A stretch of DNA of 64,000 nt from Streptomyces albireticuli (GTDB lineage Bacteria > Actinomycetota > Actinomycetes > Streptomycetales > Streptomycetaceae), in the NCBI RefSeq assembly GCF_021228125.1, contig NZ_JAJQQS010000007.1, positions 62,001-126,000 on the forward strand. The letters are read 5' to 3'. Positions 1-64,000 of the stretch are shown here, one piece after another. The notes below the pieces were generated by a model. That model was not told the origin of the DNA. It ran no database searches and saw only the letters and a program-made list of their open reading frames with translations. The position numbers and the translations under genes were made by a program. The stretch's first letter is position 1, and every line of letters starts with the position of its first letter.

Positions 1-199
1 CGGCCCGGAGGCTCTCGCCCAGCGGAGTGAGGGCGACCCGGCGGCTGGTGCGTTCGACGAGGCGGGCCCCGATGCGTCCCTCCAGGGAGCGCAGCAGCTG
101 GCTGACGCGGCTCTGCGACACGTACAGCCGCTCGCCCGCGCGGCCGAAGTGCAGCTCCTCGGCGAGGACGAGGAAGCATTCCAGCTCCCGTAGGTCCAT
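1..199 (-). CDS. LysR-family transcriptional regulator, N-terminal part
   Basis: The reverse strand from an ATG at 199 reads an open N-terminus beginning MDLRELECFLVLAEELHFGR and continuing through a winged-helix segment with the motif RLYVSQSRVSQLLRSLEG, which is the classic LysR helix-turn-helix. The gene runs off the left edge, so the effector domain is not visible. It is divergent from an MFS efflux gene starting at 325, the usual arrangement for a LysR regulator controlling its neighbour. Control of that transporter is an inference from position. The inducer cannot be judged. Confidence 0.85.
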   Translation of the reverse strand, partial: MDLRELECFLVLAEELHFGRAGERLYVSQSRVSQLLRSLEGRIGARLVERTSRRVALTPLGESLRA

Positions 200-252
200 G
201 CCGCTCAAGGGCACCCCTCCCCCTGTCCGTTCCCGGTGGTCGTTCCCGATCG

Positions 253-267
253 ATGAATCTCCCTCAT
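253..267. promoter_or_regulatory. candidate LysR operator (T-N11-A palindrome)
   Basis: ATGA, seven bases, then TCAT gives a dyad that contains the T-N11-A core typical of LysR binding sites. It lies in the 125-bp gap between the divergent regulator (start 199) and transporter (start 325). The assignment rests on motif and position only. Confidence 0.35.
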
Positions 268-324
268 AGAAGGGTGAGGGTTCGGCCGTTGTTCCCGGGG
301 GCGCGGCTCCGGAGGCTGGGGCGC

Positions 325-1518
325 ATGGTGAACGTGCGACAGAAGACAAGGGTGGCGGGGGGCCGGCCCGCCGTGGTGGCGGTGGCGGCCGGAACGTTCT
401 CGGTGGTGACGACCGAGATGCTGCCGGTGGGACTGCTCACGCCGATCGGGGAGGACCTGGGGGTCTCCGCCGGGACGGCGGGGCTGACGATGACGGTGCC
501 CGGGCTGGTGGCGGCGGTGGCGGCCCCGGTGGTGACGCGCCTCGCGGGACGGCTGGACCGGCGCTGGGTGCTGGTGGGGCTGATGGGGCTGCTGACGGCG
601 GCGAACCTGCTGTCGGCCGCCGCCACGGGCATCGGGGTGCTGGTGGCGCTGCGGGTCCTGGTGGGGGTGTGCATCGGTGGGGTCTGGGCGATCGCGGCCG
701 GGCTGGCCGTCCGGCTCGTCCCCGAGCGGCAGGTGGGCCCGGCCACCTCCCTGATCTTCAGCGGGATAGCCGTGGCCTCGGTGCTCGGGGTACCCGCGGG
801 CACGATGGCGGGCGCGGCGGGCGGCTGGCGGACGGCCTTCCTGTCGATGGGCGCGGTGGCGCTGGCGGTGACGGCGGCCCTCGCGGCGCTGCTGCCGCCG
901 CTGCCGCCGCCGTCCCCGGAAGCGGCCGACCGCTCGGGGAGCGTCCTGGGCCCGCTGCGCGCCGCACCGGTACGGGTGGGGCTGCTGGTGGTCCTGCTGC
1001 TGGTGACGGGCCACTTCGCGGGCTACACGTTCGTACGCCCGCTCCTGGAACGGGTACCGGGGACGGACGCCGGGCTGATCGGCGGTCTCCTGGTCGCGTA
1101 CGGCGTCGCGGGCGTGGCCGGAAACTTCCTCGCGGGCTACACGGTGGCGCGCCGACCGCGCACCACCCTCCTGCTGATCGCCGCCGCCCTGGCGGCCGTG
1201 ATGCCCGCGCTGGCGGTCGCGGGCGGCGGGGCCGTAGGCGCCACGGTGCTCGTGATGCTGTGGGGACTGGCCTACGGCGGTGTGTCGGTGGCCACCCAGA
1301 ACCGCCTGATGGCGGCGGCCCCGCCGGGGACGGGGGAAGGCGTCTCGGCGCTGTTCGTGTCGGTCTTCAACGTGGCGATCGCGCTGGGGGCGCTGGTGGG
1401 GGGACGAGTGGTGGACGCGAGCTCCCCGGCGGGGGCCGCGTGGACCGGCGGGGCGCTGGCACTGCTGGCGGTGTGCGCCGTCGGGGCGGGGCCGGGGGCC
1501 GCCGGTAGGGGGCGGTAG
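325..1518 (+). CDS. MFS transporter, DHA1 (drug/arabinose-efflux-like)
   Basis: Integral membrane exporter of about 397 residues with twelve predicted hydrophobic helices. The N-terminal helix TFSVVTTEMLPVGLLTPI and the following RLDRRWVLVGLMGLL loop (motif A region) match the AraJ/SotB-type DHA1 branch of the major facilitator superfamily. The ATG at 325 is chosen over in-frame starts from 253 because GGAGG lies nine bases upstream (311-315) and the extra N-terminal residues are Arg-rich and not membrane-like. It is divergent from the partial LysR gene, which probably regulates it. The substrate cannot be told from sequence; drugs or sugars are the usual cargo of this branch. Confidence 0.88.
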   Translation: MVNVRQKTRVAGGRPAVVAVAAGTFSVVTTEMLPVGLLTPIGEDLGVSAGTAGLTMTVPGLVAAVAAPVVTRLAGRLDRRWVLVGLMGLLTAANLLSAAATGIGVLVALRVLVGVCIGGVWAIAAGLAVRLVPERQVGPATSLIFSGIAVASVLGVPAGTMAGAAGGWRTAFLSMGAVALAVTAALAALLPPLPPPSPEAADRSGSVLGPLRAAPVRVGLLVVLLLVTGHFAGYTFVRPLLERVPGTDAGLIGGLLVAYGVAGVAGNFLAGYTVARRPRTTLLLIAAALAAVMPALAVAGGGAVGATVLVMLWGLAYGGVSVATQNRLMAAAPPGTGEGVSALFVSVFNVAIALGALVGGRVVDASSPAGAAWTGGALALLAVCAVGAGPGAAGRGR

Positions 1519-1532
1519 TGACGGGGGTGCGG

Positions 1533-1650
1533 TGGGGGTGCCGCTGCGCGGGGCTTTTTCCCCTACCCGCCCCTTCCCGGAACCGGGGGCTCCGCCCCCG
1601 GGCCCCCTTTCCGCGCTCCGCGCGGTGGCCTCAAACGCCGGCCGGGCTGG
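1533..1650 (+). repeat. composite intergenic repeat, copy A
   Basis: One copy of a GC-rich element found at about eight places in this window. In order it holds a GCGGGGCTTTTTCCCC block, a CCGCCCCTTCCCGG block, the inverted repeat around GGGGGCTCCGCCCCC, an alternating CCGCGCTCCGCGCGG block and the end block CTCAAACGCCGG-CCGGGCTG. It fills the gap between the MFS gene and the downstream ATPase gene and can fold into strong hairpins. Confidence 0.8.
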
Positions 1651-1707
1651 ACATGGGACGGCGATCCTTGGGTATGCGGCCGGTGGAGAACGAGAAGGAG
1701 CCGCACG

Positions 1708-2091
1708 ATGGTCGTCATCGAATCCCCTGACGGGGACGCTGCCGGTGCCCGCCACGCGACGGCGGAGTTCCTGGCCCGCCACTGCCCCTGGGCCGATCCC
1801 GATGCCGTGGTCCTGGTCGTGTCGGAGCTGGTCGCCAACGCCATCCGGCACACCGGTGGCTGGTGGCGGCTGTGCGTACGGGCCGTCCAGGGCCGTCTGG
1901 TGGTGGAGATCGCCGACGCCAGCCCGGAGCCGCCGACGCCGCGCGTCCCGGACCTGACCGGGGGCGGCGGACTGGGCTGGCACATGGTCGAGAAGCTGGC
2001 CACACAGCTGGAAGTGGTGCGGCAGGGCGACGGCCAGGGCAAGACGGTCCGGGCGACGTGGCTACGGCCGGCGCTGCCGCTCGCGGTTTGA
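1708..2091 (+). CDS. ATP-binding protein, RsbW-like (HATPase) anti-sigma/regulatory kinase
   Basis: Small single-domain GHKL ATPase of 127 residues. The N box reads VSELVANAIRHT, the G1 region has DASPEPP, and the G2-like loop is GGGGLGWHMVEKLA. Such stand-alone domains act as anti-sigma factors or serine kinases of anti-sigma antagonists and are abundant in Streptomyces. AAGGAG at 1695-1700 with seven-base spacing supports the ATG at 1708. It converges on the SigB/SigF-type sigma gene at 2408-3286, so a functional link is possible but there is no operon to prove it. Confidence 0.8.
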   Translation: MVVIESPDGDAAGARHATAEFLARHCPWADPDAVVLVVSELVANAIRHTGGWWRLCVRAVQGRLVVEIADASPEPPTPRVPDLTGGGGLGWHMVEKLATQLEVVRQGDGQGKTVRATWLRPALPLAV

Positions 2092-2242
2092 GCAGCCTCA
2101 GCGACCCGCTCGCCCACGCCCCACTTCACTTTCACTTCGCCCGACCCGCTTCGGGGGCTCCGCAGCTGCCCCGGGACGGGCAGCGACCCCTCGCTCAGCG
2201 CTCCCCGACTCCGCTCGGCCTCAGCGTCCCGCGCCGGCAGCA

Positions 2243-2357
2243 TTCAGCCCGGCCGGCGTTTGAGGCCACCGCGCGGAGCGCGGAAAAGGGGGTCCGGGGG
2301 CTTGCCCCCGGTTCCGGGAAGGGGCGGGGTTGGGGAAAAGCCCCGCGCAGCGGCACC
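2243..2357 (-). repeat. composite intergenic repeat, copy B (reverse orientation)
   Basis: Same blocks as copy A in the opposite order and strand: CAGCCCGGCCGGCGTTTGAGG, CCGCGCGGAGCGCGG, the Gly-rich GGGGGCTTGCCCCC hairpin, GGAAGGGGCGGGG and AAAGCCCCGC. It separates the converging ATPase (ends 2091) and sigma factor (ends 2408) genes. Confidence 0.8.
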
Positions 2358-2407
2358 CTCACCGCCGCCGCCCGCCCGGCCCCACCCCCACAAGCCCAGC
2401 GCCAGCG

Positions 2408-3286
2408 CTACCGCATCCCCAGCAACCCCACCCGCAGCCGCCCCAGAATCCGCGTCAGCAGCCGCGACACGTGCATCTGTGAGATGCCCAGCTCCGCGCC
2501 GATCTCCGACTGCGTCATCTCCCCGCCGAACCGCATCCGCAGGATCTGCCGGTCCCGGTCGTCGAGCTCGGCGACCAGGGGTTTGAGGGCGTGCAGGTTC
2601 TCCACGCCCTCCAGGGCGGGGTCGACGTCGCCGAGCCGGTCGGCGAAGCTGTTGCCGGCCTGGTCGGAGCCCTCGTCCACGGGCACGTCGATCGAGCCGG
2701 CGGTGTAGCCGTTGCTGGCCACGATGCCCTCGACGACCTCCTCGCGGCTCAGCCCGAGGTGCGCGGCGAGCTCGTCCGGGGTCGGCGAGTGGTCCAGTTC
2801 CTGGGAGAGCTCTCCGGTGGCCTTGGCCAGCTCGACGCGGAGCTCCTGGAGGCGCCGGGGCACGTGCACGGACCAGCTCGTGTCACGGAAGTGCCGCTTG
2901 ATCTCACCGACGATGTACGGCACGGCGAAGGTGGTGAACTCCACCTCCCGCGAGAGGTCGAAGCGGTCGATCGCCTTGATCAGGCCGATCGTGCCGACCT
3001 GGATGATGTCCTCCATCTGGTCGCCCCGGCTGCGGAAGCGGGAGGCGGCGAAGCGCACCAGCGAGAGGTTGATCTCGATCAGGGTGTTGCGGGCGTACTG
3101 GTAGGCGTGGGTCCCCTCCTCCAGCTCGGTGAGCCGGTCGAAGAAGAGCCGCGACAGTTCGCGGGCGTCCCGTGGCGCCACCGTGGTCGCGTCCTCGATG
3201 TACGGCAGCCCCCCGACCGATGCCTCGAACCGCTGCGAGGCAGCCGTCTGACGCTCCGTCGCAACCGTGGATGCCGTGATGGTCAC
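2408..3286 (-). CDS. RNA polymerase sigma factor, SigB/SigF/SigG family
   Basis: Group 3 sigma factor of 292 residues. Region 2 is seen as RSRGDQMEDIIQVGTIGLIKAI followed by YIVGEIKRHFRDTSWSVHVP, region 3 as SPTPDELAAHLGLSREEV, and region 4 ends with MTQSEIGAELGISQMHVSR, the helix-turn-helix that reads the -35 element. A GTG start at 3286 is preferred because GGGGAGG precedes it by six bases; the extra upstream residues are not conserved-looking. This family normally answers to RsbW-type anti-sigma factors in osmotic stress or sporulation. No partner is co-transcribed here. The gene is divergent from the acid phosphatase gene. Confidence 0.93.
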   Translation of the reverse strand: MTITASTVATERQTAASQRFEASVGGLPYIEDATTVAPRDARELSRLFFDRLTELEEGTHAYQYARNTLIEINLSLVRFAASRFRSRGDQMEDIIQVGTIGLIKAIDRFDLSREVEFTTFAVPYIVGEIKRHFRDTSWSVHVPRRLQELRVELAKATGELSQELDHSPTPDELAAHLGLSREEVVEGIVASNGYTAGSIDVPVDEGSDQAGNSFADRLGDVDPALEGVENLHALKPLVAELDDRDRQILRMRFGGEMTQSEIGAELGISQMHVSRLLTRILGRLRVGLLGMR

Positions 3287-3456
3287 GTCGTCCTCCCCAG
3301 ATCCGTTGGTGACGTCCGGCCGCCTACCCGGTGACCTGGCGGGCATGCCTGCGGTTTTCGCCGCGCACGGGGAAGGCACGCGGAAACGGAAGCGCGTGAC
3401 AGCCGTCGCCGACCGGTCACCAGGACTTTCCGAGCCGGTCATCGACGGGCGTGAGC

Positions 3457-4131
3457 ATGCCATTCATGACCGCGACGATCTCCCGAACCACCGCCCGCCG
3501 CACCGCTGCGGCCCTGGCCACGACCGCTCTGGCGATGGGTGCGACCACCCTCGGCGCGAGCACCGCGAACGCGGTCGGCACCCCGGCGCCCGCATCGGCC
3601 GAGAGCGCCGCACGGACATCCGGAACCGCCGGGCTGAAGGGTGTCGACTACGCGGCCTGGCAGCGTGAGGTGAAGTCCGTCATCGACGGGGCACGGCCGT
3701 ACGTCACGGAGCGCACCGCGAACGCGCGGCGGGAGAAGCAAGCCGTCGTCCTCGACATCGACAACAGCTCCCTGGAGACGGATTTCCACTGGTCGTACCC
3801 GACCCCGGCGATCGAACCGGTCCTGGAGCTGACGCGGTACGCGCACGCCCGGGGCGCCGCCGTCTTCTTCGTCACCGCGCGGCCGGGCCTGCTCGAGGCG
3901 CCGACCGAGTACAACCTCCGGCGGGTCGGCTATCCGGTCAGCGGCCTGTACGTACGTCACCTCCCCGACCTCTTCCGGGACGTGAGCACGTACAAGACCG
4001 CCAAGCGGGCGGAGATCGAGGCCCAGGGCTACAAGATCATCGCCAATATCGGCAACAACACCACGGATCTGGCCGGCGGGCACGCCGAGCGGACCTTCAA
4101 GCTGCCGGACTACGACGGCAAGCTCTCCTGA
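3457..4131 (+). CDS. secreted HAD-superfamily acid phosphatase (class IIIB)
   Basis: About 224 residues. An N-terminal signal peptide ends near the AxA site in GASTANA. The HAD catalytic motif I is VVLDIDNSS (DxD), motif II has the Thr in FFVTARPG, and motif IV is NIGNNTTD. This pattern is that of secreted acid phosphatases that strip phosphate from organic phosphomonoesters. Starts at 3451 (GTG), 3457 and 3466 are all possible; none has a convincing ribosome site, and 3457 gives a normal signal peptide. An 11-bp tandem array starts two bases after the stop codon. Confidence 0.85.
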   Translation: MPFMTATISRTTARRTAAALATTALAMGATTLGASTANAVGTPAPASAESAARTSGTAGLKGVDYAAWQREVKSVIDGARPYVTERTANARREKQAVVLDIDNSSLETDFHWSYPTPAIEPVLELTRYAHARGAAVFFVTARPGLLEAPTEYNLRRVGYPVSGLYVRHLPDLFRDVSTYKTAKRAEIEAQGYKIIANIGNNTTDLAGGHAERTFKLPDYDGKLS

Positions 4132-4132
4132 T

Positions 4133-4242
4133 CGAGGCCTGGCCGAGGCCTAGCCGAGGCCTGACCGAGGCCTGACCCCGGTCTGCCTTGGGTCTGCCTT
4201 CGGCCCGACTTCGGTCCGACTTCGGTCTGCCTTCGGTCCGGC
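4133..4242. repeat. tandem array of ten 11-bp units
   Basis: Ten consecutive 11-bp units: four of the form CGAGGCCTGAC (with single changes) followed by six of the form TTCGGTCTGCC or close variants. All share the core GGYCYGMC. The array lies in the gap between the converging acid phosphatase and GlsB-type genes. Confidence 0.85.
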
Positions 4243-4269
4243 CACGACCCGGGCCGCGCCCCGCCTCTC

Positions 4270-4539
4270 TCAGCGGCCCCGCCTCGACTTCGCGCGATCG
4301 AGCCAGGCCACACCCAGGGCCGCCAGACCGATCTGGATCAGCCACTTGATCCAGTCGATCCCCTTGGTGTCGCCCACGCCCAGCGCGTGGGCGAGGAGCG
4401 CGCCCACGAGGGCGGCGACGATGCCCACCCCGATCGTCAGCAGCACACCGATGTGCTGGCGCCCCGGCACCACCAGGCGCCCCAGCACGCCGATGATCAG
4501 GCCGATGACTATCGCACTGAAAATTCCCGAGATTTCCAC
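4270..4539 (-). CDS. GlsB/YeaQ/YmgE-family small membrane protein
   Basis: 89 residues with three hydrophobic segments and the family signature GLIIGVLGRLVVPGRQ near the N-terminus. It belongs to the transglycosylase-associated (YmgE) family, which is stress-induced in many bacteria but of uncertain biochemical function. A GTG at 4539 is used, with a GGGGGC stretch upstream. The C-terminus is basic (DRAKSRRGR). Confidence 0.9.
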   Translation of the reverse strand: MEISGIFSAIVIGLIIGVLGRLVVPGRQHIGVLLTIGVGIVAALVGALLAHALGVGDTKGIDWIKWLIQIGLAALGVAWLDRAKSRRGR

Positions 4540-4711
4540 GACGCCCCCTATCGAGCCCTTTCCGGCCCATCCGGCCCGTTTCCTCTGGTGACATCTGCCC
4601 AGCCGACGGGCGGCGCATGTCTGGCTTCCGGCGCTCGCGGCCGTCGCCCCGCGCCGTGCCTAGACTGGTCGTGCCGGGCACAGGACGCCCGACAGGGACG
4701 GGAGAGCGACA

Positions 4712-5119
4712 GTGGCCGCAGGTGTCGGGAGCGTCGAGGGCTTCCCAGGGGGCGTGGGCGGGGAATGCGACGATCCCTCGGCCGAGGTGCTCTCCGAGGC
4801 CGCCGCCGCGTTCGGACTGCTCGCCTCCTCGGCCCGGCTGCACCTGGTCTGGGCGCTGGCCCAGGGCGAGAGCGATGTCAGCGGGCTGGCCGAGCGGGTG
4901 GGCGGTGCCCTGCCCGCGATCAGCCAGCACCTGGCGAAGCTGAAGCTGGCCGGGCTGGTGCGGTCGCGGCGCGAGGGGCGCCGCGTGGTCTATCTCGTCG
5001 ACGACCCCGACGTCGTCACGATCGTCCGGCTGATGGTCGGCCAGCTCGCCGACCGCAAGGCCGGTGCCGGTGCCGTCGCCGGCACCCACGCCGGGCGCCT
5101 CCGTGGGCTGGGCGCCTGA
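4712..5119 (+). CDS. ArsR/SmtB-family winged-helix regulator
   Basis: 135 residues. The winged helix spans about residues 30-105, with recognition helix GALPAISQHLAKLKLAGLV and wing SRREGRRVVYLV. ArsR proteins are usually metal-responsive repressors; the C-terminal part here has no obvious Cys or His metal site. The GTG at 4712 follows GGAGAG at 4701-4706. Its 3' end overlaps the P-type ATPase gene by 56 bases in another frame, so the two are probably one operon with coupled translation, consistent with a metal-ion regulator-transporter pair. Confidence 0.88.
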   Translation: MAAGVGSVEGFPGGVGGECDDPSAEVLSEAAAAFGLLASSARLHLVWALAQGESDVSGLAERVGGALPAISQHLAKLKLAGLVRSRREGRRVVYLVDDPDVVTIVRLMVGQLADRKAGAGAVAGTHAGRLRGLGA

Positions 5120-8100
5120 CGGCGCGGGCGCGGCCGGCACCACCCTGGAGGCCCTGCGCGCGCTGGGCAGCGGACCGCGCGGGCTCGTCGAACAGCAGGC
5201 CGAGGAGCGGCTCGCCGCGCACGGCGAGAACGTCTTCCCCGGCCGCCGCCCCGCGTCCTGGCCGCGCCGGCTCGCCCGTAGCCTCCGCGACCCCTTCACC
5301 GCCGTCCTGCTCGGCCTGGGCCTGGTCTCGGCGGCGGTGGCGTCGTGGGGCACGGCCTGTGTGATCGCGGTGCTCGTCGCGGTCAGCTGCGTCCTGCGCG
5401 CCACCGGCGAACACCGCGCCGACCACGCCGCGGCCACGCTGCGCGACCTGATCGCCGCCACGGCCACGGTCCGCAGGCGCGCGACCGCGGCCTCGCCGCC
5501 GCGCGCCCGCGAACTGCCGGTGGACCAGCTCGTACCGGGTGACGTGGTCCTCCTCGCCCCCGGCGACGTCGTCCCGGCGGACCTGCGACTGCTCCGCGCG
5601 ACGGGCCTGACCCTGCACGAAGCCGCTCTGACGGGCGAATCGGCACCGGTGGAGAAGCGGGTGCCCGCGGCGGGCGGAGCGGTCGCGCACGCGCCGGGCC
5701 GCCCCGCCGTGGTCGCGGCCCCGCCGCGTCTTCCGGCCGACCAGGAACGGTCACCCGGCGCGGCGCACCACCCCGGCCCGCGGCCGGCGGCCACCCCCGA
5801 CCGGCCCGGCGCTCCCGCCGCCCGCACCCCCCTCACCCGCCCCGACCTCTGCCTCCAAGGCAGCAGCGTCGTCTCCGGCAGCGGCGTCGGGGTCGTGATC
5901 GCCACCGGCGCGGACACCGTGCTCTCCGGGGCGCTGCCGCGCGGCCCGGAACGGCGGCCGCGCCCGATCCGTCCGTTCGACCGGTCGGTGAACGGCATCG
6001 CCTGGACGCTCGTACGGTTCATGCTGCTCACCGCCCCGGTCGTGCTGATCGCGGGTGCGCTGCTGCGCGGGCGCGGGATGGAGACCCTGCCGTTCGCCGT
6101 CGCGGTGGCGGTCGGGCTGACGCCCGAGATGCTGCCGGTCGTGGTCACCACCGCGCTGGCGCGCGGCGCCGCGCTGCTCGCGCGCGGCGGCGAGGTCGTC
6201 GTCCGGCGCCTCCCCGCGCTGCACGACCTCGGCGCCGTCGACGTACTGTGCGTGGACAAGACGGGCACGCTCACCCAGGACCGCCCCGTCGTGGCCCGCT
6301 CCGTCGACACCGACGGCCGGGACGACCCTGCCGTACTGCGCTGGGCCGCCGTGAACGCCCTGTGGACGCTCCACCTCGCGGAGCTGCCCGCGCCGGACGC
6401 CCTGGACGAGGCGATCCTCGACGCCGACGAGGCGGCTGCGGCCTCGGGGGCGTACGGGACGGAACTGGACGAAGAGACCGGACCGGACGGCGGGACGGAG
6501 CCGGGCTCCGGGACGATGCCGGACGGCGGGACGGAGGCGTACGAGCGGAACGGCGCCCGCCCCGCCGGCCTCCCGGGGCTCACCGCGTCCCCGACCAGCG
6601 GAACCACCGACGGGACCGCCGACGGGACCGCCCCCGCCGGAGGCGCCACCGCGTGGAACCGCGCCCGCGCCGCCGACGCCCCGGGGCACGCCACGTCCCC
6701 GACCGCCGGAACCACCGACGGGACCGCCGACGAGACCACCTACGAGTCCACCCGCGCCGGTGGCGCCACCGCGCCGCCCGACCCGTCGGACACCCCCGCC
6801 CGGCACCTCCGCGCCGTCCCCTCCTCCCCGGCCTCCCCGGCCTCCCCTTTCGACGAACTCGAAGGCGTCGCCGCCCTCCCCTACGGCCCCGGCCGCCGCG
6901 TCGCCACCGCGGTCGTGGCCGGAGGGCGCGTCCACACCCTCGTCGTCAAGGGCGCCCCCGAGGACGTACTGGAGCGTTGCGCCCTCGACGACGAGGATCG
7001 CGCCCGGCTCGCCCGCCGCGCGGACGGGCTGGCGGCGGACGGGCTGCGGGTGCTGGCCGTGGCCGTCGCCGAGCGGCCCGCTCGGGCCCGCCCGTACACC
7101 CCGGCCGACGAGCGCGGCCTGACGCTCCTCGGCTTCGTCGGGCTGCGCGACGCCCTCGCGCCCACCGCCGCCGACGCGCTCACGGCGCTCTCCCGGCGCG
7201 GCGTCACCGTCAAGGTCCTCACCGGCGACCACCCGGGCACGGCCGCCCGCGCCTGCCGGGAGCTGGGGCTGAAGCCCGGCGAAGTCGTCACCGGCGACCG
7301 GATCGACGCCCTGACCGGGCCGGAGCTGGCCGGCCTGGCCTCCCGGAGCACGGTCTTCGCGCGCTGCGCGCCCGAGCACAAGGCGCGGATCGTCGAGGCC
7401 CTGCGGGCGGCGGGGCACACCACGGGGTTCCTCGGCGACGGGGTCAACGACCTGGCCGCGCTGCGCTCCGCCGATGTCGGGATCTGTCCCCGCGACGGCG
7501 TGGACGTGGCGCGGGAGGCCGCCGACGTGGTGCTCGCGTCGAAGGACCTGACCGCTCTGGACCGGGCGATCGTCACCGGCCGGCGCAGCACCGGCAACAT
7601 CGCCGCCTACCTGCGGATCACGCTCTCGTCCAACCTCGGCAACGTCATCGCGATGCTGGCGGCCGGGCTGATGCTGCCGTTCCTGCCGATGCTGCCCGCA
7701 CAGGTGCTCGTGCAGAACCTGTGCTTCGACGCCGCCCAGCTCGCCCTCGCCTTCGACCGCCCGGGGCCGGACGCCCACCGGCGGCCGGCGGTGCTGCGGC
7801 CCCGCGCCCTGCTGCGCTTCATGACCGGCTTCGGGCTGCTCAACGCCGTCGCGGACCTCGCCACGTTCGGGGTGCTGGCGCTGGCCCTGCGGTCGATGGG
7901 CGAGGAGGAGGGGCAGGCGGCGTTCCACGCCGGGTGGTTCACGGAGAACCTGCTGACGCAGGCGCTGGTGATGCTGCTGCTGCGGTCGGGGCGGCGCGCC
8001 GCGGAGGGCCGGGTGCCCGGCCCGATCCGGATCGCGACGTCGGCGCTGGCGGTGGTGGGCCTGCTGCTGCCGCTGTCCCCGCTGGGCCCGGTCCTGGGCA

Positions 8101-8213
8101 TGTCGGCGCTGCCGCCGCTGTACTACGGGCTGATGGCGGTCGTGCTCGCGCTGTACGGGGTGGGGCTCGCGGCGGCGCGGAAGCGCTTCGCGGCGCCGCC
8201 CGCCGAGCTCTGA
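5064..8213 (+). CDS. P-type cation-transporting ATPase, MgtA-like, with long insertions
   Basis: 1049 residues. The actuator motif LTGES is at about 189-193, the phosphorylated Asp lies in DKTGTLT at 399-405, KGAPED is at 629-634 and the hinge GDGVND at 791-796. The helix motif [18 protein letters not shown] (351-368) is typical of type IIIB magnesium importers. Compared with enterobacterial MgtA (about 900 residues) it carries two Pro/Ala/Gly/Thr-rich insertions, at roughly 203-258 in the actuator domain and 462-596 in the nucleotide-binding domain. The second contains a 108-bp direct repeat. The GTG start lies inside the arsR-type gene. Mg2+ is the best guess for the ion; Ca2+ or another divalent metal is possible. 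Confidence 0.88.
6586..6780 (+). repeat. 108-bp-period direct repeat inside the P-type ATPase gene
   Basis: The stretch beginning CGTCCCCGACC at 6586 recurs at 6694, giving two imperfect copies at 108 bp, hence in frame. Both encode a Thr/Gly/Asp-rich linker around GTTDGTAD. It lies in the insertion within the nucleotide-binding domain. Confidence 0.75.
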
Positions 8214-8874
8214 CCCAGCACCGACCGCCGGCCTCTGGCCCCGGCACCGCCCCCGTCTGTGCCCCGGCCCCAGACTCGAGCTCGGGCTCGGGCTCACTCC
8301 TGTCTCCGGTCCCTGGTTCGGCCCGGCCCTGGGCTTGGGCCCAGACTCGAGCTCGGGCCCAGACTCGGGCTCAGGCTCGGGCTCAGGCTCGGGCTCGGGC
8401 TCGGGCTCGGACTCGGGCTCGGACTCGGGCTCGGACTCGGACTCAGGCTCGGACTCAGGCTCGGACTCAGGCTCGGGCCCAGACTCGGGCTCAGGCTCGG
8501 ACTCAGGCTCGGGCTCGCTCCTGTCTCCGGTCCCTGGGTCGGCCCGGCCCTCGGGCTCCGGGCTCGGCCTCCGGCTCGGACCCGCTCCTGTCTCCGGTTC
8601 CGAATTCGGCCCTGCCCCGGCCCCGGGCTCGGCCCCGGCTCGGGCTCGGGGCTCGGCCCCGGCCCCGCGCCCCCCGGACCCGCGTTCGCCCCCTGCCCCG
8701 ACCCCGGGCCGGCCCCGGCCACCCTGCCCCTGCCCCTGCCCCTGCCCCGGACCGCGAACACGAACGCCGACCAGGCTGAAGATCAGCCCGGCCGGCGTCG
8801 CGGTCGTCATCAGGATCGGGATCGGGATCGGGATCGGGATCGGAAATCCGAAGGGAGGAAGCCCCCCCCCGCCC
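8214..8874. repeat. GC-rich low-complexity minisatellite, no convincing gene
   Basis: A 660-bp gap between the ATPase and the converging TPM-domain gene. From about 8270 to 8520 it is built of hexamers GGCTCG, GGCTCA and GACTCG. A module GCTCCTGTCTCCGGT recurs near 8296, 8517 and 8584, and five GATCGG units lie near 8816-8842. Long reading frames cross it on both strands (Ser-Gly-Asp repeats one way, Pro-Glu-Ser the other), but they run antisense through neighbouring genes and have no ribosome site, so they are taken as by-products of the repeat. Confidence 0.75.
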
Positions 8875-10236
8875 TCACCAGTCGCCGCCTCCGAACCCTC
8901 CGCCCCCGCCGTCGCCGAACCCTCCGCCGTCTCCCCAGCCGCCCCCGCCGAAGTCGTCCGTGTTGAAGTCCGACCCCGTGTAGTCCCCGCCCTCCGGGCC
9001 GCCCGCCTCGGGCGAGGCCGCGTAGGCCGGGCCGGTGAGCATGCCGCCCAGCATCGTGCCCACGAGCAGGCCGGGCAGCAGCCCGCCGCCGAAGTAGCCG
9101 CCGGCCCAGGGGGCGTAGGCGGGCCCGGCGTTCCAGTACGGCTGCGGGCCGTCCGGGGTCGTCACCGTGCGGGACGCCGGCTCCTCGCCGGCGGCCACCT
9201 TGGCGGCGTCGGCCGCGCACGCCGGTACGGTCCGGACCGCCGCGCCCGGGGGCGCCCATTCCACGTCCCGGACGGACGGGCCGTGCCGCGGGTCGAAGAA
9301 GCACGGCACGCGGCGCTCGGGCAGCGGGGCCCCGGTGCGGCGGGCGGCGAGGGTGGCCAGGGCGAAACGGCCCTTGTCGAGCGTTTCGGTCACGGCCGTC
9401 ACATCGGCCGGCACCTTCGCCGCGGCCATCTTGGCCTTGGCCTCCTCATAGGCGTCGAGCGCCGTCTCGTAGTCCTTCCGCATGACGTCGTCGGCGCCGG
9501 CCTCGGAGGGGGAGAAGTCGAGCCGGTCGAGCTCCTCGCCGAAGGCGGTGATGTCCTCGTCGACGACGACGCGGAGGGCGTCGAGCTCGGCGCGCTCGCG
9601 CTCCTCCCGGCGCTTGCGGTTGCGCCGGTAGAGGGCGTACGCGCCCGCGCCGCCCGCGACGACGATCGCGCCACCGGTGATCAGGCCGGTCGCCGAGACC
9701 CCGGAGTCCGAGTCGCCCCAGGAGCTGGGCTCACGGCCCTTGGCCTGCCGGTCGGCCTGCTCGACGAAGCTGTTGAGCTGCGTCTTCGCGTCGCCGCCGG
9801 ACCGCTGCACGGAGCCGGTGAGGTTCCGCACGGCGGCCACCGGCATCACCTTGCGGTCGGCGTGGGCGTTGAACTCGGTGCCGCGGTGGATGACGTAAAC
9901 ACCGGCGATCCCGACCTTGGTACGCAGGTCCTGGAAGACCGTCGCCTTGGGGTAGTCGTCGGTGGCGGGCAGGACGGCCACGAAGACCGGCTTCCCGGCG
10001 TCCCTGATCTTCTTCGCCAACGCCTCGGCGTCGGCGGCCGGAAGCTGGGCGGCGGCCCGGGGGTCGACGTAGACGGGTCCCTTCTTGAGCACTTCGGCCG
10101 CGGCGTCGAGGCCGGTGGCGGTGGTGCTGGGGTCGGCGTGTGCGGCGGGGGCGGTGAACGCCGCGCCGGCCAACGCGATCAGGGCGGCGATCAGGACCAG
10201 CAGCGGCCTGGGCAGCGCCCGGTGGGTGGCGGACAT
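8875..10236 (-). CDS. TPM-domain membrane protein with Gly-rich tail
   Basis: 453 residues. A signal peptide at the N-terminus ends near [13 protein letters not shown]-like domain follows (about 45-170), then a transmembrane helix around [18 protein letters not shown] and a charged, possibly coiled segment [14 protein letters not shown]. The C-terminus is nearly all Gly, Asp, Phe and Trp. The layout resembles YgcG-type TPM proteins, which are envelope proteins of uncertain role. The ATG at 10236 has GAGGAG seven bases upstream. It is downstream of, and co-directional with, the LCP gene. Confidence 0.8.
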
Positions 10237-10413
10237 GGCGTCGCTCCTCGGAAAGGGACTGCGCGGCACGGGGCCGCGCGGCAGACGGCTGCTCGACGAA
10301 CGGATCAACGGACTCTCACTCTGCGCTTACCACGAAAACGGATCAATCAGGCACGGTGTTCCCCTGCCCGGCCGGGGCGTGCCCATGTCCCCCGGCCGTA
10401 CGGCGGCACGCGC

Positions 10414-11982
10414 TCAGCCGTACGAGAGGTCGGCGCAGGGGTCGTCGTCCGCCGACCGGGCCTGTTCCTTCGGCTCCGGGGAGGAGGCGCCGGACGGGGC
10501 GGCGGAGGACTCCGCGCCCGGAGCGGACCCTGGAGCGGCCCCCGGGCCGGCACCCGGGCCGGCATCAGGGCCGGACGACGAGGAGGAGGACGCGGCGGCG
10601 TAGTCCCGCCCGAGGGTGACGGAGATGCCGTCCGCCGCGTCGCCCCGGACGTACGCGCCCGGGAACATCCGGGTGAGGGCCCGGGCGCGGCCCGCCTGGC
10701 CGGGGCCGAAGGTGATCACGGTGGTCGCCTGGTCGCGATCGGTCGCCGTGCTGGTGCCCGTCACGGTGAAGCCGCGCTCCTGGAGGGCCGCGGCGGCGCG
10801 GGCGGCGAGGCCGGTGACGGTGGTGCCGTTGGCGACGGAGATCCGCGTCCCGTCGCCCTTGACCGGCGCGGCGGCGTCCGCCTGGGCGGCCCCGCCACCG
10901 GTGCCGCCACCGGCCCCGCCCGTACCACCACCGGAGCCGCTCCCCTTCCCTGTCGCGTCCTGGCCGTCGATGGTGCGGTCGGCCTTGAGGGAGGCCCACA
11001 GCGCGTCGGCGTCGGGCTGGACGATGTCGACGCGGTCCCCGGCGTAACGCCAGGGGACGGTGATGAACTTGATGTCGTGCAGATCGATGTGTTTGAGGGA
11101 CATCGCGAAGGAGAGCAGCTTGTCGGCCGTGCCGAGGCCGGGGTCGACCGTCATCGACTTGGTGGCCGCGTCGGCCAGCGGCAGCAGGGTCGTCGGGTTG
11201 AAGCCCTGCGACCGCACCTTCTTGATCATGCTGGCGACGAACGCCTGCTGCCGCCGGATGCGGCCGATGTCGGAGCCGTCGCCGATGCCGTGGCGCACAC
11301 GCACATAGTCCAGCGCCTTCTGGCCCGAGACGTTCTGCTGCCCCTTGCGGAAGAGGAGGTCGCCACGGGCGCCGAGGTGGGGGTTGAGGTCGCCCGCGTA
11401 GACGTCCTTGGGCACGCACACCTGGACGCCGCCGACGGCGGAGGTCATCGCGGAGAAGCCCTCGAAGTCGACGACGACCGTGTGGTCCACCCGCAGCCCG
11501 GTGAGCTTCTCGACGGTGTTCTGGGTGCAGGCCGGGTTGCCCTTGGCCGACTCCCCGACGGAGAAGGCGGAATTGAACATCGCCCGGGTGCGCGGGGCCG
11601 TCCAGGTGCCGTCGGGCAGCCGGCAGGGCGGGATGTCCACGAGGGTGTCGCGGGGGATGGAGACGCCGACGGCGTGCTTGCGGTCGCCGTAGACGTGCAG
11701 CAGGAGCGCGGTGTCCGAGCGGCCCACGTCCCCCTCGCCGCCGCCCAGCCCGCTGTTCCCGCCGGAGCGCGAGTCCGAGCCGATGACCAGGACGTTCTGC
11801 CCGGCGGCACCGGCGCCGGGGCGGTCGTCGGAAAGGCCGTCCGCGTCAAAGGTGCTGATGTTGCCGTTGAGCTTGAGGTAGACCCAGCCGGCCCCGGTGG
11901 TCAGCAGCACCAGCAACGCCAGCACGACGACGGCCGGGATCCGCATCCGCCCGGATCCGCGCTTCCCTCGGGTGCCAGTCAT
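10414..11982 (-). CDS. LytR-CpsA-Psr (LCP) family cell-wall glycopolymer ligase
   Basis: 522 residues. One N-terminal transmembrane helix is followed by the LCP catalytic domain: [28 protein letters not shown] and [20 protein letters not shown] contain the conserved Asp and Arg residues that hold the pyrophosphate of the polyprenyl substrate. After a Gly-rich linker a LytR_C domain begins near [13 protein letters not shown], and the tail is Ser/Pro/Gly-rich. LCP enzymes attach teichoic or other glycopolymers to peptidoglycan outside the membrane. Confidence 0.92.
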
Positions 11983-12173
11983 CTACGAGCCCTCATCCAC
12001 TCCCCCGGTGCTACCCGGCGCTCCCCCGGCACGTGCCCTGTCGTCCGGATAGACGGCCGGGAGGCCACTTTGGTTGTCCAGTTGCGCAATCTGGCAAGTA
12101 TGGTGAACGGGTACCCCGCCACCGTCCGGCGTCACCACCCGGCACCGCTGAACCGAAGAGAGGTGCGGCCCCC

Positions 12174-12434
12174 ATGCTGCGCAACGCCCTGGAGCCCTGG
12201 CACATCCTCGTGGTCGTACTCGTCCTGGTCGTCCTGTTCGGGTCCAAGAAACTGCCGGACACCGCCCGGTCGCTGGGCAAGTCGATGCGCATCCTCAAGA
12301 GCGAGGCCAAGGCGCTGAAGACGGACGACGCCACGGCGACGGTCACCACCCCGGCGACCGCGGCCCCCGCCACGACCCCCGCCGCGCCCTCTCCCGCGCC
12401 CTCTCCCGCGCCCCCCGCCGACAGCCCGCGGTGA
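12174..12434 (+). CDS. tatA: Sec-independent translocase component TatA (paralogue)
   Basis: 86 residues. A short N-terminus, a hydrophobic helix [20 protein letters not shown], then the amphipathic helix [18 protein letters not shown] are diagnostic of TatA/TatE. The tail is Ala/Pro-rich. AGAGAGG lies upstream. No tatB or tatC is nearby, so this is probably a second tatA copy. Its stop codon lies inside the PHO-like box of the alkaline phosphatase gene that follows. Confidence 0.88.
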
Positions 12435-12473
12435 CCTCAGCGTCACCTGGACGTCCCCCGCGGTACACCCTCC
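12431..12473 (+). promoter_or_regulatory. candidate PHO box (PhoP direct-repeat operator)
   Basis: Four consecutive units spaced 11, 11 and 10 bp start with GTGACCTC, GTCACCTG, GTCCCCCG and GTACACCC. Streptomyces PhoP binds tandem 11-bp repeats of the GTTCACC type. The box lies 55-100 bp upstream of an alkaline phosphatase gene, the classic PhoP target, which supports the call. Confidence 0.6.
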
Positions 12474-12528
12474 CCTGGTGAGCTTCGTGCGGCCGGGCAT
12501 CCCGCCCGGGCTCTGAGGAGGAAACACC

Positions 12529-13908
12529 ATGGGTTCTCGTCCGTACCGGCGCCGTCTCGCCTGGGGTGCCGCCGCGCTGCTCGCCGCCGGGGTCGCGGTA
12601 CCGGCCGCGTACGCCGCGTCGGACTCGGGCGACGCGTCCGGCCAGGGGGCGCCCGCCGCGCTGAGCGCGGGCCACGGCGCCAAGAAGGCCAAGAACGTCA
12701 TCCTGCTCATCGGTGACGGCATGGGCGACTCGGAGATCACCCTGGCCCGTGACTACACCGTGGGCGCGGCGGGCCGCCTGAACATGGACAAGTTCCCGCT
12801 CACCGGCTCGTACACCACGTACTCCGTCGACAAGAACGGCAAGCCGGACTACGTGACCGACTCCGCCGCCAGCGGCACCGGCTGGGCGACCGGGCAGAAG
12901 ACCGTCAACGGCCGGATATCCAAGACGCCGGGCACCGACAAGCCGATGACGACGATCCTGGAGCTGGCCCAGCGCAACGGCCTGGCGACCGGCAGCGTCA
13001 CCACCGCCGAGCTCACCGACGCCACCCCGGCCGTGCTCGCCTCGCACGCCACCGACCGCAGCTGCGCGGGCCCGGCCGACATGAAGGCGTGCCCGTCCGA
13101 CACGGTCGCCAAGGGCGGCCCGGGCTCGATCGCCGAGCAGAGCGTGAACCACAAGGTCGACGTCCTGCTGGGCGGCGGCAAGGCGCGCTTCGACCAGAAG
13201 ATCACCGAGGGCCGGTTCAAGGGCGGCACCGTCACCCAGCAGGCCGAGAAGCTCGGCTACCAGGTGGTGACCGATGACAAGGGCCTGAAGAACGCCCGGC
13301 CCGGCAAGCCCGTCCTCGGCCTCTTCGCCGACGGCAACGTCCCCGTCGAGTGGACGGGCAAGGCCGCCGCGCAGGGCGGCACCGAACCGCAGCGCTGTGT
13401 GACGAGCAACCCGGAGCGCAAGGCGGGCACGCCGAGCCTGGACGACCAGACCCGCAAGGCCCTCCAGCTGCTGGAGGCCAAGCAGAAGGGGTCCGGAAAG
13501 GGATTCTTCCTCCAGGTCGAGGGCGCCTCGATCGACAAGCGCGACCACGCCGCCGACCCCTGCGGTCAGATCGGCGAGACCGCGGCCCTGGACCGGGCGG
13601 TGAAGGTGGCCCGCGCGTACGCCGCCGCCCACCCCGACACGCTCGTGATCACCACCGCCGACCACGCCCACACCAGCCAGATCGTCCCGCTGGAGGCGAC
13701 CCCGCCCGGTCTGTCCTCGACCCTTGTGACGAACGAGGGCGGGCGGCTGAAGGTGAACTACTCCACCAACACCCCGGGCAAGGCGCAGGAGCACACCGGC
13801 ACCCAGGTGCGCATCGCGGCGCAGGGCCCGCAGGCGGAGCGGGTCCTCGGCGTCACCGACCAGACGCAGCTCTTCACCACCATCCGCTCGGCGCTCACCC
13901 TGCGCTGA
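12529..13908 (+). CDS. phoA: alkaline phosphatase (PhoA family), secreted
   Basis: 459 residues. The N-terminus RPYRRRLAWGAAALLAAG is an Arg-rich signal sequence ending near AAYAAS; it could be Tat or Sec. Metal and catalytic sites are seen as ILLIGDGMGDSE (Asp metal ligand), VTDSAASGTGWATG (the Ser that is phosphorylated), GFFLQVEGASIDKRDHA and VITTADHAHTSQ. The enzyme releases phosphate from organic esters outside the cell. GAGGAGG precedes the ATG at good spacing. A PHO-like box upstream suggests induction by phosphate starvation. Confidence 0.93.
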   Translation: MGSRPYRRRLAWGAAALLAAGVAVPAAYAASDSGDASGQGAPAALSAGHGAKKAKNVILLIGDGMGDSEITLARDYTVGAAGRLNMDKFPLTGSYTTYSVDKNGKPDYVTDSAASGTGWATGQKTVNGRISKTPGTDKPMTTILELAQRNGLATGSVTTAELTDATPAVLASHATDRSCAGPADMKACPSDTVAKGGPGSIAEQSVNHKVDVLLGGGKARFDQKITEGRFKGGTVTQQAEKLGYQVVTDDKGLKNARPGKPVLGLFADGNVPVEWTGKAAAQGGTEPQRCVTSNPERKAGTPSLDDQTRKALQLLEAKQKGSGKGFFLQVEGASIDKRDHAADPCGQIGETAALDRAVKVARAYAAAHPDTLVITTADHAHTSQIVPLEATPPGLSSTLVTNEGGRLKVNYSTNTPGKAQEHTGTQVRIAAQGPQAERVLGVTDQTQLFTTIRSALTLR

Positions 13909-13972
13909 GTCCGGGCCGGGAGCGTCCCGGACCACGGCCCGAGGGGGGGCCGCGGGAGGAGCTGAGAAGGAG

Positions 13973-14001
13973 GGGCCCGGCCGCGCAGGACGGCCGGGCC
14001 C
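13973..14001 (+). terminator. hairpin terminator after phoA
   Basis: A perfect 11-bp stem GGGCCCGGCCG / CGGCCGGGCCC with a seven-base loop, followed by a T-containing stretch, 65 bp after the alkaline phosphatase stop. Confidence 0.75.
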
Positions 14002-14122
14002 TGAGGTTTGTGCCAGTTATCGGGCCTGAACATTGGCGGATCACATACCCCGTACGAACCGAGTACCGTCGAGACTGTTGGTTCCCGTACCAGCTTGCCC
14101 GCCCGCGCAGGAGGAACCGCCG

Positions 14123-15061
14123 ATGACCGGGTCCCGCGTACTCGCCCTCGGCCATTACCAGCCCGCCAGAGTGCTGACCAACGACGAGCTGGCCGCCATG
14201 GTGGACACCAGCGACGAGTGGATCCGCTCCCGCGTCGGCATCCGCACGCGCCGTATCGCCGAGCCGGACGAGACGGTCGCCTCGATGGCCGCCGAGGCCG
14301 CCGGCAAGGCCCTCGCCAACAGCGGCCTCGCGGCGGACGCCATCGACCTCGTCCTCGTCGCCACCTGCACGGCCGACGACCGCAGCCCGAACACGGCCGC
14401 GCGGGTCGCCGCCGCGCTGGGGCTGGGCGCGCCCGCCACGATGGACGTCAACGTCGTCTGCTCCGGCTTCACCCACGCGCTGGCCTCCGCCGACCACGCC
14501 ATCCGGGCCGGTGCCGCGAGGAACGCGCTGGTCATCGGCGTGGAGAAGTTCACCTCGGTCGCCGACTGGACCGACCGCACCACCTGTGTCCTGGTGGGCG
14601 ACGGCGCGGGCGCCGCCGTGGTCACGGCCTCGGACGAGCCGGGCATCGGCCCGGTCGTGTGGGGCTCGGTGCCCGGTATGGGCCACGCCGTCCGGATCGA
14701 GGGCAGCCCGTCCCGCTTCGCCCAGGAGGGCCAGTCCGTCTACCGCTGGGCCACGACCCAGCTCCCGCCGATCGCCCGCCAGGTCTGCGAGCGGGCCGGG
14801 GTCGAGCCGGAGGAGCTGGCGGCGGTCGTCCTGCACCAGGCGAACCTGCGGATCATCGAGCCGGTGGCGCGCAAGCTGGGGGCGGTCAACGCGATCGTCG
14901 CGACGGACGTGACGGAGTCGGGCAACACGTCGGCGGCGAGCATCCCGCTGGCGCTGTCGAAGCTGGTCGCCCGCGGGGAGGTCCCGCACGGCGCGCCGGT
15001 GCTGCTGTTCGGCTTCGGTGGCAACCTGTCGTACGCGGGCCAGGTCATCCGCTGCCCGTAG
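14123..15061 (+). CDS. beta-ketoacyl-ACP synthase III (KAS III) family protein
   Basis: 312 residues with the thiolase fold. The catalytic Cys is in NVVCSGF (about 113), the His in LHQANLR and the Asn in ESGNTSAAS, so the full Cys-His-Asn triad is present. KAS III joins an acyl-CoA to malonyl-ACP to start fatty acid or polyketide chains. The gene is alone, not in a fab cluster, so it may be a paralogue of fabH with another starter specificity. The ATG at 14123 has AGGAGG eight bases upstream and fits the family N-terminus. Confidence 0.9.
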   Translation: MTGSRVLALGHYQPARVLTNDELAAMVDTSDEWIRSRVGIRTRRIAEPDETVASMAAEAAGKALANSGLAADAIDLVLVATCTADDRSPNTAARVAAALGLGAPATMDVNVVCSGFTHALASADHAIRAGAARNALVIGVEKFTSVADWTDRTTCVLVGDGAGAAVVTASDEPGIGPVVWGSVPGMGHAVRIEGSPSRFAQEGQSVYRWATTQLPPIARQVCERAGVEPEELAAVVLHQANLRIIEPVARKLGAVNAIVATDVTESGNTSAASIPLALSKLVARGEVPHGAPVLLFGFGGNLSYAGQVIRCP

Positions 15062-15081
15062 GGGGCCGACGGGTGCCCGGA

Positions 15082-15165
15082 GGTACGAGGGGGGCCAGCC
15101 CCGCCACGCGGCGGAGCCGCACATCGGATACAGCGGGAAGGGGCGGGGCCGGGGAAACCCGCCTA
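15082..15165. repeat. composite intergenic repeat, partial copy C
   Basis: It contains the CGCCACGCGGCGGAGCCGCA inverted-repeat module also present in copies D and F, plus the GGAAGGGGCGGGG block. It lies between converging genes. Confidence 0.65.
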
Positions 15166-15384
15166 CGGCGACTCCCGCAGGTACAACGCCCCGCACGAGT
15201 GACAGATCGGCACCCCGCCCTTCCCCCAGTCGTCCGCGGAGCGCGTCGCCGCCGCGGGCGAAAGCTCCCGCCCGCACATCCCGGTCGTCCCGGCCTCTCG
15301 GACGACGTGCCACGTCTTGACGACCGCGTCCGCGTCCTCCGGCGAGAACCCGTCCGCGTACTCCGCGCGAAGCTCGTGCTCCAT
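15163..15384 (-). CDS. small conserved protein with Cys motif
   Basis: 73 residues with two Cys clusters, GMCGREL and ICHSCGALY, which may form a small zinc site. No family with known function is recognised. GAGGAGG precedes the ATG at 15384 at proper spacing, which makes it a likely real gene despite its size. It is followed by the glutaminase gene's 3' end region on the same strand. Confidence 0.65.
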   Translation of the reverse strand: MEHELRAEYADGFSPEDADAVVKTWHVVREAGTTGMCGRELSPAAATRSADDWGKGGVPICHSCGALYLRESP

Positions 15385-15445
15385 GAGGCACCTCCTCGTC
15401 CACGATGGGGGACGGCGCGGTACCGCGCCACCGCACGGGGAGCGG

Positions 15446-16357
15446 TCAGAACACCGACCAGCCCGTCAGCGTCGTGAAGTGGTCCAGGGCGGCCACGCCC
15501 GCCACCGAGTTCCCCCGGGTGTCCAGGCCGGGGCTCCACACGCACAGCGTGCAGCGGCCCGGTATGACGGCGACGATGCCGCCGCCCACACCGCTCTTGC
15601 CCGGCAGGCCGACCCGGTAGGCGAAGTCGCCGGCGGCGTCGTACGTACCGCAGGTGAGCATGACCGCGTTGATCTGCTTGGCCTCGCGGCGCGGGAGCAG
15701 GCGGGTGCCGTCGGCGCGCAGGCCGTGGCGGGCCAGGAAGCCGCCGGCCAGGGCCAGGTCGCGGCAGCTCATCTCGATGGAGCACTGCCAGAAGTAGTGC
15801 TCCAGGACCGTGGGGACGGGGTTGTCGAGATTGCCGTAGCTGGCCATGAAGTGGGCCAGGGCGGCGTTGCGGTCGCCGTGCTCGGTCTCGGAGGCCGCGA
15901 CGGCCGGGTCGAAGGAGACGTCCGGGTTGCCGCTCTCCGCGCGCAGGAACTCCAGCATGGTGGTGCTGGCGTCGCCGGTCAGGGTCTGGAGCCGGTCGGT
16001 GACGACGAGGGCGCCCGCGTTGATGAAGGGGTTGCGGGGGATGCCGTTCTCGTATTCGAGTTGCACCAGGGAGTTGAAGGGATTTCCGGACGGTTCTGTC
16101 CCGACCCGCTCCCAGATCCTCCCGCCCCCTTCCGCGAGGACGAGCGCGAGGCTGAACGCCTTGGAGATCGACTGCACGGAGAACGGGTGTTCCCAGTCGC
16201 CCACGCCGTACACCCCGCCGTCGATGTCGACGACGGCCATCCCGAAGCGGCCCGTGTCCACCCCGGCCAGGGCGGGGATGTAATCGGCCACCTGGCCACG
16301 GCCCACCAGCGGGCGCGCGAACGCGGCGACCTCTTCGAGAACGGCCTGGTAGTCCAC
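15446..16357 (-). CDS. glsA: glutaminase (serine-dependent, beta-lactamase fold)
   Basis: 303 residues, the usual size for bacterial glutaminases. The SxxK catalytic pair is in QSISKAFS (Ser63, Lys66). Also conserved are NPFNSLVQLEYENGIPRNPF, INAGALVVTD and the Ser-Gly loop GLPGKSGVGGGIVAV. It hydrolyses glutamine to glutamate and ammonia. The GTG at 16357 gives a standard N-terminus (VDYQAVLEEV); upstream in-frame codons only add basic, non-conserved residues. It is divergent from an amidase gene. Confidence 0.93.
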   Translation of the reverse strand: MDYQAVLEEVAAFARPLVGRGQVADYIPALAGVDTGRFGMAVVDIDGGVYGVGDWEHPFSVQSISKAFSLALVLAEGGGRIWERVGTEPSGNPFNSLVQLEYENGIPRNPFINAGALVVTDRLQTLTGDASTTMLEFLRAESGNPDVSFDPAVAASETEHGDRNAALAHFMASYGNLDNPVPTVLEHYFWQCSIEMSCRDLALAGGFLARHGLRADGTRLLPRREAKQINAVMLTCGTYDAAGDFAYRVGLPGKSGVGGGIVAVIPGRCTLCVWSPGLDTRGNSVAGVAALDHFTTLTGWSVF

Positions 16358-16521
16358 TGTCCGAGTCTCGCGCTTCCGTGTCGACGATGGGATTTTCGGC
16401 CGGAGGCCGGATCGGCTCGCACGATATCCGAACGCCCGGCCCACCTGCGAACTTTTGGGTAGAAGGGGGTCATTCGGCTTACGCGTCCGGCGTACGTCAT
16501 ACGCATTGCAAGGAGGGCGGC

Positions 16522-17112
16522 ATGGCCCCACCCATGTCCGCGAACGAGTTCCTCGCCGCGCTCAGACGCGAGGGCGCCACCGTCGTCGAGGTCGACGGAT
16601 GGCGTCGCCACAACCGGGCGGGCCACGGCGCCTGGGGCCCGGTGAACGGCGTCATGATCCACCACACGGCCTCCTCGGGCACCGACAGCAGCGTCCGCCT
16701 CTGCTGGAACGGCTACGACCGGCTGCCCGGCCCGCTCTGCCACGGGGTGATCGCCAAGGACGGCAGGATCCACCTCGTGGGCTGCGGGCGGACCAACCAC
16801 GCGGGCGCGGGCGACGGCGACGTCCTCCGGGCGGTGATCGCCGAGAAGCGGCTGCCACCGGTCCGCTGGGCGGACACCGACGGCAACGTCCACTTCTACG
16901 GCTTCGAGTGCGTCAACCTCGGCAACGGCGAGGACCCGTGGCCGGCCGAACAGCTGCTGGCCGCCGAGCAGGTCGCGGCCGCGATCTGCCGCTTCCACGG
17001 CTGGACCGAACGGTCCGTGATCGGCCATCTCGAATGGCGGCCGGGGAAGAGCGACCCGGTCGGCTTCTCCATGGAACGGCTGCGTGAGCGGATCCGCGAG
17101 CGTCTCAAGTGA
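16522..17112 (+). CDS. N-acetylmuramoyl-L-alanine amidase (Amidase_2/PGRP fold)
   Basis: 196 residues. The zinc ligands and catalytic residues are in VMIHHTAS and IGHLEWRPGKSDP, as in T7-lysozyme-type amidases that cut the bond between muramic acid and the stem peptide. No signal peptide is seen, so export would need another route or the enzyme may act in lysis. An AGGAGG site lies just before the ATG at 16522. It is separated by 22 bp from the PLP-enzyme gene and may be co-transcribed with it. Confidence 0.85.
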   Translation: MAPPMSANEFLAALRREGATVVEVDGWRRHNRAGHGAWGPVNGVMIHHTASSGTDSSVRLCWNGYDRLPGPLCHGVIAKDGRIHLVGCGRTNHAGAGDGDVLRAVIAEKRLPPVRWADTDGNVHFYGFECVNLGNGEDPWPAEQLLAAEQVAAAICRFHGWTERSVIGHLEWRPGKSDPVGFSMERLRERIRERLK

Positions 17113-17134
17113 CATCTCAAGTGACAATGGGCGG

Positions 17135-18100
17135 ATGACCAGCGACCTCCCCGCCGAGCGCGAGCCCGGCGCCGCCGGGCTCGCCGCGCTGCGGCCGCGG
17201 CTGCCGTCCCCGCTCGTGGAGCTGCCGGACGAGCGCTTCGCACGGCGCGGCGTACGGCTGCTGCTCAAGCGGGACGACCTGATACACCCGGACCTGCCGG
17301 GCAACAAATGGCGCAAGCTGGCGCCGAACCTGCGGGCCGCCGCCGCGTCCGGCCACAGCACGCTGCTGACCTTCGGCGGCGCGTACTCCAACCACCTGCG
17401 GGCCACCGCCGCCGCGGGCCGGCTGCTCGGCTTCGCGACGGTCGGCGTCGTCCGTGGCGACGAGCTGGCGGACCGGCCGCTCAACCCCTCGCTGGCGCGC
17501 TGCGCGGCGGACGGCATGCGGCTGCTCTTCGTCAGCCGCGCGGCCTACCGGCGCAAGACGGAGCCGGAGGTGCTGGCCGCCCTGCTCGCGGAGGCCGGCG
17601 GGCCCTGCTACGTCGTGCCCGAGGGCGGGTCCAACGCCGCCGCCGCGCGGGGCTGCGCGGAGCTCGGCCTCGAACTGCGCGGGATGGCGGACGTGGTGGG
17701 GGTGGCCTGCGGCACCGGCGGCACGCTCGCCGGACTCGCGGCCGGCCTCGGCGAGGGCCAGCGGGCGATCGGCTTCCCCGTCCTCAAGGGCGGCTTCCTG
17801 GGCCGGGAGATCGAACGCCTCCAGACCGAGGCGTTCGGCGGCCGGCGCGGCGACTGGCGGCTGGACGAGCGCTTCCACGCCGGCGGCTACGCCCGGACCA
17901 CCCCCGAGCTGGACGCCTTCGCGGACGACTTCACGGCCCGGCACGGGTTGCCGCTGGAACGGCTGTACGTGGCGAAGGCGCTGCACGGCCTGACGACGCT
18001 GGCGGAGGCGGGGGAGTTCGCGCGGGGGACGACCGTGGCGGCGGTGGTGACGGGGGCGGCGGATCCGGCGGAGACGGCGGAGACGGCGGAGACGGCATAG
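17135..18100 (+). CDS. PLP-dependent deaminase, ACC deaminase/D-cysteine desulfhydrase family
   Basis: 321 residues of the fold II PLP family. The Schiff-base Lys is in PGNKWRKL (about residue 52), the substrate loop is FGGAYSNHL and the phosphate-binding loop is ACGTGGTLAGLAAG. These fit 1-aminocyclopropane-1-carboxylate deaminase or D-cysteine desulfhydrase; the two cannot be told apart here. The C-terminus ends with a threefold AET repeat made by GGAGACGGC units. The ATG at 17135 is the first start with the normal family N-terminus. Confidence 0.87.
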   Translation: MTSDLPAEREPGAAGLAALRPRLPSPLVELPDERFARRGVRLLLKRDDLIHPDLPGNKWRKLAPNLRAAAASGHSTLLTFGGAYSNHLRATAAAGRLLGFATVGVVRGDELADRPLNPSLARCAADGMRLLFVSRAAYRRKTEPEVLAALLAEAGGPCYVVPEGGSNAAAARGCAELGLELRGMADVVGVACGTGGTLAGLAAGLGEGQRAIGFPVLKGGFLGREIERLQTEAFGGRRGDWRLDERFHAGGYARTTPELDAFADDFTARHGLPLERLYVAKALHGLTTLAEAGEFARGTTVAAVVTGAADPAETAETAETA

Positions 18101-18149
18101 ACCGCGCGGCGGCATAGACAGCGGGGCGGCATAGACAGCGGGGCGGACG

Positions 18150-18493
18150 CCTGCGGCAGGCTCTGCCCCCACCCCTCCCCTTCCCGCTGCGTCCGATGTG
18201 CGGCTCCGCCGCGTGGCGGGGGCAAGCCCCCGGGCCCCCTTCCGCGCTGACGCGCGGTGTCCTCAAACGCCGGACGGGCTGGATTTCGCTCCTGCCCGAG
18301 GGCGGCTTTCCCGTGTGCCAGAGGCTGCTCACCCGGATCAGAGGTGGTCTTCCTGCCCGGTTCCGGGCAACCATTCAGCCCGTCCGGGGGCACCTCCCAG
18401 CGGTAGCTGGGGGAGTTTGAGGACCGGGGTCCGGGGCGGAGCCCCGGTTCGGGAAGGGGCGGGTAGGGGACAAAGCCCCGCGCAGCGGCACCC
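18150..18493. repeat. composite intergenic repeat, copy D (double copy), with short tandem units before it
   Basis: Two opposed copies meet around 18250-18420: TCAAACGCCGGACGGGCTG on one side and CAGCCCGTCCGGGGG on the other, each flanked by the CCCGGGCC and GGAAGGGGCGGG blocks. The CCACGCGGCGGAGCC module of copies C and F is present in reverse. Just before it (18104-18147) GGCGGCATAGACAGCGGG is repeated. It fills the 446-bp gap between the converging PLP-enzyme and antiporter genes; no gene is seen in it. Confidence 0.75.
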
Positions 18494-18546
18494 GCACCCG
18501 CATCCCACCCGCACAGGCACAGGCACCCGCACCGGCACCCGCCCCC

Positions 18547-20145
18547 TCACTCCTCCTCCCGATACGCCGCCGCCTCCTCCAGATCCAGCCGCCGCAACAA
18601 CGTCCGCAACATCTCGTCATCGATCCGCCGGGCATCCCGCAGCGACACGAACACCTCCCGCTCCGCCCCGATCATCTCCCTCGCCAGCCGCCGGTACGTG
18701 TCGTCCGCGGACTCCCCCGTCGTCTCGTCGACCGCTCCGAGCCGCTCCCACACCGCGTTGCGGCGCCGTTCCATGACCGCGCGGAGGCGGTCGGCGAGGG
18801 GCTCCGGGAGGGAGGCGCTCCCGTCGGCGAGGAGTTCGTCGAGGCGGCGCTCGGCCGCGACGGACGCCTCGCTCTGGGCCTGCGCCTCGGCGAGGGTCTC
18901 GGCACCCCGGTCACGGGCGGGCAGCCGCAGCCGGCGGATCAGCGGCGGCAGAGTGAGCCCCTGGACGACCAGCGTGCCGATCACGGTGCTGAAGGTGAGG
19001 AAGAGGACCAGGTTGCGCGAGGGGAACGGCTCGCCGCTGTGCGTGGTGACGGGGATGGAGAAGGCGATGGCGAGCGAGACGACACCGCGCATGCCGGCCC
19101 AGCCGACGACGAACACGCCCTGCCACGTCGTGTCGGTCTCCCGCTCCCGGATTCGCGGCGAGAGGGCGCGCGGCAGGAAAGTCGCGGGATAGACCCAGAC
19201 GAAGCGGGCGGCCACGACGGCGGCGAAGATCGCGGTGGCGTACCAGAGGGCGGTCTCCCCCAGCCCGTACTGGCCCAGGCCCCGCAGCACCACGGGCAGT
19301 TGCAGGCCGATGAGCGCGAAGACTGCGGATTCCAGGACGAAGGCCACCATCCGCCACACGGCCGCCTCCTGGAGCCGGGTGGCGAAGTCGACCTGCCAGG
19401 CGTGGTGCCCGAGGAAGAGGCCGACGACCACGACGGCGAGCACGCCGGACGCCTCGACCTCCTCGGCGGCGGCGTAGGCGAGGAAGGGGATGAGGAGCGA
19501 GAGGGTGTTCTGGAGGAGCGGCTCGCGCAGCCGCTTGCGCAGCCAGTGGATGGGCACCATGAGGATCAGTCCGACGGCGATCCCGCCGACCGAGGCGACC
19601 GCGAACTCCCGCAGGCCCTCGCCCCAGGTCGCGCCCTCGCCCACGGCCGCGGCGAGCGCGACCTTGAAGGCGGTGATGGCGGTCGCGTCGTTCACCAGCG
19701 ACTCGCCCTGGAGGATCGTGGTGATCCGGGAGGGCAGCCCGAGGCGGCGCGCGATGGCCGTGGCGGCGACCGCGTCCGGCGGGGCGACGACGGCGCCGAG
19801 CACGAGCGCGGCGGTCAGCGGCAGGCCGGGCACCACCAGATAGGCGACATAGCCGACGGCGAGCGTCGCGAAGAGGACGTAGCCGACGGAGAGCAGGGCG
19901 ACGGGCCGGAGGTTGGCCCGGAGGTCGAGGTACGAGCTGTCGAGCGCGGCGGTGTGCAGCAGGGGCGGCAGCAGCAGCGGGAGCACGATGCCCGGGTCGA
20001 GGGTGTAGTCCGGCACGCCCGGCACATAGGAGGCGACGAGCCCGGCGGCGACCAGCATCAGGGGCGCGGGCACGGGGGTGCGCCGCGCCGCGCCGGCGAT
20101 CGCCGCACTGGCCGCGACCAGCATCAGCAGTGGCATTACGTCCAT
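18547..20145 (-). CDS. Na+/H+ antiporter, CPA1 family
   Basis: 532 residues with about twelve hydrophobic helices in the first 410 residues. The family motif with the ion-binding Asp is GESLVNDATAIT, and GWAGMRGVVSLAIAFS is the conserved segment near helix 11. A cytoplasmic, charged, helical C-terminal domain of about 120 residues follows. It would expel Na+ or another monovalent cation in exchange for protons. The ATG at 20145 follows GGCGGGGAC; an internal ATG at 20136 is also possible. It is divergent, with only 40 bp between start codons, from a UBP zinc-finger gene. Confidence 0.92.
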   Translation of the reverse strand: MDVMPLLMLVAASAAIAGAARRTPVPAPLMLVAAGLVASYVPGVPDYTLDPGIVLPLLLPPLLHTAALDSSYLDLRANLRPVALLSVGYVLFATLAVGYVAYLVVPGLPLTAALVLGAVVAPPDAVAATAIARRLGLPSRITTILQGESLVNDATAITAFKVALAAAVGEGATWGEGLREFAVASVGGIAVGLILMVPIHWLRKRLREPLLQNTLSLLIPFLAYAAAEEVEASGVLAVVVVGLFLGHHAWQVDFATRLQEAAVWRMVAFVLESAVFALIGLQLPVVLRGLGQYGLGETALWYATAIFAAVVAARFVWVYPATFLPRALSPRIRERETDTTWQGVFVVGWAGMRGVVSLAIAFSIPVTTHSGEPFPSRNLVLFLTFSTVIGTLVVQGLTLPPLIRRLRLPARDRGAETLAEAQAQSEASVAAERRLDELLADGSASLPEPLADRLRAVMERRRNAVWERLGAVDETTGESADDTYRRLAREMIGAEREVFVSLRDARRIDDEMLRTLLRRLDLEEAAAYREEE

Positions 20146-20185
20146 GGGTCCCCGCCGGTCTCGGTTCAGTTCTAATCTGGCAATC

Positions 20186-20446
20186 ATGAGCGAATGCCCC
20201 CACGTTCCCGAGCTGCCGCGCCCCGAGCCGGTGGCGCTGCACGCCACCTGCCCCGAGTGCGAGGCGGCGGGCAGCCACCCGGTCCAGCTGCGGCTGTGCC
20301 TGGAGTGCGGGCACGTCGGGTGCTGCGACTCCTCGCCCTTCCGGCACGCCACGGGGCACTTCGAGGAGTCGGGGCACGCGGTGATGCGCAGCTACGAGCC
20401 GGGGCAGAGCTGGCGCTGGTGCTACGTGGACCGGCGCATCGTCTGA
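20186..20446 (+). CDS. UBP-type zinc finger domain protein
   Basis: 86 residues forming one ZnF-UBP module: CPEC, LCLECGHVGCCDS and HATGHFEESGHAV provide the Cys and His ligands. In bacteria such stand-alone modules are often next to antiporters or stress genes; a specific partner is unknown. The ATG at 20186 has no clear ribosome site and the promoter must lie within the 40-bp gap or inside the antiporter gene, so a leaderless transcript is possible. Confidence 0.85.
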   Translation: MSECPHVPELPRPEPVALHATCPECEAAGSHPVQLRLCLECGHVGCCDSSPFRHATGHFEESGHAVMRSYEPGQSWRWCYVDRRIV

Positions 20447-20518
20447 CCGGCCGCCCGGCGGCGGGGGTGGCCCCTCGGCCGCCGGGGTACTGTCACCGGT
20501 GACCGCTAGCATGCAGAC

Positions 20519-21064
20519 ATGATCCGACCCGCCACGCCCGACGACGTCCCCGAGATCCATACGATGATCCGCGAACTGGCGGACTACGAACGGGCGCTGG
20601 AAGACGTGCGGACGACCGAGGAGCAGCTGCGCGAAGCACTGTTCGGCGAGCACCCGGCGATCTTCGCCCTGATAGCGGAGAGTGACGGATCCGCCGGTGA
20701 CGGCGGTGCGGCGGCGGGCGAACCGCTCGGCTTCGCGCTCTGGTTCCGCAACTTCTCCACCTGGACGGGTACGCACGGTATCTATCTGGAAGACCTCTAC
20801 GTCCGGCCGCGGGCCCGCGGCACGGGGCTCGGCAAGGCGCTCCTCGCCGAGCTCGCCAAGATCTGCGTCGACCGGGGCTACCGGCGTTTCGAATGGTCAG
20901 TGCTGGACTGGAACGCCCCCTCGATCGCGTTCTACAAGTCGCTCGGCGCCGAGCCGATGAACGAATGGACGGTGCAACGGATGTCCGGAGAACCGCTCCG
21001 CACTCTTGCGGCGCTCGCGCAGAGTGACGAAAATCCCAACAGGGCGACCGCTCTTTCGAATTGA
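20519..21064 (+). CDS. GNAT N-acetyltransferase, diamine-acetyltransferase-like
   Basis: 181 residues. The acetyl-CoA loop is VRPRARGTGLGKALL and motif B is WSVLDWNAPSIAFYKSLGA, as in spermidine/spermine acetyltransferases. A 15-residue Gly/Ala-rich insertion (DGSAGDGGAAAGE) splits the early strands. The substrate is probably a small amine, by family resemblance only. It lies upstream of the anti-sigma and sigma pair on the same strand. Confidence 0.87.
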   Translation: MIRPATPDDVPEIHTMIRELADYERALEDVRTTEEQLREALFGEHPAIFALIAESDGSAGDGGAAAGEPLGFALWFRNFSTWTGTHGIYLEDLYVRPRARGTGLGKALLAELAKICVDRGYRRFEWSVLDWNAPSIAFYKSLGAEPMNEWTVQRMSGEPLRTLAALAQSDENPNRATALSN

Positions 21065-21272
21065 GACCGCAAGCCCCTAGGCACTGTCCGTGCTCATGGG
21101 TTTACCATGAGTGACAGTGGCGGTGCTGCTCCACGGAACCTCGGATCGCGATAGCGTCGCAGCCGAACCATGTGCCGCACCGGACCGCGCCGCCCTCCGC
21201 CGGAGGGCACCCAGAAGCACGGTGCCGGTGCTCGTAACAGCTCAAGAAGCTTGTGCCACCTTGGAGGTGAGG

Positions 21273-21686
21273 GTGTCCCCAATCGCAGGCGAGCCCGGGA
21301 CCCAGGACTTCGTGGAAGTCCGGCTGCCCGCTGCGGGTGCCTACCTGTCGGTGCTGCGGACGGCGACTGCCGGCCTCGCGGCCCGCTTGGACTTCACCCT
21401 CGACGAGATCGAGGACTTGCGCATCGCCGTGGACGAGGCGTGCGCGATCCTTCTGCAACAGGCCGTGCCCGGCTCCGTACTCAGCTGCGTCTTCCGCCTG
21501 GTGGGCGACGCGCTCCGGGTGACCGTCTCGGCACCCACCACGGACGGCCGCGCACCCGAGCGCGACACCTTCGCCTGGACGGTGCTCTCCGCCCTGGCCG
21601 GTGAGGTCGACTCGACCGTCGCGGACGACCGCACGGTCAGCATCAGCCTGCACAAGAAGCGCGGCGCCGGCCCCGGACAGCCGTGA
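21273..21686 (+). CDS. RsbW-like anti-sigma factor (RshA/PrsH/UshX type)
   Basis: 137 residues with an HATPase-like domain. The region around LDFTLDEIEDLRIAVDEAC corresponds to the N box, and the C-terminal strand is TVSISLHKK. It lies directly upstream of a SigB-type sigma gene, the arrangement of the SigH anti-sigma factor in S. coelicolor. The anti-sigma factor would hold the sigma factor inactive until stress. GTG at 21273 with GGAGG five bases before it is preferred; an open frame extends back to 21111 but without a better ribosome site. Confidence 0.85.
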   Translation: MSPIAGEPGTQDFVEVRLPAAGAYLSVLRTATAGLAARLDFTLDEIEDLRIAVDEACAILLQQAVPGSVLSCVFRLVGDALRVTVSAPTTDGRAPERDTFAWTVLSALAGEVDSTVADDRTVSISLHKKRGAGPGQP

Positions 21687-21702
21687 CGGAAGAGGGGGCT
21701 CC

Positions 21703-22635
21703 GTGAGTACTGCATCGTCGCGGGGAGTGCGTACCCCGGCCATCCCGCAGCAGCCTGCCCGGCCGCGCCCGGAGGATCCGGGTGATCCGGTGAACCCGGA
21801 GCCGGGCGAGGCGAGCGACCCACCAGAGCGGGCGGACCACATGGATCAGCACCAACAACAGTGGCACCAGCACCCCCATGCGAACGACCGCAGTGGTGCC
21901 CGGGCCCTGTTCATCGAGCTGCGGACGCTTCCGGACGGCTCGCCCGAGCGCGCCGAGCTGCGCAACCACCTGGTGCGGATGCACCTGCCCCTGGTGGAGC
22001 ACCTCGCGCGCCGCTTCCGCAACCGCGGCGAGCCGCTGGACGACCTCACCCAGGTCGCCACCATCGGCCTGATCAAATCGGTGGACCGGTTCGACCCGGA
22101 CCGCGGCGTGGAATTCTCCACCTACGCCACGCCGACGGTGGTCGGCGAGATCAAGCGGCACTTCCGCGACAAGGGCTGGGCGGTGCGGGTGCCGCGCCGC
22201 CTCCAGGAGCTGCGGCTGGCGCTCACCACCGCCACCGCCGAGCTCTCCCAGCGGCACGGCCGGGCGCCCACCGTCCACGAGCTGGCCGAACAGCTGGGGA
22301 TCTCGGAGGAGGAGGTCCTGGAGGGCCTGGAGTCCGCCAACGCCTACAGCACCCTGTCCCTGGACGTCCCGGACACGGACGACGAGTCCCCCGCCGTCGC
22401 CGACACCCTCGGCGCCGAGGACGAGGCGCTGGAGGGCGTGGAGTACCGCGAGTCCCTCAAGCCCCTGCTGGAGGACCTCCCGCCGCGCGAGAAGAAGATC
22501 CTGCTGCTCCGCTTCTTCGGCAATATGACCCAGTCGCAGATCGCCCAGGAGGTCGGCATCTCCCAGATGCACGTCTCCCGGCTGCTCGCCCGCACCCTCG
22601 CCCAGCTGCGGGACCGGCTGCTCATCGAGGAGTGA
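21703..22635 (+). CDS. sigH: stress-response sigma factor SigH (SigB/SigF family)
   Basis: 310 residues from the GTG at 21703 (AGAGGGGG upstream). Region 2 contains LDDLTQVATIGLIKSVDRF and region 4 MTQSQIAQEVGISQMHVSR. About 75 residues of Pro/Gln/His-rich extension precede the core; a second start at ATG 21841 would remove 46 of them. From memory, S. coelicolor SigH exists in several lengths and responds to osmotic stress, and its gene follows the same type of anti-sigma gene. Sixteen bases separate the two genes, so they are one operon. Confidence 0.9.
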   Translation: MSTASSRGVRTPAIPQQPARPRPEDPGDPVNPEPGEASDPPERADHMDQHQQQWHQHPHANDRSGARALFIELRTLPDGSPERAELRNHLVRMHLPLVEHLARRFRNRGEPLDDLTQVATIGLIKSVDRFDPDRGVEFSTYATPTVVGEIKRHFRDKGWAVRVPRRLQELRLALTTATAELSQRHGRAPTVHELAEQLGISEEEVLEGLESANAYSTLSLDVPDTDDESPAVADTLGAEDEALEGVEYRESLKPLLEDLPPREKKILLLRFFGNMTQSQIAQEVGISQMHVSRLLARTLAQLRDRLLIEE

Positions 22636-22896
22636 CCGCGGGGGTGCCTCCCGCGGGCCGCGTCCCCGGCCTCTCGGCGCCGGAGCGTCCCGCGACGCCA
22701 CGCGTCGCGGGTCGGCTCCGCGCACGGCCCCGGCTCGCACGGCGTGTGCCGCGGGGGCTCGCACGACATGTGCCGCGGACCGGCCCGTCATGGACGCGTG
22801 CTCACGGGCGCGCCTACGCCGGGGCGGGTTTCCCCTGAGCCCGCCCGTCACCGGGCTCGGGTCGCACGGACCCGCCCCCGGCGGGTGTCCCGCGGG

Positions 22897-23412
22897 TCAG
22901 ACGTCGCGCGCGGTGATGCCGAGCGCCTCCGTGGCCGTCGGGTTCACCACCAGCGCCAGGGTGCCCATGGCCACCAGCGCGAGCGCCACGCCCGCCGTGA
23001 TCATCAGCGCGCCGCCGGCGTTGGCCAGCGTCCAGGCGACCGGCAGCGCCATGATCTGGGTGACCATCGCGGGTCCGCGGCTCCAGCGCCGCCGCAGCCA
23101 CAGCCCGCGCGCCGCCACCAGCGGCAGCACGGCCAGGGCCAGCACGGTCAGGCCGCCCATCTCGGCCTGCTGCGGGCTGTCCGGCTTCCCCAGCAGCCCC
23201 ATCACCAGCAGATAGATGCCGGATGCGACCAGCGCCACACCTTCCAGGCCGGAAAGCGCCGCCGCGGCCGTGAGCCGGGTGGGGCGCGGGCCTTCCGGCC
23301 CGGCCTGCGGGGCACGCGCGCCCTGGCCCGCGGGGCGGCCGGTGCCTGCGCCGGCACCCTTCCGGGCGGCGCTCTTACGGGGGGTCTTCGACGCGGACTG
23401 CTTGCTGCTCAC
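22897..23412 (-). CDS. four-helix integral membrane protein, function unknown
   Basis: 171 residues. A basic, Lys/Ala-rich cytoplasmic N-terminus of about 50 residues precedes four hydrophobic segments, among them VALVASGIYLLVMGLLG and TLANAGGALMITAGVALAL. No functional motif is seen. A GTG at 23412 is used. It converges on sigH with a 260-bp gap that holds only short GC-rich inverted repeats around CCCGCGGG. Confidence 0.75.
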   Translation of the reverse strand: MSSKQSASKTPRKSAARKGAGAGTGRPAGQGARAPQAGPEGPRPTRLTAAAALSGLEGVALVASGIYLLVMGLLGKPDSPQQAEMGGLTVLALAVLPLVAARGLWLRRRWSRGPAMVTQIMALPVAWTLANAGGALMITAGVALALVAMGTLALVVNPTATEALGITARDV

Positions 23413-23549
23413 CCCAGCAGGGTAGCCGCAGGGGGAACGCCGGGGACCGGGCGCGCGGGGCCCGGAGGGCATCGGCGGGGCCCGGGGACGGCGGCGGGAA
23501 GGCGGGCCTGGGATGGGTCGTGTACCGACAGGTAGGTAGGCTGGCGCGC

Positions 23550-24518
23550 ATGCGTGCGCTTCTCGTGGTCAATCCTTCGGCCACCACCACCAGTGCCCGT
23601 ACCCGTGATGTCCTGGCGCACGCCCTCGCCAGCGACCTGAAGCTGGAGGTCGCCACCACCGAGTACCGGGGCCATGCCCGGGACATCGCCCGGCGGGCGG
23701 CGGAGGACGGCAACACCGAGCTCGTGGTCGCGCTCGGCGGGGACGGCACCGTCAACGAGGTCGTCAACGGCCTGCTGCACGCCGGCCCCGATCCGGAGGG
23801 CCTGCCCCGGCTGGCCGTGGTTCCCGGCGGTTCCACCAATGTCTTCGCCCGCGCCCTGGGGCTGCCCAACGATGTGGTGGAGGCCACGGGCGCGCTGCTC
23901 GACGCGCTGCGCGACGGCACCGAGCGCACGGTCGGCCTCGGGCTCGCCGCCGGTACGCCCGGCACGGAGGACGAGGGCGTTCCGTCCCGCTGGTTCACGT
24001 TCTGCGCGGGCTTCGGATTCGACGCGAGCGTGATCGGCCGGGTGGAGCAGCAGCGGGAGCGCGGCAAGCGTTCGACGCACGCTCTGTATGTGCGACAGGT
24101 GATGCGCCAATTCTTCAAGGAATCGCACCGCCGTAACGGCCCGATCACGCTCGAACGACCGGGCGACGAGCCACTCGAGAATCTCGTCATGTCGATAATC
24201 TGCAACACCGCGCCGTGGACGTACCTGGGCAACCGCCCGGTCTACGCCTCGCCGCAGGCGTCCTTCGACACCGCCCTTGACGTGCTGGGATTCACCAAGC
24301 TGTCCACGGCGACGGCGAGCCGGCACGTCACCCAGCTGTTGACGTCGACCCCCGAGCGCGGACCCCGTGGAAAGCATGTGGTGTCGCTCCACGACCAGAC
24401 TGCCTTCACCTTGCATTCGCAGGTTCCTTTGCCCTTCCAGATGGACGGCGACCACCTCGGACTGCGTACGAGCGTGACGTTCACAGGCGTACGCCGTGCA
24501 CTGCGTGTGATTGTGTGA
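23550..24518 (+). CDS. diacylglycerol kinase/lipid kinase family protein
   Basis: 322 residues of the DAGK catalytic family. The nucleotide loop is VVALGGDGTVNEVVNGLL (about residues 61-78) and VVPGGSTNVFAR follows, both needed for phosphoryl transfer to a lipid such as diacylglycerol or a sphingosine-like base. The gene start is the ATG at 23550. It may serve phospholipid turnover; the precise lipid is not known. Confidence 0.9.
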   Translation: MRALLVVNPSATTTSARTRDVLAHALASDLKLEVATTEYRGHARDIARRAAEDGNTELVVALGGDGTVNEVVNGLLHAGPDPEGLPRLAVVPGGSTNVFARALGLPNDVVEATGALLDALRDGTERTVGLGLAAGTPGTEDEGVPSRWFTFCAGFGFDASVIGRVEQQRERGKRSTHALYVRQVMRQFFKESHRRNGPITLERPGDEPLENLVMSIICNTAPWTYLGNRPVYASPQASFDTALDVLGFTKLSTATASRHVTQLLTSTPERGPRGKHVVSLHDQTAFTLHSQVPLPFQMDGDHLGLRTSVTFTGVRRALRVIV

Positions 24519-24839
24519 GTGGTAGGGCCTAAAGTCCTTCCACTCGAACGTTTAGACTGGGTTGCACCCCCTGGAAGTACGGCTGTGACCTAGCCGACAC
24601 CGAGGAATCAAAAAAAACTTTCCAGAAGGGGTTGTATCCGCAGCCGAGGTTTGCGAGTCTCTTCATGGCGATCGGGACGGCCGCCTATCCGGCCCACCGA
24701 CTCAGCCCGAACCCCCTCCCTTTTTCTTGGACCACACCAGTTTTCTGACTGGGCGTCGGCCCTTCCCTTGCGGGGGGATTCGTGAAAGCGTTCACATTCA
24801 CAAGCAACGTAGCCGCAATAACGAGGAGATGGAGCAGCC
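24519..24839 (+). promoter_or_regulatory. long leader/promoter region of the WhiB-like gene
   Basis: A 320-bp gap. It starts with a short inverted repeat GAGTGG ... CCACTC (24517-24545), probably ending the lipid kinase transcript. Further on it has an A8 tract near 24610, very unusual in this GC-rich DNA, and several T runs near 24720. No open frame with a ribosome site was found. A long leader fits the strong and stress-dependent transcription known for wblE-type genes, but no promoter box could be assigned with confidence. Confidence 0.45.
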
Positions 24840-25097
24840 ATGGACTGGCGTCACAACGCCGTTTGCCGCGAGGAAGACCCCGAGCTCTTCTTCCCCATCG
24901 GCAACACCGGTCCTGCGCTGCTGCAGATCGAGGAAGCCAAGGCCGTCTGCCGTCGCTGCCCCGTGATGGAGCAGTGCCTGCAGTGGGCGCTCGAGTCCGG
25001 CCAGGACTCCGGCGTCTGGGGTGGCCTCAGCGAGGACGAGCGCCGCGCCATGAAGCGCCGCGCCGCTCGCAACCGGGCGCGCAACGCCAGCGCCTGA
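24840..25097 (+). CDS. wblE: WhiB-family iron-sulfur transcriptional regulator (WblE)
   Basis: 85 residues. Four Cys at 9, 37, 40 and 46 bind a 4Fe-4S cluster, followed by the family turn GVWGG (58-62) and a basic DNA-contact tail MKRRAARNRARN. WhiB-like proteins work with the principal sigma factor and sense redox or NO. The ATG is preceded by GAGGAG at 24823-24828. Position between the lipid kinase and a PdtaS-like kinase matches wblE of S. coelicolor. Confidence 0.92.
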   Translation: MDWRHNAVCREEDPELFFPIGNTGPALLQIEEAKAVCRRCPVMEQCLQWALESGQDSGVWGGLSEDERRAMKRRAARNRARNASA

Positions 25098-25183
25098 TCG
25101 ACGCCCCTCGGCCCCCGAGCCGCAGCGCGCAGTACCCCGGACGCGCTCCCAGGTCACACTGGGTTGTGCCCCATACATGCTTT

Positions 25184-25213
25184 GAGCCCCGGATCCGCAT
25201 GGGTCCGGGGCTC
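25184..25213 (+). terminator. hairpin terminator after wblE
   Basis: A perfect 10-bp stem GAGCCCCGGA / TCCGGGGCTC with a ten-base loop, 86 bp after the wblE stop. Confidence 0.8.
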
Positions 25214-25223
25214 AGTGCGTTCG

Positions 25224-25428
25224 GGTGCGCCTGCGGCGGGCTTGTTCCCCAGCCCCGCCCCTTCCCGAACCGGGGGGGCAAGCCCCCGGGCCCCCTTTCC
25301 GCGCTACCGCGCGGTGCCCTCAAGCGCCGGGCGGGCTGAATGGTTGCCCGGCGCTTGAGGACCGGGGTCCGGGGCGGAGCCCCGGTTCGGGAAGGGGCGG
25401 GGTGGGGAAAAGCCCCGCGCAGCGGCAC
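25224..25428. repeat. composite intergenic repeat, copy E (inverted pair)
   Basis: Two opposed copies: CTCAAGCGCCGGGCGGGCTG near 25319 faces CCGGCGCTTGAGG near 25350, with the CCCGGGCCCCC and GGAAGGGGCGGGG blocks on both sides. It sits between converging wblE and the sensor kinase gene. Confidence 0.8.
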
Positions 25429-25446
25429 CCCGCCCCCGCCCGAACC

Positions 25447-26925
25447 TCACCCCTTCTCCGCCCGCACCGGGATGTCCAGCACCACCCGGGTCCCCCGGCC
25501 GACCGCCGGCACCATGTCGAACGACCCGCCCATCTCCCCCTCCACCAGCGTCCGGACGATCTGAAGCCCCAGATTGCCCGCCCGCTGCGGATCGAACCCC
25601 TCCGGCAGACCGCGCCCGTCGTCCTGCACGGAGATCAGCAGCCGGGAGTCGGCCCGGGTGCCGCTGCGCATGGCGGTGACCTCGACCGTGCCCTGCTCCC
25701 CCGGGCCGAAGCCGTGCTCCATGGCGTTCTGGAGCAGCTCGGTCAGGACCATCGACAGCGGCGTCGCCACCTCGGCGTCCAGAATGCCGAAGCGGCCCGT
25801 GCGCCGGCCGACCACCCGGCCGGGTGAGATCTCGGCGACCATGGCGAGCACCCGGTCGGCGATCTCGTCGAATTCGACCCTCTCGTCCAGATTCTGCGAG
25901 AGCGTCTCATGGACGATCGCGATCGAGCCCACCCGGCGGACCGCCTCCTCCAGTGCCTCCCGGCCCTCGGCCGAACCGATCCTGCGGGCCTGGAGGCGCA
26001 GCAGGGCGGCTACTGTCTGGAGGTTGTTCTTCACCCTGTGGTGAATCTCCCTGATCGTGGCGTCCTTGGTGATCAACTCTCGCTCTCGACGGCGCAGTTC
26101 GGTGACGTCGCGCAGCAGTACGAGCGAACCGATGTGGTTTCCCTTGGGTTTGAGGGGAATCGCCCGGAGCTGGATCACCCCGTCACTGGCCTCGACCTCG
26201 AACTCCCGGGGCGCCCAGCCGCTGGCGAGCTTGGCCAGCGACTCGTCCACGGGGCCGCGCGAGGGCGCCAACTGAGCGGTGGTCTCGCCCAGATGATGCC
26301 CGACGAGGTCGGCGGCGAGCCCGAGGCGGTGATAGGCGGAGAGGGCGTTGGGGCTGGCGTACTGGACGATGCCGTCCGCGTCGAGCCTGATCAGACCGTC
26401 GCCGGCGCGCGGCGACGCGTCCATGTCGACTTGTTGACCGGGGAACGGGAAGGCGCCGTTGGCGATCATCTGGGCGAGGTCGGAGGCGCTCTGCAGGTAG
26501 GTGAGCTCCAGCCGGCTCGGTGTCCGGACGGTCAGCAGATTGGTGTTGCGGGCGATCACGCCGAGCACCCGGCCCTCGCGGCGCACGGGGATCGACTCCA
26601 CCCTGACCGGGACCTCCTCCCGCCACTCGGGGTCGCCCTCCCGGACGATCCGGCCCTCGTCGAGGGCGGCGTCGAGCATCGGCCGGCGGCCGCGCGGCAC
26701 GAGGTGGCCGACCATGTCGTCCTGGTAGGACGTCGGGCCCGTGTTCGGACGCATCTGGGCGACCGAGACATAGCGGGTGCCGTCGAGGGTGGGCACCCAC
26801 AGGACGAGGTCGGCGAAGGACAGGTCGGAGAGCAGCTGCCACTCCGAGACCAGCAGGTGCAGCCACTCCAGGTCGGAGTCGCCCAGGGCGGTGTGCTGGC
26901 GTACGAGGTCGTTCATGGAGGGCAC
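25447..26925 (-). CDS. pdtaS: PdtaS-like sensor histidine kinase (GAF-PAS-HisKA_2-HATPase)
   Basis: 492 residues, no membrane segment. A GAF-type domain fills about 10-160 (WQLLSDLSFADLVLWV, RPNTGPTSYQDD), a PAS domain about 175-275, then HisKA_2 with the phospho-acceptor His in EIHHRVKNNLQTVAALLRL and an HATPase domain with LTELLQNAMEHGF and DDGRGLP. The N-terminus MPSMNDLVRQHTALGDSDLE lines up with mycobacterial PdtaS, which supports the GTG at 26925. In mycobacteria its partner is an ANTAR-type RNA-binding regulator; that partner is not in this window. A dre-like DasR site lies about 85 bp upstream. Confidence 0.9.
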   Translation of the reverse strand: MPSMNDLVRQHTALGDSDLEWLHLLVSEWQLLSDLSFADLVLWVPTLDGTRYVSVAQMRPNTGPTSYQDDMVGHLVPRGRRPMLDAALDEGRIVREGDPEWREEVPVRVESIPVRREGRVLGVIARNTNLLTVRTPSRLELTYLQSASDLAQMIANGAFPFPGQQVDMDASPRAGDGLIRLDADGIVQYASPNALSAYHRLGLAADLVGHHLGETTAQLAPSRGPVDESLAKLASGWAPREFEVEASDGVIQLRAIPLKPKGNHIGSLVLLRDVTELRRRERELITKDATIREIHHRVKNNLQTVAALLRLQARRIGSAEGREALEEAVRRVGSIAIVHETLSQNLDERVEFDEIADRVLAMVAEISPGRVVGRRTGRFGILDAEVATPLSMVLTELLQNAMEHGFGPGEQGTVEVTAMRSGTRADSRLLISVQDDGRGLPEGFDPQRAGNLGLQIVRTLVEGEMGGSFDMVPAVGRGTRVVLDIPVRAEKG

Positions 26926-27007
26926 GCTGTGAGCCTACCCGTGGCCGACACACGGGCGGCGGCGGCGTTTCGTCCACCTGCCGGCCGCACGGGCATGGAC
27001 AGAGCCA

Positions 27008-27023
27008 AATGGTCTAGTCCACA
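27008..27023. promoter_or_regulatory. candidate dre (DasR-responsive element)
   Basis: AATGGTCTAGTCCACA matches the DasR consensus ACTGGTCTAGACCACT at 13 of 16 positions. It lies about 85 bp upstream of the PdtaS-like kinase gene, so DasR may control that gene. Inferred from sequence only. Confidence 0.55.
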
Positions 27024-27215
27024 ATGAAAGAGCAAAGCGCCCGCCTTCCCCGCACAGGAGGGCGGAGCGGGGCCCGGCGCTCTCTGCCCTGATCGCGCCC
27101 GGCCCCAGGTCGGCCTCTCCGGCCGCGGGGTCCGCACACCCCACGGTCCCGGCAGGCCGACGACGGCTCCGGGCTGCGGTGCCGAACCGGGTCGAGGGTC
27201 CCGGATCAGGCGCCG

Positions 27216-27245
27216 CGGCCCGAAGTGGCCGCGCACTTCGGGCCG
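27216..27245. terminator. strong hairpin in intergenic region
   Basis: A perfect 12-bp stem CGGCCCGAAGTG / CACTTCGGGCCG with a six-base loop. It lies 280 bp downstream of the SIS gene on the reverse strand and 290 bp upstream of the kinase gene. It may end read-through from the SIS gene. Confidence 0.5.
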
Positions 27246-27385
27246 GCTTCGAGGCGCCCCCGCTCCCCGAACGGGGCTCCGCCCCGGGCTGCCGCGGCGA
27301 GGTGCCGCAGGACGGGCTGAGTTACTGCCCGGAACCGGGCAGGACAGCCCGCCCCTAGTGCAGCGAAAGCCGACCTCGGGCAGGT

Positions 27386-27522
27386 GCGAAATCAAGCCCG
27401 GCCGGCGTTTGAGGCCACCGCGCGGAGCGCGGAAAAGGGGGCCCGGGAGCTTGCCCCCGCCACGCGGCGGAGCCGCACATCGGATGCGGCGGGAAGGGGC
27501 GGGTAGGGGAAAAGCCCCCGGC
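27386..27522 (-). repeat. composite intergenic repeat, copy F
   Basis: Blocks in order: AAGCCCGGCCGGCGTTTGAGG, CCGCGCGGAGCGCGG, GGGGGCCCGGG, the CCACGCGGCGGAGCCGCA module and GGAAGGGGCGGGTAGGGG. It ends a few bases from the stop codon of the SIS gene. Confidence 0.8.
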
Positions 27523-27526
27523 ACCG

Positions 27527-28576
27527 TCACCGCGTCTCCGTCACCTTCGCCAGCGCCCGCGGCGCATCCGGATCCTGCCCCCGCGCGATGGCCACCTCGT
27601 ACGCCAGCATCTGCAGCGGCAGGATCTCCAGCACCGGCTGGAGATCCTCCGGCACCCCCGCCGCCGGCAGCGCGAACCCCGCCGACGCCGACGCCACCTC
27701 CCCCTCGCTCCCCACCACGAAGAGGTCCGCGCCCCGGCCGCGCAGACGTTCCAGCACCGGCTGGAGCGCCTCCCCGCCACGCCCCTCGGGGACGATCGCG
27801 ATCACGGGCGAGATGTTGTCGACCATGGCGAGCGGCCCGTGCAGCAGGTCCGCGCCGGAGTAGGACAGGGCGGGGATGTAGCTCGTCTCCATCAGCTTCA
27901 GCGCCGCCTCCTTGGCCGTCGGGTAGCCGTAGCCCCGGGAGGTGATGACCATGCGCTCGGCGAAGCGGTAGCGCGCGGCGAGCCGCCCGACCTCGGCGCC
28001 CCGGGCCAGGATCCGCTCGGCGAGACCGGGCAGTTCCCGCGCCTCGGTGCCGTCTCCCCCGGCCAGTCCGGCGACGAAGAGGTACAGGGTCAGCAGCGAG
28101 GCGGTGTACGTCTTGGTCGCCGGGAGCGCCTGCTCCGGGCCGGCCAGCATGTCGACGTGGTACTCGGCGACCGCCGCGAGCGGCGAGTCCGCGTTGTTGG
28201 TGACCGCGACGGTGATCGCCCCGGCCTCCCGGGCGGCCCGGGTGGAGGCGACCAGGTCGGGCGAGCCGCCGGACTGGCTGACGGTGACGGCCAGCACGTC
28301 GGTGAGGTCGGGCCGGGCCCCGTAGGCGGTGATGGTGGACATGGAGACCATGCCGCAGGGCTTGCCGAGCCGCACTTCCAGGAGGTATTTGGCATAGAGG
28401 GCGGCGTTGTCCGAGGTGCCCCGGGCGGTCAGCAGGACGAAGCGGGGGTGCCGCGCGGCGATCCGCTCGGCGGTACGGCGGACCGCCGGGGCCCCTTCGT
28501 CGAGGATCCGGCGCAGCACGGCGGGCTGCTCGGCCATCTCGCCGGACATCATCCGGCCCGGCTTCTCGCGAGTCAT
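27527..28576 (-). CDS. SIS-domain sugar isomerase/aminotransferase-like protein
   Basis: 349 residues with two SIS sugar-phosphate-binding domains, as in the isomerase half of GlmS and in AgaS/FrlB-type deglycases. The first contains TARGTSDNAALYAKYLLE and VTVSQSGGSPD, the second SRGYGYPTAKEAALKLMET. The glutaminase half of GlmS is absent, so it does not make glucosamine-6-P from glutamine. It probably handles an amino-sugar phosphate. The ATG at 28576 has GGAGG eight bases before it. It is divergent from nagB, and a dre site lies between them. Confidence 0.87.
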   Translation of the reverse strand: MTREKPGRMMSGEMAEQPAVLRRILDEGAPAVRRTAERIAARHPRFVLLTARGTSDNAALYAKYLLEVRLGKPCGMVSMSTITAYGARPDLTDVLAVTVSQSGGSPDLVASTRAAREAGAITVAVTNNADSPLAAVAEYHVDMLAGPEQALPATKTYTASLLTLYLFVAGLAGGDGTEARELPGLAERILARGAEVGRLAARYRFAERMVITSRGYGYPTAKEAALKLMETSYIPALSYSGADLLHGPLAMVDNISPVIAIVPEGRGGEALQPVLERLRGRGADLFVVGSEGEVASASAGFALPAAGVPEDLQPVLEILPLQMLAYEVAIARGQDPDAPRALAKVTETR

Positions 28577-28721
28577 ACCGCATGCCTCCCGCCGGCGCGG
28601 TCGCGCGGAACGGGCCGGGTGGCGCCCGTCCCCGGCCGCGTGGAGCCCTTTCAGTCGACCACGGGTCACGGCGGACCCGCCAGCCGGCGGCCGACCGTGC
28701 CCGGGGCGCCCCCTCTGCTAG

Positions 28722-28737
28722 ATTGGTCTATACCACC
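28722..28737. promoter_or_regulatory. dre site for DasR in the nagB promoter
   Basis: ATTGGTCTATACCACC is a close match to ACTGGTCTAGACCACT. It lies 41 bp upstream of the nagB start, in the divergent gap shared with the SIS gene. DasR control of nagB is established in S. coelicolor. Confidence 0.8.
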
Positions 28738-28777
28738 CATAAGAGTTTCCTCCACTCTCCAGATCGGCAGGCCCGTC

Positions 28778-29563
28778 GTGGAAGTTGTCATCGTCCCGGA
28801 CGCCAAGGCAGGCGGCGAGCTCATCGCGGAGGCCATGGCCGCCTTGCTGCGCCGTAAGCCCGACGCCCTGCTGGGCGTGGCCACCGGCTCCACCCCGCTG
28901 CCCATCTACGAGGCGCTGACCGCCAAGGTCCGCGCGGGTGCCGTGGACGCCTCGCGCGCCCGGATCTGCCAGCTCGACGAGTACGTCGGCCTGCCCGCCG
29001 ACCACCCGGAGTCCTACCGTTCGGTGGTGCTGCGCGAGGTCGTCGAGCCGCTCGGTCTGACCGAGTCCTCCTTCATGGGCCCGGACGGCACCGCCGAGGA
29101 CGTCCAGGCCGCGTGCGAGGCGTACGACCGCGCGCTGCCGGAGGCCGGCGGCGTGGACCTCCAGCTGCTGGGCATCGGCACCGACGGGCACATCGGCTTC
29201 AACGAGCCGTGCTCCTCGCTCGCCTCCCGCACCCGGATCAAGACGCTGACCGAGCAGACCCGCGTCGACAACGCCCGCTTCTTCGAGGGCGACATCGACC
29301 AGGTGCCGCACCACGTCATCACCCAGGGCATCGGCACCATCCTGGAGGCCCGCCACCTGGTGCTGCTGGCCACCGGCGAGGGCAAGGCCGACGCCGTGGC
29401 GCAGACGGTCGAGGGCCCGGTCTCCGCGCTGGTGCCCGCGTCGGCGCTCCAGCTCCACCCGCACGCGACGGTCGTGGTGGACGAGGCGGCGGCGTCCAAG
29501 CTGAAGCTGGCGGACTACTTCCGCCACACCTACGCGAACAAGCCGGCCTGGCAGGGGCTGTAG
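28778..29563 (+). CDS. nagB: glucosamine-6-phosphate deaminase
   Basis: 261 residues, normal length. Conserved blocks are LGVATGSTPLPIYEAL (phosphate loop), QLDEYVGLP (catalytic Asp) and LGIGTDGHIGFNEP (catalytic His). The enzyme turns glucosamine-6-P into fructose-6-P and ammonia, the last step that sends chitin-derived amino sugar into glycolysis. The GTG at 28778 gives the standard VEVVIV start. An open frame extends far upstream but is antisense to the SIS gene. Regulation by DasR is expected from the dre site upstream. Confidence 0.96.
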   Translation: MEVVIVPDAKAGGELIAEAMAALLRRKPDALLGVATGSTPLPIYEALTAKVRAGAVDASRARICQLDEYVGLPADHPESYRSVVLREVVEPLGLTESSFMGPDGTAEDVQAACEAYDRALPEAGGVDLQLLGIGTDGHIGFNEPCSSLASRTRIKTLTEQTRVDNARFFEGDIDQVPHHVITQGIGTILEARHLVLLATGEGKADAVAQTVEGPVSALVPASALQLHPHATVVVDEAAASKLKLADYFRHTYANKPAWQGL

Positions 29564-29597
29564 GCGCCCCGGCCAGGAACGGCGGGAGCGCCCTCCG

Positions 29598-29671
29598 GGC
29601 GCGTCCTCAAACGCCGGACGGGCTGGATTTGCGGACCGTAGTCAGCAAATCCAGCCCGTCCGGCGTTCGCG
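29598..29671. terminator. bidirectional terminator, short form (G) of the composite repeat
   Basis: A perfect 23-bp stem, left arm 29610-29632 starting AACGCCGGACGGGCTG and right arm 29645-29667, with a 12-base loop. It lies between the converging nagB and beta-N-acetylglucosaminidase genes. The arm is the end block found in the larger repeat copies. Confidence 0.85.
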
Positions 29672-29689
29672 TTCGTACCCGAGGGGGAG

Positions 29690-31174
29690 CTACGCCCCCG
29701 CGATGACCTCCGCCGCCGCCACGCCGCACACCCGCGCCGCCCCGTGCGTCGCCACGTGCAGCGCCCCCACCGGTGCCGCCTCGTTCAGGCCCATCTCGAC
29801 CACCACCGTGTCCGGCCGGACGGCCAGCAGCGCGTCGAGCGTCTTGGCCATCCACGGGTGGCGGTGCGCGTCGCGGACGACCGCGACGACGCGGCGGTCC
29901 GCCGCGTCCCGGAGCACCCGTTCGGCGCCGGCCTCGTCGCTGCCGTACGTACCGGTCGTGGTGCCCGGCAGCAGCCGGGCCAGCTCGGCCCCGACGCCCC
30001 ACGGCGTCTCGTCGCCGACGGCGATGTTGGCGACGGGCGTGAAGGCGGCCACGTGCACGGGGTGGGCCTGCGGCTCGTAGGGCACGGCGGCCGTGATCCG
30101 CAGGGCGCGGCGGGCCGCGATCAGGCCCACCTCGGGGGCGGGCGCGGTCCCCTCCTGCGCCGCGCCCGCCTCCGAGGTCCAGCGCGCCAGGGCGCGCACC
30201 CGCTCGGCCGCGTCGGCGAGCCGCTCCTCGGCGAGCTCGCCCGCGCGGACGGCGGAGATCAGTGCGTCCCGCAGCCGCAGCACGGTCTCCGCGTCGGCCA
30301 GGCCGCCGCCGACGCAGATCGCGTCGGCGCCCGCGGCCAGGGCCATGACGCTGCCGCGCTCGATCCCGTACGTACCCGCGATGGCCCGCATCTCCATGCC
30401 GTCGGTGACGATGAGGCCGTCGAAGCCGAGGCCGCCCTCGGTGACGGGGGCGCGCAGCAGACCGTGCAGGGCGGTCGGGCTGAGGGTCGCGGGCAGCGCG
30501 GGGTCCAGGGCGGGCAGCAGGATGTGCGCGCTCATCACGGCCCGGGTGCCGGCCGTGACGGCCGCGCGGAAGGGCACCAGCTCGCGGGCGTGGAGCGTGG
30601 CGAGGTCCGCGTCGATGCGCGGCATGTCGTGGTGGGAGTCGACGGCGGTGTCGCCGTGCCCGGGGAAGTGCTTGGTGCAGGCGGCGACGCCGGCGGACTG
30701 GAGGCCCTCGACGTAGGCGGCGGTGTGCCGGGCGACCAGGCGCGGGTCGGCGCCGAAGGACCGTACGCCGATGACCGGGTTGTCCGGGTCGGAGTTGACG
30801 TCCGCGGAGGGCGCCCAGTTGAGGTTGACGCCGCAGGCGGCGAGGCGGCGGCCGAGCTCCCGGGCGAGGGCGCGGGTCAGCTCGGTGTCGTCGACCGTGC
30901 CGAGGGCGAGGTTGCCGGGGAAGGAGGAGCCGGTGCGGACCTCCAGGCGGGTGACGTCACCGCCCTCCTCGTCGATCGCCACGAGGACGTCCGGCCGCTC
31001 GGCGCGCAGCCGCGCCGTGAGCGCGGCGAGCTGCTCGGGCGAGGCGATGTTCCGGCCGAAGAGGCCGACGGAGGCGAGCCCTTCGCCGACCCTGCGCAGC
31101 AGCCAGTCGGGGGCGTCGGTGCCCTCGAAGCCGGGCTGGAGGACCGTCAGGGCGTCCCGGGTGAGCGTGTCCAT
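29690..31174 (-). CDS. beta-N-acetylglucosaminidase, glycoside hydrolase family 3 (DasD/NagZ type)
   Basis: 494 residues. The family 3 signature KHFPGHGDTAVDSHHDMP carries the His-Asp acid/base pair of NagZ enzymes, and the nucleophile Asp is in LIVTDGMEMRAI. A C-terminal domain of about 150 residues follows. No signal peptide is present, so it acts in the cytoplasm, splitting imported chitobiose to GlcNAc. Its start is six bases after the dasC stop, so it is the last gene of the das transport operon; this matches the gene called dasD in the literature, from memory. Confidence 0.92.
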   Translation of the reverse strand: MDTLTRDALTVLQPGFEGTDAPDWLLRRVGEGLASVGLFGRNIASPEQLAALTARLRAERPDVLVAIDEEGGDVTRLEVRTGSSFPGNLALGTVDDTELTRALARELGRRLAACGVNLNWAPSADVNSDPDNPVIGVRSFGADPRLVARHTAAYVEGLQSAGVAACTKHFPGHGDTAVDSHHDMPRIDADLATLHARELVPFRAAVTAGTRAVMSAHILLPALDPALPATLSPTALHGLLRAPVTEGGLGFDGLIVTDGMEMRAIAGTYGIERGSVMALAAGADAICVGGGLADAETVLRLRDALISAVRAGELAEERLADAAERVRALARWTSEAGAAQEGTAPAPEVGLIAARRALRITAAVPYEPQAHPVHVAAFTPVANIAVGDETPWGVGAELARLLPGTTTGTYGSDEAGAERVLRDAADRRVVAVVRDAHRHPWMAKTLDALLAVRPDTVVVEMGLNEAAPVGALHVATHGAARVCGVAAAEVIAGA

Positions 31175-31180
31175 GGAGTA

Positions 31181-32011
31181 TTAGCCCTTCACCGCGCCGG
31201 ACGTGAGACCGCCGACCGCCTTGCGCTGGAGGATGACGAAGAGGATCAGGATGGGCACGGCGAAGAGCGAGGAGGCGGCCATCGTGGCGCCCCAGTCGTC
31301 GCCGAAGGTGGTGCGGAAGCTGGTGAGCCAGAGCGGGAGCGTCTGCGAGGCGGGGTCCTTGTTGAGGATCAGGACCATCGGGAACTCGTTCCAGACGGTG
31401 ATGAAGCCGAAGAGCGAGGTGGCCATCAGGCCGGGCGCCAGCAGCGGGAAGATCACCTTGATGAACGCCTGGGTGCGGGTGCACCCGTCGACCATCGCGG
31501 ACTCCTCCAGTTCCTTCGGCACGGCGGCGACGTAGCCGCGCAGCGTCAGGACGGTGAAGGGCAGCACCATCACGGTGTAGATGGCGATGAGCGGCGGGAG
31601 GCTGTTCAGCATCTCGGCGTCGCGCACGATCATGTAGTACGCGATGACCATGACCTCCCAGGGCGCCATCTGGGCCATCATCATCACGAGGATGAAGCTC
31701 TTGCGGCCCTTGAAGCGCATGCGGGCGACGGCGAACGACGCGAGCAGCGCGATGACGAGCGACAGGGCGACCGCGACCAGGGTGACGGTCAGGGAGTTGC
31801 CCACCAGGGTCCAGAAGCCGTCGGCGTCCACGGCCTTGGAGAAGTGCTCAAGGGTGGGGCTCGTGGGGAACCAGGTGGGGGTGTCGCTGACGATGTCCTT
31901 GTTGGCCTTGAAGGCCGTGGCGAACATCCAGTAGACGGGGAAGGCGAAGACGACGAAGAGAACGACCGCGGCGGCTCCGGGCCAGGCGCGGCCGAGGAAG
32001 GAGCGCTTCAC
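31181..32011 (-). CDS. dasC: ABC transporter permease DasC (chitobiose uptake)
   Basis: 276 residues, six helices, MalG-type inner-membrane permease. The EAA loop, which docks the ATPase, is at VPKELEESAMVDGCTRTQAF. The GTG at 32011 overlaps the dasB stop by four bases and has AGGAGG seven bases upstream. It works with DasB and DasA; the ATPase is supplied from elsewhere (MsiK in S. coelicolor), as no ATPase gene is in the operon. Confidence 0.95.
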   Translation of the reverse strand: MKRSFLGRAWPGAAAVVLFVVFAFPVYWMFATAFKANKDIVSDTPTWFPTSPTLEHFSKAVDADGFWTLVGNSLTVTLVAVALSLVIALLASFAVARMRFKGRKSFILVMMMAQMAPWEVMVIAYYMIVRDAEMLNSLPPLIAIYTVMVLPFTVLTLRGYVAAVPKELEESAMVDGCTRTQAFIKVIFPLLAPGLMATSLFGFITVWNEFPMVLILNKDPASQTLPLWLTSFRTTFGDDWGATMAASSLFAVPILILFVILQRKAVGGLTSGAVKG

Positions 32012-32985
32012 AGCTCGTCCTCCTCTTGCTTGAGGACAAGGCGCAGGTAGTACGCCGTCAGGGCCAGCAGGATGACGATGGTGAGGATGGAGATCGCGGC
32101 GCCCATGCCGAAGTGCTGGTTGCCCATGCCCTCGACGAACGCGTAGACCGGCAGGGTCTCGGTGAGCCGGTCGGGCCCGCCCTCGTTGATCGCGAAGACC
32201 TGGGTGAACGACTTGAAGACCCAGATGACTTCGAGGAACGTCGTGGCGAGGAAGAACGGCTTGAGGAAGGGGAAGGTCACCGAGGTGAACTGCTTCCAGG
32301 GGCCGGCGCCGTCCAGCGAGGCGGCCTCGTAGAGCTCCTTGGGGATCGTGGTCGTGGCCGCGTAGAGGTTGATCGCCACGAAGGGGACCGACTGCCACAC
32401 GATCAGCACGGTGATCACGAAGAAGGTGGAGAACTGCCCGCTGGTCCAGTTGTAGTCGGCCATCGAGTGCCAGCCGAGCGTGTCCAGCAGGTAGTTGACG
32501 ACGCCGAACCGCTGGGCGAAGAGCCACTGGAAGACGGTGGTCGCCGCGACGACGGGCATGGCCCAGGCGAGCACGATGCCCAGCAGGAGCAGCAGCCGCA
32601 TCTTGTTGCCGAGGCGGGCGAGCAGCAGGCCGATCAGACAGCCGACCACCATGATCAGGACGACGTTGGCGGCGGTGAAGACGACCGACCGGCCGGTGAC
32701 GCTCCAGAAGTCGGAACTGCCGAGCGCCTCGGTGTAGTTGTCGACGCCGTTCCACTCGGTGACGTGCTGGATCAGCTGGCGCGGGTTGAGGTTCTGGAAC
32801 GACAGCATGCCGTTCTTCACCAGCGTCCAGCCGAGCAGCAGCACCGTGGCCGCGGCGGCGGGGAGGATCAGGAGGTACGGGACGCCCTGGGAGACCCGCC
32901 CCTTGCCGCCGCGGGGCGGCGGGGCCCCGCCTTTGCCGATCCCGGGGGCGGCGTCCGCCGCCGCCTCTTCGATCTGCGCTGACAT
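32008..32985 (-). CDS. dasB: ABC transporter permease DasB (chitobiose uptake)
   Basis: 325 residues, six main helices, MalF-type permease. The EAA loop is IPKELYEAASLDGAGPWKQF. The N-terminal 35 residues are Ala/Gly/Pro-rich and cytoplasmic. It forms the membrane channel with DasC. The start is about 140 bp downstream of the dasA stop, and dasC overlaps its end by four bases. Confidence 0.95.
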   Translation of the reverse strand: MSAQIEEAAADAAPGIGKGGAPPPRGGKGRVSQGVPYLLILPAAAATVLLLGWTLVKNGMLSFQNLNPRQLIQHVTEWNGVDNYTEALGSSDFWSVTGRSVVFTAANVVLIMVVGCLIGLLLARLGNKMRLLLLLGIVLAWAMPVVAATTVFQWLFAQRFGVVNYLLDTLGWHSMADYNWTSGQFSTFFVITVLIVWQSVPFVAINLYAATTTIPKELYEAASLDGAGPWKQFTSVTFPFLKPFFLATTFLEVIWVFKSFTQVFAINEGGPDRLTETLPVYAFVEGMGNQHFGMGAAISILTIVILLALTAYYLRLVLKQEEDEL

Positions 32986-33124
32986 CGTCGTCCGCCTTCT
33001 CCCCTGTCGAACGGTATTGCTGTGGTACGCGTGGTACGCGGTGGCGCGCGCGGTGAGCGACGGGGCCGGGTGGCACCGGCCCCGTCGGTCACCGGTGGGT
33101 CACCGGCGGGCTGTCACCCGTGGG

Positions 33125-34396
33125 TCACTGCTTCTGGCTGAGGCGCTTGTTCATGTCGCCCTCGACCTGCTTGGCGGCTTCCTCCGGGGACTTCCCGTTG
33201 AGGACGGCCGTCATGTACGCCTTGATCGGGTTCGGCGCGTTCTCGACCGGGGCCCACTCGGGGATCAGCGGCGTGGTGCCGCCGCCCTTGGCGGCCGGGG
33301 CCGCGGCCTCGGCGGCCGGGTTGCCCTTGACGCTGCCCAGCAGGGAGTCCTTGTTGGGCAGCGAGCCGACCTCCTTGGCCAGCGCGCTCTCGTTCTTGTC
33401 GGACAGCGCGATCTTCAGGAACTCCTTGGCGAGTTCCTGCTTCTTGCTGCCCGTCGCGACGGCGAGGTTGGAGCCGCCGAGGAAGACGCCCTCGGGCTTG
33501 TCGGCGGTCTCACCGGGGATGGTGAAGTAGCCGATCTCCTTCTCGATGGCCGGGTTGGCCTTGATCGCGGTGGCGGCTTCCCAGCCCATGCCGATGAAGG
33601 CGCCGGTCTTGCCCTTGGCGAAGACGTCGGCCTGCTGCGGGGTGGCCTCGTCCTTGTCCTTGGGCGCCTTGCTGAACGCCTGGTACTGCTTGTAGATGTC
33701 CATCGCCTTGGCGACCTTGGGGTCGGCGAGGTTGGAGACGTACTTCTTGCCGTCCTTCTTCACCAGGTCGGCGCCGGTGCCGATGGTGAGGCCGTCGAAG
33801 AAGTACCAGTTCTGGCCGGGCAGGTAGAGCGGCTCGGCTTCGCCCTTCTTCTGAATGGCCTCAAGGGCCTTGAAGAATTCGGCGCGGGTCTTGGGCGTCT
33901 CCTTGACGCCCGCGTCCGCCCAGACCTTCTTGTTGTAGATGACGACGCGGCTGGCGGCGTACCAGGGTGCGGCGTACTGCTTGCCCTCGAAGACGGCCGG
34001 CTTGTTGAGGGATTCGGTCCAGTCCCCGCCGATCTCCTTCTTCAGGTCGCCGAGGTCGGCGAGGCCACCGGTCTGGGCGTACGAGGGGGTCTGGGTGTTG
34101 CCGACCTCGACGACGTCGGGCGGGCTGGACTCGGAAAGCGCGGTGGTGAGCTTCTGCTGAATTCCGTCCCATTTCTGGACCTGGATATTCAGCTTCGCGC
34201 CGGTCTTCTGTTCGAACTCGGCCTGGACCGATTTCGTCCAGCCGGCGGGGTTCGAGCCGTCCATGAACCAGACGGTGAGGCTCTTGGCCTTGTCGCCGGA
34301 GTCGCCCGATCCCTTGTCACCGTCGCTGGACCCACAGGCAGCAACACTCACCAACATGGCCGCGACACCAGTCGCCGCTATGAGCCCTCGCTTCAC
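33125..34396 (-). CDS. dasA: sugar-binding lipoprotein DasA
   Basis: 423 residues. A lipoprotein signal ends with the lipobox SVAAC, placing the protein on the outer face of the membrane. The mature part is a family 1 extracellular solute-binding protein, with LTVWFMDGSNPAGWTKSVQ near its start and GAFIGMGWEAATAIK in the second lobe. DasA binds chitobiose and hands it to DasB/DasC. Two dre-like sites lie 33-72 bp upstream, so DasR represses it. Confidence 0.95.
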   Translation of the reverse strand: MKRGLIAATGVAAMLVSVAACGSSDGDKGSGDSGDKAKSLTVWFMDGSNPAGWTKSVQAEFEQKTGAKLNIQVQKWDGIQQKLTTALSESSPPDVVEVGNTQTPSYAQTGGLADLGDLKKEIGGDWTESLNKPAVFEGKQYAAPWYAASRVVIYNKKVWADAGVKETPKTRAEFFKALEAIQKKGEAEPLYLPGQNWYFFDGLTIGTGADLVKKDGKKYVSNLADPKVAKAMDIYKQYQAFSKAPKDKDEATPQQADVFAKGKTGAFIGMGWEAATAIKANPAIEKEIGYFTIPGETADKPEGVFLGGSNLAVATGSKKQELAKEFLKIALSDKNESALAKEVGSLPNKDSLLGSVKGNPAAEAAAPAAKGGGTTPLIPEWAPVENAPNPIKAYMTAVLNGKSPEEAAKQVEGDMNKRLSQKQ

Positions 34397-34428
34397 AGCA
34401 CTCTCCTCAAGGACCGAATGTGGTCTTT

Positions 34429-34444
34429 AATGGTTTAGACCAGT
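34429..34444. promoter_or_regulatory. dre site 1 upstream of dasA
   Basis: AATGGTTTAGACCAGT resembles the DasR consensus ACTGGTCTAGACCACT. It is 33 bp upstream of dasA and in the divergent dasA-dasR gap. Confidence 0.8.
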
Positions 34445-34452
34445 GCCCGCAG

Positions 34453-34468
34453 CTTGGCCTAGACCTTT
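34453..34468. promoter_or_regulatory. dre site 2 in the dasA-dasR gap
   Basis: CTTGGCCTAGACCTTT is a second, weaker match to the DasR site, eight bases beyond the first. Two neighbouring sites may allow cooperative repression and autoregulation. Confidence 0.65.
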
Positions 34469-34580
34469 TGGGGTGTCAAGGGTGTATAAGAGTCGCTGTC
34501 GGCTCCGTTACCGGACCGACACCTCAAGCTCGACCTGGGCATCTCCGGGCCCCTCGGGCTCTGCCCGTGCCACCATGTGA

Positions 34581-35405
<825 letters not shown>

Positions 35406-35507
35406 CGCCGGCGGGCGGCGGCCGAGCGCGGCGGGAAGCGCCGGTCCGGGCGGACGCGGGGCGCGGCCGGTCGCCCCTGACCTCGAAGGGCGTGCTTCCA
35501 TCCTCGG

Positions 35508-36083
35508 GTGACCGATGAGAGTGCCGGTGCCCGGGCCGAAGAGAACGCCCGCGTCCTGACCGATGAGAACGCCCGCGTGCGTATCCGCCCCCGCGGCGCC
35601 TCCGATCTCGGCGGCTGCGTGGACGCGCTCGCCCGGGTCCACGCGCGGGACGCCTACCCCCTGGACTGGCCGGCCGACCCGGCCGCCTGGCTGTCCCCTC
35701 CGTCGCTGCTCGCGGCCTGGGTGGCGGAGCTGGACGGGCGGGTCGCCGGGCACATCGGCCTGTGCCGCGCCGGGGCCGGGGACACCGCCGCCGCGGTGTG
35801 GAGCGCGCGCCGGGGCGTGGGCCTCGGCGCGACGGCGGTCGTCGGCCGCCTGTTCGTGGCCCCGGCGGCCCGGGGCCACGGCGCGGGCGCCCTCCTCCTG
35901 GCCGCGGCCACGGCGGAGGCCCGGCGGCGGGTCCTGCACCCGGTCCTCGACGTCGTCGCGTCCGACACGGCGGCGACGGCGCTGTACGAACGCGAGGGCT
36001 GGACCCGTCTCACCACTGCCGAGCAGCGCTGGAGCCCGGACCGGACGGTGACGGTCCACTGCTACGCGGCGGGGGCGGCGTGA
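35508..36083 (+). CDS. GNAT-family N-acetyltransferase
   Basis: 191 residues. The acetyl-CoA-binding loop is VAPAARGHGAGALLL and motif B is VLDVVASDTAATALYEREGW. An Arg-rich first strand RIRPRGASDL starts the fold at about residue 25, after an acidic N-terminal extension in which DENARV and ENARV are repeated. The substrate is unknown. GTG at 35508 is used; no strong ribosome site is seen. Confidence 0.82.
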   Translation: MTDESAGARAEENARVLTDENARVRIRPRGASDLGGCVDALARVHARDAYPLDWPADPAAWLSPPSLLAAWVAELDGRVAGHIGLCRAGAGDTAAAVWSARRGVGLGATAVVGRLFVAPAARGHGAGALLLAAATAEARRRVLHPVLDVVASDTAATALYEREGWTRLTTAEQRWSPDRTVTVHCYAAGAA

Positions 36084-36102
36084 CGCGGGCCGGTCACCGG
36101 GC

Positions 36103-36543
36103 TCACTGGACGACGACGGTCACCTTCCAGGGAATGATGACGGCGGGGCAGAACCAGTCCGGTGCCGGGTAGCACTCCTGGGTGGAGTTGATCTCGGCGG
36201 TCCCCCTGTCCTGGGCACGGAAGGTGCCCGAGGCGTTGCCGTTCCCGTCCATGCCGCGGCCGATGTGTCTGAGGACCTGGAAGTCGGAGGACGTCGGGTA
36301 GTCCCACGCCCAGACGCCCCCGGCCGACCGGGAACCCTTCAGCTCGACCTGGATCACGTCCCCGCTCCGCACGACGACCGTGCGGTTCTTGTCCTCGTTA
36401 CCCAGTACGACCTCGGCGGCGACGGCGCTCCGCTGGTGCGTACGGGGTGCGCCGGCCGCCGAGGCGGGGGCGACGGCGGCGGCCGTCAGCGCCAGTCCGG
36501 CGGCGAGGGGGACGACGAGCGATGCCGTGGTCTTCATCTTCAC
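36103..36543 (-). CDS. small secreted protein, possibly chagasin-like (inhibitor family I42)
   Basis: 146 residues. The signal peptide ends near APASAAGA. The mature part has the pattern VVRSGDVIQVELKG ... GGVWAWDYP ... GTFRAQDRGTAEI, which resembles the beta-sandwich of chagasin-type cysteine-protease inhibitors (loops GD, SAGGVW and the later RAQDRG turn). The match is by eye and weak. Two Cys (in TQECYPAPDWFCP) may form a disulfide. It converges on the GNAT gene. Confidence 0.55.
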   Translation of the reverse strand: MKMKTTASLVVPLAAGLALTAAAVAPASAAGAPRTHQRSAVAAEVVLGNEDKNRTVVVRSGDVIQVELKGSRSAGGVWAWDYPTSSDFQVLRHIGRGMDGNGNASGTFRAQDRGTAEINSTQECYPAPDWFCPAVIIPWKVTVVVQ

Positions 36544-36674
36544 CTCGGTACGGGTGGAATGGATGCGTCGGGCTTCCGTCTACACCCGCGCGCACCGCCG
36601 CGTCCCCCTCGATTCACGCCACGTGGTGTGTGGTGAGGACCGGACCGAGCGCCGGGTCACCCCGGCGGAACCGC

Positions 36675-37826
36675 CTAGCGGCCCTCGCACAGGGCCGTCG
36701 TCACGACCTTGTCCATCTGCGCGAGGGGGACGTTGGTCGTCAGATGGGCGTTGGTCACCACGGACACGTGGCGGCCGTCCGCGGTGACCATCGTCTGGGT
36801 GTAGTAGCCGGGCACCATGCCGTTGTGGCCCCAGGCCGAGCCGCCGCAGGGCAGGTCGCGCCTGATCAGCCCGAGCCCGTAGCCACCTTCCTCGAAGTCG
36901 GCACCCGTGGCGTTCTGCATCTCGGCCAGGGCGGCCTGAGAGACGACCTTGCCACCGATCAGCGCCTGATAGAACTTCGTGAGGTCCTGTTCCGTCGAGA
37001 TCAACGCTCCGGCGCTGCTGAAGGCGGACGGGTCGTAGTCGAGGACCGGCGTCCAGAAGTAGAGCCCGGCGAACCGCGCGCCGTGGTACCCGCGCACGGC
37101 CGGCGTGGGCAGCGAGTGGTCGCCGGGGGCCGGGAAGACGGTCCGGGACAGGCCGAGCGGCGTGATGATCCGGTTTGTGACGGCCTGGTGCACCGGCATC
37201 CCGGTGGTCTTCTCCACCAGCATGCCGAGGATCATGTAGTTGGTGTTGGAGTAGAGGTAGGCGGTGCCGGGCGCGGAGGCCGGGGCGCGCTTCAGCCCTT
37301 CCCGGACCAGCGCGTCGAGGGAGTACGAACCGTCCGGGTTGGCGGCGGGCCGCGAGAGGAGCGGCTCGTAGGCCGCGACGCCGCTGGTGTGGTGGAGCAG
37401 TTGCCGCACCGTGACGGCGTTGCCGTCGTAGCCGTTGCCCTTGACGACGCCGGGCAGGTACTTCTCGATCGGGGTGTCCAGCGAGACCTTGCCCTCGTCG
37501 ACGAGCTGCATGACCGTGGCCGCGGTGAAGGTCTTGGTCTGGCTGCCGGCCCGGAAGTGCTCGTCCGGCTGGATCGGGGCGTTGGTGTTGATGGTGCCGG
37601 TACCGGCGGAGAGGCTCCAGGAGTTCGCCGCGTCACCCGCGTGGACACCGGCGCCCGGGCCCGCGGCCGACTGGAACGCCTTCAAGGCGGCCAGCGTGCC
37701 GGCGTGAGGGTCGGCGGCCGCGGGCGCGGCCTGCGCCGCCGAAGGGAGCACGGCCAGTGCCGCGCACGCCGCGCCGAGTGCGGCCACCAGTCTTACCCGG
37801 CCTATCCGGCCGAACTTCCGTGCCAT
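36675..37826 (-). CDS. secreted serine hydrolase, class C beta-lactamase/D-Ala-D-Ala carboxypeptidase fold
   Basis: 383 residues with a signal peptide ending near SAAQAAP. Catalytic motifs are SQTK (95-98), YSNTNY and GHNG, the SxxK, YxN and HxG set of penicillin-recognising enzymes of the R61 DD-peptidase/esterase group. Likely work is trimming peptidoglycan peptides or hydrolysing esters outside the cell. It has a three-unit direct repeat about 90 bp upstream. Confidence 0.9.
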   Translation of the reverse strand: MARKFGRIGRVRLVAALGAACAALAVLPSAAQAAPAAADPHAGTLAALKAFQSAAGPGAGVHAGDAANSWSLSAGTGTINTNAPIQPDEHFRAGSQTKTFTAATVMQLVDEGKVSLDTPIEKYLPGVVKGNGYDGNAVTVRQLLHHTSGVAAYEPLLSRPAANPDGSYSLDALVREGLKRAPASAPGTAYLYSNTNYMILGMLVEKTTGMPVHQAVTNRIITPLGLSRTVFPAPGDHSLPTPAVRGYHGARFAGLYFWTPVLDYDPSAFSSAGALISTEQDLTKFYQALIGGKVVSQAALAEMQNATGADFEEGGYGLGLIRRDLPCGGSAWGHNGMVPGYYTQTMVTADGRHVSVVTNAHLTTNVPLAQMDKVVTTALCEGR

Positions 37827-37911
37827 GACTACCCCCAAGACGATCAAGCAAGTCAAATGACCCGCATGGTAGGCATGGGGACGCGGACCCAGGTACCCCG
37901 AACGCCAGGGA

Positions 37912-37944
37912 TTGACGTGGAGTTGACGTCGAGTTGACGGCGGA
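37912..37944. repeat. three tandem 11-bp direct repeats, candidate operator
   Basis: TTGACGTGGAG, TTGACGTCGAG and TTGACGGCGGA follow one another with an 11-bp period in the 241-bp gap between the serine hydrolase and the next divergent gene. One-turn spacing is typical of OmpR/PhoP-type response regulator sites. Confidence 0.6.
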
Positions 37945-38067
37945 CCGATCCCGACGGCGCGGGGGCGCGGTCGCGCGGTCACCCGGGGGGGCCGCTTCAC
38001 CGCGGCCGCCCCGGGTGACATCCCACGAGTCCCGGCGCACTGCCGCAAAGCGACCGAAACGTAGGAT

Positions 38068-38589
38068 ATGTACGTGCAAATGATCGAATTCCGTGCAGCG
38101 CCCCGTTGGTGGCAGTGGTCGGCCGTCGCCGTGTTTCTCCTCACCGGCGTGCTCTTCCCGTGCGTCATCACCTTCGGCATGGGCTGGGACGAGTTCGGCC
38201 GCCGCTACCAGGAATCACCGCGCGGCAGGGGAATGGGCTTCTGGGCCACCGGCGACTTCGTGATCGCGGCCCTCTCCCTCGCCGGGTGCCACCACTTCTC
38301 CGGGCGTACGTTCGTCGGGGCCGACGGCATACGCACCAGGACCCCGCTGAGGCGGCGGTTCATCCCCTGGGGCGACGTCAAGTACGTCGACATGGACAGG
38401 GGGATCGACGAGTTCCTCGGCCGCAAGACGGGCCCCATGTACCGGATCCGGCTGGACCTGGTGAACGGCAAGAGCCTCTGCCTGCCCGCGCCGATGGCCC
38501 AGGAGTTCGACTCCGCCATGGAGGCGGCCAAGTCCGCGATCATGCGCCGCCGGAAGGCCTGGGCCGATCGGTCCGAGTCCGCGAGCTGA
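38068..38589 (+). CDS. membrane protein with PH-like domain, function unknown
   Basis: 173 residues. Two hydrophobic segments at about 17-40 and 63-77 are followed by a cytoplasmic region (about 80-155) with a strand pattern like bacterial PH domains: [21 protein letters not shown] and YRIRLDLVNGKSLCLP. No enzymatic motif. ATG at 38068 or 38080 could be the start. Confidence 0.65.
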   Translation: MYVQMIEFRAAPRWWQWSAVAVFLLTGVLFPCVITFGMGWDEFGRRYQESPRGRGMGFWATGDFVIAALSLAGCHHFSGRTFVGADGIRTRTPLRRRFIPWGDVKYVDMDRGIDEFLGRKTGPMYRIRLDLVNGKSLCLPAPMAQEFDSAMEAAKSAIMRRRKAWADRSESAS

Positions 38590-38699
38590 CGCGACGGAGC
38601 GGGGCGGCCGCCCGGCCAAGGGTGTGCGCGGCCGACGGCGCCGGGCCGAGGGCGACCCCCAAGGCCCCCCGGCCCGACGTCACGGGAAGTGCACTGCTC

Positions 38700-38774
38700 T
38701 CAGAGCAGGCGGGCCACCTGGTTGAGCACGGCCAGGGTCCAGCCCAGGGCCGGAGTGATCATGGGCAAGAGCAT
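38700..38774 (-). CDS. candidate 24-residue hydrophobic small protein
   Basis: An ATG at 38774 preceded by AGGAG at ten bases opens a frame of 24 codons beginning MLLPMITPALGWTLAVLNQV, ending in TGA. It is one short membrane-like helix. No homologue is known to me. The gap between flanking genes is 269 bp and nothing else is seen there. Support is the ribosome site and hydrophobic character only. Confidence 0.35.
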   Translation of the reverse strand: MLLPMITPALGWTLAVLNQVARLL

Positions 38775-38858
38775 CGCGGCTGCACTCCTGTCATATGGGC
38801 CGCTCATCATTGCGGCCTGGTGACCGGATCAACGACGCCCCGTCCGGCCGGAAACGCC

Positions 38859-39455
38859 TTAGGCGTCCAGGGGGTTGGCGGCGACGCGCGCGGCGATCCC
38901 GTTCCGCACGGCGGCCGCGGCGGAGCTGTCCGGCTTCCGCTCGGCCTGGCTCTCGAAGCACGCGACGAACTCGTCCTTGAGGCCGAGGCGCGGATAGCGG
39001 TCGAGCACCTCGGCCCGGAGGCCGGCGGGGAAGGCGTCGACGCCCCGCCCGGAGATGTCCACCGACGTGGCGAACTCCAGCAGGTGCCCCTCCGGGTCCT
39101 CCTCGACGTCCACCCGGCTCCACATGTGCCGGACGATCACCTCGCCCACCCGCACCCGCCGCGCAACCGGCCACCCGGCCCCCGCCGCGAACACCCAGGC
39201 CACATGCCCGCCCGCCTCGTCGAACGACACGGTGTGGCTGTCGAACTCCTTCGTCAGACCTATGTCGTGCAACAGGGCGGCGACGTAGAGGAGTTCCGCG
39301 TCGAAGGCGATGCCGGCCTCTTTCGCGTGCGCGGCGGCCCACAGGTAGGACCGGACCGAATGGTTCAGCAGCGCGGGCGAGCAGTAGGCGGTGGCCACTT
39401 CGCGCGCGGCGACGCAGGCGGCGGTCTCGGGGATCACAAGGTCGTCGATCTTCAT
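38859..39455 (-). CDS. HD-domain phosphohydrolase-like protein
   Basis: 198 residues. The HD motif is LLHDIGL with further His residues in NHSVRSYLWAA and VIVRHMWS, the layout of cyanamide hydratase-like HD proteins. Metal-dependent hydrolysis is expected; the substrate is unknown. Start taken at ATG 39455 (MKIDDLVIP); GTG 39470 is an alternative. Confidence 0.82.
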   Translation of the reverse strand: MKIDDLVIPETAACVAAREVATAYCSPALLNHSVRSYLWAAAHAKEAGIAFDAELLYVAALLHDIGLTKEFDSHTVSFDEAGGHVAWVFAAGAGWPVARRVRVGEVIVRHMWSRVDVEEDPEGHLLEFATSVDISGRGVDAFPAGLRAEVLDRYPRLGLKDEFVACFESQAERKPDSSAAAAVRNGIAARVAANPLDA

Positions 39456-39581
39456 GCGGGTGATTCTCACCCACGCCCCCAGAAGCTCCGGAGCGGGGCC
39501 CGGTGGACGGAACCCCGGTTTCGTCAGGTGCCCCTGCCCCGGCGGGGAGAAGTCCCGCCGCGGAAGACCAGCGGCCTCGAT

Positions 39582-40937
39582 TCACGCCTTGAGCATGGCG
39601 ATTTTGGTAATGCGTGTAGACATTCCTCGTACAGCCTGGGAATTCCTGAATGGCTTCAGGCGGAGCCGCATCACGTCAAAGTGCTCGTCTCCCCTGGCAG
39701 AAGAAACGTGTTCATAGTCCTCCAGGAAGCGCGTCCACGATTCGCAGGCTGCTTCGAGGTGACCGTACTCGAGCTGGCGTTGCGCGAGCACGCCGTAGAA
39801 GTGAACCCGCCCTTGCCGCTCGTTTGGGGGCTGTACCTTCAGAGCCTGTTGCAGCGCTTTGATCGAGCCGGGCAGGTCCCTGCTCTCGTATAGCACATGG
39901 GAGACGTGAAAGGCATAAGAGGACTGGTCGTAGCCGCCGATTGACTCGCGCCGATTGTCGGCCTTCATCAGGGCGGCTTCTGTGGCAGCCAGCAGGCGTC
40001 GCGCGCGGCGATGGTCGCCTACCATCGCAGTGGCATGCGCCTGCTGCCCTGTGAGGAACGCCTGAAGCCGCGGGCCGGTTTTCGGGGCGGCTTCAGCTGC
40101 TGAATCAGCAAACTTTAGGGCCAGAGACCCGTAACCAAGGTTGGATGCCTGAAGGCTCATACCACGTAGGGTGCGGCAATACGTCACGTGATCCTCTGCC
40201 CTGCTGGCCAGCTTCAGTGCCTTGACGTAGTAGCTCTGAGCAGTGCCGTGATCCCGCTCGTACATGGCCATCCAGCCAGTCAGATAGACCAGGTCCGAGG
40301 CTGCTGCCCAGATATCCTTCCGCACTGCATCGGTGGCGTCCGCTCGAAGCCAAGGAACCACCGTGTTGACGAGGAACGCCGCCGCCATTGGCCTTGCGTG
40401 CGCCCCACCGAGCTCATCCAAAATATCCGCGATCTTGTCAGTCATCTTCCGAACAGCCGCGACCTGCCCAGCGCCAATCCTCACAGTCCGTTTCCCAGGG
40501 GTCACAGGGTGGGCATCCGCAGCACGTGCAGGATCCGCGAACGAAGGCACCGCTAAAGTCGCGGAGAACAAGCCGGCTGCAACGACGAGGCCCCGGCGGG
40601 ATGGATCCATGTCGGCCCTCCCGAGGTCAACGATTTCTTCCACAGTGCCAAGATCCGCCGGGATATTGTCCTCAGCGGCGCGCGGTAGCCCAGCCTCCGC
40701 GTGAGTCACAGTACGACGCAGCTTGCGGGAGAGCGCTTCAACGATCAGGCGCCTGACCGAGGGCTTGGGGACAGTTCCTCCAACCCAGTGCGAAACGGCC
40801 GATTGATCGTAGTGCAGCGTCAACCCCACCTCAGTGCCCATGCGGTTGATGACGAGTGCGAACTGCGAGCGGGACCATTCAGCCTGCGCCAGCAGCCGCT
40901 CCAGCCCCTCATTGGGGGTACGCGCGTGGTTCGCCAT
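39582..40937 (-). CDS. XRE-type regulator with TPR-like C-terminus
   Basis: 451 residues. The helix-turn-helix covers about 12-85, with recognition segment LHYDQSAVSHWVGG and RRLIVEALSRKL. Residues 114-139 (SRRGLVVAAGLFSATLAVPS) form an RR-headed hydrophobic stretch that looks like a signal sequence placed inside the protein. From 150 on, helical pairs such as GTAQSYYVKALKLASRAED suggest tetratricopeptide repeats. Proteins of this design are common Streptomyces regulators of unknown ligand. Base composition is clearly lower in GC (about 57-63 % in sampled lines) than the neighbours, suggesting acquisition. It is divergent from a set of small ORFs. Confidence 0.85.
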   Translation of the reverse strand: MANHARTPNEGLERLLAQAEWSRSQFALVINRMGTEVGLTLHYDQSAVSHWVGGTVPKPSVRRLIVEALSRKLRRTVTHAEAGLPRAAEDNIPADLGTVEEIVDLGRADMDPSRRGLVVAAGLFSATLAVPSFADPARAADAHPVTPGKRTVRIGAGQVAAVRKMTDKIADILDELGGAHARPMAAAFLVNTVVPWLRADATDAVRKDIWAAASDLVYLTGWMAMYERDHGTAQSYYVKALKLASRAEDHVTYCRTLRGMSLQASNLGYGSLALKFADSAAEAAPKTGPRLQAFLTGQQAHATAMVGDHRRARRLLAATEAALMKADNRRESIGGYDQSSYAFHVSHVLYESRDLPGSIKALQQALKVQPPNERQGRVHFYGVLAQRQLEYGHLEAACESWTRFLEDYEHVSSARGDEHFDVMRLRLKPFRNSQAVRGMSTRITKIAMLKA

Positions 40938-41025
40938 GCCTCCAACTCCCCGCAGAGTGCCTTGCGTTCATGGCTTTCATGCTCTGACCTCCTCCTCACA
41001 GTACCGCCGTACGTAGCTGTGCGGT

Positions 41026-41038
41026 TGCGTAGTACGCA
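41026..41038. promoter_or_regulatory. candidate operator between XRE regulator and small ORFs
   Basis: TGCGTA-G-TACGCA is a 13-bp palindrome with six-base arms, in the 214-bp divergent gap. A second short dyad, GTAC-CGCC-GTAC, lies at 41001-41012. Either could bind the XRE regulator. Confidence 0.45.
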
Positions 41039-41151
41039 GGTCAAACACCCCACGGAAGCAGCCCGCCGGGAACGGTGCGGATGGCTGACGCACCGGGACG
41101 GGTGAGGCGGTACGCGACCGTCCGGCGCGGGATACACGGAGGCTCGAACAG

Positions 41152-41466
41152 ATGACGAACGCAGCACAGGAACCCCCCATGCGGGTGGTGGACACCCGTG
41201 ACGGCGGCATGGGGCGGCGCACGAACAAGGTGGGCGCGACGGGGCACCCGACGCACGGGGCTGGAACGGGATATCGCTCCGGCGTGCTGGTGGTGGAACG
41301 AGCCACCGGCCTCATGGGCGTCACCCAGCCCAGGACGACGGACGGCATCCGCGTCATGCCGCTGGACGGCGGGGAGCCCTGGACGGTCCAGGGAACAGCC
41401 GGCCTGCGGCTCGCCACCGAGCAGGAACGCGCGAAGCTCGGCCTGGGCCCCAGGAGGGTGGACTGA
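41152..41466 (+). CDS. hypothetical protein, first of a chain of small ORFs
   Basis: 104 residues, no family recognised. Charged and Gly-rich, with GTGYRSGVLVVERATGLMGV as the most structured-looking part; no Cys, no membrane helix. GGAGG nine bases before the ATG is a strong ribosome site. Divergent from the XRE regulator and head of four small co-directional ORFs, so probably under its control. Confidence 0.7.
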   Translation: MTNAAQEPPMRVVDTRDGGMGRRTNKVGATGHPTHGAGTGYRSGVLVVERATGLMGVTQPRTTDGIRVMPLDGGEPWTVQGTAGLRLATEQERAKLGLGPRRVD

Positions 41467-41474
41467 TACCGGGC

Positions 41475-41669
41475 GTGATCTCGCTGCCCCACTCGTCCCG
41501 GCCCGGCGCCGCCATGGTCGGCAAGGTCGTAAGCAAGTGTGAGGGCTGCCAGTACTGGACGGCTGTGCGCTACGCGGCGTACCCGACGGAGTCGCAGGAC
41601 GCCCCTCTTGGCCCAACACGAGAGGGAGGCGCATCCCGATGGGTGAGAAGCGCCCCGCCGATCGGGTGA
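41475..41669 (+). CDS. possible small Cys-containing protein
   Basis: 64 residues from a GTG eight bases after the previous stop. KCEGCQYW holds a CxxC pair that could bind metal. No good ribosome site; reading would depend on coupling, or on an internal ATG at 41514. It overlaps the next small ORF by 31 bases in another frame. Confidence 0.4.
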   Translation: MISLPHSSRPGAAMVGKVVSKCEGCQYWTAVRYAAYPTESQDAPLGPTREGGASRWVRSAPPIG

Positions 41670-41734
41670 TCAAATCCCGGAGCCGCGCGGTCGACGAGGA
41701 GTCGGTTGAGCCGCCCGTTCGGGCCTGCGGCTAG
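41639..41734 (+). CDS. possible 31-residue peptide
   Basis: Opens MGEKRPADRVIKSRSRA and ends in VRACG. GGGAGG nine bases before the ATG supports translation. Highly charged, a single Cys next to the C-terminus. Function unknown. Confidence 0.4.
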   Translation: MGEKRPADRVIKSRSRAVDEESVEPPVRACG

Positions 41735-41848
41735 CCCCCAGACCCCGCCCGATCGCCTGCACGACGGTCGGCGGCCGGGTGGGTCAGCAAGTGCACGACG
41801 GCGCGGGGACGGCCCCCGTGTCGGCACGGCTCACGAAGGGATCAGGCA

Positions 41849-41983
41849 ATGGACCCGGAAAAGCTGGCACTGACGGCGTTCGCCGACGGTAACGAGGAGA
41901 ACAGCCAGGGCGAGACCGGCGACGGCTCGGACGGCGCGGAAGGCAACGACTCGCAGGGCTGCGGCGACAACAGCCAGGGCTAA
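41849..41983 (+). CDS. 44-residue Gly/Asp/Ser/Gln-rich peptide, precursor-like
   Basis: The N-terminal part MDPEKLALTAFADGNEE looks like a leader. The rest is built from Gly, Asp, Asn, Ser, Glu and Gln, with NSQG at 18-21, DSQGCG at 34-39 and a terminal DNSQG, and one Cys. Acidic, no hydrophobic segment. AAGGGA upstream fits a ribosome site. A perfect 14-bp hairpin follows 30 bp after the stop and another gene starts 20 bp after that, an order often seen when a peptide gene must be expressed more than its downstream genes. No modification enzyme is recognisable nearby. Confidence 0.55.
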   Translation: MDPEKLALTAFADGNEENSQGETGDGSDGAEGNDSQGCGDNSQG

Positions 41984-42012
41984 CCGCCGCCGGCTGAGCA
42001 CAATGAGCAACC

Positions 42013-42050
42013 GAACGGCCCCGCTCTGCCAGACTGGAGCGGGGCCGTTC
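42013..42050 (+). terminator. hairpin between peptide gene and next ORF
   Basis: A perfect 14-bp stem GAACGGCCCCGCTC / GAGCGGGGCCGTTC with a ten-base loop. The next start codon is only 20 bp away, so it could act as a partial terminator or stabilise the upstream mRNA. Confidence 0.8.
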
Positions 42051-42070
42051 TGCGTAATGAGGGAGAAGCA

Positions 42071-42523
42071 ATGGCCAAAGCCATGACCGGAGTTGGGCGC
42101 GTCACCGTGTTCCCCCTGCTGCACCTGTGGCCCGACACGTACGGAGTAGTGGCATACGCGACAACAGGAAACTTCGGCGACACAGCTATCGTCGGATACA
42201 TCCCCATTCCCGAAGTTCCGGACGTTTACCTTATGGATGCTGCGGCTAGGCATGCCGTAGGAAGCTCGGCCACCGCAAGCGTCGATTGGGTCCTGTGCAC
42301 GGGGTGGAGTGCCCGCTCCGTACCAAAACCGGGGACGCTTGACCTGCCCGAGGCGGCATGGGCACTGGAAGTCGACGGGCGAGGGGCCCCCAAAGACACC
42401 TTGTACGGCCACAACCAGCTCTTTACGGGTCGTTTCTCGCTGGATTCCCCGGACCTCATGGACCAAGCCCGAAAAGTCCTGGACAGTCGGATGCCGACTC
42501 TTCAGACGGTCCCGGTGGGGTAG
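42071..42523 (+). CDS. hypothetical 150-residue protein
   Basis: No family recognised. Strand-rich pattern (VTVFPLLHLWPDTYGVVAYA, TAIVGYIPIPEVPDVYLMDA) with many aromatic residues and one Cys; no signal or membrane helix. GAGGGAG precedes the ATG. It lies just after the hairpin behind the 44-residue peptide gene, so a role with that peptide is conceivable but unproven. Lower GC than the core genome. Confidence 0.6.
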   Translation: MAKAMTGVGRVTVFPLLHLWPDTYGVVAYATTGNFGDTAIVGYIPIPEVPDVYLMDAAARHAVGSSATASVDWVLCTGWSARSVPKPGTLDLPEAAWALEVDGRGAPKDTLYGHNQLFTGRFSLDSPDLMDQARKVLDSRMPTLQTVPVG

Positions 42524-42862
42524 TCGGCCACGGGCCGCTCAAGGCAGGAGCACAACGATGCGGCGACCTGGAGCGGCACCGGAACGCGGCCCTTCTTACG
42601 GTCGAGGAGGGCCGCGAGTACCCGGGGGGCGCGGTTCCTCGCGGAGTGTCTCGACCGGTAGGTGATGAGGGAGGCTTCAACTCCGCTGATTCGAGGCGCG
42701 ATTCGCCCATGAGGGTGACAGCTCGTACGGGCGGTTCGCGGTACCGTGGCCGGGATTCCGCTGCTTCGGCACGCCTCGCGCGCCCCAACGCGGCGACCCC
42801 CCACGCCGGACGGCAACCGGCGAAGGGGGTCTACACCCACCAGGAGAAGAGACCTCCCTAGG
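42524..42862. other. 339-bp intergenic region
   Basis: No convincing gene. It contains a hairpin with stem CGCGGCCCT / AGGGCCGCG (42585-42593 with 42608-42616), perhaps a terminator for the small-ORF group. The rest probably includes the promoter of the next gene. Confidence 0.5.
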
Positions 42863-43849
42863 ATGCTCCGGCATGTTATCGCTCCTGCGCGCTTCTTCTC
42901 GCAGGTTCCCAACGACCTCGTCCGCCACCCCCGGTTGTCCGCCAACGCCGTCCGGCTCCTCATCTGGCAGCTCTCGCTGCCCGACGGCGCGGCCTCGCAG
43001 CCGCTCTCCGTCACCGGCGAACGGGCCGGTATCAGGAACGCCGCCTTCACCCGCGCCAAGCGGGAGCTCGCCGCCGAGGGTTATCTGCACAAGTGGCGGT
43101 CGCAGGGCGAGGGCGGCCGCTGGGCCACCCGGCAGCTCGTCTCGAACGTGCCGCTGACCGCCGAGGACGCGTTACGCGTGCGGGACGGCGGACAGCCGGT
43201 GGACCCGGCCCCCGAGCGCCCGGGCCCACGCCCCGGCCCCGCCCGCCCCTCACCGACTCCCCGGAAACCGGCCGCCGGTGAGCCGGCCCCCCGGCCCGTC
43301 GGTCGTCCCCATAAGAAGACGGAGGAGAACACCTCCCACCCTCCCCACCCGCTCGCCGAGCGCGGTGCCCGAGCCCTCGCCGCCGTGTCGCACGCCGAGC
43401 GGCGGCTGCGGCTCTCCGGGCGGGACGTCGCGCGGCTCGCGCCGCTGGCGGCGGAGTGGTTGCTGCGCGGCGCCACGTCGGCCGATCTCCGGGAGGCGCT
43501 CACCCATGGGCTGCCCGAGCGGGTCCACTCCCCCGCCGGGATCACCCGCGACCGGCTGCTGCGGAAGATGCCCGACCCCGTGCCCACCGCCGTACCCGCG
43601 CCCAGGCCCCAGCCCCTGCGGCTCTGCACCGGCGGGTGCGGCCGGATGATGCGGCCCGTCTCCGACGAGACCCGCTGCCGGGACTGCCGCCTGAACGCGG
43701 CCGGCGCGTCCGACGCGGGCCACGCCACGACCGACGGCGCCGTCGCCGCCACCCTGCGCGGCGTCGCGGCCGTACGGGAATCCTTGCGGGGCGGCCGCCA
43801 CCCCCTCCCGTCCCGGCCACCATCCGGAACGGTAACCGCCGGTTACTGA
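42863..43849 (+). CDS. winged-helix DNA-binding-type protein (replication-initiator-like N-terminus)
   Basis: 328 residues. The N-terminal 100 residues (RFFSQVPNDLVRHPRLSANA, TGERAGIRNAAFTRAKREL, EGYLHKWR) have the look of a winged helix as in plasmid or phage replication/partition proteins. A Pro-rich linker follows (about 112-160). The C-terminus holds a Cys cluster CTGGCGRMM ... CRDCRL that may bind zinc. Many streptomycetes carry several such genes of unknown function. ATG 42863 with AGGAGAAGAG upstream is used. Confidence 0.65.
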   Translation: MLRHVIAPARFFSQVPNDLVRHPRLSANAVRLLIWQLSLPDGAASQPLSVTGERAGIRNAAFTRAKRELAAEGYLHKWRSQGEGGRWATRQLVSNVPLTAEDALRVRDGGQPVDPAPERPGPRPGPARPSPTPRKPAAGEPAPRPVGRPHKKTEENTSHPPHPLAERGARALAAVSHAERRLRLSGRDVARLAPLAAEWLLRGATSADLREALTHGLPERVHSPAGITRDRLLRKMPDPVPTAVPAPRPQPLRLCTGGCGRMMRPVSDETRCRDCRLNAAGASDAGHATTDGAVAATLRGVAAVRESLRGGRHPLPSRPPSGTVTAGY

Positions 43850-44002
43850 AAACCCCCACCCTCGAACTCACCGTCCGTACACGGCACTTCCCGGCCGGAT
43901 GACATTGCCATACCGATATACGGACAGGGGGTGACTCCCACCGGGACGTCGCCTAGATTTCCTGCGCATCACGCAGTGATCACAAAGGGGGGAGTCACCA
44001 GC

Positions 44003-44320
44003 ATGACGGAACCACCGACAGGGACACCGGAGGACGCCGGCCGGACGGCCACGAAGGCCACCGGCACCGGCACCGGCACCGTGACCGTCCCGATGATCGT
44101 GGCGGGCATATGCCTGGCCATACCCTTCGTCGCGATGCTGTGGGTCGACTCCTACTCCCGGCTCACGCCCGCCTTCATCGGCATCCCGTTCTTCTACTGG
44201 TACCAGATGCTGTGGGTGCTGATCTCCACCCTGCTCACGGTCGTCGCGTACACGATCGTCCGGCGCCACGAGCGCCTCCAGCGGTCGGCGCGGGCGCGCG
44301 AGGCGGGTGAGCGGGCATGA
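44003..44320 (+). CDS. DUF3311-type small membrane protein
   Basis: 105 residues with two hydrophobic helices (VPMIVAGICLAIPFVAML and MLWVLISTLLTVVAYTIV). Its stop overlaps the start of the sodium:solute symporter gene by four bases; this pairing of a DUF3311 protein with an SSS symporter is recurrent and suggests a helper subunit. GGGGGGAG lies upstream of the ATG. Confidence 0.82.
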   Translation: MTEPPTGTPEDAGRTATKATGTGTGTVTVPMIVAGICLAIPFVAMLWVDSYSRLTPAFIGIPFFYWYQMLWVLISTLLTVVAYTIVRRHERLQRSARAREAGERA

Positions 44321-45942
44321 AGGACGGCGTGAACGGCGTGGCACTCGCCGTCTTCATCTTCTTCTTCCTCGTCGTCACCGTCATGGGCTTCGTCGCCTCG
44401 AAGTGGCGGCGCGCCGAGAACGCGGACAGCCTCGACGAGTGGGGCCTCGGCGGCCGGTCCTTCGGGACGTGGGTGACGTGGTTCCTGCTGGGCGGGGACC
44501 TCTACACCGCGTATACGTTCGTGGCCGTCCCGGCGGCCATCTACGCGGGCGGCGCCGCCGGCTTCTTCGCGGTGCCGTACACGATCCTCTGTTACCCGCT
44601 CGTCTTCACCTTCCTGCCCCGGCTCTGGTCGGTCTCGCACAAGCACGGCTACGTGACCTCCTCGGACTTCGTCCGCGGCCGGTTCGGGTCCAAGGGCCTG
44701 TCGCTGGCGCTCGCGCTCACCGGCATCCTCGCGACGATGCCCTACATAGCCCTCCAGCTCGTCGGCATCCAGGCGGTGCTGGACGTCCTCGGCGTGGGCG
44801 GCGGCTCGAACTGGTTTATGAAGGACCTGCCGCTGCTGATCGCGTTCGGTGTGCTCGCGGCGTACACCTACTCCTCCGGGCTGCGGGCCCCGGCGCTGAT
44901 CGCGTTCGTCAAGGACGCCCTGATCTACATCGTGATCATCGTCGCGATCATCTACATCCCGATCCGGCTGGGCGGCTTCGACCACATCTTCAGCGCGGCG
45001 GGCGACGCCTTCGCCGTGCAGAACCCGGAGACGGGCAAGCCGCGCGGCTCCCTGGTGAGCGGACCGGACGCGCAGTGGGCGTACGCGACGCTCGCGCTGG
45101 GTTCCGCGATGGCGCTCTTCCTCTACCCCCACTCGGTGACGGCGGTTCTCTCCAGCAAAGGCCGCAACGTCATCCGCCGGAACACCACCATCCTGCCGCT
45201 GTACTCGCTGATGCTCGGGCTGCTGGCGATGCTCGGCTTCATGGCGATCGCCGCCGGGATCAAGGTCAGGAACGGGCAGCTCGCCATCCCTCAGCTGTTC
45301 GAGAACATGTTCCCGGACTGGTTCACGGGCGTGGCCTTCGCCGCCATCGGCATCGGCGCCCTGGTGCCGGCCGCGATCATGTCCATCGCCGCCGCGAACC
45401 TTTTCACCCGCAACATCTACAAGGACTTCATCAAGCCGGACGCCTCGCCCGAGCACGAGGCGAAGGTCTCCAAGCTCGCCTCGCTCCTGGTGAAGGTCGG
45501 CGCGCTGGTGTTCGTCCTGACCATGGACAAGACGGTCGCGATCAATTTCCAGCTGCTGGGTGGCATCTGGATCCTCCAGACCGTGCCCGCCCTCGTGGGC
45601 GGCCTCTTCACCCGCTGGTTCCACCGCTGGGCACTGCTCGGCGGCTGGGTGGCCGGCATGGCGTACGGCACCTGGCGGGCGTACGACACGCCGAGCGCCA
45701 CCCAGGATCATTTCGGGAATACCAATCTGATCCCCCTTATCGGCGAAAAGGGCTATATCGGGCTGACCGCCTTCGCGCTCAATGTGATCGTGGTCATCGT
45801 CCTGACCTTCGCCCTCAAGGCCCTCCGCGCCCCCGACGGCGTGGACGAGACCAGCGCCGCGGACTACACCGCGGACGCCGGCGACCCGGGGGTCCGGCAG
45901 GAGCTCCCGCCGGCCACCGCAGGCGCCCCGGGCGGCCACTAG
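44317..45942 (+). CDS. sodium:solute symporter family transporter
   Basis: 541 residues with about thirteen helices of the SSS family. Helix 1 is preceded by a short outside N-terminus, and GLGGRSFGTWVTWFLLGGDLY is the conserved segment of monocarboxylate-type members such as MctC. The substrate may be a short organic acid; not provable here. Translationally coupled to the small upstream membrane protein. Confidence 0.9.
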   Translation: MKDGVNGVALAVFIFFFLVVTVMGFVASKWRRAENADSLDEWGLGGRSFGTWVTWFLLGGDLYTAYTFVAVPAAIYAGGAAGFFAVPYTILCYPLVFTFLPRLWSVSHKHGYVTSSDFVRGRFGSKGLSLALALTGILATMPYIALQLVGIQAVLDVLGVGGGSNWFMKDLPLLIAFGVLAAYTYSSGLRAPALIAFVKDALIYIVIIVAIIYIPIRLGGFDHIFSAAGDAFAVQNPETGKPRGSLVSGPDAQWAYATLALGSAMALFLYPHSVTAVLSSKGRNVIRRNTTILPLYSLMLGLLAMLGFMAIAAGIKVRNGQLAIPQLFENMFPDWFTGVAFAAIGIGALVPAAIMSIAAANLFTRNIYKDFIKPDASPEHEAKVSKLASLLVKVGALVFVLTMDKTVAINFQLLGGIWILQTVPALVGGLFTRWFHRWALLGGWVAGMAYGTWRAYDTPSATQDHFGNTNLIPLIGEKGYIGLTAFALNVIVVIVLTFALKALRAPDGVDETSAADYTADAGDPGVRQELPPATAGAPGGH

Positions 45943-45957
45943 GAGCCCCCGGAGGAC

Positions 45958-45984
45958 CCCGCCGGACCCGGCCGGTCCGGCGGG
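45958..45984 (+). terminator. hairpin terminator after the symporter
   Basis: Stem CCCGCCGGAC / GTCCGGCGGG of ten pairs with a seven-base loop, 15 bp after the stop codon. Confidence 0.75.
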
Positions 45985-46139
45985 CCCCGACAGGGCCCCA
46001 CAGGGCCGTCGCACCCCCTCGCAGGGGCGCGGCGGCCCTCTCTCGCGCCCGGCGCCAAGGCCCGGAATCCCGGGCCCTGTTAGCACATTCCGACCCGCGC
46101 GATTACCGCGTGACACAACATGTGGTGGTGCGTGCGGGA

Positions 46140-46290
46140 GCCAGCACTAGATGTATGCTCGTCCTCGCTGTCGTCGCAGGGGAATCCGGTGGAAATCCGG
46201 AACTGTCCCGCAACGGTGCATGTATGCCGTAATGACGCATGCAGGAGTCCGAGTACCTGCCGACAGCACGCCCACCGCCGAGCCCCCGCT
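46140..46290 (+). promoter_or_regulatory. cobalamin (B12) riboswitch upstream of nrdAB
   Basis: The leader contains the core GGGGAATCCGGTGGAAATCC (46180-46199) followed by GGAACTGTCCCGCAACGGTG, which corresponds to the conserved CCGCCACTG-type B12 box region, and the later GCAGGAGTCCGAGTACCTGC arm. Edges are approximate. It lies about 150 bases upstream of the nrdA start. In S. coelicolor a B12 riboswitch turns off class Ia nrdAB when the B12-dependent class II enzyme can work. Confidence 0.85.
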
Positions 46291-46434
46291 CGTCACCGGG
46301 CGTTTTGCATTCGTCCGGGCCTCGCGGGTTGGGTCGATGGACGCTACGAGCATGCCCTGGTGCTGTCAGGCATGCCCGTACGCGCCCGTCGCGCGCCACC
46401 CGCCCGGCCCCCTGCCGAGCGAGGGAGAGCCTCA

Positions 46435-48813
46435 GTGACCATCGCGCCCGCCGATCCGGTCTCAGCGTCCGCGGAAGCGACCGGCGGCCCCGGGACCGCG
46501 CTGCTGCGCACCCTGACCGACCTCACCGCCGATCTGCCCGCCACCGACCCCGGAAAGGTCGCCGCCGCCGCGCTGCGCGGCCGCCACCCGGGTTCGGACG
46601 AGGCCGAGCTGCGGTCCCTGGCCACCGAGGCCGCGGCCGGCCTGATCTCCGAGGAGCCCCAGTACTCCCGGCTCGCCGCCCGGCTGCTGACCCGCGCGAT
46701 CGCCGACGAGGCGGCCGGGCAGGGCGCGACCTCCTTCTCCGCCTCCGTCGAGGTGGGCCACCGCGAGGGCCTGATCGCCGACGAGACGGCCGCCTTCGTG
46801 CGCGCCCACGCCGCGCGCCTGGACGCCCTCGTCGAGCGGGCGCTGACCGACGGCGCGGACGACCGCTTCGGCTACTTCGGCCTGCGCACCCTGCACAGCC
46901 GCTACCTGCTGCGCCACCCGATCACCCGGCAGGTCGTCGAGACCCCGCAGCACTTCCTGCTGCGCGTGGCCTGCGGCCTGGCCGAGGACCACTCGGAGCG
47001 CGCCCTGGACGACGTGGCCGAGCTGTACGGGCTGACCAGCACCCTCTCGTACCTCCCCTCCTCGCCCACGCTCTTCAACTCCGGCACCCGCCACCCGCAG
47101 ATGTCGTCCTGCTACCTGCTGGACTCCCCGCTGGACGAGCTGGACTCGATCTACGACCGCTACCACCAGGTGGCCCGGCTGTCGAAGCACGCCGGCGGCA
47201 TCGGCCTGTCGTACTCGCGCATCCGCTCCCGCGGCTCGCTGATCCGCGGCACCAACGGCCACTCCAACGGCATCGTGCCGTTCCTGCGCACGCTCGACGC
47301 CTCCGTCGCCGCCGTCAACCAGGGCGGCCGGCGCAAGGGCGCGGCCTGCGTCTATCTGGAGACCTGGCACGCGGACATCGAGGAGTTCCTGGAGCTCCGC
47401 GACAACACCGGTGAGGAGGCCCGCCGCACGCACAACCTCAACACCGCGCACTGGATCCCGGACGAGTTCATGCGCCGCGTCGAGGCCGACGCCGACTGGT
47501 CGCTGTTCTCCCCGGCCGACACGCCCGAGCTGGTCGACCTGTGGGGCGACGAGTTCGACGCCGCCTACCGCAAGGCCGAGGCCGACGGCAAGGCCGTCAA
47601 GACCATCCCGGCCCGCGTGCTGTACTCCCGGATGATGCGCACCCTCGCGCAGACCGGCAACGGCTGGATGACCTTCAAGGACGCGTCCAACCGCACCGCG
47701 AACCAGACCGCCGAGCCCGGCAAGGTCGTCCACTCCTCGAACCTCTGCACCGAGATCCTCGAGGTCACCGACGACGGCGAGACGGCCGTCTGCAACCTCG
47801 GCTCGGTCAACCTCGCCGCCCACCTGGGCACCGACGGCGAGATGGACTGGGAGAAGCTCGACCGTACGGTCCGTACGGCCGTGACGTTCCTCGACCGCGT
47901 CGTGGACATCAACTTCTACCCGACCGAGCAGGCCGGCAACTCCAACAGCCGCTGGCGCCCGGTGGGCCTGGGCCTCATGGGTCTCCAGGACGTCTTCTTC
48001 CGGCTGCGGATGCCCTTCGACTCGCCGCAGGCGAAGGAGCTGTCCACCCGGATCTCCGAGCGCATCATGCTCGCGGCGTACGAGGCGTCCGCCGACCTCG
48101 CCGAGCGGCACGGCCCGCACCCGGCCTGGTCCGCGACCCGCACCGCGCGCGGCGTGCTGCACCCGGACCACTACCCGAACGCCGAGCAGCGCTGGGCCGA
48201 CCGCTGGGACGCCCTGCGCGCCCGCATCGCCCAGGTCGGCATGCGCAACTCGCTGCTGCTGGCCATCGCGCCGACGGCCACCATCGCCTCGATCGCGGGC
48301 GTGTACGAGTGCATCGAGCCGCAGGTCTCCAACCTCTTCAAGCGCGAGACCCTCAGCGGTGAGTTCCTCCAGGTCAACACCTACCTGGTGGAGGACCTGA
48401 AGAAGCTCGGCGTCTGGGACCGCACCACGCGGGACGCGATGACCGACGCCAACGGCTCGATCCAGGACATGAACTGGATCCCGCAGGAGGTGCGCGACCT
48501 CTACCGCACCGCCTGGGAGATCCCGCAGCGCGCCCTGATCGACATGGCCGCGGCCCGTACGCCGTACCTGGACCAGAGCCAGTCGCTGAACCTCTTCATG
48601 GCCTCGCCCACCATCGGCAAGCTCAGCTCGATGTACGCGTACGCCTGGAAGCAGGGCATCAAGACGACGTACTACCTGCGCTCGCGCCCGGCGACCCGGA
48701 TCGCCCGCTCGGCCTCCGCCGCCGCCACCATCCCCGTCCAGCAGGCCACCCCGGACGCCGACGCCGTCGCCTGCTCCCTTGAGAACCCCGAGTCCTGCGA
48801 GGCGTGCCAGTAA
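46435..48813 (+). CDS. nrdA: class Ia ribonucleotide reductase, alpha subunit
   Basis: 792 residues. Catalytic Cys residues are in MSSCYLLDS and SSNLCTEI; the C-terminal relay pair is ESCEACQ; the radical-transfer tyrosines are in TTYYLRSR. The enzyme makes deoxyribonucleotides with NrdB. At the N-terminus only the second half of an ATP-cone is recognisable (LISEEPQYSRLAARLL); the usual V-KRDG strand is not seen. GTG at 46435 is chosen for GAGGGAGAG upstream and the length. It is controlled by the B12 riboswitch. Confidence 0.95.
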   Translation: MTIAPADPVSASAEATGGPGTALLRTLTDLTADLPATDPGKVAAAALRGRHPGSDEAELRSLATEAAAGLISEEPQYSRLAARLLTRAIADEAAGQGATSFSASVEVGHREGLIADETAAFVRAHAARLDALVERALTDGADDRFGYFGLRTLHSRYLLRHPITRQVVETPQHFLLRVACGLAEDHSERALDDVAELYGLTSTLSYLPSSPTLFNSGTRHPQMSSCYLLDSPLDELDSIYDRYHQVARLSKHAGGIGLSYSRIRSRGSLIRGTNGHSNGIVPFLRTLDASVAAVNQGGRRKGAACVYLETWHADIEEFLELRDNTGEEARRTHNLNTAHWIPDEFMRRVEADADWSLFSPADTPELVDLWGDEFDAAYRKAEADGKAVKTIPARVLYSRMMRTLAQTGNGWMTFKDASNRTANQTAEPGKVVHSSNLCTEILEVTDDGETAVCNLGSVNLAAHLGTDGEMDWEKLDRTVRTAVTFLDRVVDINFYPTEQAGNSNSRWRPVGLGLMGLQDVFFRLRMPFDSPQAKELSTRISERIMLAAYEASADLAERHGPHPAWSATRTARGVLHPDHYPNAEQRWADRWDALRARIAQVGMRNSLLLAIAPTATIASIAGVYECIEPQVSNLFKRETLSGEFLQVNTYLVEDLKKLGVWDRTTRDAMTDANGSIQDMNWIPQEVRDLYRTAWEIPQRALIDMAAARTPYLDQSQSLNLFMASPTIGKLSSMYAYAWKQGIKTTYYLRSRPATRIARSASAAATIPVQQATPDADAVACSLENPESCEACQ

Positions 48814-49830
48814 ATGTCCACCGAACGCCAGAAGAATCTGCTCGACCCCGGCTTCGAGCTGACGCTGCGCCCCATGCGGTACCCGGACTTCTACGACCGC
48901 TACCGCGACGCGATCAAGAACACCTGGACCGTCGAGGAGGTCGACCTCCACTCGGACGTCGCCGACCTCGCCAAGCTGTCCCCGGGTGAGCAGCACATGA
49001 TCGGCCGCCTCGTCGCGTTCTTCGCGACCGGCGACTCGATCGTGTCGAACAACCTCGTGCTGACGCTGTACAAGCACATCAACTCCCCCGAGGCGCGGCT
49101 GTACCTGTCGCGGCAGCTGTTCGAGGAGGCCGTGCACGTCCAGTTCTATCTGACGCTGCTCGACACCTACCTCCCCGACCCGGAGGACCGCGCCGCCGCG
49201 TTCGACGCGGTGGAGAACATCCCCTCGATCCGCGAGAAGGCGCAGTTCTGCTTCAAGTGGATCAACGAGGTCGAGAAGCTGGAGCGCCTGGAGACGAAGG
49301 CCGACCGCCGTCGCTTCCTGCTCAACCTGATCTGCTTCGCGGCCTGCATCGAGGGCCTGTTCTTCTACGGCGCCTTCGCCTACGTGTACTGGTTCCGCAG
49401 CCGCGGCCTGCTGCACGGCCTGGCGACCGGCACCAACTGGGTCTTCCGTGACGAGTCCATGCACATGGACTTCGCGTTCTCCGTCGTGGACACCGTCCGC
49501 GAGGAGGAGCCGGACCTGTTCGACGACGAGCTCCGGCAGCAGGTCACCGACATGCTCAAGGAGGCCGTCGAGTGCGAGCTGCAGTTCGCCCGCGACCTGT
49601 GCGGTGACGGCCTGCCGGGCATGAACACCGAGTCCATGCGCGAGTACCTCCAGTGCGTCGCCGACCAGCGTCTGCAGCGCCTGGGCATCGCCCCGGTGTT
49701 CGGCTCGGAGAACCCTTTCTCCTTCATGGAGCTCCAGAACGTCCAGGAGCTGACCAACTTCTTCGAGCGCCGCTCGTCCGCGTACCAGGTGGCGGTCGAG
49801 GGTTCGGTGGGCTTCGACGAGGAGTTCTAG
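48814..49830 (+). CDS. nrdB: class Ia ribonucleotide reductase, beta (radical) subunit
   Basis: 338 residues. Diiron ligands lie in FEEAVHVQFY, whose spacing also places the radical Tyr four residues after the His, and in RDESMHMDF. It generates the tyrosyl radical for NrdA. The ATG follows the nrdA stop codon directly (TAAATG), so the two are translated together. No regulator gene follows; a terminator does. Confidence 0.96.
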   Translation: MSTERQKNLLDPGFELTLRPMRYPDFYDRYRDAIKNTWTVEEVDLHSDVADLAKLSPGEQHMIGRLVAFFATGDSIVSNNLVLTLYKHINSPEARLYLSRQLFEEAVHVQFYLTLLDTYLPDPEDRAAAFDAVENIPSIREKAQFCFKWINEVEKLERLETKADRRRFLLNLICFAACIEGLFFYGAFAYVYWFRSRGLLHGLATGTNWVFRDESMHMDFAFSVVDTVREEEPDLFDDELRQQVTDMLKEAVECELQFARDLCGDGLPGMNTESMREYLQCVADQRLQRLGIAPVFGSENPFSFMELQNVQELTNFFERRSSAYQVAVEGSVGFDEEF

Positions 49831-49850
49831 GACCTCGCGGCATCCGCCGT

Positions 49851-49883
49851 CCAGGCCCGTCCCCCGCCCGGGGGCGGGCCTGG
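49851..49883 (+). terminator. terminator between nrdB and converging gene
   Basis: Stem CCAGGCCCG / CGGGCCTGG of nine pairs with a GC-rich inner part, followed by a T-containing stretch, 20 bp after nrdB. Confidence 0.8.
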
Positions 49884-49897
49884 TCCCGTTTTCCGCG

Positions 49898-50545
49898 TCA
49901 GCGGCCGAGCTTGGTCACCGCCGTGGCCGTCGTCCTCTTGAAGGCGGGCACCGGGGCGTCGGCCCAGCCGCCCATCCGCCCCCACTGGACGACGGTGACC
50001 TTCGCGCCCGACCGGCCCACGGCGAACAGGTTGACGTCCCGGGACGACTGCGGATGCGCGGACCGCACCCCGTAGACGTGCGCGCCGTTCCCGGCGTTCA
50101 CCGCGCCGAGGTCGCGCGACTCCGCCTCGGCCCCCGGGTCCTCCGCCACGATCCGCTCGGCGCAGTGCCGGACCGACCGCTCCACCGCCCGCGCCAGGGC
50201 GGCGGCCCGGGCGGCGTCGGCGGCGGTGAGCGTCACCTGGGAGGCGCCCGTGTCCAGGTCGGTGTGGAAGCGCCGGTGGGCGGCCCGGCCCTCCATACCG
50301 GCGAGCACCCCGTCCTCGACACAGGGGACGCCTCCCTCGGGCAGGCCCGGCTCGACCGCCCCGGCCCGCCAGCCTCCCGGGTGCGGCGGCAGCTCCGACG
50401 GCTCCAGGAAGGCGGGCCCGGCGGCCCGTACGCCCTCGGCCCGGGCGATACCGGTGGTCGTCACGGCCAGGGTGACGGCGACGGCGGCGGCCAGGACACC
50501 GGCGGCGGGTCTGCCGGAACGGGCGCGGGCGGTACGAGCGGACAT
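49898..50545 (-). CDS. secreted protein of unknown function
   Basis: 215 residues. Signal sequence with ARSGRPAAGVLAAAVAV and cleavage near GIARAEG. The mature part has no recognised domain; two Cys (in GGVPCVED and SVRHCAERI) may pair. GGGGGAGG before ATG 50545 supports the start. Confidence 0.75.
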   Translation of the reverse strand: MSARTARARSGRPAAGVLAAAVAVTLAVTTTGIARAEGVRAAGPAFLEPSELPPHPGGWRAGAVEPGLPEGGVPCVEDGVLAGMEGRAAHRRFHTDLDTGASQVTLTAADAARAAALARAVERSVRHCAERIVAEDPGAEAESRDLGAVNAGNGAHVYGVRSAHPQSSRDVNLFAVGRSGAKVTVVQWGRMGGWADAPVPAFKRTTATAVTKLGR

Positions 50546-50748
50546 GGGTCCTCCCCCTGTCGTACGAGCACTGCGGGCACGGTACGGACGGCGCGGAAGC
50601 CGCCGTCCCCCACTGTTCCACCGCCCCTTCCCCGGCGTCCCGGAAAGCCGTTCACCCGCTCTGCCCATCCTGCGGCGCCCTTTTCGACGCATAGATGAAG
50701 GGTGAGGGTCCGGCCACGGGCCCGTGCGGAACGAACGGAAGGTGTGCC

Positions 50749-51177
50749 ATGGCGCGGTTCATGATGATCGTGAAGGCGAGCGAGGAGTCCGAGGCCGGTG
50801 TGATGCCGACCAAGGAGGAGATCTCCGAGATGGGCCGGTTCAACGAGCGGATGGCGGCCGCCGGGGTGATGCTCGCGGGCGAGGGCCTGCGGGAGTCCGC
50901 GGCGGGGGCCAGGGTGACGTTCTCGGCCGGCCGGCCGGTCGTGACCGAGGGCCCGTTCGCCGGGGCGGACCAGCTGGTCGCCGGCTTCTGGGTGATCCGG
51001 GCCGCGGATCTGGACGAGGCCCTGGAGTGGGCCCGGCAGGTGCCGTTCAAGGAGGGGGAGGTCGAGGTCCGCCGGATCTTCGAGCTGGAGGACTTCCCCG
51101 CCGACGTCCTCCCGCCGGAGGAGGCCGCCCGCGAGGAGGCCCTGCGCGAGGAGCTCCGGAGACGGGCGGAGGGCTGA
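50749..51177 (+). CDS. YCII-related (DGPF) domain protein
   Basis: 142 residues with the YCII-like fold: MARFMMIVKASEESEAG at the start and VTEGPFAGADQLVAGFWVI in the middle, the pattern of PhnB/DGPF-type proteins often paired with ECF sigma factors. No such sigma gene is adjacent. The function is unknown. The acidic, helical tail from residue 115 looks disordered. Confidence 0.85.
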   Translation: MARFMMIVKASEESEAGVMPTKEEISEMGRFNERMAAAGVMLAGEGLRESAAGARVTFSAGRPVVTEGPFAGADQLVAGFWVIRAADLDEALEWARQVPFKEGEVEVRRIFELEDFPADVLPPEEAAREEALREELRRRAEG

Positions 51178-51248
51178 CCCCCGGCCGGATACGCGTGAGC
51201 GCGCGCTCCAGCGGGGAGCGCGCGCTCGTACGGGCCAGGGCGGGGCCG

Positions 51249-51878
51249 TCAGTCGTTGGCGACGACGGGGTAGCGGGGCGTGCCCTCGGCCATCTGCTTC
51301 AGGGCGTCCTTGCGGTCGCGCTTGGAGAGGCGGTCGATGTAGAGCCGGCCGTAGAGGTGGTCGGTCTCGTGCTGGAGGCAGCGGGCGAAGTAGCCGGTGC
51401 CCTCGACGCGGATGGGGTTGCCCTCGGCGTCCTGGCCGCGCACGACGGCGTAGTCGGGGCGGGCCAGCGAGGCGTAGGCGGTCGGGACCGACAGGCAGCC
51501 CTCGTTGGAGTCGTCGAGCAGGCGGTACTCGGCCGGCAGCTCCTCCAGGACGGGGTTGCAGACCGTGCCGACGTGGCGGACGCCCTCGTCGTCCATGCAG
51601 TCGTAGACGAAGACCTTCAGATCGACACCGATCTGGTTGGCCGCGAGGCCGACGCCCTCCGCCGTGCGCTGGCTGGCGAACATGTCGTCGACGAGCTGGG
51701 CGAGCTCGGCGTCGAAGGACGTGACGTCCTTGCACTCCCGGTGCAGCACCGGGTTGCCCACGACCGTGATCGGGCGGGACGTGCCGCGCTCGCGGTGCGC
51801 GAGCTCGCGCTCCTCGCAGTCCTCGGTGTCCACGATGAACTCGTCGTTCACCGGCTGGTCGGTCTCGTGCTGCGCCAT
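51249..51878 (-). CDS. def: peptide deformylase
   Basis: 209 residues. The three family motifs are complete: [18 protein letters not shown] (Cys metal ligand) and QHETDHLYG (HExxH). It removes the formyl group from nascent proteins. A 35-residue acidic N-terminal extension precedes the usual start of the fold at about [14 protein letters not shown] at 51878 is used. Confidence 0.95.
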
Positions 51879-51948
51879 GTCCGCCGTTATGCCTCTCTCA
51901 GAATCCAAAAGGATGCCTGTACAGGGTAAGGGCGGCCGCCTCCGAGGG

Positions 51949-52935
51949 TCAGCAGACCTCTTCGAGATCGCGCCACTCGCGCGTATCGGGGCTGTCCGCG
52001 ACCCAGCCGTCCAGCAGGCCCCGGACCAGCCCGGCGGGCGCCGCGATGCCGCACTCGCGCTCGGGCACCCACAGCGAGCCGGAGCCGGCCGTGCGGTGGC
52101 CCAGCGGGCCGGGGTGGCCGGGCTCGCTGTGGTCGTGCGGGTCGAGGTGCTCGCCGTCGCCCTCGTCGCTGGGCATCCGGCTCTCGGAGCACGTGCGGCA
52201 CAGCAGCCGCACGGACGAGGACCAGTCCTCGGCGGCGAAGCCGGCGTCGGCCGCGAGCCGCTCCAGGGCGTCCCGGTCGGCCTCGGTCGCCGCCTCCAGC
52301 AGGACGACCCAGGTGGGGACGGGTGACGGGGCCCACAGCTCGATCTCGTCGAAGACGGGGTAGGACGGGCCGGCGGCCGTGACGCGCTCGCCGTGCGGGA
52401 CGCCGTCGTGCAGCACGACCTCGCCCCAGCGGCGCCCGGAGGACGGCAGCGGGATGGAGAGCACCTCCATGCGCGCCGGGTCCAGCCTGCGGCCCCACAC
52501 GACCTCCGCCTCGCCCTCCGGGGAGAGCCTGACGGCCGCGCTGCCCAGCTCCATGCCCACCGGCTCACCGGCCGGGCCGCCCTCGCCGGGCACCCGCAGG
52601 CCGTACGCCTGCCAGGCGCGGCGGGCCAGCGGCCAGTCCTGGAGCGCGGTGGCGGCGATGCCGACGTTCCACCAGTCCGGGGCGCCGGCCTCGCGGTCCA
52701 GCAGGGCCACGGCGCGCAGCCCGGCGGCGCGGGCCTGCTCCCAGTCGTGCCGGAACTTGTGCAGCAGAGCGAGGTTGAACCACGACTCCGACAGCCATGG
52801 CTCCATGTCGGCCGCCCTGGTCAGCAGCGCGCCCGCGTCCTCGTACCGGCCGTCGCCGATCAAAGTGAAAGCGCGGTCGGTGGCCTGCCGCCACGAGGCG
52901 GAAGGCCGATGCCGTACCTTGCCGAAGATCCTCAC
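51949..52935 (-). CDS. tetratricopeptide-repeat protein
   Basis: 328 residues. Helical TPR-like units cover about 15-110 ([37 protein letters not shown]). The C-terminal part is of mixed strand type with a Cys pair CRTCSES and His-rich [12 protein letters not shown], possibly a metal site. Function unknown. GTG at 52935 ([15 protein letters not shown]) is used. It is upstream of def on the same strand. Confidence 0.8.
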
Positions 52936-53180
52936 GATTCCCGCCTGCCGGTTTCTGCGTGCGACCACGCCGGATGTCCCAGGTGACGGCCGCCGTCCTC
53001 CCTGACGGACAACCTGCCACATCTCACTCGCTCCGGGAAGCTGCGCCTACCGTTCCTCCTTGCCGACGGTCGCGCGCCCGACACCCCCCGAAGACCGCGT
53101 TCTGCGTTCTGCATGCCGTTTTCTTCGTGCTCTTCGCATCCAACCATGCCCCTTTGGACGCCCGCTCATTACCCGTGGGT

Positions 53181-54527
53181 TCAGCCCCCTACTCCGGTTT
53201 TGCCCGGACTCTTACGGGCGGGCCCGCGGGCCGGGCCCCAGGAGTCGGGGCCACGGGCGAGGACCCGGCCGAGGGCCTCCACCACCTGCGGATCGTGCTC
53301 GTGGGCGGTGGCCAGGCGCAGCCGTTCCAGCGCGAGCAGCGGGCCGACCGCCCGGTCACCGGTCAGGTCCTCGAAGGCGTTGACGGTGCGCACGATACGG
53401 GCGGCGAGCGGCTGCTCACGGTACGGATCGGCCTGGCGCTCCACGACGACCGCGACCTCGGCGGGCACCCCGGTCTGGCGGACCACGGCGCCGCCCAGCA
53501 GGGCGATCCGGCGGCGCTCCGCGGGCGGCAGCGGCTCGGTGGCCCCGGCGGGCACGGGGTCGACGAGCGAGAGCTGGCCGATGTCGTGCATGAGCGCCGC
53601 GTACTCCAGAACGGTGAGGTCGGGCGCGCGCAGGCCCAGCTCGCGCCCGGTGGCCCGGCTCAGGGCGGCGACCCGGCGGGCGTGGCCGGGCCGGGTGTGC
53701 CCGGCGATCTCGGTGGAGCGGGCCAGGGAGGCGATCGTCTGGTGGCAGGTGGCGCGGACGGCCGACCAGCGGCGGAAGGACAGCTGGGCGAGCAGCAGCG
53801 GCAGGCAGAAGACGGGCAGGGCCCAGAGGCCGGCGACGGCCACGGCGAGGGCCATCACGGTGCCGGTGGCGCAGACGGCGCCGCCGATGCCGGGCAGGGC
53901 GCGCAGCTCGTCGCGGAGGGCCGGGCCGTAGGGGCCGCCGGTGCGGGCCCGGCCGAGGGCGGCGGCGAGCACGGCGTCGCAGAGGGCGGTGAGGGCGAGC
54001 AGGAGCAGCAGGAACGGGGCGTAGTACGGGCCGTGGCCGATCCACCGGTCGAGGGCGCCGGAGTGGTGCAGGGGCTGGAAGCAGGTGGCGGCGAAGCCGG
54101 TGGTCAGCAGGCGGCGGGCGAGGTGGTCGCGGGCGGGCGGGCGGCCGAGGGCGCCGGTGAGGGTGGCGGCGAGGACGACGGCGACGACCTGGGCGGGGCC
54201 GGGTGCGGCGGGTGCCCCGGCGACCTCGCCCAGCAGGGCGTAGGCGAGGCCGCCCGCGGCCCCGACGGGCGCGGTGTCGCGGGCCTCGACGGTGGCGGGG
54301 TGGCGGCGCCGGGCCGCCTCGCCGAGGGCGATCAGCACGCCGAAGGCGAGGGCGACGCGGGGCTGGGCGAGGCCGTGCCAGGCGGTCCAGCCGAGGCCGG
54401 TCAGGGCGAGCGCCGCGGCGGCGGCGCGCAGCCGGCGGGCGGTGCGGGCGCCGGGACGGGCGCCCGGCCGGCGCTCCGCGTGGCCGCGTGGGCCGGGCGG
54501 TGCCCCCGGGTACGGGGCGGCGGTCAT
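53181..54527 (-). CDS. membrane protein with degenerate HD domain
   Basis: 448 residues. Six or more hydrophobic segments fill about 30-245; a cytoplasmic HD domain follows with MHDIGQLSLVDP, but the HHE and DGxGYP loops of true HD-GYP domains are missing. Its start overlaps the stop of the upstream HD-GYP gene by four bases (ATGA), so the two are co-translated. It may be a regulatory partner instead of an active phosphodiesterase. Confidence 0.85.
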   Translation of the reverse strand: MTAAPYPGAPPGPRGHAERRPGARPGARTARRLRAAAAALALTGLGWTAWHGLAQPRVALAFGVLIALGEAARRRHPATVEARDTAPVGAAGGLAYALLGEVAGAPAAPGPAQVVAVVLAATLTGALGRPPARDHLARRLLTTGFAATCFQPLHHSGALDRWIGHGPYYAPFLLLLLALTALCDAVLAAALGRARTGGPYGPALRDELRALPGIGGAVCATGTVMALAVAVAGLWALPVFCLPLLLAQLSFRRWSAVRATCHQTIASLARSTEIAGHTRPGHARRVAALSRATGRELGLRAPDLTVLEYAALMHDIGQLSLVDPVPAGATEPLPPAERRRIALLGGAVVRQTGVPAEVAVVVERQADPYREQPLAARIVRTVNAFEDLTGDRAVGPLLALERLRLATAHEHDPQVVEALGRVLARGPDSWGPARGPARKSPGKTGVGG

Positions 54528-55870
54528 CCGTCACCGCCCTTGCGGGTCGCTCCGGTGACCGGGTCCCGGGTAGAAGGGACGTTTCCGCTGGGCAGAATTA
54601 TGCATTCCGTGAGCGTCGCGCCCGTGCCGCTCCCGGCGGTGACGGAGGGGTGCCAGCCGTGCCGGTCGAGCGCCTCCACGAGCGCCCCGACCATGCGGGG
54701 GTCGAACTGGGTGCCGGCGCAGCGGTCGAGCTCGGCGAGGGCGGCCGGGACCGGGCGGGCCCGGCTGTAACTACGGGTGGAGGTCATGGCGTCGAACGCG
54801 TCGGCGACGGCCACGATCCGGGCGAACAACGGGATCTGACGCCCTCTCAGACCGTAGGGGTAGCCGCTGCCGTCCAGCCGTTCGTGGTGGTGCAGGATGG
54901 CCGCGCGCGCCTCGTCCAGGAAGCCGATGCCGCGCACCATCTCGTGCCCGTACTCGGGATGGAGCTGGATCACGCGCCGCTCCTCCGGGGTGAGCGGGCC
55001 CTCCTTGCGCAACAGCCGGGTGGGGACGCCGAGTTTGCCGACGTCGTGCAGGATGCCCGCGAAGCGCAGCGCCTCCAGCCGCTCCCCGGCCATGCCGAGC
55101 TCGCGGGCGATCAGCACGGAGGCGCGGCCCACGCGCTCGCTGTGGCCGCGGGTGTAGCGGTCCTTGAGGTCGACGGCCTGCACCAGGGCGCGGATGGTGG
55201 CCTGGTGGGAGGCGCGCTCGCGTTCGTAGCGGTCCAGGAACCAGGAGGAGACGGAGACCGGCAGCAGGACGAGGAGCGCGGCGGGCGGCCCGTAGACGCT
55301 GCGCCAGAGGACGGCCGTCATCAGTCCCGTCGGCCCGGAGACCAGCACCGGCAGCAGCGGGCCGGGCAGCAGGCCGCGCCACGCGGCGCGCGGGGTCCGG
55401 CGCTCGGCGGTGACGTGGATCGCGCCGTCGAGGGCCGCGGAGACGAGCGAGAAGGCGAGCGCGGCGGCGAGGGCGGGCGGCAGGGCGGCGGGGAAGCCGC
55501 CGGGGCGGCCGGGGCCGGGCGCGGCGAGGCCGAAGACGTAGGAGGCGGCGCAGGCGGCGAGGGAGAGCTGGGCGGCGTGCCACAGCCGGCGCACGCCCGC
55601 CGGGCGCTGCTCGACCCGCCCGGCGAGCGCGCCGGGCACGGCGACCAGGCCCGCGGCCGCGGGCGGCAGCAGAAAGGCCCCGGCGAGCAGCACGGGGAGC
55701 GTCAGGGTGCGGCGCGGCAGCCGCTCGCAGGCCGCGCAGACGGCGGCGAGCAGGGCGACCGCGGACCAGGGGACGTCCGCCGCGGCCGGTGCCGCGGGGG
55801 CGACGCAGAGGGCGGCGGCCAGGACGGCGCAGGCGATGCACGCGCGCGCCGTCGCCGGAAGTGCCCTCAT
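54524..55870 (-). CDS. membrane-bound HD-GYP domain protein
   Basis: 448 residues. An N-terminal membrane region of about 200 residues is followed by an HD-GYP domain with ILHDVGKLG, HHHERLDGSGYP and VADAFDAMTSTRSY, so the metal ligands are present. HD-GYP enzymes degrade cyclic dinucleotides, typically c-di-GMP, which controls development in Streptomyces. From memory, S. coelicolor has very few such genes and one lies next to rsrA. Confidence 0.9.
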   Translation of the reverse strand: MRALPATARACIACAVLAAALCVAPAAPAAADVPWSAVALLAAVCAACERLPRRTLTLPVLLAGAFLLPPAAAGLVAVPGALAGRVEQRPAGVRRLWHAAQLSLAACAASYVFGLAAPGPGRPGGFPAALPPALAAALAFSLVSAALDGAIHVTAERRTPRAAWRGLLPGPLLPVLVSGPTGLMTAVLWRSVYGPPAALLVLLPVSVSSWFLDRYERERASHQATIRALVQAVDLKDRYTRGHSERVGRASVLIARELGMAGERLEALRFAGILHDVGKLGVPTRLLRKEGPLTPEERRVIQLHPEYGHEMVRGIGFLDEARAAILHHHERLDGSGYPYGLRGRQIPLFARIVAVADAFDAMTSTRSYSRARPVPAALAELDRCAGTQFDPRMVGALVEALDRHGWHPSVTAGSGTGATLTECIILPSGNVPSTRDPVTGATRKGGDG

Positions 55871-56096
55871 CGCGCGACCTCCCCGTCCCGTCGGGTGCCG
55901 ACAAGCTTGCCGTCAGGATGGGGAGAATAGGCTCAGGAAAGGCCCGGGAACGGCGCATTCGGGTATTACCCCGCCCGAGACGTGCGGATGCACACCTTCG
56001 GGTGATGTTCCTCGGGGAGGGCGTTTGGCGGGACTCCCACGAGGTGGCCCGGGACTCCCGCGAGGTGGCCCGGGCGGCCCGCGCCGGGGCGCGGGC

Positions 56097-56432
56097 TCAG
56101 TCCTGGGCGACCGGGGAGCCGGCGGCCTTCTCCGCCGCCCGCGCCTCGGCCACGACGTCCTGCTCGGGCACCGACTGGCCGGACCGGATCAGCTCGATCC
56201 GGCCCATGACCTTGGAGCGGAGGTCGGCGGGGACGTCGTCATGGCCGCAGCAGCGCTTGACGAGCTTCTTCACCGCCTGCTCCAGCCCGTACTTCTCCAG
56301 GCACGGGGAGCACTCGTCGATGTGCACCTCGAACTTGGCGCAGTCGCCGTCGGGCATCTCGTGGTCGAGGAACTCGTAAAGATGATCGAGGACTTCAGAG
56401 CAGTCCGTGTCGTGCGGCTCTCCGCAGCTCAT
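56097..56432 (-). CDS. rsrA: zinc-binding anti-sigma factor RsrA
   Basis: 111 residues. The ZAS motif is complete: Cys11 in DTDCSEV, then His37 and Cys41/Cys44 in [14 protein letters not shown]. Two more Cys occur in VKRCCGHDD. RsrA holds SigR until disulfide stress forms a bond between the zinc-site cysteines. The start ATG overlaps the sigR stop by four bases. Confidence 0.96.
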
Positions 56433-57109
56433 GAGTCCGAGCCTTTCCGATTGTGCGACCCGTCGGAACCATGCGGCACGGGTGCCGTACCGGCCGGGAC
56501 CAGACCGCGCTCGCGGGCGTAGTCCTCCAGCATGCCGCGCAGCTGGCGGCGGCCACGGTGCAGCCGGGACATGACCGTGCCGATGGGGGTACCCATGATG
56601 TCCGCGATCTCCTTGTAGGCAAAGCCCTCCACGTCCGCGAGATAGACCGCTATGCGGAATTCCTCGGGGATGGCCTGAAGGGCCTCCTTGACATCGGAGT
56701 CGGGCAGGTGGTCCAGAGCCTGGGACTCGGCGGAGCGCAGACCGGTCGACATATGCGACTCGGCGCGCGCCAGCTGCCAGTCCTCGATCTCCTCCGACGC
56801 GCTGCGCAGCGGCTCGCGCTGCTTCTTGCGGTAGGAGTTGATGAAGGTGTTGGTCAGGATGCGGTACAGCCACGCCTTGAGGTTGGTGCCGTCGCGGAAC
56901 TGGTGGAAGGACGCGTACGCCTTTGCGTAGGTCTCCTGGACCAGGTCCTCGGCGTCGGCGGGATTGCGCGTCATCCGCAGGGCGGCCGAGTACATCTGGT
57001 CGAGGAAGGTGAGCGCGTCCCGCTCGAAACGGGCGTTGCGCTCGGCGGCGCTCTCGGCACCGGCGGCGCTGTCCTTGGTCCCCTCGTCGGTCCCGGTGAC
57101 CGGACCCAC
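56429..57109 (-). CDS. sigR: ECF sigma factor SigR (disulfide stress)
   Basis: 226 residues from the GTG at 57109. Region 2 reads [20 protein letters not shown] and [20 protein letters not shown]; region 4 has [21 protein letters not shown]. It directs genes for thioredoxin, mycothiol and protease systems. An in-frame ATG at 57274 ([10 protein letters not shown]) would add exactly 55 residues, the size of the short-lived long form SigR' known from S. coelicolor. A matching SigR-type promoter lies upstream of it. Confidence 0.96.
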
Positions 57110-57356
57110 CTCCTCCAACACCCTGGCGGAACCGGAAACGGATCCGCTCGAATCGGAGAATAGACGACGATCCCGCCCGTCCGCCGCTCCAGCAGGGGCG
57201 GGCTGCGCCACATGCAGCGCGGACCATCCCAGGTCAGCCTGCTGCGGGCGGGACAGGCATGCGATCGAACCCATGCGGCGAGCTCCCATTCCTCTGTCGT
57301 GCCGTTGCGCTCCGGCGGGACGCCGGTATCCAGCGGGTCTGTCGTGACGATGTACA

Positions 57357-57383
57357 CAACAGCCAAGGGTCACGACGCATTCC
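57357..57383 (-). promoter_or_regulatory. SigR-dependent promoter for the long sigR form
   Basis: On the reverse strand GGGAAT, 18 bases, GTTG. This equals the SigR consensus GGAAT-N18/19-GTT. Transcription would begin about 75 bases upstream of the ATG at 57274, so it would produce the SigR' form and give positive autoregulation. Confidence 0.85.
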
Positions 57384-57432
57384 CGGACGCGCGCATCCGG
57401 CCGAACGGGTGCCCGGGGAAATACCGGAGGGA

Positions 57433-58059
57433 TTACTTCCGGATTTCGCCGAGCCAGTCGGCGACGGCCCGTGTGATCACTTCCAGCGCCTCCTTCCCGC
57501 CGGTGGCGGCCTTCTTGGGCACCGCGAAGCCGTGGTCCGCGTCGGGTACGGGCACGAGCGCGGTGCCCGGCGGGAACTCCCCGGGCCGGCCGAAGGGGTC
57601 CTTGGCGCCCTGCACGACGAGTGTGGGCAGCCCGGTGCCGGTCAGCTCGTCCGCCCTCGACTTCTCCGGCTTGCCCGGCGGGTGCAGCGGAAAGCTCAGC
57701 GCGAGGACGGCGGCGGCGCCGAGCTCCGCCGAGGTCCGGCAGGCGACCCGGGCGCCGGCGCTGCGGCCGCCCGCGACGACGGGCAGGCCGGGCGCGGCCA
57801 GCGCGGGCCACAGGGCGGTCCAGGCGGTGTCCAGCGTCTTCGGCGCGGGGGCGACCTTGCGGCCGGCGACGCGCCAGGGCTGTTCGACGAGGGCGACGGT
57901 GACGTGGTGGGCGGGCAGCGCGGCGGCGAGGGCCTGGAGGTCGCGGGCCTCGACGCCGCCGCCGGCGCCGTGGCCGAGGGCGAGGGTCAGGCGGGGCCTG
58001 GGGGCGCGGTACCAGTGGATACGGGCGTCACCGGCGGGGGTGGGAACGATGTCGATCAC
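57433..58059 (-). CDS. alpha/beta hydrolase, dienelactone-hydrolase-like
   Basis: 208 residues. The nucleophile elbow is GGRSAGARV (GxSxG), the acid is likely in GAKDPFG and the His in [18 protein letters not shown] forms the oxyanion part. It resembles the KAT8/Tex30-like hydrolase group; substrate unknown. A composite repeat copy ends only a few bases upstream of the GTG at 58059. Confidence 0.82.
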
Positions 58060-58067
58060 GGGCGCCA

Positions 58068-58344
58068 GCTTTCCCCACCCCGCCCCTTCCCGATACCGGG
58101 GGCACGCCCCCGGGCCCCTTTCCGCGCTACCGCGCGGTGGCCTCAAAGGCCGGGCGGGCTGGGCTTCCCCTGTCCGAGGCCGGCTTTCCCTCGCGCCCGG
58201 GGCAGCTTTCCCGCCCCGTTCCGGGCAAGCGTTTCAGCCCGTCCGGCGCTTGAGGACACCGCGCGGTAGCGCGGGAAGGGGGCCCGGGGGGGGGCTTGCC
58301 CTCCGGTTACGGGAAGGGGCGGGGTGGGGTGGGGCGGGGTGGGG
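58068..58344. repeat. composite intergenic repeat, copy H (inverted pair)
   Basis: Two opposed copies with CTCAAAGGCCGGGCGGGCTG near 58142 and CAGCCCGTCCGGCGCTTGAGG near 58233, plus the CCGCGCGGTAGCGCGG and GGAAGGGGCGGGG blocks. It fills the 300-bp gap between two left-pointing genes. Confidence 0.8.
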
Positions 58345-58359
58345 CGGGACGGGGAAAAG

Positions 58360-59178
58360 TCAGAACAGCGTCCCCTCCTCCGGCGCCTCCAGTTCCGTCA
58401 GGAGTTCCGGCCCGTTCCTGCGGACGTCGCTGACCGCCGTGGCGACCGGGTACGCCCGGACCGACCGAGCGGGCGGCGCCGTCATAAGAGACCGCACGAC
58501 ATCCCCCGGCGTCGACGGATCCAGCCACTCCCCCCACCGTTCCCCCGGCAGCACCAGCGGCATCCGCGGATGGATCTCCGCCAGGGACCGCGGCGCCCCC
58601 TCCAGGGCCCCGCCGGAGGCGAACGGCTCCCGTTCCGCCTCCGTGGTGATCACCGAGCAGGTCACCCACCACGCCCGGGGGTCGTCGCCCGGCAGCGCCG
58701 GGTCCCGCCAGAACTCGTACAGCCCCGCCATCGCCATGACCGAACCGTCCACCGGAGTGACGAAGTAGGGCTGCTTACGAGCGCGCTTGCGCCGGCCCTG
58801 TTCCTCCAGTTCGCGCTCCGCCGCGCCGGTGACCCACTCGTAGTAGCCGTCGGCGGGTATCAGGCAGCGGCGTGACGCGAAGGCGTCCCGGAAGGACGGC
58901 TTCTCGTGCACGGTCTCGGCCCGTGCGTTGATCATCTTCGCCGCGCCCTCCGGCGATTTCGCCCACGAGGGAACCAATCCCCACCTCAGTGAGCGCAGCT
59001 GGCGAACCGGACCCCGGTCCCTGGCGTCTTTCAGAGGACGCTCGAGAACAACGTGGACACTCTTCGTGGGTGCCACGTTCCAGTCGGGAGCGAGCGTCTC
59101 CGTCGGTTCCCACTTCTCGACCCCGAAGAACCCCACGAGATCCTCGGGACTCCGGCCCGCCGCATATCGACCACACAT
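58360..59178 (-). CDS. SOS-response-associated peptidase (SRAP, HMCES/YedK type)
   Basis: 272 residues. The catalytic Cys2 in MCGRYA is freed when the Met is removed; WNVAPT, WGLVPSWA, NARAETV and IHPRMPLVL complete the family pattern. Such proteins link covalently to abasic sites in single-stranded DNA. The gene start is fixed by the need for Cys at position 2: ATG 59178. Divergent from an M50-type protease gene. Confidence 0.94.
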   Translation of the reverse strand: MCGRYAAGRSPEDLVGFFGVEKWEPTETLAPDWNVAPTKSVHVVLERPLKDARDRGPVRQLRSLRWGLVPSWAKSPEGAAKMINARAETVHEKPSFRDAFASRRCLIPADGYYEWVTGAAERELEEQGRRKRARKQPYFVTPVDGSVMAMAGLYEFWRDPALPGDDPRAWWVTCSVITTEAEREPFASGGALEGAPRSLAEIHPRMPLVLPGERWGEWLDPSTPGDVVRSLMTAPPARSVRAYPVATAVSDVRRNGPELLTELEAPEEGTLF

Positions 59179-59219
59179 GATCGCCACCCTGCCACGGACC
59201 CACCAGGAGCCGCGCACAA

Positions 59220-59933
59220 ATGGACAGCACCCACTCCACCGACCTCTGGGACCGTGTCTTCGCGACCCAGCCCGACCCCGACCTGTGGCTGGTGGTCGTC
59301 ACGGGGGTCGTGGCCCTGGCGGCGGTCGTCCCGCGCGGTGTCTGGCTGGTCACCCGTAACGCCATCACCATCGCCCACGAGGGCGGCCACGGCCTGACGG
59401 CCCTGCTGAGCGGGCGCAGGCTGGACGGCATCCGGTTGCACTCCGACACCTCGGGACTCACCGTCTCCCGGGGCAAACCGACCGGTATCGGGATGATCCT
59501 CACCGCCGCGGCCGGCTATCCCGCCGCGTCGCTGCTCGGTCTCGCCGGTGCCTGGCTGCTCGCGGCCGGCCACATCACGGCGCTGCTGTGGGGTGCGACG
59601 GCGCTGCTCGCCGCGCTCCTGGTGATGGTCCGCAACGCCTTCGGCCTGCTGACGGTCGTGGTCACCGGGGCCGCGTTCGTGCTGGTCTCCTGGCTGACCG
59701 GCCCGGCCGTGCAGGCCCTGTTCGCCTACGGGGTCGTCTGGTTCCTGCTGTTCGGCGGGGTCCGGCCGGCCTTCGAGCTCCAGCGCAGGCGGCGCCTCGG
59801 CGGCGCGGCGGACTCCGACGCCGACCAGCTCGCGCGGCTCACCCATCTGCCCGCCGTGGTCTGGCTGGGCTTCTTCCACCTCGTCTCGCTGTGCGCGCTG
59901 ACCGGAGGCGGGCGCTGGCTGCTCGGACTGTGA
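59220..59933 (+). CDS. M50-family membrane metalloprotease
   Basis: 237 residues, about six helices. The zinc site is IAHEGGHGLTALL (HExxH). The second Asp ligand typical for site-2 proteases is not clearly seen. It matches the M50B-like proteins often next to aroA in Streptomyces. The start ATG at 59220 is 42 bp from the divergent SRAP gene. Confidence 0.86.
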   Translation: MDSTHSTDLWDRVFATQPDPDLWLVVVTGVVALAAVVPRGVWLVTRNAITIAHEGGHGLTALLSGRRLDGIRLHSDTSGLTVSRGKPTGIGMILTAAAGYPAASLLGLAGAWLLAAGHITALLWGATALLAALLVMVRNAFGLLTVVVTGAAFVLVSWLTGPAVQALFAYGVVWFLLFGGVRPAFELQRRRRLGGAADSDADQLARLTHLPAVVWLGFFHLVSLCALTGGGRWLLGL

Positions 59934-59960
59934 CCCGGTACGAGCCACTAAGGTGAAGGC

Positions 59961-61322
59961 ATGACCGAGAGCAGCACGCATACCGATCTCTGGCCCGCCC
60001 CCCTCGCCACGGGGGCGGTCGACGCGACCGTCACCGTGCCCGGTTCGAAATCGGTCACCAACCGCGCCCTCGTCCTGGCCGCGCTCGCCGCCGAGCCGGG
60101 CTGGGTGCGCCGGCCGCTGCGCTCCCGCGACACGCTGCTGATGGCCGAGGCCCTGCGCGCCATGGGCGTCGGCATCGAGGAGACGGTGTCCTCCAGCAGC
60201 GCCGCGGGCGCCGGCGAGGGCGAGGCGTGGCGGGTCATCCCGGCCCGGCTGCGCGGCCCGGCCACCGTGGACGTCGGCAACGCCGGCACGGTCATGCGCT
60301 TCCTGCCGCCCGTCGCCGCGCTGGCCGACGGCCCCATCCGCTTCGACGGCGACCCGCGCAGCTACGAGCGCCCGCTGCACGGCGTGATCGACGCGCTGCG
60401 CGCCCTGGGCGCCCGTATCGACGACAACGACCGCGGCGCCCTGCCGCTGACCGTGCACGGCGCCGGGGCGCTGGACGGCGGCCCGGTGGAGATCGACGCC
60501 TCCTCGTCCTCCCAGTTCGTCAGCGCGCTGCTGCTCTCCGGCCCGCGCTTCAACCAGGGCGTCGAGGTCCGGCACGTCGGTGCCGTCCTGCCGTCCATGC
60601 CGCACATCCGGATGACCGTGGACATGCTGCGGATGGCCGGCGCGCAGGTCGACACCCCGGAGTCCGGCGGCGAGCCGAACGTCTGGCGGGTCTCCCCCAG
60701 CGCCCTGCTCGGCCGGGACATCGTCGTGGAGCCCGACCTGTCCAACGCCGCGCCGTTCCTGGCCGCGGCCCTGGTCACCGGCGGCCGGGTCACCATCCCG
60801 GACTGGCCCGAGCACACCACGCAGCCCGGCGACGCGCTGCGCGACATCTTCACCGCCATGGGCGGCAGCTGTGAGCTGTCCGAGGCGGGCCTGACCTTCA
60901 CCGGCACCGGCCGGATCACCGGCATCGACGCCGATCTGCACGAGGTCGGCGAGCTCACCCCGGTGATCGCCGCGGTCGCCGCGCTCGCCGACTCCGAGTC
61001 CGTCCTGCGCGGCATCGCCCACCTGCGACTGCACGAGACGGACCGGCTGGCCGCGCTGGCCAAGGAGATCAACGAGCTGGGCGGCGACGTCGTCGAGACG
61101 GCGGACGGGCTGCGCATCCGCCCGCGCGCCCTGCACGGCGGGGTCTTCCACACCTACGAGGACCACCGGCTGGCCACCGCCGCCGCGGTCATCGGCCTGG
61201 CTGTCGACGGCGTCCAGGTGGAGAACGTCGCCACCACCGCCAAGACCCTGCCCGACTTCCCGGAGCTGTGGACCGGGATGCTGGGGCCCGTCGCGGGGGC
61301 GACGACGGTGTCGAGAGCCTGA
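59961..61322 (+). CDS. aroA: 3-phosphoshikimate 1-carboxyvinyltransferase (EPSP synthase)
   Basis: 453 residues. Family blocks are [49 protein letters not shown] and [19 protein letters not shown]. It joins shikimate-3-P and PEP in the aromatic amino acid pathway. Short gap (27 bp) to the preceding M50 gene and 16 bp to rsgA suggest an operon. Confidence 0.97.
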
Positions 61323-61338
61323 GAGAACGAAGAGCACC

Positions 61339-62343
61339 ATGCGCCGCTACGGCAAGAACCCCGACGAGGACGACGTCCGCGTCCGCCCCAACCGCAAGGG
61401 CAACCGCCCCCGCACCAACATCCGCCCCAAGCACGAGGACGCCGCCGAGGGCTTCGTCCTCACCGTGGACCGCGGCCGGCTGCACGTCCTCGTCGAGGAC
61501 CGCACCATCGTGGCGATGAAGGCGCGCGAGCTGGGCCGCAAGGGCGCCGTCGTCGGTGACCGGGTCGCCGTCGTGGGCGACCTGAGCGGCGCGAAGGACA
61601 CCCTGGCGCGGATCGTCCGGGTCGAGGGGCGCTCCTCCGTGCTGCGCCGCACGGCCGACGACGACGACCCCTACGAGCGGGTCGTCGTCGCCAACGCCGA
61701 CCAGCTGGCGATCGTCACCGCGCTGGCCGACCCCGAGCCGCGCCCCCGGCTGATCGACCGCTGTCTGGTCGCGGCCTACGACGCCGGCCTGGAGCCGCTG
61801 CTCGTGCTGACCAAGTCCGACCTGGCCTCGGCGGACAAGCTCCTGGAGTCGTACGGGACGCTCGGGGTGCGCCATGTGGTGACCAGCCGGGAGGAGCTGG
61901 CGGACGGCGGGGCCGCCGAGCGGGTCCGCGAGCAGCTGACGGGCCGGGTCACCGCCTTCGTCGGCCACTCCGGCGTCGGCAAGACCACCCTCGTCAACGC
62001 CCTCGTCGAACGGCAGCGGGCCACCGGGCACGTCAACGCGGTCACCGGCCGCGGCCGGCACACCACGACCTCGGCGCTGGCCCTGCCGCTGCCGGACGGC
62101 TCGGGCTGGGTCATCGACACCCCGGGCGTGCGCTCCTTCGGGCTGAACCACATCGATCCCTCGCGCGTCATCCACGCCTTCCCCGACCTGGAGCCGGGCA
62201 CCGAGGGCTGCCCGCGCGCGTGCAGCCACGACGAGCAGGACTGCGCCCTGGACCAGTGGGTGTCGGACGGCCACGCCGATCCGCAGCGGCTCTACTCCCT
62301 GCGACGGCTGCTCGCGACGCGGGAGCGGCGCGAAGGCGACTGA
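61339..62343 (+). CDS. rsgA: ribosome small-subunit-dependent GTPase A
   Basis: 334 residues. OB-fold in the first 120 residues, then a circularly permuted GTPase: TKSD (G4) before the P-loop GHSGVGKTTLVN, then DTPGVRSFGL. The C-terminal zinc site is CPRACSHDEQDCAL. It helps mature the 30S ribosomal subunit. Lies 16 bp after aroA. Confidence 0.96.
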   Translation: MRRYGKNPDEDDVRVRPNRKGNRPRTNIRPKHEDAAEGFVLTVDRGRLHVLVEDRTIVAMKARELGRKGAVVGDRVAVVGDLSGAKDTLARIVRVEGRSSVLRRTADDDDPYERVVVANADQLAIVTALADPEPRPRLIDRCLVAAYDAGLEPLLVLTKSDLASADKLLESYGTLGVRHVVTSREELADGGAAERVREQLTGRVTAFVGHSGVGKTTLVNALVERQRATGHVNAVTGRGRHTTTSALALPLPDGSGWVIDTPGVRSFGLNHIDPSRVIHAFPDLEPGTEGCPRACSHDEQDCALDQWVSDGHADPQRLYSLRRLLATRERREGD

Positions 62344-62427
62344 TCGCCTACGTTTGCGGGTGACCGTCAGCGGCAAGGGCAACAGCACCGGACGGACGGC
62401 GGTCACCGAGCAACGGGAGGCAATCTG

Positions 62428-62751
62428 ATGGCGTGGCTGCTGGTGGTGGTCGCCGGTCTGCTGGAAACCGGCTTCGCCGTCTGTCTCAAGCTCTCGCACG
62501 GCTTCACCCGGCTCTGGCCGACCATCGCCTTCGCCTGCTTCGCGCTGGGCAGCTTCGGTCTGCTGACGCTCTCCCTGAAGAAGCTCGACGTCGGCCCGGC
62601 CTACGCGGTGTGGACGGGCATCGGCGCGGCCGGCACCGCCCTCTACGGCATGGTCTTCCTCGGTGACCTGGTCTCCACCCTCAAGCTCGTCTCCATCGGT
62701 CTGGTGATCCTGGGGGTCATGGGGTTGCAGCTGTCGGGGTCGGCGCACTGA
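62428..62751 (+). CDS. sugE: SMR-family exporter, SugE/Gdx type
   Basis: 107 residues, four helices. The essential Glu is in AGLLETGFAV, and GPAYAVWTGIGAAG and LKLSHGFTRL are the SugE (guanidinium exporter) variants of the family. The leader contains an 8-bp stem GGTGACCG / CGGTCACC (62359-62366 with 62400-62407), enclosing 33 bases. CGGGAGG lies seven bases before the ATG. Its 3' end overlaps the converging ABC gene by 35 bp. Confidence 0.9.
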   Translation: MAWLLVVVAGLLETGFAVCLKLSHGFTRLWPTIAFACFALGSFGLLTLSLKKLDVGPAYAVWTGIGAAGTALYGMVFLGDLVSTLKLVSIGLVILGVMGLQLSGSAH

Positions 62752-64000
62752 CGCGCTCCGCGAAGTGGCAGGCCGCCGTCCGCTCCGGCCCGAACGCCCG
62801 ATCCTTGGGCCGCTCCCGCTCGCAGCGCGCCCGCTCGTCCGCGGCCAGCCCCGCGTAGACCGGGCACCGGCCGCGGAAGCGGCAGCCGGGCTCCCTCAGC
62901 ACCGGGCTCGGCGGGTCGCCGGCGAGGAGGATCCGCTCCCGGTGCCGCTCCCGCGCGGGGTCCGGCACGGGCACGGCCGAGAGCAGGGCCCGGGTGTAGG
63001 GGTGGCGGGGGCGGGCGAAGACCTCCTCGACCGGGCCCGACTCCACGGTCCGGCCGAGGTACATCACGCTGACGCGGTCGGCGATGTGCCGTACGACGGC
63101 GAGGTCGTGGGAGACGAAGAGGTAGGCGAGGCCCAGCTCTTCCTTGAGCCGCCGCAGCAGGTTGAGCACGCCGGCCTGTACGGACACGTCGAGCGCGGAC
63201 ACCGGCTCGTCCAGGACCAGCAGCTCCGGCTCCACGGCGAGGGCCCGGGCGATCCCGACGCGCTGCCGCTGGCCGCCGGAGAACTCGTGCGGGAAGCGGC
63301 CGGCGTGGGCGGCCTCCAGGCCGACCAGGCGCAGCAGTTCCGGTGTCCGCCGGGCCACGGTCGCGCGGCTCGCGCCCTGGGCGCGCAGCGGTTCGGCGAC
63401 GATGTCGCCGACCGGCATCCTGGGGTCGAGGCTGGCCATGGGGTCCTGGAAGACGATCTGCACGGAGCCCCGCAGGGCATGCGCTTGACGCTTCGTCAGT
63501 TCGCTGGTGGACCGGCCGAGGAGTTCGACCTCGCCGGCCTCGGGGGCGGCCAGCCGCAGGATCTCCATGAGCGTGGTCGACTTGCCGGAGCCGGACTCCC
63601 CGACGAGGCCGAGGGTCTCGCCGCGCCGGATGTCGAGGTCCACGCCGTCGACGGCGTACACGCTGCCGGCGCGGCGGCGGAAGGCGCCGCCCTTGCGGAC
63701 CGGGAAGGTCCGGGCGAGGCCCCGCACCCGGAGCACGGAGGGCAGTTCGCCGCGGGGCACGACCTCCCTGGCGGGGGTGTGTTCGGGTACGGGGTACAGG
63801 GCGGCCGGGTCGGCGGCGGGCGGTTCGAGGCAGGCCGCGAGGTGGTCCCCCGCGCCGGTGAGGGCGGGTTCGGTGGTGGCGCAGGCGTCGGCGGCGAGGG
63901 GGCAGCGCGGTGCGAAGGCGCAGCCCTGGGGCAGCAGGTGGAGCTCGGGCGGTGAGCCGGGTATCGGGGTGAGCGGGCGGTCCGCGGCGTCGGGCCGGGG
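62717..64000 (-). CDS. fused dipeptide/oligopeptide ABC transporter ATPase (OppD-OppF), partial
   Basis: The frame stays open from the right edge at 64000 down to 62717. The first 80 or so residues are the C-terminal end of an OppD/DppD ATPase (PLTPIPGSPPELHLLPQGC, CPLAADAC Fe-S/zinc-type Cys cluster). Without a stop it continues into an OppF/DppF domain with Walker A GESGSGKSTT, Q-loop VFQDPMASLDPR, signature FSGGQRQRVGIARAL and Walker B LLVLDEP, and its own C-terminal Cys cluster. The protein is thus a two-ATPase fusion cut by the window edge. It powers peptide import. Confidence 0.9.
   Translation of the reverse strand, partial: PRPDAADRPLTPIPGSPPELHLLPQGCAFAPRCPLAADACATTEPALTGAGDHLAACLEPPAADPAALYPVPEHTPAREVVPRGELPSVLRVRGLARTFPVRKGGAFRRRAGSVYAVDGVDLDIRRGETLGLVGESGSGKSTTLMEILRLAAPEAGEVELLGRSTSELTKRQAHALRGSVQIVFQDPMASLDPRMPVGDIVAEPLRAQGASRATVARRTPELLRLVGLEAAHAGRFPHEFSGGQRQRVGIARALAVEPELLVLDEPVSALDVSVQAGVLNLLRRLKEELGLAYLFVSHDLAVVRHIADRVSVMYLGRTVESGPVEEVFARPRHPYTRALLSAVPVPDPARERHRERILLAGDPPSPVLREPGCRFRGRCPVYAGLAADERARCERERPKDRAFGPERTAACHFAERVSAPTPTAATP

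Follow-up and report, generated by a model that had tools for sequence, protein, structure and literature searches.

The closest described systems include the actinobacterial graspetide clusters and the WhiJ/BldB/AbaA and iosA loci. Graspetide clusters consist of a short acidic-tailed precursor (TIGR04186) followed by partner genes, among them an ATP-grasp ligase (TIGR04187) and a methyltransferase (TIGR04188). As far as the available portions of the sources go, histidine-kinase-like ATPases, DUF5753 regulators, and TPR proteins occur near ATP-grasp loci at frequencies of 0.02 to 0.03 (PMC8939145), and DUF397/DUF5753 genes adjoin graspetide groups 11 and 13 (PMC13097080). In the WhiJ/BldB/AbaA and iosA loci, small uncharacterized proteins are encoded beside an XRE regulator. 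XRE-DUF397 pairs were formerly proposed to be toxin-antitoxin systems and are called regulators after a study of fourteen of them, according to the accessible part of that paper (PMC10364602). In Streptomyces venezuelae, WhiJ9 activates the adjoining iosA, which encodes a 15-kDa sporulation inhibitor; the available text reports that the IosA model matched no solved structure (PMC10294661).

We analyzed a 64,000-nucleotide stretch of the Streptomyces albireticuli genome (the window). The initial annotation had pointed to a lower-GC island and, indeed, positions 39582 to 42523 have a GC content of 64.9%, compared with 72.3% for the window, and form its lowest-GC stretch of this size when the window is sampled every 100 bp. 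The island is uneven, with 61.9% GC in the regulator gene, 62.0% in the gene for the 150-aa protein (p150), and 72.1% in the 104-aa ORF. Third-position GC is 0.69 in the regulator and 0.70 in p150, versus 0.90 to 0.96 in three flanking genes. The annotated ORFs of 104, 64, 31, 44, and 150 residues are all present (Table 1), and no Rfam match reaches its gathering score between 39 and 43 kb.

Table 1. Features of the low-GC island, with positions in the window
Feature	Position	Strand	Basis
NsdA-family XRE/TPR-like regulator, 451 aa	39582..40937	-	NF053720 NsdA_fam_reg match
Candidate operator/promoter: TTCATGGC/TTCATGCT-type direct repeat, then AGTACCGCCG...GCGGTTGCGTAG	40967..41032	.	Shared short motifs
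104-aa ORF, weakly conserved accessory protein	41152..41466	+	16/392 genomes at E<=0.001
64-aa ORF, unsupported, one CxxC	41475..41669	+	No relatives in searched loci
44-aa acidic peptide, precursor-like	41849..41983	+	Recurrence before p150, profile search
15-bp GC-rich hairpin	42013..42050	+	Folding of peptide-p150 gap
p150, partner protein, 150 aa	42071..42523	+	Relatives, selection, structure model

The peptide, the hairpin, and p150 form a real, conserved cassette in Streptomyces. The peptide (pI 4.05) has a short leader followed by a Gly/Asp/Asn/Ser-rich tail and matches no family in Pfam or NCBIfam, including TIGR04186 and PF14408. Reading of its sequence revealed neither a hydrophobic segment nor a secretion signal, the latter in agreement with the initial annotation. 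A text search of the literature found neither of two peptide core strings. Genes for such short peptides are readily missed by annotation.

A peptide-like ORF with its stop 25 to 130 nt before the p150 gene was found for 35 of 52 p150 genes, a set that includes close paralogues (three in one genome, for example), compared with 8 of 461 control genes. Among the 35 is locus L042, which carries the 3' half of the peptide only; L041, L061, L071, L075, L079, and L081 did not pass the ORF test and were scored on visual inspection as carrying a peptide or long tail. Longer upstream proteins that bear CNPPACCGDG tails share position and tail only with the short peptides. A profile built from 16 peptides gave 27 hits across 22 of 392 genomes. 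Judged from coordinates and by reading, 17 hits lie before p150, 6 before another partner, 1 has no partner, and 3 were taken as chance matches (G167, G231, and G346; E values of 0.002 to 0.007, context not precursor-like). Three matches at an E value of 0.004 (two in G008, one in G090) were kept for their context. Fifteen copies of the core, chosen by a pattern that fixes most residues, show synonymous variation and not the rate of amino-acid change.

The hairpin between the two genes was also as first annotated: it has 15 pairs, and the gap folds with an energy of -39.3 kcal/mol (z of -2.8), with no U-tract seen at the hairpin. Across 34 of the 35 peptide-p150 gaps (one containing N was excluded), the mean z is -2.9 and 27 of 34 fall below -1.5. 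The stems differ in sequence among these loci. Gaps preceding other partners fold as well (six loci, z of -1.3 to -3.6).

These other partners follow a related peptide at six loci and comprise a DAHHDCGY protein (three loci), a 135-aa protein (two loci), and a kinase-like protein (one locus). The peptides preceding the 135-aa protein have E values of 0.004, as weak as the matches that were dropped, and were retained for their hairpin and context. The kinase-like protein, scanned over the first 260 of its 280 residues, resembles the kinase region of the class IV lanthionine synthetase LanL, its best NCBIfam match; the score of 46.9 bits is far under the cut-off of 650, and the partner in the window is p150 rather than a kinase. 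The other two partners have no match in Pfam or NCBIfam. A candidate identity for the DAHHDCGY protein, a UPF0489-type peptide arginase, was without support in the Pfam scan and the PDB sequence search.

The cassette thus resembles graspetide clusters in placing a short acidic-tailed peptide ahead of a partner gene, and DUF5753 regulators are reported close to both. Further, a graspetide cluster occupies the equivalent site in Streptomyces eurocidicus, where it adjoins a p150 with 93% identity. In contrast to graspetide clusters, the window cassette has no recognized ATP-grasp ligase or TIGR04188-type methyltransferase, and its peptide fits neither precursor model. No ATP-grasp ligase was found in the scanned cassette genes and two flanking genes, nor was any known RiPP tailoring enzyme recognized among the cassette genes.

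Relatives of p150 are present in 45 of 392 Streptomyces genomes, its own included; in a sample across the class, 1 of 126 genera has them. Searches at the limits used revealed no p150 in plasmid and phage collections, and p150 matches no family in Pfam or NCBIfam. The protein is predicted to adopt a compact, beta-rich fold. A p150 profile matched no PDB sequence, and Foldseek with the p150 model returned nothing at E<=0.001 (best E of 0.057). A VIA structure comparison gave weak OB-like and superantigen-like rows with Z of at most 5.5; the best OB-domain alignment is a weak match (Z of 5.5, rmsd of 2.2 over 66 residues). Across 43 diverse p150 rows, invariance is limited to M1, W97, and G120, with R10, A28, Y29, G36, A39, L54, A58, and W73 nearly invariant. 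With so few invariant residues, no catalytic set is visible.

Conservation of the remaining small ORFs differs from that of the 44- and 150-aa products, which are conserved beyond chance. For the 104-aa ORF, the matches (own genome included) suggest conservation on thin evidence: outside its own genome there is a single strong match (70% identity, E of 7e-26), in a locus that also carries the peptide and a p150 relative, then one at 2e-10 and the rest between 9e-7 and 1e-3. We found no support for the 64-aa ORF, which has no match at 1e-3 in 41 p150 loci or at 0.01 in 29 regulator loci, nor for the 31-aa ORF, which overlaps it in a different frame and matches nothing in Pfam or NCBIfam.

The regulator clearly belongs to the NsdA family, scoring 397.2 bits against NF053720 (cut-off of 75) over residues 10 to 440. 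It differs from NsdA and NsdB proper, for which it scores 71.4 and 65.9 bits against cut-offs of 830 and 700. A Pfam scan gave TPR_2 below its cut-off, with no HTH model among the matches. Matches to the regulator at E<=1e-60 occur in 77 of 224 Streptomyces genomes, counting its own. Only 1 of its 29 closest relatives faces the peptide within about 1.5 kb, the range covered by the flanks, and a constant pairing of regulator and peptide was rejected as a rule. The compact peptide-based layout initially proposed holds for the three elements that recur together (peptide, hairpin, and p150) and is weaker for the regulator. A loose neighbor cluster grouped the TPR regulators of L042, L050, and L061 with that of the window. 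As a query at 1e-6, the window regulator matched none of the three, and NsdA family membership was confirmed solely for that of L042.

Upstream of the regulator, the palindromic operator of the initial annotation gives way to a short motif common to related regulators. The intergenic region yielded no compact palindrome; the inverted repeats listed there have arms 97 to 102 nt apart. Of 30 upstream regions from related regulators, 21 contain ACGGTAC on one strand or the other (maximum of 10 in 30 shuffles), and the window variant is AGTACCG at 41000 to 41006. Because these regions belong to related regulators, part of this sharing may have been kept through common descent alone.

As raw counts and not enrichment, the commonest neighbors in 42 p150 loci are XRE-DUF5753-type (25 loci) and DUF6879-type (16 loci) genes; within 3.5 kb of p150, they are found at 24 and 15 loci, respectively. 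A literature text search found no paper joining DUF6879 and Streptomyces. The frequent XRE-DUF5753-type neighbors are a likeness to the WhiJ/BldB/AbaA and iosA loci, from which the window island differs in having no recognized DUF397 gene. The part of the iosA paper available makes no mention of the peptide, hairpin, or p150 (PMC10294661).

We consider the chances about even that the functional unit is a RiPP-precursor-like peptide, a hairpin, and one swappable partner gene. The general features of a RiPP locus are present, namely, a precursor-like peptide, a conserved core, and adjoining partner genes. The peptide would be synthesized ribosomally as a precursor, with a short leader serving for recognition and an acidic Gly/Asp/Asn-rich tail as the site of action. 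The protein in the partner slot would bind or modify the peptide, whether it is p150, the LanL-like kinase, the DAHHDCGY protein, or the 135-aa protein. By attenuation, the hairpin would partly terminate, or else stabilize, the transcript, so that the peptide is made in quantity and the partner sparingly. In this strain, the cassette is probably under the control of the divergent NsdA-family regulator, and related cassettes elsewhere are probably under that of XRE-DUF5753 regulators. A bolder proposal, that this is a new RiPP class with an Asp/Gly/Asn-rich precursor, an interchangeable single partner, and p150 as a new tailoring or precursor-binding protein whose fold has no clear known match, is possible and rather doubtful.

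The persistence of p150 without a recognized peptide in 11 of 52 rows (by-eye labels, among the rows listed) speaks against a modified-peptide reading, as it poorly fits a tailoring enzyme unless p150 acts in trans. The same rows would suit an effector-immunity or toxin-antidote pair, in which p150 would bind the peptide and protect against the harm that it does, in modified or unmodified form, to cells or competitors. Such a pair would also agree with the selection on p150 in S. eurocidicus, where the copies at L042 (truncated peptide) and L043 (no peptide) show a dN/dS of 0.088, part of the divergence possibly being older than the peptide loss. Similarly, p150 remains linked to the end of the peptide core at loci with an exchanged upstream part: the window matches L042 rightwards from within the core and L078 just as far as the leader. 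However, the presence of a kinase-like protein and two other unrelated proteins in the slot would be strange for immunity, the acidic peptide has no hydrophobic segment by reading, and XRE-DUF397 pairs are now described as regulators, a point that bears on the regulators and not the peptide (PMC10364602, available part). We regard this pairing as unlikely.

We likewise find it improbable that the peptide and p150 act under WhiJ/NsdA-type regulators as small proteins of development or antibiotic control, like AbaA and IosA, with no modified product. The XRE cluster at 25 of 42 p150 loci (raw count) is consistent with such a role, and p150, like the WhiJ9-activated IosA, has no strong structural match. 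Yet the message of iosA is described as leaderless in the accessible text, implying that no peptide is translated before IosA, and IosA has a pI of 10.3 (PMC10294661), compared with 5.2 for the window p150, although a remote p150 relative, L071, reaches 10.5. On its pI, p150 was judged unlikely to be IosA itself. Nor would a regulatory role account for an alternative partner that resembles a kinase or for the conservation of the peptide core. Finally, RRNPP-like quorum sensing, in which the XRE-TPR protein senses the exported 44-aa peptide, was first suggested by a TPR-like regulator with a peptide gene nearby and is highly improbable, given a peptide with no signal sequence by reading, its divergent gene, the single facing peptide within about 1.5 kb among 29 regulator relatives, the predominance of DUF5753-type regulators in p150 loci, and the fit of the window regulator to the NsdA family.

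The cassette may be a modified-peptide system of a kind not yet described, lying next to a switch gene. Since its peptide and p150 match no Pfam or NCBIfam family, family-based mining would miss it. It offers a small system for a single precursor family that pairs with several unrelated proteins, and a testable handle on the targets of WhiJ- and NsdA-type regulators in Streptomyces.

The 44-residue acidic peptide, the hairpin behind it and the gene for the 150-residue protein (p150) are well supported as one selected cassette. The initial annotation placed this region in a low-GC island; indeed, the island is the GC minimum for its size in the window (64.9% versus 72.3% for the whole window, from an 8.56-Mb genome). 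The regulator and p150 account for this dip, with third-position GC of 0.69 and 0.70 versus 0.90-0.96 in three neighbor genes, and the 104-residue ORF is not low. Elsewhere in the window there are further low-GC dips, and ARAGORN calls one unusual tRNA-like gene whose anticodon has four bases.

Features and matching segments in the window and the compared loci
Feature	Sequence	Position	Strand	Remark
Low-GC island	window	39582-42523		
NsdA-family XRE/TPR-like regulator	window	39582-40937	-	NF053720, 451 aa
104-aa ORF	window	41152-41466	+	
64-aa ORF	window	41475-41669	+	
Peptide, 44 aa	window	41849-41983	+	
Hairpin	window	42013-42050		15-bp stem
p150	window	42071-42523	+	
Further low-GC dips	window	24251-25000, 32001-32500, 34001-34750		
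tRNA-like gene	window	14588-14684		
Left-flank matches to L042	window	37539-37943, 38860-39620		79%, 91%
Right-flank match to L042	window	41914-45998		92%
Graspetide cluster and NsdA-family regulator	L042	2973-7752		in the slot of window 39620-41914 (regulator and peptide)
Pieces matching L199	window	34565-35413, 44123-45923		~205 bp apart in L199
Block missing in L199	window	35414-44122		
Partnerless peptide and hairpin	L157	7113-7223		

Relatives of p150 occur in 45 of 392 Streptomyces genomes, own genome counted (E<=0.001). All 16 named p150-bearing loci belong to this genus, as do all 7 positive genomes of a 345-genome class-wide sample (1 of 126 genera). Comparing the window's p150 with two S. 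eurocidicus copies gives a dN/dS of 0.09-0.18. It has no match in Pfam or NCBIfam, and an AlphaFold2 model from 17 sequences (mean pLDDT 85, pTM 0.82), with five strands, two middle helices and C-terminal helices, finds no good match among solved structures. The 17 closer rows share 25 invariant columns, whereas 43 diverse rows keep only M1, W97, and G120, an argument against a single catalytic site being conserved throughout the wide family. Remote relatives (L059-L064, L066, L070-L073, L075-L077, L079-L081) follow longer proteins (~100-120 aa) that contain a VDPGWHxFxLHT-like stretch and have tails like CNPPACCGDGGGC; no meaningful match in Pfam or NCBIfam was obtained for three of these.

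As a single-sequence query, the peptide has two matches including itself (2/246 genomes). By reading upstream of 44 p150 genes and at the 16 named loci, short acidic peptides stand at the same position in many of these. A mechanical test (tail rich in Gly/Asp/Asn/Pro/Ser/Thr/Cys/Glu, not basic, stop 25-130 nt upstream) was passed by 35 of 52 p150 genes versus 8 of 461 other genes at the same loci. The core NTDIEDGDG is spelled with differing synonymous codons in 15 distinct copies, which supports coding, although these copies, chosen by a pattern fixing most residues, allow no rate to be obtained. Of the five small ORFs initially highlighted, the 44- and 150-residue ones are borne out; conservation of the 104-residue ORF is thin, and no support was found for the 64- and 31-residue ones.

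The 34 N-free gaps (of 35) between peptide and p150 fold with a mean z of -2.9 against dinucleotide shuffles, 27 of them below -1.5; the stems differ in sequence between loci and lie shortly before p150. Because no U-tract follows the window hairpin, we only infer a role in partial termination or 3'-end protection. Hairpins are also present at seven peptide loci without p150 behind (L153-L159; z -1.3 to -3.6, the L157 value from an arbitrary 87 nt).

A profile of 16 peptides (A5) picks out 27 places, spread over 22 of 392 genomes; of these places, 17 are directly before p150 by coordinates and three look like chance. By reading, the gene after the peptide encodes a protein bearing VDWD and DAHHDCGY motifs in three cases (L153, L154, L155), a kinase-like protein in one (L156), and a 135-aa protein behind two weak matches retained for context (L158, L159; E about 0.004); L157 has no partner. 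In NCBIfam the kinase-like protein comes closest to the class IV lanthionine synthetase LanL, at 46.9 bits against a cut-off of 650; in Pfam its nearest model is Pkinase, at 25.1 against 31.7. The DAHHDCGY-motif and 135-aa proteins match nothing in either. The genome carrying L157 (G354) also has a p150 without an intact peptide (L048), and the two may work as a pair in trans. When mapped on a tree of 52 p150 rows, five peptide labels, assigned by us, need 16 changes versus a shuffled mean of 28.9: peptide type and p150 are largely co-inherited, yet switch. Peptide-less p150 rows are scattered (8 changes for 11 rows). This persistence without peptide favors an antidote role for p150 and is the main counter-evidence to reading the peptide as a RiPP-like precursor.

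RRNPP-type sensing of the peptide by the divergent regulator is not supported. The proposed regulator-peptide-hairpin-p150 layout holds for its last three elements, which recur together; the link to the first is weaker. Of 29 close relatives of the regulator (58-71% identity), one faces the peptide within about 1.5 kb. This one is L155 (the place of L184), where an NsdA-family regulator 59% identical to the window's faces the peptide; the layout therefore recurs once, with a different partner. Among the other close relatives, one (L174) faces an FxLD-system methyltransferase, present as a fragment where the locus ends (176.8 bits versus a cut-off of 320), another (L164) faces what may be the beginning of a radical-SAM protein (weak match), and the rest, by reading, face assorted other genes. 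ACGGTAC is among the short motifs common to the regulators' upstream regions (21/30 versus <=10 in 30 shuffles). Across 42 p150 loci, plain counts give 25 with an XRE regulator cluster and 16 with a DUF6879 cluster (24 and 15 within 3.5 kb), with one member of each identified by Pfam, in L057, as HTH_31-DUF5753 and DUF6879. The window differs from the loci with the XRE-DUF5753 cluster in that its own regulator is NsdA-family.

Alignments indicate that the chromosomal site of the cassette is variable. Between matching flanks, the window's 2.3 kb correspond to 6.6 kb in S. eurocidicus (L042), with the right junction within the peptide core. Besides another NsdA-family regulator and an acetyltransferase-like protein, this insert carries a graspetide cluster made up of a precursor (TIGR04186), an ATP-grasp protein (TIGR04187) and a methyltransferase (TIGR04188). 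In a more distant relative (L199), the closeness of the flanking pieces indicates that the intervening block is missing; the left and right pieces are ~2.7 kb apart in L200, and L198 and L201 match the right piece only.

Two papers report DUF5753 regulators in the vicinity of graspetide loci. In one, these regulators, histidine-kinase-like ATPases and TPR proteins each accompany a fraction of 0.02-0.03 of ATP-grasp loci (PMC8939145); in the other, DUF397 and DUF5753 genes adjoin graspetide groups 11 and 13, and mining of these pairs is said to be a possible route to new biosynthetic enzymes (PMC13097080). Our preferred reading is that the peptide serves as a RiPP-like precursor, bound or modified by the product of the next gene. 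It best ties together a kinase-like protein in the partner slot, a peptide organized into leader and core, the hairpin and a regulatory setting resembling that of graspetides.
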